Shown here in pieces: positions 1 to 38,545 of a stretch of DNA of 38,545 bases. Within the stretch, counting starts at the first letter, position 1. Each line of letters starts with the position of its first letter. Source of the stretch: Ignavibacteriae bacterium HGW-Ignavibacteriae-2 (GTDB taxonomy: Bacteria; Bacteroidota; Ignavibacteria; Ignavibacteriales; Melioribacteraceae). Made by a program: the position numbers and the translations under genes. Location: NCBI GenBank assembly GCA_002839805.1, contig PGYT01000039.1, forward strand, positions 16,441 to 54,985. The letters run 5' to 3'. Under the pieces are notes generated by a model that worked only from the letters and a program-made list of their open reading frames with translations, ran no database searches and was not told the DNA's origin.

Positions 1-591
1 GCACTTGAAGTTGTCCCTTTAATTTTTGTCGGTTATGAAGCCTGGGATAATATACGTCTCTCAAAATCAACAGATTGGGTTCAGAAATATAAGTGGCCTA
101 TCTATTTTTTTGTAGCGGTCGCATTCTGGAATATGTTGGGCGCCGGTCTCTTCGGATTTATGATTAATCCTCCCATCGCTCTTTATTATATGCAGGGTCT
201 TAATACAACTCCCGTTCACGGCCATGCAGCATTGTTTGGCGTTTATGGATTGTTGGGCATAGGGCTTATGTTATTTTCATTACGCGCAATTAGACCGGAT
301 ATAGAGTGGAACGAAAAATCGCTGAAATTTTCGTTCTGGTCGATCAATATTGGATTGTTTACTATGGTTACGTTCAGTCTCCTGCCTGTAGGCTTAATGC
401 AAACATGGGCATCAGTTAAATACGGTTATTGGTATGCCAGAAGTTCAGAATTTTTACAAACTCCTTTAATGGACGCACTTCGTTGGACAAGAGCATTTGG
501 CGATTCAATTTTTGCCGTCGGCGCGATTGTGCTTGTTGGTTTTGTGTTAAGTCTTTCCATTAAATTCTTTAGAAATCCTACTCACAAATAG
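1..591 (+). CDS. norB: Nitric oxide reductase large subunit, quinol type (3' part only)
   Basis: The reading frame is open from the first base, so the N-terminal part lies outside the window and 196 residues remain. The visible part has about five hydrophobic segments and the family motif VHGHAALFGVYG. By family knowledge, the two His of this H-x-H (codons at 217-219 and 223-225) are the axial ligands of heme b3 and heme b in NorB. The phrases NPPIALYYMQGLNTTP and GAGLFGFMINPP are typical of qNor. The enzyme sits in the inner membrane and reduces two NO to N2O, taking electrons from quinol. Whether it is the single-subunit qNor or the cytochrome-c type is decided by the missing N-terminus; the style of this half favours qNor. 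It ends in TAG, 19 bases before a good terminator. Confidence 0.87.
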   Translation, partial: ALEVVPLIFVGYEAWDNIRLSKSTDWVQKYKWPIYFFVAVAFWNMLGAGLFGFMINPPIALYYMQGLNTTPVHGHAALFGVYGLLGIGLMLFSLRAIRPDIEWNEKSLKFSFWSINIGLFTMVTFSLLPVGLMQTWASVKYGYWYARSSEFLQTPLMDALRWTRAFGDSIFAVGAIVLVGFVLSLSIKFFRNPTHK

Positions 592-610
592 TTGTATCCT
601 CAATTCGATA

Positions 611-640
611 AAATCCCGGTGATAAAATTCATCGGGATTT
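611..640 (+). terminator. Rho-independent terminator after the nitric oxide reductase gene
   Basis: AAATCCCG pairs with CGGGATTT, and the stem extends inward through a G-T wobble to 12 pairs around a six-base loop (TAAAAT). A T-rich run (ATTTTTATT) follows on the plus strand. It lies between convergent genes. There is no T run on the minus-strand side, so it mainly serves the plus-strand gene. Confidence 0.8.
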
Positions 641-672
641 ATTTTTATTAAATTATTCCGATTCCAATTTAA

Positions 673-2004
673 TCAAAAGGCATGGTCAACATACATCTGT
701 GTAAACAATCCTTCTTTGCCAAACGCGCCGTCTATCCTTAGAATTAAATTATTCATATAAATTCTTATTCCGCCCCCTGTGCTCCATTTCATATCCGAAT
801 GCAGAGTCGCAAAATTCCACTCGGGAGCAACCCGGCCGATTTCCGCGAATAACGCAATCTGTAACCAATGCACATTTAATTTTCTGGTTAGCGACCAATA
901 ATCGAATGGATTCCAAGTGATTATCTGTCGGTATTCCGCGCCGTAATAAACGGCCGCTCTATCGTTAAATCGTCCTTCATAAAAAGCACGCAATCTGTTT
1001 CTCCCTCCAAGATACGCTCCCGTATAAGGCGGAGGACGGTGATATTTTTTAATTTCATTGCCCCCTGCATCTTGTCCAACAACATCATAGCTGTCCCATG
1101 TTAGCGTGTTAACTGTCCAGAAATCGAATGCTAATACTTTCGGCAATGAATTTTTATCTGAAAATATTTCGTTGAGAGGTAAATACCATCTTAGATCTGT
1201 TTCAACAACACTCCAGGGCGACATAGTATCAAACCATCCGAAGTCTCTTCTAAAAGCAAATTTCTGAAAACTCCCATGTGTTGGATTTACGTAATAATCT
1301 GTATTCTCTCTTGTTAAAGCAAATTCAATTCCGTTTGTAGCAAAGGAAACCCGTTTTCTATAAAATGGTTTTATGTCTACAAAAGTTCGTCCACTTAAAA
1401 ATGGATTCCAGTCTGTGCCGCCCATCTCACCTGACTTTAGAATACCGTTTACTAATTTTGGTGAAAAGTATATTTCTTTTTTCCCATGTCCAATCGGTAA
1501 CAGAAACCTAAATTTTATTTCATACCATTGATCAGAGCCGCTCACTTCCAAATTATCATTTACATCAGATTCGTTGCTGCCCGCTCGAAGTTTAGGATCG
1601 TCTTGCACTGGAGAGGCGGGGGGATCCTTATAGATATTTAAAACACCAAAGTATCCACCTAAAATGTCCGGAGCTATGTATATCCGTGGATAAAACGGCA
1701 AATAGAATTCTCTGAATTGAATAAACCCATACTTTGTACCGTTTGTGCTTATTAATCCACCCATATAGAGTGACATATTTTTCTGAGATAATCCTTGAAC
1801 ACCAACAAATCCGCCTGCAGCCCAGCCGAATATTTCGCTGTATAACGCAAAAGGCAGCGCCGAAACAACAACCTGATTTGTTGAATCATCATCTGAGGTT
1901 GAATTATCAAATATTTCCTGTGTCCAAACTATTCCTGAGTGCAGAGCAAATAATTGAAATATTAAAAAATATTTTGTAAAAAAACTCGACACATTAATTC
2001 TCAA
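673..2004 (-). CDS. BamA/D15-like outer-membrane beta-barrel protein without POTRA domains
   Basis: This is a 443-residue protein with an N-terminal signal peptide ending near WTQ. It has alternating aromatic/polar strands and a terminal Phe (VDHAF) typical of outer-membrane barrels. The segment GAYLGGRNRLRAFYEGRF resembles the conserved GG..RLRGF..GRF motif of the bacterial surface antigen (D15/Omp85) family. No POTRA repeats fit in the short N-terminal part, so it is barrel-only. It begins with TTG overlapping the TGA of the upstream gene (TTGA), which suggests translational coupling; a GTG at 1994 would also leave a signal peptide. Function is unknown beyond the outer-membrane location. 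Confidence 0.7.
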   Translation of the reverse strand: MRINVSSFFTKYFLIFQLFALHSGIVWTQEIFDNSTSDDDSTNQVVVSALPFALYSEIFGWAAGGFVGVQGLSQKNMSLYMGGLISTNGTKYGFIQFREFYLPFYPRIYIAPDILGGYFGVLNIYKDPPASPVQDDPKLRAGSNESDVNDNLEVSGSDQWYEIKFRFLLPIGHGKKEIYFSPKLVNGILKSGEMGGTDWNPFLSGRTFVDIKPFYRKRVSFATNGIEFALTRENTDYYVNPTHGSFQKFAFRRDFGWFDTMSPWSVVETDLRWYLPLNEIFSDKNSLPKVLAFDFWTVNTLTWDSYDVVGQDAGGNEIKKYHRPPPYTGAYLGGRNRLRAFYEGRFNDRAAVYYGAEYRQIITWNPFDYWSLTRKLNVHWLQIALFAEIGRVAPEWNFATLHSDMKWSTGGGIRIYMNNLILRIDGAFGKEGLFTQMYVDHAF

Positions 2005-2405
2005 TTGTCGGTCAACTCTTTTTTGCTGAGTGATTTTAATCCCGGTTTTTCAATACTCTTAAACTTCATAAGTTGTTTATCATTCAGCTGTTCTTTAATC
2101 TCTTCCAGTAAATCTTCAATATCCCCTTTCCTTTTATCGCGTCCTCTTTTAACGCTTATTTTTTCAAAAAACCCGGGTTCATCTCCATTCTTAAATCTTT
2201 CTTTTAACCCCTCAATTATTTTCTGATCCTCATTAAGAATTGTATTTATGCGAACCGTCTTTAATTTGATAACTTTATATTGTTCCTCATTCAGGTGTAA
2301 ATATTCCTTTGCCTTATCGATTTCCAAAATTGAAATCTTTTCTTGTGCGAAAGCAAAACCGGCAATCATAAAAAAAAGTGACATGACTAAGGATTTCATT
2401 TTCAT
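2001..2405 (-). CDS. Small secreted helical protein, Spy/CpxP-like
   Basis: I chose the ATG at 2405, giving 134 residues. A TTG 15 bases upstream is in frame, but the ATG begins a clean signal peptide that ends at AFAQ. The mature part is charged and helical, with a pattern (LNEEQYKVIKLK ... LNDKQLMKFKSIEK) like the LTxxQ helices of Spy/CpxP periplasmic chaperones. That similarity is weak and the assignment is tentative. Its stop overlaps the start of the beta-barrel gene, so the two are probably made together and this protein could help the barrel protein through the periplasm. A run of nine G stands just before its start codon. Confidence 0.55.
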   Translation of the reverse strand: MKMKSLVMSLFFMIAGFAFAQEKISILEIDKAKEYLHLNEEQYKVIKLKTVRINTILNEDQKIIEGLKERFKNGDEPGFFEKISVKRGRDKRKGDIEDLLEEIKEQLNDKQLMKFKSIEKPGLKSLSKKELTDN

Positions 2406-2409
2406 AAGT

Positions 2410-2418
2410 CCCCCCCCC
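2410..2418 (-). repeat. G9 homopolymer in the ribosome-binding region
   Basis: Nine consecutive C on the plus strand read as nine G on the coding strand, ending four bases before the ATG at 2405. The run takes the place of a Shine-Dalgarno sequence. Runs of this kind can change length by slippage, which would change ribosome binding or, if the upstream TTG is used, the reading frame. Confidence 0.6.
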
Positions 2419-2430
2419 AAAAAAATTTAT

Positions 2431-2829
2431 TTATTTCTCGATTGAATGTTTTTTGTTTACAAAGTTTGTTCTCCAAACAACCAGTAGAACAACAATCCAT
2501 ACAGTCGAACGTATTATCATCGCATTAATGCTATGACCCGCTACATCACCATTAGAAAGGAAGAGTAGTCCTACTATAAGGAATACGATAACGTGCGCTG
2601 CTGTAACAGCGGATGTTAATATCAGCCCCCTGCGGTAATTCAGCCAAAGGGTTATACCGACAATAAAACCAACGAATCCCATAACAACATTATAAATAAG
2701 CAATGGTCGCAACACGTAATAGTCCGGATGCGTTATCCCAAGGAGCACTTGCAGTCCTTCTACTAAAGTTAACATGCTAAAAGCAATAGCAATAAAAGCC
2801 GCTATTCTATTATAGATATTTTTTTTCAT
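2431..2829 (-). CDS. Small four-helix membrane protein, unknown function
   Basis: I chose the ATG at 2829 because an AAGGA ribosome site precedes it; the frame is open further upstream but without one. The 132 residues form about four hydrophobic helices (near residues 8-30, 43-62, 70-90 and 105-122) with short polar loops. I do not recognise the family. It follows the DUF3943 gene by 60 bases and ends 25 bases before the start of the small Spy-like gene, so it is probably part of one leftward transcript. Confidence 0.6.
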   Translation of the reverse strand: MKKNIYNRIAAFIAIAFSMLTLVEGLQVLLGITHPDYYVLRPLLIYNVVMGFVGFIVGITLWLNYRRGLILTSAVTAAHVIVFLIVGLLFLSNGDVAGHSINAMIIRSTVWIVVLLVVWRTNFVNKKHSIEK

Positions 2830-2889
2830 CACTGATTCCTTACAAAATGTTATCGTAATTATGTCTTTGTAAACGACCCAATTGGTCAA

Positions 2890-4320
2890 TTATATAATTT
2901 GTTTGATGTATAATCTTATCGCCGAATTTGAGTCTTGTGTATTCGGGTAATATTTATAATCCCCATATCGTTCATACAATAAATAGTCCAATCCCCAAAA
3001 ACATTTTTCACGGATTTGGTAATTAACTCCTACGTTGAGCAGACCGACGAATTCTTCACTTTCAGCCCCGCTCAAAGTATGTATCCAATACCTTTTGTAA
3101 TTTGCATTTAACTCTCCGAAATTTTTAAGTTCCAGAACAATCCCAACTTTTCCGCTTACTCCCGGACCAATATTATAATCCCTATCAGCTTCAACTGCAT
3201 ACTTCGAATTTGTAGCGCCCATAAGTATTGCGGATAATCCTAAATAATTTTTCATTCGGATAGCTGGAGAAATTTTGACTGTATTGATTAATTGACCCGT
3301 TAGGCTTGTTGCGGAAAATTTATAAATATCATTAGTTAAAATGTCTATTTCCTTATATATACCTACAATGTTCCTGGAACTGTTAAATAATTTTACATTT
3401 CTATCCCAAACTACTCCGCTGGCAATAATTCCGAATATGTCATTGCCTTTTCCGATATTCGCTTCAACGTGTAAAGTGAAATAGTCAAACGGTTTCTCGT
3501 GTTCTGAAACGTTGAACTGATTGCCATAATCTAAGTTGACCCTGAGGGTTAGATATGACTTATTATTATTGATCCTATTGTTGAAAAAAACATTATGAAT
3601 GCCTGTAGAAAATGTAAAATGAAAATCCGGAAGTTCATTAGAAAGTCCCCGGCTCCACATATCTCCTTTAATTAGTCTATTAAACCCCTGCATTGGATTT
3701 ATAAGAGTTGATGACAATTCCCGAATAACTCTTTCAAGTCCAACTGAGCTTTCATCAATAATTAAATTTGACACACGATTGGATATTTCGCCTAATGTAA
3801 TTCCGCTAACTGTGGTGTTCACAAGATCGTTAAACGACGGAGCTTCCTTTTCCATGAACATCTCCCACATTAAACTTCCCCCGAATGTATAAGCCGAAGA
3901 CTCCCAGAAATTCAATCCGTTTGCCCGGGAAGCATTAAAATAATTTGAACCATGAAAGGGGTGCATAAACTGATTTGTTATATAACGATCGTTATCCCAG
4001 ACAAATCCCGTACTGAAATTATTTTTAACAGTTTCCCAGCTTATGTCTGCGAAACTTCTTTTTGTTAAAAACTTACTGTAAGACCATACAATTATATTCA
4101 GGCTAACTATTTCTGTAGCCGGCAGCCAATAGTTTTTACTGCTTGCAGTAATATTTGATAATGAATCATGAGAGTTATAGTATGGATATTGAGAAATACC
4201 GGACGGCAAATCTTCTTGCAAAGACGTTTGTCCATTCATGTTTGAAAATTGTAAAACAAAAAACAATAACATTATCAATAGTATCGATCGTCTAATAGTA
4301 TATAGTATTTTATAAATCAT
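2890..4320 (-). CDS. DUF3943 family envelope protein
   Basis: The start is the ATG at 4320, which has a strong GGAGG four bases upstream; the frame extends eight codons further without support. The 476 residues begin with a hydrophobic signal sequence. The DUF3943 signature is clear: HPFHGSNYF, then ANGLNFWESSAYTFGGSLMWE, then a SFNDLVNTTVSGITLGE segment, at about residues 125-190. The C-terminal two thirds has beta-barrel-like alternation. The family is common in Bacteroidota and probably resides in the outer membrane; its function is not known. Confidence 0.75.
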   Translation of the reverse strand: MIYKILYTIRRSILLIMLLFFVLQFSNMNGQTSLQEDLPSGISQYPYYNSHDSLSNITASSKNYWLPATEIVSLNIIVWSYSKFLTKRSFADISWETVKNNFSTGFVWDNDRYITNQFMHPFHGSNYFNASRANGLNFWESSAYTFGGSLMWEMFMEKEAPSFNDLVNTTVSGITLGEISNRVSNLIIDESSVGLERVIRELSSTLINPMQGFNRLIKGDMWSRGLSNELPDFHFTFSTGIHNVFFNNRINNNKSYLTLRVNLDYGNQFNVSEHEKPFDYFTLHVEANIGKGNDIFGIIASGVVWDRNVKLFNSSRNIVGIYKEIDILTNDIYKFSATSLTGQLINTVKISPAIRMKNYLGLSAILMGATNSKYAVEADRDYNIGPGVSGKVGIVLELKNFGELNANYKRYWIHTLSGAESEEFVGLLNVGVNYQIREKCFWGLDYLLYERYGDYKYYPNTQDSNSAIRLYIKQII

Positions 4321-4392
4321 TTTTCCTCCATGATGTTTTATCATGAATATGCCTCTTGGTTAAATCCGTAAAACAATTATTGCTTTTTCCAA

Positions 4393-4713
4393 TCAGCTAT
4401 TGCTAAGTTTTATTAAAACTATTGAGACCGAGGGTTTGGCGGTAATACTATGAAACACTTCTGCCTCTATTGCTATAACTGTTCCGGGTGATAAAGAGAC
4501 TTGTTTAGAATCTATTCCATTCTCTACAACCAACTGACCATAGCCCGCGATACATTGAATTATTATGGGAACATTTGTTTTATGGCTTTCAATAATTTTA
4601 TTTTTCCGTAATGTTACTTGCACAATTTTGGCCTTCGGATTTTCGATTAATACGTTTACTTCTTTTTCTTTGCCGTTTTCAATCCGTTTATTAACATTTA
4701 ATAATTTGTACAT
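4393..4713 (-). CDS. Small cupin-fold protein
   Basis: This 106-residue protein is a single cupin domain. The first cupin motif is degenerate: SHKTNVPIIIQCIAGYGQLVV has the GxGxL turn but only one His. The second motif holds PGTVIAIEAEVFHSI, with one His. With so few metal ligands it may bind no metal, or act as a small-molecule sensor or isomerase-like protein. It has no signal peptide and is probably cytoplasmic. It sits between a methyltransferase gene and the DUF3943 gene. Confidence 0.65.
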   Translation of the reverse strand: MYKLLNVNKRIENGKEKEVNVLIENPKAKIVQVTLRKNKIIESHKTNVPIIIQCIAGYGQLVVENGIDSKQVSLSPGTVIAIEAEVFHSITAKPSVSIVLIKLSNS

Positions 4714-4774
4714 TTCCAGCTCTTAAAATTTTGTTTAATCTGTCTATTATCATTTATTATAATTATCTGCTTTA

Positions 4775-5452
4775 TTATTGTTTTTGAACTATCCATCCGC
4801 CATGTATAAAGGAAGAATAGAAACGTTTAATTTTTCCATATCCCGACTCAAACAAGAGTTTTTGCAAATCGTACTCATTAATAAAAGCATACTCAATTGC
4901 CTGCACCGCTATCTTATTAACCAATTCGGCGGGTGCGCCAGAAAGTTTCATAAAATTTCTCCAGGACTTAAACATAGAATCAAAATGATCTTTGTCAGAA
5001 TCCGAGTACTGATCAACAATTAGAAGGTGTGCGCCTGGTTTTAACAGTTTAGCGATATTCATGAGGAACATCTTTTTCATATTGTAATTTGCAATAAACC
5101 GTAAAACAAAAACCATAGTTGTCACATCATACTTTTCTTTTCCGCTAATGTTTTCAACAAAACCATGTATTAATTTTACTCTATCATTCAAATTGTTTTG
5201 ATCTATTTTATTCCGGGATATTTTGATCATTTCTTCTGAAGGATCAACTCCGGTTATCGTCCAATTAGGCATATGATTGCCAAAAGTTGTTAATTCCATC
5301 CCCGTTCCGCAGCCAACAACCAAAACATTCTTATGTTCATCTTTATCCTCAGCTATAAAAGATAAAACCAGATTAAATAGCTGATCATAACCGAACACTG
5401 CCTTCCTTGCATATTTTTCGTAATTGTCAGCTTTTTTCATGTCAAATTTCAT
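4775..5452 (-). CDS. Class I SAM-dependent methyltransferase
   Basis: From the ATG at 5452 the protein has 225 residues; a TTG six codons upstream is possible but less likely. Motif I is VLVVGCGTGMEL near residues 44-55, followed by an acidic motif II region (TITGVDPSEEMI) that would bind the SAM ribose. This is a Rossmann-fold methyltransferase of the Methyltransf_25/12 type. The substrate cannot be told from the sequence. It lies 40 bases after the second ABC permease, so it may be co-transcribed with the efflux operon. Confidence 0.8.
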   Translation of the reverse strand: MKFDMKKADNYEKYARKAVFGYDQLFNLVLSFIAEDKDEHKNVLVVGCGTGMELTTFGNHMPNWTITGVDPSEEMIKISRNKIDQNNLNDRVKLIHGFVENISGKEKYDVTTMVFVLRFIANYNMKKMFLMNIAKLLKPGAHLLIVDQYSDSDKDHFDSMFKSWRNFMKLSGAPAELVNKIAVQAIEYAFINEYDLQKLLFESGYGKIKRFYSSFIHGGWIVQKQ

Positions 5453-5492
5453 CGCGTCCGTTTTCCACAATTTTTATGTTAAGTTATTTATT

Positions 5493-6623
5493 TTACTCTA
5501 TTCGTTTACTAAATCTTAACGCACTGAATATCAGAATTGTTATACCCATCCCAAATAAAATTATCGTTTCAAACCAGAGAGAAGAAAAACCGATTCCCTT
5601 CAAAACAATACCACGAAGAATCGTGATAAAGTACCTCAGCGGAATTAAGTAGGTGATGTATTGAACAACAGAGGGCATGTTTTCAATAGGGAACGCAAAT
5701 CCGGAGAGGTAAATCATAGGCATCATAATAGCGAAAACGGAGGCCATCATAGCTTGTTGCTGGGTTTTAGATACAGTTGAAATAAATAACCCGAGTCCTA
5801 AATTTGAAAGGACAAAAAGCAATGCGGTAAAGAGAAGAAACAGTTTATTGCCGCGCACTACAATGCCGAACCATTGAGTCATTATCACCATTACAATTAC
5901 TAACACAACAAATCCAATAAGAGTGAAGGGAATCAGTTTTCCGAGCAGCAGCTGGTAGGGTTTGAGAGGGGTAACAATTAATTGTTCCAAGGTTCCAATC
6001 TCTCGTTCTCTTACAATTGCCATAGACATCAAAGAGATCGTTGAAATCATTAGAATAAGCCCTAAAATTCCGGGAACCATATAATTTCGTGTTTTCATTT
6101 CGGGGTTATACCAAACGCGCACTTCGGGTGTTAAGGATCCGCTTAATGATATTTTGATTCCAAGTTTATCTTTAACTTCGGTTACAATTCCTTGTGAAAA
6201 TTTGGTTGTAACCCCTTGAATGTAACCGAGAGCTATTGACGCTTTATTTCCGTCAGAACCTTCAAATAAAGTTTGAATAGGTGCGGTTTCCCGTCTGTTT
6301 ATTTTTTTTTCAAAATCTTTAGGAATAACAACAGCCACAAGAGTTTTACCTTCATTCAGAAGTTCTGTTACTTCTTCATAATTATTTACGTAGTAGTCTA
6401 TTTTGAAATAACCGGATTGTTCAAACTGTTTTATAAGATCTCGACTGATTGATGTTTTATCCTGATCCAAAATAGTGGTATGGATTACATTTACATCCAT
6501 ATTGGCTGCGTAACCTAAAAATATTAGTTGCAGTATCGGTGCCATAAAAATTACAGCGAGCATTTTTTTGTCGCGTTTTACTTGCAATAATTCTTTGATA
6601 ATAAATTGAAGAATCGTTTTCAT
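5493..6623 (-). CDS. ABC-2 type permease, YbhR/YbhS-like (second of pair)
   Basis: I chose the ATG at 6623 (376 residues). A GTG three codons upstream overlaps the previous stop (GTGA). One N-terminal helix is followed by a large periplasmic domain (about residues 40-170), then five C-terminal helices. This is the ABC2_membrane_3 layout of the YbhS/YbhR and YhhJ permeases. The conserved IVREREIGTLEQLIVTPL coupling segment, which contacts the ATPase, is present. Together with its partner it would form the membrane channel of a drug-efflux ABC pump. Confidence 0.85.
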   Translation of the reverse strand: MKTILQFIIKELLQVKRDKKMLAVIFMAPILQLIFLGYAANMDVNVIHTTILDQDKTSISRDLIKQFEQSGYFKIDYYVNNYEEVTELLNEGKTLVAVVIPKDFEKKINRRETAPIQTLFEGSDGNKASIALGYIQGVTTKFSQGIVTEVKDKLGIKISLSGSLTPEVRVWYNPEMKTRNYMVPGILGLILMISTISLMSMAIVREREIGTLEQLIVTPLKPYQLLLGKLIPFTLIGFVVLVIVMVIMTQWFGIVVRGNKLFLLFTALLFVLSNLGLGLFISTVSKTQQQAMMASVFAIMMPMIYLSGFAFPIENMPSVVQYITYLIPLRYFITILRGIVLKGIGFSSLWFETIILFGMGITILIFSALRFSKRIE

Positions 6624-6628
6624 TTCAC

Positions 6629-7759
6629 TCACTTATTTTTTGATTTTTTATCCACTAATGTTGCCAGCATAATAAAGATTAAACCGAATATTCCCAGATA
6701 GACCAATTGATCCCAGAACGCGGAAATTCCCGCTCCTCTTAATAGAATTGCCCGAAGAATTACGATGAAAAATTTTGCCGGAGTAATATTTGTCAATACC
6801 TGAATTGCGACCGGCATGCTTTCAATAGGAAAAATAAATCCGGAAAGAATAAGAGAAGGAAGCAGAGATGTAACATTCGCGGCTTGAAACGCAACTTGCT
6901 GCGAGTCTGAAATAGTTGATATAAACACCCCTAAACTTAAAGCCGCAAATAAAAACGCGAATGTTCCAAGGAGTAAAAGTAAAATATTCCCCTTAGTAAC
7001 TATTCCAAACAGTATATAACCTGCTAACAATACAATCCCCGCATTTATCAACGATATAACTATATATGGAACAGTCTTTCCAAGAATAAACTCTATTGAT
7101 GATAAAGGGGATACATTAATTTGTTCTATAGTTCCTCTTTCTTTTTCACGTACAATCGAAAGAGAAATTGATATAACCGCTGTAATAATTAAAATCATTC
7201 CCATTAAACCCGGAATGAGAAATCTTGTCGACTGCAAATCGGGATTAAACCAAAACCGCGGCTGAAGGTCTATAGGCACGTACATGTTTTTTCCGTTAAC
7301 AGCAAGATATTCTTTTGTTAATTCGATAGAATAGCTGTAGGTGGCGGCGTTAACATAGTTTTGAATTACGCTTGCGGAATTGCCATCCACACCGTCAACT
7401 AAAAATTGAATTTTCACTTCTTGTTTTGATAATAATTTTCTCGACAGATCTTTTGGAAATACAACAACCGCTTGAACAATTTTTTCGTCCAATAATTTTT
7501 TAATTTCTTTATCATCATCTATGTTTGTAACAAGATCAAAATATTCCGAACTAATTAAGCCGTTTATAAAGTCTCTGGTGTATTCGGAACGATCCTGGTC
7601 GTATACAGCTATTTTAATGTGATGTACGTCGAAATTAATTGCGTACCCAAAAATTGCCAACAGCACAACAGGGAAGAAGAATACTATAAATAACATTCTT
7701 GTATCACGTTTTAATTGCCGAGTTTCTTTTTTCGCAATTGCAAATATTCTATTGAACAT
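6629..7759 (-). CDS. ABC-2 type permease, YbhR/YbhS-like (first of pair)
   Basis: From the ATG at 7759 the protein has 376 residues, the same length as the next permease. The gene overlaps the end of the ATPase 2 gene by 11 bases. An AAGGA lies about 13 bases upstream; a TTG start at 7780 is the alternative. It has the same layout as its partner: N-terminal helix, periplasmic domain, five helices, and the coupling segment IVREKERGTIEQINVSPL. The two permeases are clearly diverged paralogues and most likely form a heterodimer. Confidence 0.85.
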   Translation of the reverse strand: MFNRIFAIAKKETRQLKRDTRMLFIVFFFPVVLLAIFGYAINFDVHHIKIAVYDQDRSEYTRDFINGLISSEYFDLVTNIDDDKEIKKLLDEKIVQAVVVFPKDLSRKLLSKQEVKIQFLVDGVDGNSASVIQNYVNAATYSYSIELTKEYLAVNGKNMYVPIDLQPRFWFNPDLQSTRFLIPGLMGMILIITAVISISLSIVREKERGTIEQINVSPLSSIEFILGKTVPYIVISLINAGIVLLAGYILFGIVTKGNILLLLLGTFAFLFAALSLGVFISTISDSQQVAFQAANVTSLLPSLILSGFIFPIESMPVAIQVLTNITPAKFFIVILRAILLRGAGISAFWDQLVYLGIFGLIFIMLATLVDKKSKNK

Positions 7760-8690
7760 TTTTCTTGCTATCCTTTTCAATTAAATGAATAAATACATCT
7801 TCGAGAGTTGGAATTATTTTTTCCACACGTTGTACTTTTATACCATTCTCTTCCGTTAACAGATGGATTATGTTGCCTTCATTTATCTTGTTATCATTAA
7901 GAATTACATGTATATAGTTCCCGAAGATTGAAGTTTCCCCGACCCACTTCTCTTTTTCCAGAATTTCCAAACTGTCAACTACTCTTTCACTTTCAATTTC
8001 GAGTATCGGGTTTTTTATATAATTGGATTTTAATGCCTTAGCGTTTCCCTGAGCTATAAGTTTTCCCGCATTAATTAAAATTATGTCATTACAAAATTCC
8101 GCTTCATCCAGATAGTGAGTTGTAACAAGTATTGTTGTTCCGCCCTCTGATAGTTCGTTTATCAAGTCCCAAAAATTTCTTCTCGATATTGGATCCACTC
8201 CGCTTGTTGGTTCGTCAAGAAAAACTATTTTGGGTTCATGAATTACGGCAGTTCCGAGAGCTAAACGCTGCTTAATTCCACCTGGCAGCGAACCCGTTAT
8301 AACATTTTCCATATGCTCCAAATTGGCGACTTTTAATACCCATTTTTTTCTCTCTTCATATTTTTTTCCGTCTAATCCATAAACGCCCGCAAAGAATCTT
8401 ATATTTTCGGCGACTGTTAAATCGTTATAGAGCGAAAATTTTTGGGACATATACCCAATGTTTTTTTTCACAAGATCCGGCTCGTTTTTAATGCTGAATC
8501 CACCCACAAGCGCATCGCCGAATGTCGGCTCCAATATTCCTATAAGCATTCTAATTGTAGTAGATTTACCAGCACCGTTAGCGCCGAGGAAGCCGAATAT
8601 TTCACCCTGCTTTACTGTAAATGATACTTTGTCTACGGCAGTAAACTTTCCAAATTTTTTTGTCAGATTATTTACTTCTATTGTGTTCAT
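7749..8690 (-). CDS. ABC transporter ATPase 2 (intact H-loop, altered signature)
   Basis: This 313-residue ABC ATPase has Walker A GANGAGKST, Walker B KIVFLDEP, D-loop SGVDP and an intact switch His192 (VTTHYLDEAE). Its signature is LPGGIKQ, with Pro136 in place of Ser of LSGGQ. That matches the kind of C-terminal half seen in fused YbhF/RbbA ATPases. It pairs with ATPase 1 across the broken tolC gene. The ATG shares one base with the tolC stop (TGATG), so translation is likely coupled. The role is to power the two-permease efflux pump. Confidence 0.88.
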   Translation of the reverse strand: MNTIEVNNLTKKFGKFTAVDKVSFTVKQGEIFGFLGANGAGKSTTIRMLIGILEPTFGDALVGGFSIKNEPDLVKKNIGYMSQKFSLYNDLTVAENIRFFAGVYGLDGKKYEERKKWVLKVANLEHMENVITGSLPGGIKQRLALGTAVIHEPKIVFLDEPTSGVDPISRRNFWDLINELSEGGTTILVTTHYLDEAEFCNDIILINAGKLIAQGNAKALKSNYIKNPILEIESERVVDSLEILEKEKWVGETSIFGNYIHVILNDNKINEGNIIHLLTEENGIKVQRVEKIIPTLEDVFIHLIEKDSKKNVQ

Positions 8691-9927
8691 CAGTAAATTA
8701 TTCTCCCTAAAGATTTTTCTAATTTCACCTTAGCGATTTGATAATCTACCTCGGCGTTTTTTAGGTTTGTTTGGGCTGTCAATTTGGAGGTCTCCGCGTC
8801 AATTAAATCTGTACTTGTGGCCAGTTGTGTATTATATTTTTCTGATGTAACGCGGTAATTTTCAAGAGCCTGTTTTAACGTTTCTTTGCTTACATTTACT
8901 TTTTCATCATATTTGTTCATGTTCAAAAAGTTCGAGTAAACTTCCATCTGAATGTTTTCTTTTAACTGATCAACATTAGTTTCAATCTGTATTTTTGTCT
9001 GTTCAGCTTGTGAGACCTGCGATGAAGTTAATCCCCAATTCCAAACATCCCAGCTTAGCGTTACCCCTAATTCCCAGTTTGAATTAAATTCATTTTTTGC
9101 CGGTTGAAATCTTTGGTTTGGATTGGTGTAGTAATAGTTGCCCGATAAATACAGCGAAGGCATCCAATTAGCTTTTGCTGCGGTTATTCCTTCTTTACTT
9201 GCCTCAAGACGATATGATAAAGATTTTAATTCTTTTCTGTTTTTAAGCGCTTCATCTATTATATCCGCCAGTTCATATTTTTCAGTATTTATTGATAGTT
9301 CATCGGCTCTTAGTTTTGTTTCTGAAGTTATCTCAACTCCTATTGATTTGTTAAAAGCAATACGGGCAATTTCCACATAGTTATCGGCTTCAATAAGCAT
9401 TAGCTTTGTATTTGAATATTGCACCTCAAGTTTTAATAGATCATTTTTAGCTACAAGTCCGTTTTCATAAAAGTTTTTTGTATCCTTTAGATGCTCTCCC
9501 ATTTGTTCAAGCGTTTGAGCTATTACTTTTTGTATTTCCGCGGCTTTGTAATAATTCCAATAGGCGTTATATATATTGAATTTTGTTTCGTTCTCTTCTT
9601 TGGAATAATCACTTTCCGAGGCTTCCAGATTTAGTTTGGCCGATTTTTTTAACGATGACAATTTAAAACCTGTAAAAAGAGGTTGATTGAATCCTAATTT
9701 AAAAGTGTAATTGTCATATATCGGATCTGAAATACGTATTGGATTAGGGGAGAAAGGCATTGTTTAATTTCTGTTAGTTTGGCATCGGAATAATCTATTT
9801 TGGATCTGGATATTTTTAGATCCTTACTGTTTTTTAATCCAATTTCTAAACTTTCTTGCAGAGTTAGAGTTTTTTCCTGCGCGAACAACGAACTCGCTAA
9901 AAAGATAATGAATAATAATTTTTTCAT
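8690..9927 (-). pseudogene. TolC-family outer-membrane efflux protein, frameshifted
   Basis: The gene is in two frames. The first piece (9927 to about 9775) has a signal peptide and the usual TolC N-terminal helix (LTLQESLEIGLKNSKDLKISRSK), then runs into nonsense and stops at 9694. The second piece (9760 to 8690) starts at PFSPNPIRISDPIYDNY and continues as a normal TolC protein, with two outer-membrane-factor repeats and long helices. The second frame is closed just upstream of 9760. Therefore roughly 25 residues expected at the first barrel strand are missing, and the frame is shifted. This suggests an internal deletion, real or an assembly error. The second piece alone lacks a signal peptide and a ribosome site. 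A good AAGGA precedes the ATG at 9927. Confidence 0.75.
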
Positions 9928-9957
9928 TTTTATTTCCTTTTCAATTTATATCAAACT

Positions 9958-10866
9958 TTACTTGCTCATGTAATGGATAAAAACATTTTCGAGGGAAGGC
10001 GTTATTACACGTTTATCAATTTCAGTTATATCGTTCTCTGAAAATATTTTTTTTATTAGAGCATAATCTTTTTCATAATCGGACACAGCTATGTTCAGGC
10101 GATCGCCGTACATTTGAACTTCCAATCCGGTTGTTGATTTTATTTTATTATAAGCGATTCTTATTGGACTGCACACTATTTCCAAAATCTGCAAATTCAT
10201 CGATTCTTTAACATTCTTAGGCGTATCACAGCTTATAATATTTCCTTTATCCATCAGCGCTACTCTGTTACACCTTTCCGCTTCGTCCAGGTAAGGAGTT
10301 GACATAAAAATTGTGATTCCTTCTTTTAGCAGATTGGAAAGAATTTTCCAGAAGTCTCTTCTTGAAACCGGATCAACGCCGGTTGTCGGTTCATCAAGAA
10401 ATATTATTTTAGGTTTATGAATTAAAGTGCAGGCAAGAGCCAGTTTTTGTTTCATCCCGCCTGATAATTTATCCGCCAGTCTGTCTCTGAAAGGAGTGAG
10501 TCTGGTAAAGTCGAGAAGTTCATCCCTTCTTTTTTGGAAATTTTTAACTCCGTGTATATCAGCAAAAAATTCTATGTTTTCATCAATTGTTAAGTCGCCG
10601 TATAAGGAAAATTTTTGGGATAAATATCCGATTTCGTCTTTTATAAGATTTTTTTGTGATATCAAATCATAGCCAAGAACTTCCGCTGATCCCCCTTGAG
10701 GATTTAGAAGTCCCACAAGCATTCTTATTGTTGTTGTTTTACCGGCGCCGTCAGGCCCAACAAGTCCGAACATTTCCCCGCGGTTTACATCATAGCTTAC
10801 GCCATTGACGGCCAATATGGTATCGTAGCTTTTTTTCAATTCATTTATTTTTATTACAGCTTCCAT
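9958..10866 (-). CDS. ABC transporter ATPase 1 (canonical signature, lost H-loop)
   Basis: This 302-residue ABC ATPase has Walker A GPDGAGKTT, signature LSGGMKQ (Ser135), Walker B KIIFLDEP and D-loop TGVDP. The switch His is replaced by Pro191 in MSTPYLDEAERC, so its own ATP site should hydrolyse poorly. In E. coli YbhF and RbbA two such halves are fused; here they are separate genes on either side of tolC. The start ATG lies 14 bases after the membrane fusion protein gene. It would dimerise with ATPase 2. Confidence 0.88.
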   Translation of the reverse strand: MEAVIKINELKKSYDTILAVNGVSYDVNRGEMFGLVGPDGAGKTTTIRMLVGLLNPQGGSAEVLGYDLISQKNLIKDEIGYLSQKFSLYGDLTIDENIEFFADIHGVKNFQKRRDELLDFTRLTPFRDRLADKLSGGMKQKLALACTLIHKPKIIFLDEPTTGVDPVSRRDFWKILSNLLKEGITIFMSTPYLDEAERCNRVALMDKGNIISCDTPKNVKESMNLQILEIVCSPIRIAYNKIKSTTGLEVQMYGDRLNIAVSDYEKDYALIKKIFSENDITEIDKRVITPSLENVFIHYMSK

Positions 10867-10880
10867 TTTTTTGGCGCCCT

Positions 10881-11846
10881 TTATAAAATTATTTTTGCGT
10901 CCGCCGGCATACCGGCTTTTAATTCAAAATCTTTGTTTTCAATCTCAATCTTTACTGAAAAGACTAACTTTGTTCTTTCATCCTGTGTCTGAATATTTTT
11001 AGGCGTAAACTCAGCTTCAGGTGAGATAAAGGTTATTTTTCCTTTATAAATTTTGTCGGGATAAGTATCCATTGTTATTTCAGCTTTCTGCCCGAGTTTA
11101 ACTTTTCCTAATTCTACCTCAGATACATAAACGACAAGATTAACCGTTGATAAATTTGAAATTTTAATAAGCGATGACATTGGAGACACAGTTTCGCCAA
11201 CTTCAACAAACTTTTTAACAATAAAACCGTTTAGCGGTGAGATTATATAACTATCGCTGATATTCTTTTTTAATAAACCGGCCGACGCAATTGTTTTTCT
11301 AAGATTAGCTTTGGCTTGATCAATCTCTTCCTGTCGAAATATTTTTTTAACTTTCTCATAATTTTCTTTTGAAGAGGTATATTGTGCCTGGGCAATTTGA
11401 TAACGGGCAGTTATATCTTCATATTGTTTTTGAGTAATTGATTTGCTCTCCCATAATTTCGAATATCTTTCAAAATCATTTTTTGCTAATTTATAATTGG
11501 ATTCGTTTTGATTGACCATTTCTTCGGCTTGCTTAATATCTTCCTTTCTGGCCCCCTTAATCATTAAGTTGAGCTGAGCTTCTGCAATTTGAACCGACGC
11601 AAGAGCCTGTTCCAGCTGAAAACTTAAAGCTTCATGGTCAATCACAAGAATTGTATCGCCTGCTTTAACCAGTTCACCTTCATCGGCATAAATTGCTTTA
11701 AGTTCACCAACGTTTTTAGAACTTATTGTAACGTTTGTCGATTCAATTGTACCGGTGGCCTCAATTGTAGAAGTATTTTCTTCCCCGCTGCAGGCATATA
11801 ATGAAAGAAGAAGAATTAGTGCGCTAATTATTTTTGTTGTTTTCAT
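10881..11846 (-). CDS. HlyD-family membrane fusion lipoprotein (YbhG-like)
   Basis: This 321-residue protein has a lipoprotein signal with Cys19 in LYAC. Next come a biotinyl-lipoyl-like segment (ELKAIYADEGELVKAGDTIL), a long coiled-coil hairpin at about residues 80-195, the returning lipoyl half (IISPLNGFIVKKFVEVGETV) and a beta-barrel domain. It would bridge the inner-membrane permeases and a TolC channel. The gene overlaps the end of tetR 1 by 23 bases, and an AAGGA precedes the ATG. Its position and type match ybhG in the E. coli ybhGFSR operon, which is also controlled by a TetR protein. Confidence 0.88.
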   Translation of the reverse strand: MKTTKIISALILLLSLYACSGEENTSTIEATGTIESTNVTISSKNVGELKAIYADEGELVKAGDTILVIDHEALSFQLEQALASVQIAEAQLNLMIKGARKEDIKQAEEMVNQNESNYKLAKNDFERYSKLWESKSITQKQYEDITARYQIAQAQYTSSKENYEKVKKIFRQEEIDQAKANLRKTIASAGLLKKNISDSYIISPLNGFIVKKFVEVGETVSPMSSLIKISNLSTVNLVVYVSEVELGKVKLGQKAEITMDTYPDKIYKGKITFISPEAEFTPKNIQTQDERTKLVFSVKIEIENKDFELKAGMPADAKIIL

Positions 11847-12459
11847 TTCTATTCCTTTTATTAATCGCTAATAATTTTTTCCCTTTTTTTGTCATAATTC
11901 CATTAAGAAGAATTTCATAAATTGATTGGAAGACATACTGATAAGTGGATTTCTTATTTTTTAAATTGCTTTTTTCTGTCGATATTGTTAAAGATGTGCT
12001 GAAAAGTTTTATTATCAATTCGTTATCATAATCAACAATCAAATTGTGTTTTTTTGAATGATTTAGAAAAACATTGATGAGAGGCAATACCCTTTCTTTT
12101 CTAAATAAAACTATTTCTTTCCAGAGACTCGGAAATTCTTTTCTTAAGTTATTAAGTGATGTCTCATTAAATAGGCGAATATAATTCTCAATGATTTTCG
12201 ACAGTTTTTCTATTTTAGTTACAATAGAACTCTTTTCTTGTAATACTTGTATCAAACCGTTATACGCATTATTTAACTCTCCAATAAAAATAGAGCGGGC
12301 AAGCTCTTCCTTGGATGAGAATACTTTATATACCGTTTTTTTACTGATTGCGAGGTTTGAAGTAATTTCTTCAAGAGTGATTTTTTTATATCCATCCGAC
12401 ATCAATCTATCGCTAATAAAATCAGTGATTAAGTCTTTATATTCTTCTGTGCTCATCAT
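11824..12459 (-). CDS. TetR-family regulator 1, first gene of the efflux operon
   Basis: This 211-residue protein has a TetR-type N-terminal helix-turn-helix at about residues 26-55 (ITLEEITSNLAISKKTVYKVFSSKEEL), followed by an all-helical ligand domain. Two ATGs are adjacent (12459 and 12456), so the exact start is uncertain by one codon. Because it overlaps the fusion protein gene, it must be transcribed with the pump. A 22-bp operator lies 17 bases upstream, so self-repression of the whole operon is likely. The recognition helix (SKKTVYKVF) differs from that of the second TetR nearby. Confidence 0.85.
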   Translation of the reverse strand: MMSTEEYKDLITDFISDRLMSDGYKKITLEEITSNLAISKKTVYKVFSSKEELARSIFIGELNNAYNGLIQVLQEKSSIVTKIEKLSKIIENYIRLFNETSLNNLRKEFPSLWKEIVLFRKERVLPLINVFLNHSKKHNLIVDYDNELIIKLFSTSLTISTEKSNLKNKKSTYQYVFQSIYEILLNGIMTKKGKKLLAINKRNRNENNKNN

Positions 12460-12475
12460 AATAACAACCGATATA

Positions 12476-12497
12476 TGTTAGTTAACATTCACTAACT
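12476..12497 (-). promoter_or_regulatory. TetR operator 1, in front of the efflux operon
   Basis: TGTTAGT and ACTAAC flank eight bases (TAACATTC), giving a partial palindrome. It matches operator 2 (13119-13140) at 20 of 22 positions. On the minus strand a weak -10-like TATAAA (12501-12506) lies just upstream of it, so a bound repressor would block the start of transcription. Confidence 0.7.
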
Positions 12498-12517
12498 TAT
12501 TTTATAAAAAAAATGAT

Positions 12518-13102
12518 TTATTTGAATAAAAGTTTTTCTATAGTTCCAACCGTTTTTTTACCGCGCTGCGAAAGCTGGAACGAAAACCCGCTCATTCTCC
12601 ACTCTAAAACCACAAGGCGAATGAATCCAAGGATTAACGTAATCAACTCACCTGTTTCTATATCAATTACTTTTTTATTTTGTTTAGCTTCGTCAATTAT
12701 ACTTCTTATTATTCTTCTTCTTTTTTCAATTATTGTTAACATCTTTTCCCGCAGTATATCGCTCTGATTAAATATTTCTTCCGCGAATACAATGGAGGTC
12801 ATACCTGGGTTTTTTTCAAGGAAATCGAAGTGATATTGGATAAAACAGTGAATTTTTTCTGTGGGTTTTTCAAATTTTTTCACCTCTTTAAATAGACTCA
12901 AATCAAATTCACTAAATCTTCCAAGTATACCCAGCACTATATCCTCTTTATTCAGAAAATGTCTGTAAATCGCAGGTTCGCTTATACCTACTCTTTTTGA
13001 AAGTTCCCGGATTGAAAAAGCCTGATAACCCTGTTCATGGATTATTTTAATCGTTTCGTCGATAATTAAAACCTGTCTTTCTTCTGTGCTAATACGAGCC
13101 AT
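12518..13102 (-). CDS. TetR-family regulator 2
   Basis: This 194-residue protein has a clear TetR helix-turn-helix at about residues 25-54 (FSIRELSKRVGISEPAIYRHFLNKEDI) and a helical C-terminal ligand domain. The gene lies 58 bases upstream of tetR 1 in the same direction. Its own promoter carries almost the same operator as the efflux operon. It may therefore co-regulate the pump or be controlled by the same repressor. The inducer cannot be told from the sequence. Confidence 0.85.
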   Translation of the reverse strand: MARISTEERQVLIIDETIKIIHEQGYQAFSIRELSKRVGISEPAIYRHFLNKEDIVLGILGRFSEFDLSLFKEVKKFEKPTEKIHCFIQYHFDFLEKNPGMTSIVFAEEIFNQSDILREKMLTIIEKRRRIIRSIIDEAKQNKKVIDIETGELITLILGFIRLVVLEWRMSGFSFQLSQRGKKTVGTIEKLLFK

Positions 13103-13118
13103 TTTTTTCTCTGCATTA

Positions 13119-13140
13119 TGTTAGTTAACACTCACTAACA
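13119..13140 (-). promoter_or_regulatory. TetR operator 2, in front of tetR 2
   Basis: TGTTAGT and ACTAACA are perfect 7-bp inverted arms around eight bases (TAACACTC). The site ends 17 bases before the tetR 2 start and directly abuts the -10 element of its promoter. Its near identity with operator 1 argues strongly that both are real. Confidence 0.78.
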
Positions 13141-13169
13141 AACATAATACATTGCATCTCATTTGTCAA
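13141..13169 (-). promoter_or_regulatory. Sigma-70-like promoter of tetR 2
   Basis: On the minus strand a perfect TTGACA (13169-13164) is followed by 17 bases and TATGTT (13146-13141), four of six matches to TATAAT. Operator 2 begins at the next base, the usual layout for a repressor site. Confidence 0.6.
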
Positions 13170-13673
13170 GTAAAATATTTTATAAATTACAATTTGTGAA
13201 AAAATTCTTTAATTACGACCGAAAAAAAAATAAACTGCCCTTAAATTTATTTCCCTTTTTATATATCCCTAGTTGTCAAATATTTCAACGGGAAAATACA
13301 CATTTGTGATTGTGTGTAAATTGACAGGATACCGTCTCATTTGAAGTAATTCGAAATCTTAACCATAATTACTTTATAATATTCTTTCTTATAAAGGTCT
13401 AAACTTCAATATAGATCGTTACTATGATAGACGGGGAATTAAAATTTCATTCAAACAAGTGATAAATTCCCACTCAAAAAAGAGATTGTATAAGTTGTAA
13501 GCGCATTTTGATAATACTTCTGACCTATTGAAGATTTAACTCTTGGTGAACTCATCTGCCCGGATGCGTCCATTTGAATCTCCCGTTAAATTTAATGACC
13601 AGATTATTTTTCGATAATATATTAATGCTGATATTTGAACTGACTTTTAATCCGAACACTCCAAATCATTTAT
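13170..13673. other. Gene-poor intergenic stretch
   Basis: About 500 AT-rich bases lie between the promoter of tetR 2 and the terminator of the large operon. I see no recognisable RNA gene or mobile element. The only coding candidate is a 40-codon frame on the minus strand (13451-13573), listed separately. A loose inverted repeat (GGGAATT ... AATTCCC) lies near 13434-13470. Beyond the terminator, 13719-13830 holds a 12-bp perfect palindrome (ATGACTAGTCAT, 13760-13771) of unknown role. Confidence 0.5.
13451..13573 (-). CDS. Possible 40-residue small protein or gene remnant
   Basis: An ATG at 13573 is preceded at six bases by GGGAG and opens a 40-codon frame beginning MDASGQMSSPRVKSS. A second frame just upstream on the same strand, ending KFNGRFKWTHPGR, stops at a TGA that overlaps the seventh codon of this one (ATGA). 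The two together could be a decayed longer gene, or chance in AT-rich DNA. I do not recognise either sequence. It lies just past the large operon's terminator. Confidence 0.25.
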   Translation of the reverse strand: MDASGQMSSPRVKSSIGQKYYQNALTTYTISFLSGNLSLV

Positions 13674-13718
13674 AAAAAACCCAAGAAAATAAGTGCAAAT
13701 AATTTTTCTTGAGTTTTT
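13674..13718 (-). terminator. Terminator of the large glucan operon
   Basis: An A-rich arm (AAAAACCCAAGAAAA) pairs with TTTTCTTGAGTTTTT in 14 of 15 positions around a loop of about 14 bases. T runs are present in both directions, so it can act on either strand. It lies 113 bases after the stop of the foldase gene, the last gene of the leftward operon. Confidence 0.7.
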
Positions 13719-13830
13719 AAGGAGGGAGGCGTTGATAAACATTTTTAATTTATCTAATAATGACTAGTCATCAGCTAATTTTTAATTAAGAATATTTGAT
13801 ATTTATTTTTGTTAGACGATGATACAACTC

Positions 13831-15684
13831 TTAAGGCAGCAACATTTTTGAATCCAGCAATTCAGTCCATTCATAATTTGGAGTGTAAACCGGAACACCG
13901 CTTATACTTCCGCCAAAACCCATAAACCTCACAGTCATTGAACTTATGTTTGTTAAGTCGATTCTTTTTAACGCATCATAATTAATTTTTACCTTAGACC
14001 CTGCCGCATATTCAGCTGTTTTTTGGGTTATCTGATTATTTATTTCCTCCAACGCCAATCGTTTTTTTAACTCCCTGAATGAATCCTCATAAGACTTAAA
14101 ACCCAAAATTTCTTTCGATGTTTTTTTATCTACTATTTTAACGAGAACAGATAACGAATCGAAATCATTAATAAGAAGAATGCCGCCTGCTTCTTGTTCA
14201 AGTAATTTCGTTTTGTACTTTCCGCAATCCGAGACGGGGACCCATTTATTTCTATCACTGAAAAAAGCGTTTTCAATTCTAGAACCTTTTTGTTTTACTA
14301 AACTATCAAACCCAAAACCACTCATGATTTTTTGATATTCTGATTTTGATGCAGCCGAATCACTAAAACAAGCATAATCGAATTTATAAAAAGTATTCTC
14401 GGTTATGCCCTTATATATATTATCATATGCGTTTTTAATTTTCTCTTGGGCTATGTTTACCGTATCGATCATTCCGCCCCTGATAGTTTCAAATGAATAA
14501 AACTCGGACCACATTTTAATATATTTTTGAACTGCATGTGAATATTTTATCCCCGATTTTAACCCTTCTTTATACAACACTTCCATCTCGATAAAATTTC
14601 TAATATATACATCGAATGTTTTTATTATAACCTCCGCTTCGGGCGAAGGCATTCTTAACCCGTTAAAATATAATGCGCGGATACATTCACCAAACCTAAC
14701 TGTATCATCAGTGAAAAAAACAAAAGGGCTATTAATCTCATGCTTCGAAAATCTTTTTTGGAGTCCAACAAAATCATCTATAGATAATGTTATAAAAGAG
14801 TTTTTTTCTTCGCTAACTTTTTTTGAGGCAAAAGCATTCACTAATTCATTTTTAAGCTTCTCATACAAACTCCTGTTTACATCTGTTTTCACGCCGTTCA
14901 AAGTTTTTTTCATAAAACTATCAAACAGCATATTTTCTTTACGTTTCTTAATTATATCTTCAGCTTTTTGAGTCTCTTTTTGTTGATCTTCTGAACCGCC
15001 CCATACTTTTTTAATTATATTTTTTAAATTGAATATATAATAGCCGTCGCTGAATTGAATTATCCTTGAAAACGTTCCCGGGATCAGAGAGTACAACTCA
15101 TCTTCTACAGGTTCTGGATAATCCCCAAATTTAATTTGTACCGGCTCGGGTTGCAATTTAGATTCATCCCTTTCCGCCAATAAAGAATCGAATGAATAGC
15201 CGGACTCAAGAAGCTTAAAAAGATTTTGTATCTCGTCTTCCTTTGTAGATAAAATATAATTTACTACCAATGTGCTTTGTTGATTTTTCAGCGCTCGATT
15301 TAATTCATCCGGTGTGATCTTAATTCTATTCAGAATTTCCTGCCTGTACAAAGCATCTCGTACATACATTTTTTCTATCTCTTTAATTGCCGTAGAATAA
15401 GCGGAAGAAGTGTCAACATTATAGCTGCTATTATTACGATACCAAAGTTTATATGCGATAATTGTATTCAGGAAATTAATCTTTTCGGAAAGAGAATTGT
15501 TTTTGTTACCCGTATTTAAATGTGGACTCATTTCCCATAATTCCTGAAACCACGAAGCTGTAATTTTTTCGCCCTCAATTTCGGCAATTGTTTCATCCTG
15601 GAAACTGAATTGCGAAAATAGTTTTCCGGGTAATCCGAAGATCAGGCAAATAATAAGCGCTGTTTTAATTTTACTCGCAAACAT
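13831..15684 (-). CDS. Periplasmic PpiC-type peptidyl-prolyl isomerase / foldase
   Basis: This 617-residue protein has a signal peptide ending near LFSQ. A helical SurA/PrsA-like N-terminal part (about residues 30-135) precedes a parvulin-like domain at about residues 136-222: it runs from VVNYILSTKEDEIQ through SLLAERDESK and PGTFSRIIQFSDGYYIFNLKN. The C-terminal half is helical and charged and I cannot assign it. Family members fold outer-membrane and secreted proteins in the periplasm. It is the last gene of the operon, two bases after the GH31 gene, so it may serve the receptor and secreted enzymes encoded upstream. Confidence 0.75.
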   Translation of the reverse strand: MFASKIKTALIICLIFGLPGKLFSQFSFQDETIAEIEGEKITASWFQELWEMSPHLNTGNKNNSLSEKINFLNTIIAYKLWYRNNSSYNVDTSSAYSTAIKEIEKMYVRDALYRQEILNRIKITPDELNRALKNQQSTLVVNYILSTKEDEIQNLFKLLESGYSFDSLLAERDESKLQPEPVQIKFGDYPEPVEDELYSLIPGTFSRIIQFSDGYYIFNLKNIIKKVWGGSEDQQKETQKAEDIIKKRKENMLFDSFMKKTLNGVKTDVNRSLYEKLKNELVNAFASKKVSEEKNSFITLSIDDFVGLQKRFSKHEINSPFVFFTDDTVRFGECIRALYFNGLRMPSPEAEVIIKTFDVYIRNFIEMEVLYKEGLKSGIKYSHAVQKYIKMWSEFYSFETIRGGMIDTVNIAQEKIKNAYDNIYKGITENTFYKFDYACFSDSAASKSEYQKIMSGFGFDSLVKQKGSRIENAFFSDRNKWVPVSDCGKYKTKLLEQEAGGILLINDFDSLSVLVKIVDKKTSKEILGFKSYEDSFRELKKRLALEEINNQITQKTAEYAAGSKVKINYDALKRIDLTNISSMTVRFMGFGGSISGVPVYTPNYEWTELLDSKMLLP

Positions 15685-15686
15685 TT

Positions 15687-18593
15687 TTATTGTTGCTCTG
15701 TCGCTATTGATATGGTAGTTATTTCATTTTTAACATTTTGCTTTATGTATAACATTTTATTTTCAAACGAATAAAAATAATTATCGGAGGAATCCAGGAA
15801 CTCATTCCAACTCTTTGATTCATTTATAATTTTTCCTGAGCTTTTTACTTCTTTAACCGCCGGAGTTTTAATAATAAAAGATATATTTGTTTTAAAAGGA
15901 GGAATTTCTAAAATCACACCGCCATTTTCTGCTGAAACTTTTATTTTTTTCTCATTTTCCTCAACATAATCTTTATAATTATATTCAATTGTTTTATCAG
16001 GCATAACTATAAAAGTAAGATTGTTATAAGATTTCAAATCGTTTGTCATATCCGAGGCGAATAAAAATGTTTTATTCAAATTTACAGGAGTAATGCTTCC
16101 ATTCTTTATAAAAACCGGAAGTTTATCATAAGGGACATCCATGTTGTAAACTGTTTTTCCGGAATATTTTTTTAAAGACCACAGATCGAACCAGTCTCCC
16201 TCGGGGAGGTAAATTTCTTTTTTTGTACCTGGTTCAGTTACTGCACAAACCAAAAGATTTCTGCCCAATTTATAATCGGTTTCATATTTTACAACATTTG
16301 AGTCAAGAGGATATTCTGTTACCAAAGGGCGCATCAGAGGAAATCCTGTTTCAATTGTAAATTCACATTCCGAATATAAGTATGGTATTATATTGAAGCG
16401 CACGTTCGCATATTTTTTGTAAACATCTATACACGACGGATCATTGTACATCCGTGCGATATTCCATGGAGTTCTTTCAAGATTCGGATCACCCGAATAA
16501 GCCGAGTGGAATTGCATAACAGGAGAAAACGCTGCTTGCGCCACACTGCGATTATATAACTCCGGCGAGAGATTAGTTTCATCATGGTAACCGGCAATAT
16601 CATAGCCTATAAACGAAATACCAGAAATCGAAGAGTTTAAGCATGATCTTATAGCTTCCTTAAATGCGGGAAAAGAAGAACATTGATCCCCGTTCCATGC
16701 GAGCGGATGTTTTTGAGCTCCGAAAGTTCCCGCCCTATGAAACACCGCCGTTTCCTTATTTACCGATTTAATTAATTTGTAATATGCGTCAACGTAAAGA
16801 TTAGCATAAACATTTCTCACCTCTTCGCCGCTTCTTCCGTCTGAAAAAATTAAATCTCTTCCCCAAATAAATTCACCACCATCGCATTTAAAACCATCTA
16901 TCTCCATTTCTTCAACTAAATATTTTCTTTTTTTCATCCACCAATCGGAAGCTTCTTTACTTGTGAAATCAAGATTCAAACTATTGCCGAACCATGTTGG
17001 CGGAATTCTAAAGGGTGAGCCGTCCGGATTTTTTACGACGAAATTTTTATCTACAGCATACTTCTCATCATTATCTCTTTGTTCGTTTTCTACCGAACTT
17101 GATTTAAGAACCGGGATATTCCACAGCACCAATTTCATGTTATCATTATGAAGATTATTAATCATTTCAACCGGATCAGGCCATCTTCCGGTAAATTTGA
17201 AATCTTTTAACGAAAAAGCCTGCTCTCCTAATTTTGGTTCATAAATTGCATCATTAAAAATGTAAAAAGTTTCTTCATCGCTCCAGGCTTCAATAACTAC
17301 TACCGTATTCGGAATATCATATTTCTTTAACGAATCGATCTGAGCTTCAATTTCAATTTGTTTATCCCATTCGTTTGCTGAAATCCAGGGGCCCAAAGTC
17401 CAAGCAGGTATACGGTCGCTTTTGCCTGTCAAATTCGCGAAGCCGGATATTATATTTAATGGTTTTTCATCGGCGAATAAATAATATTGGAATTCTCCCT
17501 CATACTTCCTTCCGAAATTCGATATGATTTCGCATCTGTTGGATTTCTCTGTATCAAGATTGAAGCGTGAATAATAAGTTGAATTAAGAAAAAATCCGTA
17601 ATTTTTATTTGTGAAATAGAACGGTACAGGGATATAGGTGCGCAAACCTTGATCTTTCCACGTATTAACGACATAATTATCAATACCATTTCCTCTCTGA
17701 TTAATTGAGTTATATCTCTCACCGAATCCGAAAAACATTTCATCATCAGGAGTATAATAACTCTCACTTACTTTTAGTATGCCCGTTTTATTGTTTAGGA
17801 AGCTGATTGATGAATGTCCTGGATACAAAAATTGTTTAACTAATTCTTTGTTATTCTTTTTTGAAATTAATTTTAAGTGAAACGGATTATAATTTATTTC
17901 AAGGTTCATTCTTGAATTCGACAAGACAGCTTTACTCTCCGATTGCGTAAAAAAACATTTCTCCCCTGAGCCGGCATTTGTTTTTACGGAATTTGAAAAT
18001 AAAATTCTAAGATCGAGTGACAATTCAGAGTTAAATGAGATTTGAACGATCGGATTAACCGACTCGTTGGTCGATAAGCATGAAAGGATTAAGTTATTGT
18101 TAGAAAAGTGTGCAGATTTAACTTCGGTTAAATAATCCCATCCGTATATAATAAAATTATAACCGTTCGATTTAGTGCTTTCATTATCGTTAAAATTTAT
18201 ACGCAAACTGTATCCGACCGAATCGCCTTTTGAAAATTTGCCGATATCAGCCTTCCAGTAACTTTCGCTAGCGTTATTATATTGAAAATCGGCTCTAATA
18301 GTTTTTTCAACCAGCGAGTTTATAACAACATCAACAAAACATTCCTGTTTATTAAATATTGGAGAGGTTTTAAAATTTATAATAACGCTTTCATTTTCAA
18401 CAGGATCGCGCGGTTCCCTTTCACAATTATTAAGAGGAATTTCCAGTTCTCTGTCAGGATAAATGTTTTCATATCCTAAAGGACTATGATATATACTCCC
18501 TTGCGCATATAAAAAACTTATTGAACACAAGAAAACCGATAACGTTAATAAATAACTGCTTACTGTCACTGAAAAAGATAAGCGTTTGTTCAT
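15687..18593 (-). CDS. Secreted GH31 alpha-glycosidase
   Basis: This 968-residue protein has a signal peptide ending near LYAQ. An N-terminal beta-sandwich is followed by a GH31 (beta/alpha)8 barrel at about residues 370-720 and C-terminal beta domains. The expected catalytic nucleophile is Asp571 in GFKCDGGEF, and the acid/base is Asp636 in WNGDQ. These assignments come from the GH31 pattern. The family includes alpha-glucosidases and alpha-xylosidases; the KCDGGE form does not decide which. Beside GH97 in one operon, alpha-glucosidase action on imported oligosaccharides is likely. AGAGG precedes the ATG. Confidence 0.88.
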   Translation of the reverse strand: MNKRLSFSVTVSSYLLTLSVFLCSISFLYAQGSIYHSPLGYENIYPDRELEIPLNNCEREPRDPVENESVIINFKTSPIFNKQECFVDVVINSLVEKTIRADFQYNNASESYWKADIGKFSKGDSVGYSLRINFNDNESTKSNGYNFIIYGWDYLTEVKSAHFSNNNLILSCLSTNESVNPIVQISFNSELSLDLRILFSNSVKTNAGSGEKCFFTQSESKAVLSNSRMNLEINYNPFHLKLISKKNNKELVKQFLYPGHSSISFLNNKTGILKVSESYYTPDDEMFFGFGERYNSINQRGNGIDNYVVNTWKDQGLRTYIPVPFYFTNKNYGFFLNSTYYSRFNLDTEKSNRCEIISNFGRKYEGEFQYYLFADEKPLNIISGFANLTGKSDRIPAWTLGPWISANEWDKQIEIEAQIDSLKKYDIPNTVVVIEAWSDEETFYIFNDAIYEPKLGEQAFSLKDFKFTGRWPDPVEMINNLHNDNMKLVLWNIPVLKSSSVENEQRDNDEKYAVDKNFVVKNPDGSPFRIPPTWFGNSLNLDFTSKEASDWWMKKRKYLVEEMEIDGFKCDGGEFIWGRDLIFSDGRSGEEVRNVYANLYVDAYYKLIKSVNKETAVFHRAGTFGAQKHPLAWNGDQCSSFPAFKEAIRSCLNSSISGISFIGYDIAGYHDETNLSPELYNRSVAQAAFSPVMQFHSAYSGDPNLERTPWNIARMYNDPSCIDVYKKYANVRFNIIPYLYSECEFTIETGFPLMRPLVTEYPLDSNVVKYETDYKLGRNLLVCAVTEPGTKKEIYLPEGDWFDLWSLKKYSGKTVYNMDVPYDKLPVFIKNGSITPVNLNKTFLFASDMTNDLKSYNNLTFIVMPDKTIEYNYKDYVEENEKKIKVSAENGGVILEIPPFKTNISFIIKTPAVKEVKSSGKIINESKSWNEFLDSSDNYFYSFENKMLYIKQNVKNEITTISIATEQQ

Positions 18594-18631
18594 TTATAAA
18601 CCTCTGTAAAAATATGTTATTCGTTGCCGAA

Positions 18632-20617
18632 TCAATTTATTTTTTCAATCTTACACGCAAAGCCGCCGCCGGGGGCAAGGTGTATAGTATACTCCTGATT
18701 ATTAGATATCTTTTCTTCCGCTATGTTTATAGAATACGGATTATTTATGTAGTGTGCATCTTTGCCGTCTGAATAGGATTTCATTAAATAATTTCCTGGT
18801 TCTAAAAAATCGAATTTCACTTTAACTTCTCTTTCATTCTCATCCGATACAGCACCCACATACCACGCATTATCTTTTTCGCGGGCTATTACAACATAAT
18901 CGCCAATGACTGCCTTAAGAGCAATTGTTGTGTCCCAGTCGGTAGGAACGCATTTTATAAATTCAAACGCCGGATTATCTTTGTAATTCTCTATTAAGTC
19001 CGCCGCCATTTGTAATGGACTATAAAGTACAACATAAAGCGCAAGTTGATTGGCTAATGTAGATTTAACGAACTCGTCTATTTTGTATTGATCGTACTTC
19101 AAATCAAATATCCCTGGAGTATAATCCATAGGTCCTGATAGACCACGCGTAAAAGGCAATATTGTTACATGCTCGGGCGGATTCCCGATGCTCCATGCAT
19201 TCCATTCGGTACCACGCATTCCTTCAGCTGTCATAAGATTTGGATAAGTTCTGCACATTCCTGTAGCTTTAATTGGTTCATGAACATCAAGCATAAGATT
19301 ATATTCGTAAGCTTTTTCCATAACTAGATTATAATGGTCTATCATCATTTGCCCATAATGATATCCGTAGGGTCTAATAGGTCCGGCATAACCCGTTTTT
19401 ACAATATTAACGCCGTTGTCTTTATAAAATTTAAAAGCGGCATCCAATTGTTTTTCATAATTAATATAATCGCCGCCAGTTTCATGATGGCCGATTAACG
19501 AGATGTTTTTCGATTTTGCATACTTTGATATCTCGGTAATATCAAAATCCGGATAACATTCTGTGTAAGAAAAAGCCCCGTTGCCTTTGCCCCACATCTC
19601 CCATCCTTTATTCCAACCCTCGGCTAAAACCGCATTAAAATTGTTCTCCGAGGCAAAATCTATATATCGTTTTACATTTTCGGTTGTCGCGCCGTGTTTC
19701 GGACCCATTACCCACGATTCCTTATCCAGATGCATAGCCCACCAAACACCCACATATTTACCGGGTTTTATCCAATCAAAATTTTTATCTGCCGGCGGAG
19801 GATTAAGATTTAGAATAATATTTGATGATATCAGGTCTTCTGCGCTAGGAGTAATAATTATAACACGCCAGGGAGTATCGAACGGCGCTGTCTGTTTTAC
19901 TCTTATTCCATCTGGCCACGGAACCAGAACCGATTGAAAGGAATTGGCAGGATATCTATTTCTTTCAAGCGTCATACTTGAATAATTTTTAAGCTGTGCT
20001 TCGTGAATCGTTATACAAGTTCCCCTTTCTGTCTGAAGCGTAATAGGTGTGTGAGCTCCAAGTATTTTATCAATAGCAGTATTGCGATACGTATATTCTT
20101 CGCTGTCGTAGTCATTAGGAATCCACCAAGCATTAAAATTATCCGCGAAATTAAAAAATGTTAACTCGTCTGTAATTTCAAAATAATTGTTCTCTATCTG
20201 CTTATCAAAATGGTATCGGAAAGCAACGCCGTCGTTATAGGCTCTTACAATAAATTGGATTTTTCTGAAGGGAGTGTATTTTTCTTCAAGATTAAGAATT
20301 AGCTCATTATACTCGTTCGATATCTTTTTATTTTGACCCCACACCGGTTTCCATACTTCACTGAATTTATTTGTACTATAATCGACACAAGTGAAATTTG
20401 AAAGTTCCGGCTGATTCTTAAACCTGAATCCCAATGGAGATGGAGTAACAATAGATTCATCGCCGTAAGTTAATTCATAATGGGCTACCCCATCGTGCAG
20501 AGAAAACGTATAAATAATTCTTCCGTCCGGCGAAACAACTTTATGATTATCAGCTGCAGTGCACACTGAAACAAAAAACAAAATTAAAACAAATACATTC
20601 GTGAAGTTAAATTTCAT
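18632..20617 (-). CDS. GH97 alpha-glucosidase, SusB-like inverting type
   Basis: This 661-residue protein has a signal peptide ending near CTAA. It has the GH97 layout: N-terminal beta-sandwich, (beta/alpha)8 barrel, and a C-terminal beta domain. Glu379 (HHETGG), Glu447 (DVHEPIK) and Glu471 (RGTEWNAW) have almost exactly the spacing of the known catalytic and calcium-binding glutamates of Bacteroides SusB. The strand where retaining GH97 enzymes carry an Asp nucleophile reads VKTGYAG, with Gly. This points to an inverting, calcium-dependent alpha-glucosidase acting in the periplasm on the ends of alpha-glucans. AAGGGCAAGG precedes the ATG. Confidence 0.9.
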   Translation of the reverse strand: MKFNFTNVFVLILFFVSVCTAADNHKVVSPDGRIIYTFSLHDGVAHYELTYGDESIVTPSPLGFRFKNQPELSNFTCVDYSTNKFSEVWKPVWGQNKKISNEYNELILNLEEKYTPFRKIQFIVRAYNDGVAFRYHFDKQIENNYFEITDELTFFNFADNFNAWWIPNDYDSEEYTYRNTAIDKILGAHTPITLQTERGTCITIHEAQLKNYSSMTLERNRYPANSFQSVLVPWPDGIRVKQTAPFDTPWRVIIITPSAEDLISSNIILNLNPPPADKNFDWIKPGKYVGVWWAMHLDKESWVMGPKHGATTENVKRYIDFASENNFNAVLAEGWNKGWEMWGKGNGAFSYTECYPDFDITEISKYAKSKNISLIGHHETGGDYINYEKQLDAAFKFYKDNGVNIVKTGYAGPIRPYGYHYGQMMIDHYNLVMEKAYEYNLMLDVHEPIKATGMCRTYPNLMTAEGMRGTEWNAWSIGNPPEHVTILPFTRGLSGPMDYTPGIFDLKYDQYKIDEFVKSTLANQLALYVVLYSPLQMAADLIENYKDNPAFEFIKCVPTDWDTTIALKAVIGDYVVIAREKDNAWYVGAVSDENEREVKVKFDFLEPGNYLMKSYSDGKDAHYINNPYSINIAEEKISNNQEYTIHLAPGGGFACKIEKIN

Positions 20618-20633
20618 CCTTGCCCTTATATAT

Positions 20634-23315
20634 TTAATTAACCGGAATTATTCTTAGATGATCTATTAAAGCTTCATTTTTTTCTTCATTCATATTGCCG
20701 TTTATTGGTAAATATTTTAATTCGAACCGAGATAGACCTTTTTTCAAATAACATTTAATTGAATTTGAATATCCCCAGTTGTTCCAAATATTTTCACCCC
20801 TTTGCGGTAGAACAATAGTCGATTCCAATTTATCATTTATATATAATGTTCTTATCCCGCATGCATTATACGTATTTATGGGTCCATTGCCATTGGCGTA
20901 CTTAAAATCAATCCAGTAGTTACCGTCCCTCTCAATTTCCTTTGTGAATAGTATAGCGGCATTATCAGATATTGTTGTTCTTATATATCCCTGACCGGTA
21001 TAACCTTCGATCTTATTTTCAATTAAACCGCTCGAGGCTTTCACTTCACAATTGTTTTCAATTAAGGTTGTTACTGGCTCAGACATAAACGATTGATACC
21101 CATCTTTATCAATCGCTACAACCACATATTCATCCGCATATTTTCCAGGTATAACCGGAAAAGATTCTTCTTTTATCTCCGCAATCATCATACCATTTTG
21201 AAATATCTTATAATATTCGGCACCTTCTATTTTTTGCCAGTTTAAACTACCAGTTTTTAGATTAACAATTGGAGTAGAAGGTGCAAAATGGTTTTCAGCG
21301 ACATTCATTTCGCCCGTAACGCTTATATTATCCAAAAATATTTCAACGGAGTGTTTGCCGGAAATATTTTTCGGGATAGAAACTGTTTGTACTTTTTCAC
21401 CGTCGATAATTGCTTTAATTATCCTACATCCAAAACCATGAACAGTTATATCAATTGACGCGTTTCTATATTTCATATTTGTTAACTTATTTTCACCTCC
21501 GAATTTTTCGGGCACAAATGGAGCAATATCCAAACTATTTTCTGTTAAAGTAATGCCGAACATCACCCTATAAATTGTTGCAAGATTTCCCGCAATACTC
21601 CATAACATCCGATCGGAATTTATTTCAGTACCGTCGAAATGTCCGTTATCGGCGACCATGTTTTCTTTATTGGTAAGAAATAAAGACGCGGCGCGATAAA
21701 TGGCATCCATTCCGAAATTAACAGCGGTTTCGTTTTTTGCTTTTGAAGCGGCCCATGTCCAGTAGCTAACAACAAACGGCCAAATCGCGTTATTATGATA
21801 TGGCGGGATGTTAGTTATCTGGGGATATATACAAGTGGGTCCGTATTCAACAACAGGCATATTGTCAAATATACTTTTACCTTTCTTTTCATCAGCAATA
21901 TTAAATAAAACCGAGAGAGCTTCACCGAGAGTTTCAGACTTGGGAGAAACATAGCTGTAATTTCTTCCATAAATAAATTGCGCGTAATAACCTTTATCTT
22001 CCATCCATAATTTTTTGTTAATTGCCGCTTTCAAATTTTCGGCCAGTTCTTTATAATCACCCGTATTATAACCGAGTTCATTTTCAATCAAGTTTAATAT
22101 TTCCAATGTACGGTAATGCAAAGCATTTGTGCCGAGGGAGCATGATTTATAAATATCTTTTGGATCCATCCACGTCGGATATGTTTGTTCACGCCAATCC
22201 AGAAAAGAAGATTCGCCAAGTACCAAATTTGTGCTTTTATCAAAGGCATTTATAATATCCGCATCCACGGACTTTTTTATTATTCCGTAAATATGTTTAA
22301 GCCATTGGGTATCGCCTGTTACCAGATATATTTCCCACGCGGCAACAGACCAAACAACTCTATCGGTAGAAATAGGCCACGAACCCCCCGTGCCAGTATC
22401 CTGAATAATTCTTCCATTACTCACTTTTTTAAGTAAACTTTGTTTTGCAATATCCGGCTGAATTAAAGCGAGAGAAAGAAAAATGCTATAGCTAATGTCC
22501 CTTGTCCATACACCGTGCCATTTTGCTCCAGCCATAAAAGTTGAGTCAGTACGAATGTCCAACAAAAACTCCTCGAGCGCCATATTATAAAGTGCTTGTT
22601 GAAGAATATTTTGCGATTCATATTTAGGATATTCTGAAATATCATTCTTTAACTCCCAAACGGCATTTCCTTCTGAGTCAATTGAACGATAGTCGTTAGT
22701 TTTAAAAACTATTTTACATTCGTAAATTCCATCGCCGTCGGGATCTGTCATTTTATATTGAGGATTCTTTTGTATTTCTCCGAAATTCCAAGACAACGGC
22801 TCTGTATCTCCGGCTATAAACAATCCTTCGAAGTTCTCTTTAGTAATTCTGCTGCCATTATAAGTTTCAAAGTATCCTTTTTCATCAAAGGATTTAAGGA
22901 CATCACTAAAATTAATTCTGAATAAAACCGATACTTCCGAATTTTGGGGAAGGAATTCGTTTTTTATTTTCGAAATTTCTTTTTCACCGCTAAATTCTTT
23001 CCCGAATTCGAAAAGGGGTGTAACGTAATTTTTATTCTCAGGTTTTATAAGTATAAAATGGTCTTCTGTCGGTTTGCGTTCGTTATCCAAACCATTTATA
23101 CTGAATTTAAATTGAATAACTGCACTAGTACTTCTCATAAATCCGTCTCTGTAATTCGACTTTATCTTAACGGGTGATTCAGCGACAGATTTATAATTTT
23201 TTTGAATTACCATGTACCTGCCAACGTTAAATGTTTGCTGAGCCAAGAATTCCACATTCAAAATTTCACACAACAGTAGAATTAAAATAAAATTTCCTGT
23301 TATTTTTCTTTTCAT
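20634..23315 (-). CDS. Secreted six-hairpin glycosidase with FN3 and CBM35-like domains
   Basis: This 893-residue protein has a signal peptide. Its parts in order are a beta-sandwich (about residues 100-220), an (alpha/alpha)6 barrel (about 235-610), a beta domain (610-685), an FN3-like domain (690-760) and a C-terminal CBM6/35-like domain (765-893; GYTGQGYI ... YWIDFKYANG). The barrel shows WHGVWTRDISYS and DWREQTYPTWMDP, as in GH63/GH133-like six-hairpin glycosidases and glycogen-debranching relatives. The exact family and substrate cannot be fixed by eye. In this operon an alpha-glucan substrate is the best guess. No clear ribosome site precedes the ATG. Confidence 0.75.
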   Translation of the reverse strand: MKRKITGNFILILLLCEILNVEFLAQQTFNVGRYMVIQKNYKSVAESPVKIKSNYRDGFMRSTSAVIQFKFSINGLDNERKPTEDHFILIKPENKNYVTPLFEFGKEFSGEKEISKIKNEFLPQNSEVSVLFRINFSDVLKSFDEKGYFETYNGSRITKENFEGLFIAGDTEPLSWNFGEIQKNPQYKMTDPDGDGIYECKIVFKTNDYRSIDSEGNAVWELKNDISEYPKYESQNILQQALYNMALEEFLLDIRTDSTFMAGAKWHGVWTRDISYSIFLSLALIQPDIAKQSLLKKVSNGRIIQDTGTGGSWPISTDRVVWSVAAWEIYLVTGDTQWLKHIYGIIKKSVDADIINAFDKSTNLVLGESSFLDWREQTYPTWMDPKDIYKSCSLGTNALHYRTLEILNLIENELGYNTGDYKELAENLKAAINKKLWMEDKGYYAQFIYGRNYSYVSPKSETLGEALSVLFNIADEKKGKSIFDNMPVVEYGPTCIYPQITNIPPYHNNAIWPFVVSYWTWAASKAKNETAVNFGMDAIYRAASLFLTNKENMVADNGHFDGTEINSDRMLWSIAGNLATIYRVMFGITLTENSLDIAPFVPEKFGGENKLTNMKYRNASIDITVHGFGCRIIKAIIDGEKVQTVSIPKNISGKHSVEIFLDNISVTGEMNVAENHFAPSTPIVNLKTGSLNWQKIEGAEYYKIFQNGMMIAEIKEESFPVIPGKYADEYVVVAIDKDGYQSFMSEPVTTLIENNCEVKASSGLIENKIEGYTGQGYIRTTISDNAAILFTKEIERDGNYWIDFKYANGNGPINTYNACGIRTLYINDKLESTIVLPQRGENIWNNWGYSNSIKCYLKKGLSRFELKYLPINGNMNEEKNEALIDHLRIIPVN

Positions 23316-23354
23316 AATAAAAGTACCGAAGTAATGTGCAAGAATAAAAATTAA

Positions 23355-23390
23355 ACATCAGAGGAGCACCAGACTAATCTCCTCTGATGT
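23355..23390 (-). terminator. Intra-operon hairpin, possible attenuator or processing site
   Basis: ACATCAGAGGAG and CTCCTCTGATGT are perfect 12-bp arms around a 12-base loop. On the minus strand a T-rich stretch (TTAATTTTTATTC) follows. It lies in the widest gap within the operon (89 bases), between the T9SS-sorted protein gene and the glycosidase gene. It could lower downstream expression or stabilise the 3' end of the upstream message. Confidence 0.65.
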
Positions 23391-23404
23391 ACACCAACCA
23401 CAAA

Positions 23405-24973
23405 TTATTTTACTAGCATCATTTTTCTTGTAATTAAACTGGATCCATTTGATAAACTGTAGAAATAAATTCCGCTTGATAAAGAAGCCGCGTCAAATTT
23501 CACTTCATAGGTCCCAGCGGATTGTTGGGTATTTACCAATTCCATTACTTTTTGACCAATTGCATTGTATATACTAATATTTACATCAGCTTGTTTATTG
23601 ATTTCATATTTAATAGTAGTTGAAGGATTAAACGGATTTGGATAATTTTGTTCCAATTGGAATTTTGAGGGAATTTCATCGTCAAGTTTTCTTACAGAAA
23701 CTGCCCCGCTTAGGCTTGGCCAAATATCCAATACTTCAAAAACATCACTTCTCTCAAGGATTTCGCAAACTAAGTCTTCACCTGTACCGCCAAATCCATC
23801 CATATAATAAGTTGAGCTGATTTGTTCACAGCCGGGGTAATAAACACCGTATTTATAAGATGTTCTGCCGCCAACACTACCCTTCGGGAAAGTAACAATA
23901 CTCGACCAGATATTATCTCCAGCAATTTTATCTCCTTTTTTACCGCTATCGTTAAGAACGGGAATTCCCGGAGTTATTGTATCCTGCTCTGTCCAAACTC
24001 CGCTCCAACTGCCAAGAATTGGATGGCTTCCCCTTACCGTCATAAATTGAATTAAGTTGAGTGGAATAGCTGAACTGTCATATCTATTTGTAGCATTATG
24101 ATTCATATCTACCTGGAAAAGAATTTTTGAATCATTTACTAATGTAAAGTTCGGAACGATATCGGGTTTGAGAGGTCCTATTTCTACAGTTGTCCCGTTT
24201 GGTTGAAATGCAGTAAAACGGCCTATACCATTTTCCCATCCATTGTTAGACCATCTGTTCTCGGGCGTGGCATGGAATTTCCATCTTAAAGAGTCTCCGA
24301 CAACATATGCCGGATCTAATTCAAGAACCAAAGTAGTTTCAAAAATAACTCCAGGTAATAAAGGATTTTGCTGCATTTTTCTTTCACCGCTAACTACAAT
24401 AGCCATAGCCTCCCAAGTTAATCCCTCAATAATAATTTGGTCGATTGATGGATCAAAGTAACCTTCACCTGTTCCTACTATATCAGAAACATCAACCATA
24501 AAATGCCATGTATTCTGTGGACCCAAACCCGTAACAACATATTGAAAATTTGGCACTACAGGCTCTAGATTTACAACGGCATTATTTTCTTTAACGTAGT
24601 ATGGTCTTCCATCATAACCCGCGAAGCCGCCTTCCCAGCCGCCGCCTTTAATTTTATCGCTCGGCCATATAAATAATTTCCATCGCAGAGAATCACCGAC
24701 AACCGCTGTGCCTGCATTGATAATAATTGTAGTAGAATAAATATTTGGATTAGAAACAGAAGGGGCAAGAATTCTGGAGCTTGTAGGATCCAAAGTAACA
24801 CCAAAACTATCCCAGGTCAATCCTTCGACCTTTATTGAATCCACCATCGGATTAAAGCCCCCTGCGATAAGATTTGACATATCAATATTAAACGTAACAG
24901 TGTTTGTTATTTGAGCGAACAATGAGCCCGCAAAAAACATAAAAATTAGAACTGCATTGTAACTTTTTTTCAT
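23405..24973 (-). CDS. T9SS-sorted surface protein with duplicated glucan-binding-like domains
   Basis: This 522-residue protein has a signal peptide ending near LFAQ. Two tandem domains (about residues 22-145 and 146-282) are clear duplicates: each has an EGLTW segment, then VVGDSLRWK, then a GWE(G/N)G turn. A third beta domain (about 283-420) carries VRGSHPILGSWSG, similar in style to CBM20/SusE-type starch-binding folds. The C-terminal 85 residues are a T9SS type A sorting tail (FQLEQNYPNPFNPSTTIKYE ... MMLVK), so it is exported by the type IX system and attached to the cell surface. It may hold glucans, as SusE/SusF do. AGGAG precedes the ATG. Confidence 0.8.
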   Translation of the reverse strand: MKKSYNAVLIFMFFAGSLFAQITNTVTFNIDMSNLIAGGFNPMVDSIKVEGLTWDSFGVTLDPTSSRILAPSVSNPNIYSTTIIINAGTAVVGDSLRWKLFIWPSDKIKGGGWEGGFAGYDGRPYYVKENNAVVNLEPVVPNFQYVVTGLGPQNTWHFMVDVSDIVGTGEGYFDPSIDQIIIEGLTWEAMAIVVSGERKMQQNPLLPGVIFETTLVLELDPAYVVGDSLRWKFHATPENRWSNNGWENGIGRFTAFQPNGTTVEIGPLKPDIVPNFTLVNDSKILFQVDMNHNATNRYDSSAIPLNLIQFMTVRGSHPILGSWSGVWTEQDTITPGIPVLNDSGKKGDKIAGDNIWSSIVTFPKGSVGGRTSYKYGVYYPGCEQISSTYYMDGFGGTGEDLVCEILERSDVFEVLDIWPSLSGAVSVRKLDDEIPSKFQLEQNYPNPFNPSTTIKYEINKQADVNISIYNAIGQKVMELVNTQQSAGTYEVKFDAASLSSGIYFYSLSNGSSLITRKMMLVK

Positions 24974-25004
24974 TTTACTATCTCCTGGTTGTTTATGGAT
25001 TGTA

Positions 25005-26006
25005 TTAAAATCCTATTGTGATTGAATAACGATTCAAATTACTCCAGTTGCCGAAATCAAGAAACGCATATTCAACCGATAATTTTAATCCCGATAATTC
25101 GTATTTTAGCCCGGCGCCCAACGTAAATCCCTCTTCGGCATTTTCTTTTAGAAATGAATTTTTCCCGGCACGAGCGAAGAAAACATCTTTCCACTGCAGT
25201 TCTCCTCCCAAGTTTATATATGTATTTTCATTACTTGGAATTACTGCATCGGCGGCAGTTGTTAAATAAAGGTCATCCCACAAACCATACTTCCACGAAA
25301 GCCCAACAGCGAAAATCAATGGAAGCTCCCATTTATCCGTTGATATGTTAGATGTTATAGTGGAGTTGTTGTAATTATAGGATTCATCAATATCGACAGC
25401 GCGGAGCAAATCTTTTCCGTCGAGTTCCATTCCGGTTCCGAAATTCGAAATAGACATACCCAGGTTTAATCCTTCAACTTGTGTTTTGTATAACAAGCCG
25501 ATATCCGCAGCAAAGGAACTTGCGCTTTCGTTCCATATTTTTTGCTGTATATATTTTACCGATCCTCCAATTGAAAAACGATCGGTGAGATTTCTACTGT
25601 AAGAAAGACTTATTGCGATATCCGAAGCATCCCACTTTTCACCGGTTCCTTCCGGCAAACTAATTGTGGTAACCTCTTCTTCGCCATAATCTAAACTTGT
25701 TACGGATAAAACAATGTAATCGTCACTGCTTAATTTAACCCCGAGTCCTATCCAACTGTATTTTGTGTCCACCAGCCATTCGGAATAATTTGTAAGAAAT
25801 TGATTTTCTGAAATTCTTGATAAACTTCCCGGGTTATAATATGCGGCGGTAATATCATCGGCAACAGATGTAAAGGCCGCTCCCATTCCAAGGGCTTTAG
25901 TTCCCACCGGAATAGTTAAAAATTCGGCGGCAGTGGTTCCTACTTTATTCTGTGCTGATGTTATTGAAACAAATAGAAATAAAAGACTGCATATAAACTT
26001 TTTCAT
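25005..26006 (-). CDS. PorV/PorQ-family outer-membrane protein
   Basis: This 333-residue protein has a signal peptide and then the family opening GTTAAEFLTIPVGTKALGMGAAFTSVADDITAAYYNPGSL. It ends in an outer-membrane Phe (SITIGF). PorV proteins are FadL-like barrels that act as shuttles in type IX secretion, carrying substrates from the translocon to the attachment complex. This copy lies within the glucan operon, between two T9SS-type surface proteins, so it may be a dedicated partner for them rather than the housekeeping PorV. GGAG precedes the ATG. Confidence 0.82.
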   Translation of the reverse strand: MKKFICSLLFLFVSITSAQNKVGTTAAEFLTIPVGTKALGMGAAFTSVADDITAAYYNPGSLSRISENQFLTNYSEWLVDTKYSWIGLGVKLSSDDYIVLSVTSLDYGEEEVTTISLPEGTGEKWDASDIAISLSYSRNLTDRFSIGGSVKYIQQKIWNESASSFAADIGLLYKTQVEGLNLGMSISNFGTGMELDGKDLLRAVDIDESYNYNNSTITSNISTDKWELPLIFAVGLSWKYGLWDDLYLTTAADAVIPSNENTYINLGGELQWKDVFFARAGKNSFLKENAEEGFTLGAGLKYELSGLKLSVEYAFLDFGNWSNLNRYSITIGF

Positions 26007-26024
26007 AAATCTCCACTCACGAAA

Positions 26025-29000
26025 TTATTTTATAAGAGCAATTTTACCGGTTTTTTTTGCACCGCTGGCTGGGTCTTCAACGATATAGAAATAAATTCCG
26101 TACGCGACATCAAGTCCTTCCGCCGAGGCCAGATCCCATGTTGCGGAGCCGTCATCGATGTTTCCGTTATGATAAATTTCTTTAACAAGGTTGCCGCGGC
26201 TTGTATAAATAGATATTTTACTATTAGCTGGTAAATGAATAAACTTAACTGCTCTGTCTCCACGACCCCTAACGTCACCGGGCAATGGATGTTCAAAAAT
26301 ATTAGATACCACATAAGGATTAGGAACGACTTTTATTCTATTCATTTGGGACACTGCGGAGTTTTCATCAGCGTAAGATTGTTTGGTAACGAACGAGAAA
26401 ACATCTTTTGATGTGAAAGGTCGGTTTATAGAAATAAAAAGCGTGTCCCCAGCCGTTGGAATTCTTGTAGAATCGCCCGCAAATTCAATAGTCCATGTAA
26501 AGGAAGTAGAATCCGCGGTACCCATCATTATACGATCACCTTTGTTAAGAAGTGTATCGAGAGTTACATAAGCGAAAGGCAATTTTACTGGTTCGGATGG
26601 ATTGGAAATATTAAATATTTCCATATTAGTTTTTTTGGCCGGCAAAGGAAGATTTAAAAGTTTAGCCGTAGATTCTTTGTCGTACTTATCGCCAAAAACA
26701 ACAGCATATTCTTCTGTTTCCCTAATACCTTTTGGATAACCCGAAAAGTTAAATGGTTGAACTGTAAATCGCAGATTTTTACCAATATTTCTATTCCAGC
26801 GACTATTTTCAATATTCGCTTTTACGCTATCCGCACTTTGGTAGCGGGTATCAAAATGTAAGGTTACTCCTTCAAATACATCGTTGTTGCTTTGCTTGAA
26901 ATACAAATTCTTTTTATAAATTTCTCTTCCTGTTGTAATATTTTTCACCTTGTAGGCATAGGCAATTGGAATACCTGCCTGGACAGAGTCAATAAAACTA
27001 ACCTGGTATTCGGAAGTTTTAACGTTTACAGGATCGACTATTGAAAAATATGGTGTGGCTTTGGAGTGTCCAGAAACACGCGTTAATTTTTCTCCTTCTT
27101 TCGGCGGGACATATCCTGCAACCGGAGCGTTAGGAATTACAATCGCACAGTTTATATTCGGTGAAAAATTGCCGTTTATATCTAATGAAATAATATGAGA
27201 ATTTTCAGCGGGGAAAATATTCTTCTCGGCTAAACCTCTATCATAAGCGCAAATCGCGTAAAAATATGTGACTCCGTTTTTAACGTCTTCATCTATATAG
27301 GTGTTTTGTATGCCTGTATCATCTCCTAAATAAAATGGAACGCCATTTCTTAGCTCCATCAATTCCTGACTAGGTACAAATGTTCCTCTAATGTCATTTT
27401 TAAGATCAAACTGTTTTAGCGGCTTGTACCTTTTCGGATTTCCGTCTTTATCGGTTATAGTCATAACATCATTAAAATTCGGATCGGTAGATTTGTAAAT
27501 AAAGTACCCTTCAAAATCGTTTTCTCTTGAAACGGGATCTATTGAGTTTTCAGCTACTTTATCCCAATAAAGAATAACTTTCCCATCACCTGGTGTGGCT
27601 GTTAGAGTAGGCATATTAGGAGGTTTCGGGAAATTGTAATTCGCGTTATAAATTGTTTGAGCGATTTTTTTTGTTTTAATTGTAGCCTTATAATCTTCAC
27701 CAAAACTGAACGCAAGTGAAAATCGTTCTATCGTATTGGGAAGCAATGGGAAGTAACCGGAGCCATAAATAAAATCACCATCTTCACCTCTTGTAGCGAC
27801 GTTATTCTGGACTGAAGTCGGCACATCAAATGTTCCCGGCTTAATTCTTCGCCACATATCGTTCTCATTTCCCAGCCTTATATCATTCGACGGTACGAAA
27901 TAATGGAAGCTTGTTAAACCAATTTGATCTGATTCGTCGACATCCGTTTTATCAAAATTCGGTTCTCCCCAGGTTGGTGTTCCATCATTCTCGCCTTCAT
28001 CATAAGTTTCTTTCTTGCCGTCTTTTCCAGTGTCATCAAGTAAGTTTCCTTTTTCATCAAATAACATTACGCCAGTGTTAACATCCCGGCTCCAATCATA
28101 ATCGTTGTCAATTCCATCATCCCTTCCCTCATCAATCATATCGCTTAATTTGTTAAGTCCGGCTAAATAGTTTGTGTGTTTCAGAGCGTTCAGAGTATCT
28201 ATCAGCACTCTCTTAGTAGTTGTCTCTCGTTTAAATTGTCGATAATGCAATTGGTAATTTTCATCTATTAAACCATCCAGATCATTGTCATATCCATCAT
28301 AAGCGTTTTTGTTGAGCATTTCTTTTTTATCTAAATTGCCTTCAACAAGTATTGTTGAATCTGGAACAAGACGGAATGTTTTGCCTAATGATTCCACAGT
28401 TACCGGATAGTTAGGCATAATAAACTCGGAACGATTATAGTTGTTTTTATCAATCAGAATTAATTTTTGACCGGCACGCAAAATCTGTTCATTAAAATCA
28501 TCCGCTGTGAAATAAGGATCGTTTCCTTTGCTGTCGCCATCGTTATCGATGCCGTCATATTTATTTCCCGGCGACTCCAGAAAAGAATAAGCAACGTAAC
28601 CGACTTCGTTTCTAGGTCCCTGCCACAAAGGATTTGCGATTGCGTCTACATAATGATTATAATCCCATGTGTAAGTGATATTTTCCCTTATATTAAAAAA
28701 TGAAGCATCATCCAGGTATTCATTTCCCGGTAATCCAACGTAAGTACCAACGAGAGCACCGAAAACCGCTTGTTGATAGACTGTAGTTCCAATATTTGTT
28801 ATCTCATAAAGCCAAAATATCACGTCCTGGGCTAAAAAATCGGACCACTGAAGACCCCTAACAGATACTCGAATCGCTTGACCTTTTCGTGATGGATCGG
28901 TTGAATCTGGCAGGAATTTATAATTAGTGTAAAATTTTTCATCGCAGTGATCATCCATCATAAAATAACTTTCCTGATCAGCATTCAGCTGACCACGACC

Positions 29001-29495
29001 AAAATATCCGTTCCACTCTGCTCTTCCATTTTCGTCGATCCAAGTTGGCTGGTCAGGCCAAAACGAAGGCCATGTTGAAGGTTTATGACTCATAGCGATT
29101 CGTTCATTGCAGAAACCTGGAATCGGCTCGAAAGTCCACGGCCGCGAGTTGCCAGGCGCCATATCCCCATCACCATGACCCGTAACATTTGTTGTGATTA
29201 CGGAATACAGAGTATCAATTTTACCATCCTTGTTATGATCTTTTACAGGTAAGCTAACTCCAACTAAGGGAGAAACATCGCCAACATATTTATTAGTAAC
29301 ATATTTCCAACCGCCGGCGGGGCCCTCTGTGCCGGGCTGAGCAATTACTCCCCAATTACTGAAGACTGTCATAACTCGGTTCCCGTCATGAACATTGCTC
29401 TTTTGTTCGGTTGCGCTGCCCTTACCTATTTGTTGGGCTTTTATACCTAGAGCTGCAGTTATTATTATAAAAAAAACTAATTTGCTTTTTTTCAT
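26025..29495 (-). CDS. Large T9SS-type surface protein with DxDND loops, possible SusD substitute
   Basis: This 1156-residue protein has a signal peptide ending near IKAQ. Three Asp-rich loops of the D-G-x-D-N-D type lie near residues 312, 399 and 457 and look like calcium-binding loops. An FN3-like domain follows at about residues 670-790. The end has the NPY...KISIYTSRGNLVKEI and GIYFYIVED pattern of a divergent T9SS tail. The gene lies 19 bases after the TonB-dependent receptor gene, where Bacteroides loci have susD, but it has no SusD-like TPR helices. I infer that it is the surface binding partner of the receptor. Direct function is not shown by sequence. Confidence 0.65.
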   Translation of the reverse strand: MKKSKLVFFIIITAALGIKAQQIGKGSATEQKSNVHDGNRVMTVFSNWGVIAQPGTEGPAGGWKYVTNKYVGDVSPLVGVSLPVKDHNKDGKIDTLYSVITTNVTGHGDGDMAPGNSRPWTFEPIPGFCNERIAMSHKPSTWPSFWPDQPTWIDENGRAEWNGYFGRGQLNADQESYFMMDDHCDEKFYTNYKFLPDSTDPSRKGQAIRVSVRGLQWSDFLAQDVIFWLYEITNIGTTVYQQAVFGALVGTYVGLPGNEYLDDASFFNIRENITYTWDYNHYVDAIANPLWQGPRNEVGYVAYSFLESPGNKYDGIDNDGDSKGNDPYFTADDFNEQILRAGQKLILIDKNNYNRSEFIMPNYPVTVESLGKTFRLVPDSTILVEGNLDKKEMLNKNAYDGYDNDLDGLIDENYQLHYRQFKRETTTKRVLIDTLNALKHTNYLAGLNKLSDMIDEGRDDGIDNDYDWSRDVNTGVMLFDEKGNLLDDTGKDGKKETYDEGENDGTPTWGEPNFDKTDVDESDQIGLTSFHYFVPSNDIRLGNENDMWRRIKPGTFDVPTSVQNNVATRGEDGDFIYGSGYFPLLPNTIERFSLAFSFGEDYKATIKTKKIAQTIYNANYNFPKPPNMPTLTATPGDGKVILYWDKVAENSIDPVSRENDFEGYFIYKSTDPNFNDVMTITDKDGNPKRYKPLKQFDLKNDIRGTFVPSQELMELRNGVPFYLGDDTGIQNTYIDEDVKNGVTYFYAICAYDRGLAEKNIFPAENSHIISLDINGNFSPNINCAIVIPNAPVAGYVPPKEGEKLTRVSGHSKATPYFSIVDPVNVKTSEYQVSFIDSVQAGIPIAYAYKVKNITTGREIYKKNLYFKQSNNDVFEGVTLHFDTRYQSADSVKANIENSRWNRNIGKNLRFTVQPFNFSGYPKGIRETEEYAVVFGDKYDKESTAKLLNLPLPAKKTNMEIFNISNPSEPVKLPFAYVTLDTLLNKGDRIMMGTADSTSFTWTIEFAGDSTRIPTAGDTLFISINRPFTSKDVFSFVTKQSYADENSAVSQMNRIKVVPNPYVVSNIFEHPLPGDVRGRGDRAVKFIHLPANSKISIYTSRGNLVKEIYHNGNIDDGSATWDLASAEGLDVAYGIYFYIVEDPASGAKKTGKIALIK

Positions 29496-29514
29496 TATAT
29501 GATCCGCTTGTTTT

Positions 29515-32310
29515 CTAAAAGAAGAGTGAAATGCCTAATTCCACCCTGCGAGGTTCGGAATAATAGGTCGGGTTACGGAAATATTCGTCTATTGAGTTTA
29601 TTATTTCAGGACTATTATTTCTATGCCTTATATATTCTTCGATTGTAAAATCCGCAGTGCCGCTGTCGTTGTAAACGTTAAGCTGATTTTCCGTGTCAAA
29701 AAGGTTATAAACTCTGGCGAATACCGAAAGTTTTAATGTGTTAAGCAGCATAAGGTCATAATACATTTTCAAATCAACACTTAATGTATAAGGCTTAACT
29801 TCACTGTTGCTTAATAACTTTGATAGCTGCATCGATTGGTTGGGTGTGTACGGAAATCCGCTGCCATATTGAAATAAAACACTTCCGCCCCATTGCGCCG
29901 GATCGGTATAATTTAAGGAAACATTTAACGTGTGGGTTTGATCCCAGTCCAAAGGAATGAGTTGGACTTCGGGTTGAATGTTTGAAGCGATCAAATTTCT
30001 TACTCTATTTGGATCCGATGCGTTTCCTTTAGCGGATTGCAATGTGTAGTCGAGTCTGGCGGACCATGATCCTCCAAAACTTTTATTAACAGAAACAATC
30101 ATTCCTTTTACAAAACCAAAATCACTATTAACATATTGACTGTATGTGGAGGAATTGCCATAAAAATAAATTTCATCGGCCCTTGTGCCGGTTAAATTCC
30201 TTATATCTCTAAAATATGCGGTCACATCAATTACAACATCTTCAGCCAGAGCCTGCTGCAATCCGATTTCTCCGCTAATTGTTTGTTCTGGTTTTAGATC
30301 TGGGTTGCCTGCTATTCCAAGGTTACCGGCACCGGTACCGAATTTATATTCCGGATTCGCGTATAGCAGAGAATATTTAGGGATTTGGAAAAAATGACCG
30401 TAAGAAAAATGAACTACTCCGGTTGCTGTTATAGGAAATGCAAAACCTATTCGCGGACTGACGGCAATTTTATCGGATGCCTCTTTATACCAATAAGTTC
30501 TACGTTCGTCAATAGATTTAAGTATATTTTCGGGTTTCCTTGGACGGTATATATCCGGATCATTCGGGTCGTTGAGTATTACTCCATCAGGGGAAAAATA
30601 ATCTAGCCTTACTCCAATGTTTATAATCATATCATCAAATTCAATTTTGTCCTGAACATAAGCCGAGAATTCCATCGGAATTGTAGTTATCCTATTGATA
30701 TTCAAGTTTTCATTTTCGTTATCTACATCAGGCACTCTCATTCTTACATATGGGTCGTTGGAGATTTCAGGATTTTCCATTCCATCTTCTCCCAAATCAT
30801 AAACTCCATTATCATTCCAGTCTTTCCATTTCAACAATCTCATTTCACTATTGTATAAGCGGTTTCTGTTTAATTCAAAACCAACTTTTAGCTGGTGATT
30901 TTTATGAACTTGAGATGTTAGATCAAACTTTAAAGTTAGACTTGAGGTTTCCCTTTGACTTTGGTCGTCGCGGGTGCCGCCAGTTAAAAAACTCGGGGAT
31001 TCTGAAGGTGATTGTTGAAGCAGCAAATCATTTGTCCACCTGGGATCGTTAACATCTTTATAAACATAATGCTCATAATTTTTGAAATAATAAGAAAGGT
31101 TTACTCTATAAAAAGTATTAGTTCCTAAAGTATGTGTAAGACTGAGAATGTTTGTATTCGCCCACTGAAATCGATTTAGATCTCCATCCGGATTATATGA
31201 ATAAGCATGGGTGTATTCATTAAAATTTTCTTTATTGAACATAGATGTGAGGTTAAGTCTTACTTTGGAAATTGATACTAGCGAGAGTCTTCCGTGCAAA
31301 CTAACCCTTTCGCTAAAATTCATCGGTTCAAATTCATCATCCCCGCTTTTTTGTATCGAATATCTTTCGGCTCCAATTCCGTCGGGATTAATCATTTTGG
31401 TTATATCCCATGGATTATATACGCGTTTTCCATAATAATAACCCTCATCATATATATATCTGGCCGAGGTATAGAAATACAAATTATCTTTTATTATCGG
31501 TCCACTCAGACTTCCCTCTACATTTTGTATTGAAAAGGGATTTATTTTATCGATGTGCCTGAAAACATTTGTATTGTTACTTAAATGATCTCCGACGTAC
31601 GTTGTAATATTGCCGGTTAATTTATTGTTACCCTCTTTAGTTGCAAGATTCACAACTCCCGAAAGAGCTTTACCGTATTCAGCGTTAAATGCTCCGCTAA
31701 TAAACTGTAACTCCTGAATAGCGCTAGTGTTAATGTCAACTACCATTGAACTATCATAAAGATCGGTTACTGAAACCCCGTCTATTGTATAGAGGACTTC
31801 ACCGCGTCTGCCGCCCCTTACGCTTTCTCCGACAATTCCCGCCTGTAATTGCAGAACATCTTTAAATTCAGTTACAGGAAGAGCGGCCATATCGCTGCTG
31901 TTCATTATCGCTGTGGTTGAGGTCAGATCCTTAGTAACAATATCTTTTTGGGCAATAACAACAATTTCTTTTCCCAACTCTATATCCTTTGAAGCTAACT
32001 CAAAATTTAGAATTGTCGTTAAATCGCTTGATACGTTAACTTCCTGATAAATATAATTTTGGTATCCAATTGAGGAAGCCTTTATATTGTACTTGCCGGG
32101 CGGTACATTCATAATTATATAGTTACCATCAATATCAGCGGCGGCTCCGATATTTAATCCCTGAATTAAAATATTAACAAACGGCAACCTCTCGCCCGAA
32201 TTGCTGTCTTTCACAAAGCCTTTAATTTTTCCCGTTTGACCGTATGATGGGAATACCGAATAAAGAACCAATAATATCAGAAAAGGAAATGATTTTTTAA
32301 TAAGGCGCAT
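29515..32310 (-). CDS. TonB-dependent receptor with carboxypeptidase-regulatory-like domain (SusC-like)
   Basis: This 931-residue protein has a signal peptide and a CarboxypepD_reg-like domain at about residues 25-110 (GKIKGFVKDSNSGERLPFVNI). A plug domain follows at about 125-230 (LQAGIV ... YTIDGVSV ... GAFNAEYGKALSGVVNLATKEG), then a long beta-barrel ending in Phe (ELGISLFF). It would import a substrate across the outer membrane using TonB energy. In this operon the substrate is probably an alpha-glucan oligosaccharide. It is shorter than most Bacteroides SusC proteins. AGGAG precedes the ATG. Confidence 0.88.
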   Translation of the reverse strand: MRLIKKSFPFLILLVLYSVFPSYGQTGKIKGFVKDSNSGERLPFVNILIQGLNIGAAADIDGNYIIMNVPPGKYNIKASSIGYQNYIYQEVNVSSDLTTILNFELASKDIELGKEIVVIAQKDIVTKDLTSTTAIMNSSDMAALPVTEFKDVLQLQAGIVGESVRGGRRGEVLYTIDGVSVTDLYDSSMVVDINTSAIQELQFISGAFNAEYGKALSGVVNLATKEGNNKLTGNITTYVGDHLSNNTNVFRHIDKINPFSIQNVEGSLSGPIIKDNLYFYTSARYIYDEGYYYGKRVYNPWDITKMINPDGIGAERYSIQKSGDDEFEPMNFSERVSLHGRLSLVSISKVRLNLTSMFNKENFNEYTHAYSYNPDGDLNRFQWANTNILSLTHTLGTNTFYRVNLSYYFKNYEHYVYKDVNDPRWTNDLLLQQSPSESPSFLTGGTRDDQSQRETSSLTLKFDLTSQVHKNHQLKVGFELNRNRLYNSEMRLLKWKDWNDNGVYDLGEDGMENPEISNDPYVRMRVPDVDNENENLNINRITTIPMEFSAYVQDKIEFDDMIINIGVRLDYFSPDGVILNDPNDPDIYRPRKPENILKSIDERRTYWYKEASDKIAVSPRIGFAFPITATGVVHFSYGHFFQIPKYSLLYANPEYKFGTGAGNLGIAGNPDLKPEQTISGEIGLQQALAEDVVIDVTAYFRDIRNLTGTRADEIYFYGNSSTYSQYVNSDFGFVKGMIVSVNKSFGGSWSARLDYTLQSAKGNASDPNRVRNLIASNIQPEVQLIPLDWDQTHTLNVSLNYTDPAQWGGSVLFQYGSGFPYTPNQSMQLSKLLSNSEVKPYTLSVDLKMYYDLMLLNTLKLSVFARVYNLFDTENQLNVYNDSGTADFTIEEYIRHRNNSPEIINSIDEYFRNPTYYSEPRRVELGISLFF

Positions 32311-32400
32311 TTGTACTCCTAAGAGAATCAGCTATAAAAATTTTATTTTTATGATGCCTGTCGTTTCTCGTATTATTTTCCGGTTTTTGTTTTATAAGTT

Positions 32401-33723
32401 TCATTTTACCACAACTTCATTCATATATTTTGAGTTATTCAAAAGTTTTATTAACGCGTGGGATCTTTCTATTCTTTCTTGGGCCAATACTGAGTCTTTT
32501 TTAGAAACAGGGTTATTGTTCAGTGTTGTTTCTATAGCTGCGTTGTAGTTATTTTTTTCAAAAAAAGTTGTTAGAATTATTTTGGCATAGGCCGAAGCTA
32601 ATATATTGAGCCCTTCAGAATTCGGGTGAATATAGTCCATGAATAAGTTATTGCCTGGAATATTATTAGGGCTGTTTAGAGTAAATTCGGTGTTTATATC
32701 CGCGATGGATATATCGTTTTGTTCTGAAATATTTTTCAAATCCTCAATGAAATTTTCTGGAATACGTAATCTAAAAGCGTCTACATCTTTCGATTTTTTA
32801 AATAATCGAACCGCCGTGTTTTGGTTTCCATCCCGTATTAAAGCCATCCGCGCATTATTGTAAATTATATCCGCGCTTATATCATCCTTTCTGTTTAAAA
32901 CACCGATGGGAGGCAAAAGACAGTTATCGCTTAAAGCTGTTAACGCCAAACGTATATTATTCTCTCTACAGACAGAAATTATTTTTTGAATGTTGGACAA
33001 ATATTGGTTTTTAATGTTATAGTATTCTTTTTGCAATTCGGTGATGATTTGTTCATCTGCGTTAAAGGGGAGTAAAATTTCAAGATCGTCCCTGTATTTA
33101 TCATACGTTATTGAATTTAATACTCCTGTTTTTTGGAGAAGTTTCTCCATTAAATCCATTAACACTAAATTTGATTTGCTTCTAATTGTTGTATATCCGT
33201 TATAACCGTAAAATTCGTTATGACCGGTGTAGAGCATAATCAAGTCCGGTTTGAATTTCATTAGATTAGGAATAATTTCGCAGGCCAGTGAGGTATTAAA
33301 CCCGGCAATGCTAATAGTTATTATTTCAATTTTCTCATTCTCTATATAATGCCCGAACAATTTATTTAACTTTCTATCTATCGATTGTTCTTTTGAGTAG
33401 GGCCATCCCGAAAGGGAAGATTCGCCGATAAGGAAAACCCTGAAACAATTGTCCGGTTTATCGGACTTAAAAGTTGTTAAATAATTATAAGGAGTTGACG
33501 AAAGACCATTGTAGAAGTTTTTAATAACCGAGGAATTAAAAACTTTTTTGCCCAATTCATTTTTGTCGTCGATAAAAAATTCATTATTTCCTGAATTGAT
33601 CAACGACCCAGTTAGTTCAATTATTATAAAAACAATTATTACAATAGATGTAATCCAGCTTATTTTATTGTAATTAGAAAGTTTTAAAAATTTCTTGATT
33701 GGTATTTGGGGAATAAATTTCAA
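32401..33723 (-). CDS. Membrane-anchored SGNH/GDSL hydrolase
   Basis: This 440-residue protein has one N-terminal membrane helix (about residues 22-42). It has the SGNH blocks: Ser102 in GESSLSG, then GHNEF as the Asn block, and Asp363/His366 in DYIHPN. The fold hydrolyses esters, for example acetyl groups on glycans; the substrate here is not evident. The only usable start is TTG at 33723, without a clear ribosome site, so the exact start is uncertain. It is the first gene after the sigma-54-type promoter and leads the glucan operon. Confidence 0.78.
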   Translation of the reverse strand: MKFIPQIPIKKFLKLSNYNKISWITSIVIIVFIIIELTGSLINSGNNEFFIDDKNELGKKVFNSSVIKNFYNGLSSTPYNYLTTFKSDKPDNCFRVFLIGESSLSGWPYSKEQSIDRKLNKLFGHYIENEKIEIITISIAGFNTSLACEIIPNLMKFKPDLIMLYTGHNEFYGYNGYTTIRSKSNLVLMDLMEKLLQKTGVLNSITYDKYRDDLEILLPFNADEQIITELQKEYYNIKNQYLSNIQKIISVCRENNIRLALTALSDNCLLPPIGVLNRKDDISADIIYNNARMALIRDGNQNTAVRLFKKSKDVDAFRLRIPENFIEDLKNISEQNDISIADINTEFTLNSPNNIPGNNLFMDYIHPNSEGLNILASAYAKIILTTFFEKNNYNAAIETTLNNNPVSKKDSVLAQERIERSHALIKLLNNSKYMNEVVVK

Positions 33724-33768
33724 AGTTAATCGCGTAAGTTAATTTTATAAACTCATTTTATGAGTCAA

Positions 33769-33784
33769 TACAATCAACATGCCA
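33769..33784 (-). promoter_or_regulatory. Sigma-54-type promoter of the glucan operon
   Basis: On the minus strand TGGCATG, four bases, then TTGTA matches the -24/-12 consensus TGGCACG-N4-TTGCA except for a T at one -24 position and a T for C at the -12 element. The GG and G of the two elements have the required spacing. The start of transcription would fall near 33760, about 36 bases before the first gene. A sigma-54 activator gene lies directly upstream. Confidence 0.55.
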
Positions 33785-33805
33785 GTAATAATGTTTCGTT
33801 TATGG

Positions 33806-33826
33806 CGGATAATTGCACATTATCCG
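33806..33826 (-). promoter_or_regulatory. 21-bp inverted repeat, candidate activator binding site
   Basis: CGGATAAT and ATTATCCG are perfect 8-bp arms around five bases. Its centre is about 55-60 bases upstream of the predicted transcription start. The size is typical of sites for Fis-type helix-turn-helix proteins such as the NtrC-like regulator encoded next door. Confidence 0.55.
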
Positions 33827-33844
33827 GAAGATGGGCAAGTTATT

Positions 33845-33884
33845 ATATATCAAATTTATATAGGGGTATATAAATTTGATATAT
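33845..33884. repeat. 40-bp perfect palindrome with G4 centre
   Basis: Two 18-bp arms (ATATATCAAATTTATATA and its exact complement) flank GGGG. It begins two bases after the stop codon of the sigma-54 activator gene. It may be a distal activator site (about 105 bases upstream of the predicted start), or an mRNA-stabilising or terminating hairpin. It lacks a T run on the minus strand. Confidence 0.7.
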
Positions 33885-33886
33885 TT

Positions 33887-35332
33887 TTAGAGTTCCAATT
33901 CTTTGCATAATCGCGAAAAATTTGGCTGCGCAATACCAAGTTTATCCGCGGCTTGTTTGTCGCTGGGCGAATTCTCTCTTACAAAATTAACGTATTTGGT
34001 TCTCGCTAATTTTTCGAAATCTCTTAAATGTATTATTTTCTCGTTATTAAAGTAATGATCTAGAATTTTGTTATCATCCTGAGCCGACACTTGTAGGTTG
34101 TTAAGAGACATCCTTACAATTTCGACAGTTATTGGATTAGTATCAATAAATAGAATTCTTTGGGCAAAGCTTTTAAGTTCTCTAACATTTCCCGGCCACG
34201 AATAATTTAGAATCTCAGTCATTGCCTCATTTGTAAAAGTAGGTTTATCGAAGCGCAAAGAATCACTGTATTTGATTGTGAAGAAATTCAACAATTCGAT
34301 TATATCGTCCTTTCTTTCGCGTAAAGGTGGAATCTGGATTGGAATAATATTTAATCTGTAGAATAAATCTTCTCTGAACCTTTTCGCTAAAACTTCATCT
34401 TCAAGGTTTTTGTTTGAAGCGGCAACTACACGAACGTCAACGCTAAAAGATTCCGACCGGCCAATTTTTTCGATCTCTCCATCCTGCAGAACGCGTAGTA
34501 ATTTGGCCTGAGCATTCATTGGCAGATCGGCTATTTCATCCAAAAAAACGGTTCCGTTGTTAGCTATTTCAAACAATCCTTTTTTATTTTTATTTGCGCC
34601 GGTGAAGGCAAATTTTTCATAACCGAATAGTTCACTTTCTATTAAATCGGGAGGAATGCTACCGCAATTAATGCGCACAAAGTTTTCAAATTTTCTGGAA
34701 CTGTTATAATGAATATTATATGCTACAAGTTCTTTACCGGTGCCCGATTCGCCGTATACAAGTATATTAACATCACGGGACGCATATTTTTTTATCATTG
34801 AGTTTAACATTAATATCTGTTCCGATGAACCGATGATTCTTTTCGATTCCATTATAATATTAATGTTGCCGCTCATTTTGTTGTCATATTCGAATTTCGC
34901 CAGTTCCAAAATTTTTTTCTGGTAAGCGTTATGAATGCTTATCAAAAAATCTGTCGGTTGATATATATACTCCGTTATATGAGTCGGATATTTTGTACAA
35001 TACCAAAAGGCACCGATTTTCAGCAGCTTATTGGCAAATTCAAATTTATTATCATTGAGCGTAAGTTTTGTTATAACAATTATTTGTATATAAGGGCTTA
35101 TTTTTTTAATCGCACAGATCAAATCCTCGCCCATCAATCCGCCTGCAATCTGAAAGTCCATAATAACAACATCAAACCGGGCTGGCGCGGACTCAATTAA
35201 TTCAATAGCGTTTTTACCATCGGATACAATTTCCGATATCTCCAAAAGATCTTCCTGAAGCGATACTGTTTTTTTTACTCTTAGTACGTCGAACTCTTCG
35301 TCCTCAATTAATAAAATCTTTATCTTGTTCAT
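33887..35332 (-). CDS. NtrC-family sigma-54 response regulator with altered GAFTGA loop
   Basis: From the ATG at 35332 the protein has 481 residues; a GTG three codons upstream is possible. The receiver domain covers about residues 1-130, with Asp59 (VVIMDFQ) as the phosphate acceptor. The AAA+ domain covers about 175-405, with Walker A GESGTGKE, Walker B GTVFLDEI and the arginine-rich REDLFYRLN. The C-terminus is a Fis-like helix-turn-helix (KQAADKLGIAQPNFSRLCKEL). The sigma-54-contacting loop reads FAFTGA, with Phe241 in place of the first Gly of GAFTGA. It should activate the sigma-54 promoter just downstream when phosphorylated by the adjacent kinase. Confidence 0.88.
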   Translation of the reverse strand: MNKIKILLIEDEEFDVLRVKKTVSLQEDLLEISEIVSDGKNAIELIESAPARFDVVIMDFQIAGGLMGEDLICAIKKISPYIQIIVITKLTLNDNKFEFANKLLKIGAFWYCTKYPTHITEYIYQPTDFLISIHNAYQKKILELAKFEYDNKMSGNINIIMESKRIIGSSEQILMLNSMIKKYASRDVNILVYGESGTGKELVAYNIHYNSSRKFENFVRINCGSIPPDLIESELFGYEKFAFTGANKNKKGLFEIANNGTVFLDEIADLPMNAQAKLLRVLQDGEIEKIGRSESFSVDVRVVAASNKNLEDEVLAKRFREDLFYRLNIIPIQIPPLRERKDDIIELLNFFTIKYSDSLRFDKPTFTNEAMTEILNYSWPGNVRELKSFAQRILFIDTNPITVEIVRMSLNNLQVSAQDDNKILDHYFNNEKIIHLRDFEKLARTKYVNFVRENSPSDKQAADKLGIAQPNFSRLCKELEL

Positions 35333-35344
35333 AAGCGGCACTAT

Positions 35345-36805
35345 TTAGTTAGTAGGAATTTCGATAACAAACATACAACCTTTAGGTGAAAGATTTTTCA
35401 CACTCATACTCCATCCGCAGTATTTTACCGCCAATGTGTGAGCGATGTAACAGCCGAATCCATTTTGACCATCGGTTAAATTTTTTGTTGAAACACTTTC
35501 TAAAAATACATTTTGTATCCCTTCTGAATTTTTATTCAGCAGCTCCGGCTTTATTCCTTTTCCGTCATCAGAAATTAAAAGAGATATTTTTTTATTTGTC
35601 TCATCATATTTTGTAACTATACTGATTTTTATATTTTGCTCAGAGTTATGGCTAATACTATTCTGTAATATCGGTTCAATTACTTCCCAGATTATATATT
35701 CGTTTACATTAATAATTGGCAGTTGTGAGTCAAAATCACATTCGAAAGTAAAGGTTTGTGATGATTTATATATACGCAGAAACAGATTATCAATAATAAA
35801 TTTACACACCTCATTAATGTCTGTTTTAAAAATCGGGTTAATTATACTATGAATAGGAGGATCGTAATATTTCATATCATATATAACACGTCCTATAAAA
35901 TTTGAGTATTTACCAACTCTTCTTTTAATTTCGTTTACATTTTCACTTTTCAGCAATTCAAGATCCATATTGATAAATCCGATAACTTTCTCCGCCTTAT
36001 GATAAGCGTGATATATTCTTTTTGTGAAAGTATTTTCTTTCTCTCTGGCAACCCTTTCTTCAACAAACTTTTCATGTTCCATGTATGCAGTTTCCTGCGC
36101 TTTTTCTTTTTCTTTCAGCGTGTACGAAAAAACTATATAGATTAAAATCATTCCCGCCGAAACGAGCAGTACGTATATAAGAGCAACGTCATTGTAACTA
36201 TTAATAAATTCGTTGGAAATAGGATTAAAATCGGGAATCACTTTCATATAAAGCGCGCCGAGAAATTCACCGTTAGGCGCGAAAGGAACAAACACGTAAA
36301 ACTCTTTTTCGTCTTTAACAATCACATGAAGTTTTTCCGACTCAATTAAATTTCCTTTTACTTGATTAAATAATTTTTGAGCTTCGTAATATTTTTCGGC
36401 ATTATAATTAATGTGGTTTTCATCGGTTAATATTGAAAAAAGAGCTTCTCCATCGTCAACAGGAATGAACTTATTTTTATAATATACAAAGAGGCATATC
36501 TCCTCGGCGTTTTTTTCCATAATATGCTGACTAAAAATTATATCGAAACTTTTAATAACTTTATTCCTTTGTGTTCTGTCTAATTGTTTTTGCGTTATTT
36601 GAGTTTCTACGAGCAGTTCAAGAGAAGTTGAAGTCAAATTAGCCATTCTTTTTACAGAATAATTCTGGTACCAATCCTGAGTGTTGAGCAAAAATGAATG
36701 GAATGCGTTCTTCGAATAAAATGTTAATACTAGTTGCGCGCCTATTATTATTACAAGCAATAGGAGCACAAGCCGAAAATCGATTTTATATAAATTTTTT
36801 CTCAT
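35345..36805 (-). CDS. Membrane sensor histidine kinase
   Basis: This 486-residue protein has two membrane helices (about residues 11-31 and 207-228) around a periplasmic sensor domain. A coiled coil and a dimerisation region follow. The probable phosphorylated His is in RIYHAYHKAEKVIGF near residue 262; the usual HExRTP box is absent, so this is an atypical H-box. The ATPase domain has an N box (EVIEPILQNSISHN), G1 (DDGKGI) and G2 (GFGCYIAH). The start overlaps the stop of the binding protein gene (ATGA), and the response regulator gene follows 12 bases after its stop. The three genes form one unit. Confidence 0.82.
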   Translation of the reverse strand: MRKNLYKIDFRLVLLLLVIIIGAQLVLTFYSKNAFHSFLLNTQDWYQNYSVKRMANLTSTSLELLVETQITQKQLDRTQRNKVIKSFDIIFSQHIMEKNAEEICLFVYYKNKFIPVDDGEALFSILTDENHINYNAEKYYEAQKLFNQVKGNLIESEKLHVIVKDEKEFYVFVPFAPNGEFLGALYMKVIPDFNPISNEFINSYNDVALIYVLLVSAGMILIYIVFSYTLKEKEKAQETAYMEHEKFVEERVAREKENTFTKRIYHAYHKAEKVIGFINMDLELLKSENVNEIKRRVGKYSNFIGRVIYDMKYYDPPIHSIINPIFKTDINEVCKFIIDNLFLRIYKSSQTFTFECDFDSQLPIINVNEYIIWEVIEPILQNSISHNSEQNIKISIVTKYDETNKKISLLISDDGKGIKPELLNKNSEGIQNVFLESVSTKNLTDGQNGFGCYIAHTLAVKYCGWSMSVKNLSPKGCMFVIEIPTN

Positions 36806-38118
36806 TGTATCATTAATAAATCAGAGTTGATTTTTTCTTCGGCCAATCTAAGTGCTTCGTTAACACTAATTTTTTTTGCGATGGCCATATTAACATAACC
36901 CGAAATTATTACGGAAATCTTAGTATAGTTTTTTAAAAACGGGCGGTGAAATCCTTTTGGAATTATTTCTTTAAAAAAAGTAAGCTCGGGATGTTTCTTT
37001 ATAAACTCCTTATTTTCGTAAAGTCCTTGATTGGCCGGTAAAAAACCTCCCACTTCATACATAATTTTTTGAGATTCTTCACTAGTCCAAAACTTCAAAA
37101 ATTCGATAGCCTCAGTTTTATTTTGGGAAAATATTGAAACCATAAGATTCCAGCCGCCGAGTATTGATGTTTTTCTTTGACCGGCAAAATGGGGAGGCAA
37201 AGTTTTTTTTAGACTCGATATTTTTTTGGACTCCGATTCATCAGGCGTAAAGTGCCATCCAAGATTCGGCCAGCCGCGTAAAAAGAATCCGTCATTTTTA
37301 ATAAAATAATCGTAACTATGATTTTCTTCGAATTCCAGCACATGAGTAGTTGAAAGTTTATAGTTGTTTACAAGATCAACAAGCAATTGAAGAGCCTTTT
37401 TTGCTTCCGGCGTATTCAGTTGAATTTTATTGTTTTTGTATAATGTAATATCCTGAGAGGCCAATAACTCTATAAAACTGCACATTAACCCCTCGTAAGC
37501 TTTTCCCTGAAACGTATAGAAAGGTTTGTTGAATTGTTTCAACTCTAAGCCAAGTTTTATAAAATCTTCCCAGGTGATAGAGCTCTCCACTTTTGTTTTT
37601 ATAACCTGGTAATCCGAATATTTCCTAAGTAGATCGTCCCGATAATACATAAGCGCAATATCAATAAATAGGGGTATGGCAACGAGATGTTGTTCGTCAC
37701 TGCAGGCTTCCAATCCGGCGGGAACAAAATTTTGTCTTTCTTTATACGAAAAATAATTTTCCAGCGGTTCGCTCCATTTTGCGAAACGCGGAATCCATAT
37801 CTGGTCTACCAAAAAAATGTCTATTTTATCGCTTTCGCTCCTAAGAAAACGAGCGAACAACTCCTTCTGTTCATCAGTACTAAATTTTTGAAAACTAAGA
37901 TTCACAGTTTTTATCTGAATCTTATTTTGATGCTGTCTATTGAATTTATCTATTATAATCTGATGTGCTTTTGAAATATGTCCGGCAATTGTAATTGTTT
38001 TTACAAAGTTGTCCTTATCGTTTTCACTATTGTCTCTGGAGACGAAAAAGAATATTATCACGGAAAACAGGATAATTCCGCCCACGTAATAATGAAAATT
38101 TGGGGATTTTCTATTCAT
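36802..38118 (-). CDS. Membrane-tethered sugar-binding protein (SBP family 1), sensor component
   Basis: This 438-residue protein belongs to the extracellular solute-binding protein family 1 (maltose/oligosaccharide type), for example FARFLRSESDKIDIFLVDQIW and GGWNLMVSIFSQNKTEAIEFLKFWTSEE. The N-terminal hydrophobic stretch (about residues 11-28) has no lipobox and no clear cleavage site, so it probably stays as a membrane anchor with the domain in the periplasm. No ABC permease or ATPase for sugars is nearby. Instead it is translationally coupled to a histidine kinase, so a sensing role is more likely than transport. Confidence 0.82.
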   Translation of the reverse strand: MNRKSPNFHYYVGGIILFSVIIFFFVSRDNSENDKDNFVKTITIAGHISKAHQIIIDKFNRQHQNKIQIKTVNLSFQKFSTDEQKELFARFLRSESDKIDIFLVDQIWIPRFAKWSEPLENYFSYKERQNFVPAGLEACSDEQHLVAIPLFIDIALMYYRDDLLRKYSDYQVIKTKVESSITWEDFIKLGLELKQFNKPFYTFQGKAYEGLMCSFIELLASQDITLYKNNKIQLNTPEAKKALQLLVDLVNNYKLSTTHVLEFEENHSYDYFIKNDGFFLRGWPNLGWHFTPDESESKKISSLKKTLPPHFAGQRKTSILGGWNLMVSIFSQNKTEAIEFLKFWTSEESQKIMYEVGGFLPANQGLYENKEFIKKHPELTFFKEIIPKGFHRPFLKNYTKISVIISGYVNMAIAKKISVNEALRLAEEKINSDLLMIQ

Positions 38119-38434
38119 TATAATTCCAAAGCTTTAACTGATGCCTGTATAACTTTCCCAAAAGGAGCCAAAACAAGTATTTGTTTTTATCTTTAAATGT
38201 CATCAAAAAAAAAGTCGATATAATAATCTTTAGAAAAATACTTTATTAAAAGTAAGCAACCAAAACTATGATAAACAAAAGTAATTGTTTTGTTAAATTC
38301 ATTCAAAAACAGATTTGTTATTATATATCTTTTGTTTTAGTGGATAACTCTGCAGAGAGTTTCGAAAAGCCGAACTGTTTGAATCACCAAAAAAGTTATT
38401 ACCGCTTAAGTGTCGGTTTACCGAGGAGGAAATA
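38119..38434. other. Intergenic leader-like region at the right edge
   Basis: No gene is seen. It must hold the promoter of the binding protein-kinase-regulator unit on the minus strand, but I cannot pick a clear one. On the plus strand it has an inverted repeat (AACTCT-GCAG-AGAGTT, near 38346-38361). It also has a small hairpin (TCGG-TTTA-CCGA, 38413-38424) abutting a strong AGGAGG; the TCGG arm could pair instead with CCGA at 38370-38373. This could be a regulated leader of a rightward gene. Confidence 0.4.
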
Positions 38435-38545
38435 ATGAGCTCTATATAAACCCAAAATAATTGAACCGGGTTTGTATTCTTATAAAAGAATTAAAGTAAA
38501 AACGAGTATTGTTTTCTATAAACATTCAGAAGATAATTATTGGCA
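38435..38545 (+). CDS. Possible start of a rightward gene, frame-offset at its start (partial)
   Basis: AGGAGG with ideal five-base spacing precedes the ATG at 38435, but that frame stops after four codons. The neighbouring frame from 38439 is open to the window end and reads ALYKPKIIEPGLYSY and onward for 35 residues, but has no ATG. Loss of one base after the ATG would join them. So either a one-base error or mutation lies here, or both are chance. I do not recognise the product. Confidence 0.3.

What the first reader, a model, noticed from the sequence alone, without database searches (positions are those of the whole stretch)
25005..32310. SusD-less uptake locus: TonB receptor, 1156-residue surface protein and PorV-like protein as a set
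The position normally held by susD is taken by a large T9SS-type protein with DxDND loops and an FN3 domain, followed by a PorV-family barrel. Inference: the set is a receptor-lid-shuttle unit that replaces the SusC/SusD pair. No SusD-like protein is in the window.
Basis: inference. Interest (0 to 1): 0.7.

Follow-up and report, generated by a model that had tools for sequence, protein, structure and literature searches.

The report
Three-gene TonB/T9SS surface uptake unit
A bacterium without the usual sugar-uptake pair (SusC/SusD) carries many copies of a fixed three-gene set - an outer-membrane importer, a large secreted surface protein with a sugar-enzyme-like fold, and a small barrel that probably holds it on the cell surface - which looks like an undescribed way of capturing food molecules.

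Summary
On the minus strand lie a TonB-dependent receptor (931 aa), a 1156-aa secreted protein (LP) and a PorV/PorQ-family barrel (333 aa). The trio behaves as a fixed unit: 51 of 51 testable LP loci in named records and 19 of 19 testable loci of a second sample carry all three on one strand. The window's genome has eight such trios. It has no hit to two SusD models and no SusC over the curated cut-off. LP has a secretory N-terminus, no lipobox and a T9SS C-terminal domain (CTD) nearer PorZ/PorU than type A. Its predicted N-domain is a beta-supersandwich, as in glucodextranase and GH94 enzymes (Z up to 19.6), with little helix, so no sign of their catalytic barrel. The receptor models as an ordinary importer (PirA/BtuB-like). 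One trio heads a 13-gene run with an ABC sugar importer and mannan phosphorylases. Best model: LP is exported by T9SS, anchored through its CTD to its own barrel, and presents glycan to the receptor; anchoring, binding and import are inferred. "Replaces SusC/SusD" holds only for this lineage: across 296 phylum genomes LP and SusD are independent. "Anchor" fits the barrel better than "shuttle".

The parts
29515..32310 (-). TonB-dependent receptor, 931 aa (signal peptide, CarboxypepD_reg domain, TonB-box-like segment, plug, barrel)
   Evidence: model pLDDT 87.2; PirA/BtuB/BtuB3 Z 35-36; SusC model 53.5 bits vs cut-off 368
26025..29495 (-). Large surface protein LP, 1156 aa, first codon at 29495
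   Evidence: 9 full family members in the genome; model pLDDT 85.9
27636..29423 (-). LP residues ~25-620: predicted beta-supersandwich (galactose-mutarotase-like) domain with D-rich loop insertions
   Evidence: VIA Z 19.6 to dextran dextrinase 9ju0 (264 residues, 3.1 A), 19.5 to glucodextranase 1ug9, 15.8-17.2 to GH94-type enzymes; boundaries approximate
27129..27623 (-). LP residues ~625-789: FN3 domain
   Evidence: structure matches Z ~10; no Pfam hit
26028..26363 (-). LP residues ~1045-1156: T9SS C-terminal domain, PorZ/PorU-like
   Evidence: NCBIfam PorZ 4.2e-7; PorZ 5m11 Z 11.8, PorU 6za2 Z 9.8
25005..26006 (-). PorV/PorQ-family outer-membrane barrel, 333 aa, proposed anchor of LP
   Evidence: NF033709 185 bits; PorQ 106.6 and PorV 75.2 bits, both under the equivalog cut-offs; PDB sequence match only to PorV 6h3i at E <= 0.1
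23405..24973 (-). 522-aa T9SS type A surface protein next to the trio; counterparts in some relatives carry CBM20/X25 starch-binding domains
   Evidence: TIGR04183/PF18962; CBM20 or X25 in 5 of 7 relatives' proteins scanned, 3 of the 5 under cut-off, none in this copy
15687..23315 (-). Three glycoside hydrolases: 893 aa (rhamnosidase/debranching-enzyme-like), GH97, GH31
   Evidence: Pfam

Best explanation
A glycan-directed nutrient uptake unit of the outer membrane. LP is secreted through Sec and T9SS (inferred from secretory N-terminus, CTD and the genome's T9SS genes). Its PorZ/PorU-type CTD is probably not cleaved and stays bound to the neighbouring PorV/PorQ-family barrel, which anchors it on the surface. 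Its beta-supersandwich domain binds an oligosaccharide (in the window probably an alpha-glucan) and presents it to the neighbouring receptor, which imports it with TonB energy. Shown here: the fixed trio, co-inheritance, predicted folds, absence of SusC/SusD from this genome by the models run. Inferred: surface location, CTD retention, sugar binding, physical contact of the three, lid-like opening.
For: Trio in 51 of 51 testable named loci and 19 of 19 testable loci of a second sample, with profiles built only from the window's genome; weakest receptor 821 bits, weakest barrel 278 bits; no LP pair between the two samples is 85% identical or more. Median gaps 12 and 11 nt. Eight trios in the genome. 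Among the 8 paralogous trios receptor, LP and barrel distances correlate (T-L r 0.60 p 0.0025; L-P 0.49 p 0.011); T-L holds with P controlled (r 0.50 p 0.012). Nearest outside trio is the same for all three genes for the window (L038) and the C35 trio (L091). No lipobox-like motif in 77 of 77 LPs, hydrophobic N-terminus 73, VVPNPY-like CTD motif 71. Supersandwich fold. Import-transporter fold of the receptor. CAZyme or CBM genes near 6 of 8 own trios; the C25 trio heads a same-strand 13-gene run with a solute-binding protein, two ABC permeases, two GH130 phosphorylases and a GH2, which fits import. CBM20 in 14 of 78 downstream proteins of relatives. PorU is anchored by PorV and PorZ by PorQ (PMC5562754, passages); PorU/PorZ CTDs are not removed (PMC11285876, passages).
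Against: No experiment and no complex model. A supersandwich also occurs in catalytic proteins, so binding is not proven. For two of 8 own trios (C62, C52) the four neighbours scanned each show no CAZyme, and no background rate of CAZymes was computed. One extra LP (C25:5445-8699) has neither receptor nor barrel beside it. LP and SusD coexist in 57 of 108 LP-positive phylum genomes. With T controlled, L-P distance correlation is significant only in the 11-trio set (r 0.43, p 0.006), not in 8 own (0.33, p 0.08) or 45 outside trios (0.13, p 0.08), while T-P with L controlled is significant in the outside trios (0.47, p 0.0002); so the distances do not single out LP-barrel contact. Only 4 of 9 own LPs match the PorZ model and 2 of 9 the PorU model at E <= 0.01.
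Confidence: 0.6

Rival explanations
1. LP plus PorV/Q barrel is a surface-display module (adhesin or glycan-capturing protein) and the receptor is a separate importer in the same operon, with no physical lid contact; like accessory surface glycan-binding proteins beside SusCD.
For: The LP-barrel pairing parallels PorZ-PorQ and PorU-PorV (PMC5562754, passages). One LP in the genome lacks an adjacent receptor (L022). One receptor-barrel pair has no full-length LP beside it (L027).
Against: The receptor was present in 70 of 70 testable loci. Receptor-LP is the strongest of the three distance correlations in all three sets, before and after control for the third protein.
Confidence: 0.28
2. LP is an enzyme: the supersandwich domain is catalytic (epimerase- or lyase-like) and feeds the receptor with product.
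For: Structure matches include the exo-beta-D-arabinanase ExoMA2 (8ic6, Z 16.9) and polysaccharide lyases (Z 12.6-13.1); many nearly invariant acidic and aromatic residues.
Against: The best matches are to GH15/GH94-type enzymes, in the domain that precedes their catalytic barrel (its non-catalytic role is recalled). The model has little helix, hence no (alpha/alpha)6 barrel.
Confidence: 0.1
3. The receptor works outwards: it helps export or assemble LP (as the TonB-dependent Oar receptor does for PopC in Myxococcus; recalled, not looked up) rather than importing nutrients.
For: Fixed gene neighbourhood; receptor and LP co-diversify.
Against: LP has a T9SS CTD and the genome has SprA, PorU and PorV; the receptor model is closest to importers; sugar importer and CAZyme context.
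Confidence: 0.05

Closest known systems
SusC/SusD pair and outer-membrane utilisomes (PMC7618045, start of abstract in a search listing)
   Same: TonB receptor plus large surface-exposed glycan-associated partner, next to glycoside hydrolases and surface binding proteins
   Different: Receptor is not SusC by the curated model; partner is not SusD, not a lipoprotein, has a supersandwich/FN3/T9SS-CTD architecture; a third, PorV/Q-family gene is present in all 70 testable loci
BtuB-BtuG vitamin B12 system (PMC10404256, abstract and section list seen)
   Same: Non-SusC receptor with a non-SusD surface partner that acts as a lid; its BtuB receptors are among the closest solved relatives of the receptor model (Z 32.6-35.2)
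   Different: BtuG is a lipoprotein; no T9SS export or PorV/Q barrel is mentioned in the abstract; another ligand class is expected
T9SS attachment pairs PorZ-PorQ and PorU-PorV (PMC5562754 and PMC11285876, passages)
   Same: CTD-bearing surface protein held by a PorV/PorQ-family barrel; LP's CTD is closest to PorZ/PorU and the barrels scanned score higher against PorQ than PorV
   Different: No receptor partner in the known pairs; barrels here meet neither the PorV nor the PorQ equivalog cut-off; LP's N-domain architecture differs
Type B CTD proteins anchored by PorP/SprF (PMC9143113, abstract and section list seen)
   Same: Secreted CTD protein anchored by a cognate outer-membrane barrel
   Different: Another barrel family and another CTD type; no receptor
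BamG-BamH of the Bacteroidota BAM complex (PMC12611786, abstract, section 5 part 1, section 10 and passages read)
   Same: FadL-family barrel that docks a large surface protein over another barrel
   Different: BamH is a lipoprotein; the complex inserts outer-membrane proteins

Membership tests
SusC/SusD uptake pair | Receptor matches SusC/RagA (TIGR04056) over cut-off | tested here: not met
   53.5 bits vs 368.25; none of the genome's 46 matches passes
SusC/SusD uptake pair | SusD-family partner (PF07980, PF14322) | tested here: not met
   0 matches in the whole genome; the Bacteroides control rings. PF12741 and PF12771 were not searched in the genome; Pfam scan of LP gave no SusD hit
SusC/SusD uptake pair | Lid is a surface lipoprotein | tested here: not met
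   no lipobox-like motif in the first 70 residues of 77 of 77 LPs (pattern test)
TonB-dependent outer-membrane transporter | Plug domain and TonB-transporter barrel | tested here: met
   Plug PF07715 23.4 bits, just under its cut-off of 23.9; model matches PirA/BtuB-type transporters, Z 31.5-36.0 in the 50 rows shown
TonB-dependent outer-membrane transporter | TonB-dependent import of a ligand | not testable with these tools
   -
T9SS substrate | Sec signal plus T9SS CTD, with T9SS genes in the genome | tested here: met
   SprA 977 bits, PorU 968 bits, PorV 254.8 vs cut-off 250; export itself not tested
T9SS type A CTD (TIGR04183) | Match over curated cut-off | tested here: not met
   window LP not listed at E <= 0.01; 2 of 9 own LPs listed, best E 0.0041
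PorV/PorQ family (NF033709) | Score over cut-off 90 | tested here: met
   185 bits for the window copy; 17 places in the genome over cut-off
PorV or PorQ proper | Equivalog cut-offs 250 / 220 | tested here: not met
   75.2 / 106.6 bits; also not met by the 8 further trio-type barrels scanned (those of L021 and L025 not scanned)
Beta-supersandwich (galactose-mutarotase-like) fold | Fold similarity over a whole domain | tested here: met
   Z 15.8-19.6, 238-264 residues, 2.9-3.8 A in eight GH15/GH94-type rows; predicted model only; the fold's name is recalled

The most novel reading that the evidence does not exclude
A third general class of outer-membrane nutrient importer, beside SusCD-type pairs and lone TonB receptors: a three-part machine in which a T9SS-exported supersandwich protein is clamped by a dedicated PorV/PorQ-family barrel over a TonB receptor. 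It would join the T9SS export route to nutrient import, be multiplied for many ligands in lineages that lack SusC/SusD, and be spread over several FCB phyla.
Probability: 0.45. Interest if true: 0.82.

Novelty: new variant of a known kind. Interest (0 to 1): 0.7.

Why it matters
SusCD is the textbook answer to how Bacteroidota and kin import glycans. This genome has glycan-degrading loci yet neither SusC nor SusD by the curated models run. A conserved trio repeated eight times in one genome, once heading a mannan locus with its own inner-membrane sugar importer, gives a concrete candidate for the missing outer-membrane step. It also gives the scattered PorV/PorQ paralogues (17 over cut-off here) a testable job as dedicated anchors of surface proteins, and predicts gene partners that any annotator can use.

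Tried and rejected
Random association: rejected. General replacement of SusD: rejected at phylum scale. A first receptor profile wrongly held one non-receptor row, L022:8693-11290, a glycoside-hydrolase-like protein (weak MGH1/GH94 matches); and simple gene calling in GC-rich loci hid genes behind antisense ORFs. Together these gave 48 of 51. With a clean seven-row profile and stop-to-stop frames the same 51 loci are 51 of 51. The distances used receptor rows picked with the first profile; a profile built from those rows scores the wrong protein at -3.4 bits, so it is not among them. The 78 downstream proteins and the gaps rest on the first gene calls.

One pattern scan of viral contigs confirmed no relative. 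No solved structure matches the LP profile by sequence at E <= 0.1. SusC chains are not among the 50 rows shown for the receptor, and a cleavable CTD such as RgpB is not among the rows for LP; neither absence is evidence. Rows dropped: 29 of 80 named loci and 1 of 20 second-sample loci lack flanks (13 of the 29 still show a full trio). The 51 come from 50 assemblies (L086 and L111 share one) and hold three pairs of LPs 91-92% identical. L028 and L030 (receptor + CTD protein + barrel) and L026 (remote LP, 193 bits) were not counted among the eight own trios, but were in the 11-trio distance test. LP matches per genome are lower bounds, since few candidates per genome were scored; LP presence used E <= 1e-30 and <= 1e-60.

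Full report
WHAT IS THERE. The receptor has a CarboxypepD_reg domain and a plug (23.4 bits, cut-off 23.9). The third protein belongs to the PorV/PorQ family (NF033709, 185 bits, cut-off 90) but is neither PorV nor PorQ by the equivalog cut-offs. The large protein (LP) has no Pfam domain over a cut-off; its end resembles the CTD of PorZ. Downstream follow a 522-aa T9SS type A protein and three glycoside hydrolases, including GH97 and GH31.

THE GENOME. The window lies in a 4.16-Mb, 99.9%-complete, unnamed assembly. It has SprA, PorU and, next to PorU, a canonical PorV (254.8 bits, cut-off 250), so the trios' barrels are additional paralogues; 17 PorV/PorQ-family places pass the cut-off. It has no match to SusD models PF07980 and PF14322 and no SusC over the cut-off (0 of 46 matches; the window's receptor has 53.5 of 368 bits). 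The nearest named relative of LP is in MAG BRH_c32 (79%), then Melioribacteraceae and Ignavibacteriales MAGs, so the organism is probably an ignavibacterium (inference).

THE TRIO IS A UNIT. Nine full LP family members exist in the genome, the other eight 31-37% identical to the window's copy. Eight are in trios (the receptor of the C52 trio runs off its contig end); the ninth lies downstream of the C25 trio without its own receptor or barrel. One more trio has a remote LP (L026), and two have a receptor, another CTD protein and a barrel (L028, L030). Of these 80, 51 have enough flank, and 51 of 51 carry receptor, LP and barrel on one strand within 6 kb, with profiles made from the window's genome only. 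A second sample of 20 loci, hand-picked from the listed matches to span 14 families of the phylum, gave 19 of 19 testable; no LP in it is 85% or more identical to one in the first. Order is receptor-LP-barrel in nearly all; five named loci, one sampled locus and the genome's C35 trio have receptor-barrel-LP; four named loci hold an extra LP or receptor in range. Titles of the 80 records name Ignavibacteriota, Neomarinimicrobiota, KSB1, Calditrichota, WOR-3/Stahlbacteria, Cloacimonetes, Gemmatimonadetes, Fermentibacteria and others (MAG labels, not checked).

CO-INHERITANCE. Among the eight paralogous trios of this one genome, where species descent cannot cause it, distances correlate: receptor-LP r 0.60 (p 0.0025), LP-barrel 0.49 (p 0.011), receptor-barrel 0.42 (p 0.094). 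With the third protein held constant, receptor-LP stays (r 0.50, p 0.012) while LP-barrel (0.33, p 0.08) and receptor-barrel (0.18, p 0.31) do not; with the three divergent sets added (11), LP-barrel reaches 0.43 (p 0.006). In 45 outside trios receptor-LP is again strongest (0.69), receptor-barrel is 0.47 and LP-barrel only 0.13 (p 0.08). The data support receptor-LP partnership better than LP-barrel partnership. The nearest outside trio is the same for all three genes for the window (L038) and the C35 trio (L091), but not for the other nine own sets, whose nearest outside relatives are distant; among the 45 outside trios two genes of a trio point to the same nearest trio in 25-28 cases.

LP. 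An AlphaFold2 model on 77 sequences has mean pLDDT 85.9. Structure comparison finds a beta-supersandwich in the first ~620 residues: dextran dextrinase Z 19.6, glucodextranase 19.5, two CgsiGP chains (taken as cyclic-glucan synthase, recalled) 18-19, GH94-type phosphorylases 15.8-17.2, well above the FN3 rows at ~10. In those enzymes this domain precedes a helical catalytic barrel (recalled); LP's model has little helix and continues instead with FN3 (625-789), more beta-structure and the CTD (PorZ Z 11.8, PorU 9.8). Mean conservation is highest in 481-530, then FN3, CTD and 25-310; 790-1044 is the most variable part after the signal peptide. The four D-rich loops are real and partly conserved. 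Location: 77 of 77 lack a lipobox-like motif, 73 show a hydrophobic N-terminus, 71 have a VVPNPY-like CTD motif, 76 end in K/R. This predicts a T9SS-exported protein, not a periplasmic one; it does not show it.

RECEPTOR. The model (pLDDT 87.2) matches importers: PirA Z 36.0, BtuB 35.9, Bacteroides BtuB3 of the BtuB-BtuG complex 35.2. Sequence between the first domain and the plug is TonB-box-like (pattern recalled).

CONTEXT. Carbohydrate-active or carbohydrate-binding neighbours lie near six of the eight own trios: the window; C35 (GH26, CBM9); C28 (GH3, GH16, CBM9, an SSF symporter); C5 (CBM20); C58 (GH2, glycoamylase); C25. The C25 trio opens a run of 13 same-strand genes: receptor, LP, barrel, PpiC-type isomerase, solute-binding protein, two ABC permeases, two GH130 mannooligosaccharide phosphorylases, a 428-aa protein, a GH94/MGH1-like protein (under cut-offs), a second LP and a GH2. 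An outer-membrane unit leading into an inner-membrane sugar importer and phosphorylases is what import of mannooligosaccharides would need. Near C62 and C52 no CAZyme was seen among the four neighbours scanned each. Of 78 downstream proteins taken from the named loci, 33 carry a T9SS type A tail, 14 a CBM20, 4 alpha-amylase, 4 GH94 and 8 a PpiC-type domain. No background rate was measured. The window's 522-aa protein itself shows no CBM, but 5 of 7 proteins in the same position in relatives show CBM20 or X25, 3 of the 5 under cut-off. Alpha-glucan is thus the likeliest ligand in the window; other trios probably serve other glycans (inference).

SusD. Within the class, LP is in 87 of 149 genomes and SusD in 37 of 149 (25 both). 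In the window's order LP is in 27 of 27 and SusD in 4 of 27. Over 296 phylum genomes the two are independent (odds ratio 0.96, p 0.90). So LP trios stand in for SusCD in this lineage but coexist with it elsewhere.

HOW IT PROBABLY WORKS. The nearest mechanism for the LP-barrel half is the T9SS attachment complex: PorU is anchored by PorV and PorZ by PorQ (PMC5562754, passages read), and PorU and PorZ keep their CTDs (PMC11285876, passages read). Where LP's CTD matches a curated model it is mostly PorZ (4 of 9) or PorU (2 of 9); type A is reached by 2 of 9, weakly. The window's barrel and the eight further trio-type barrels scanned score higher against PorQ than PorV (L026 nearly tied; for L023 the PorV2 model scores above PorQ). 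Barrel-anchored surface proteins are also known for PorP/SprF (PMC9143113, abstract) and BamG-BamH (PMC12611786, section 5 part 1, section 10, passages). For the receptor-LP half, BtuB-BtuG shows that a non-SusC receptor can carry a non-SusD lid (PMC10404256, abstract). Put together: LP is exported, stays clamped to its barrel and hands ligand to the receptor.

NOVELTY. Searches in the open PubMed Central library returned no listed title or start of abstract that describes such a trio; most lists were cut at their best 8-20 papers, and subscription papers and preprints were not searched. I file it as a new variant of receptor-plus-surface-partner uptake, with a third, T9SS-type component that no system I know of has.

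Noticed in passing
own genome C25:2978-26700 (L022, L023): Mannan-type locus: complete trio, PpiC-type isomerase, ABC sugar importer (solute-binding protein, two permeases), two GH130, a second LP and a GH2 on one strand; the second LP may be an accessory surface glycan-binding protein.
   Followed up: partly
L028:3403-9602, L030:6868-13228: Receptor and PorV/Q barrel flank a shorter CTD protein (765 and 718 aa) whose N-terminal part is not LP-like: the middle slot may be exchangeable.
   Followed up: partly
L027:2135-5971: A receptor and a PorV/Q barrel directly adjacent, with the nearest weak LP match (693-aa CTD protein, 162 bits) about 4 kb upstream.
   Followed up: no
L018:8312-9742; L020:15663-17333; L022:18098-19630; window 13831-15684 (weak, under cut-off): PpiC/SurA-type prolyl isomerases often sit beside the trios (8 of 78 downstream proteins in relatives); possibly chaperones for the barrels.
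   Followed up: no
window 32401-33723: 440-aa GDSL/SGNH-like protein upstream of the receptor, below Pfam cut-offs; TTG start.
   Followed up: no
window 673-4344: Omp85-superfamily protein close to a DUF3943 protein.
   Followed up: no
window 33887-38118: Sigma-54 response regulator, histidine-kinase-type ATPase protein and solute-binding protein upstream on the same strand; could sense the ligand and control the locus.
   Followed up: no
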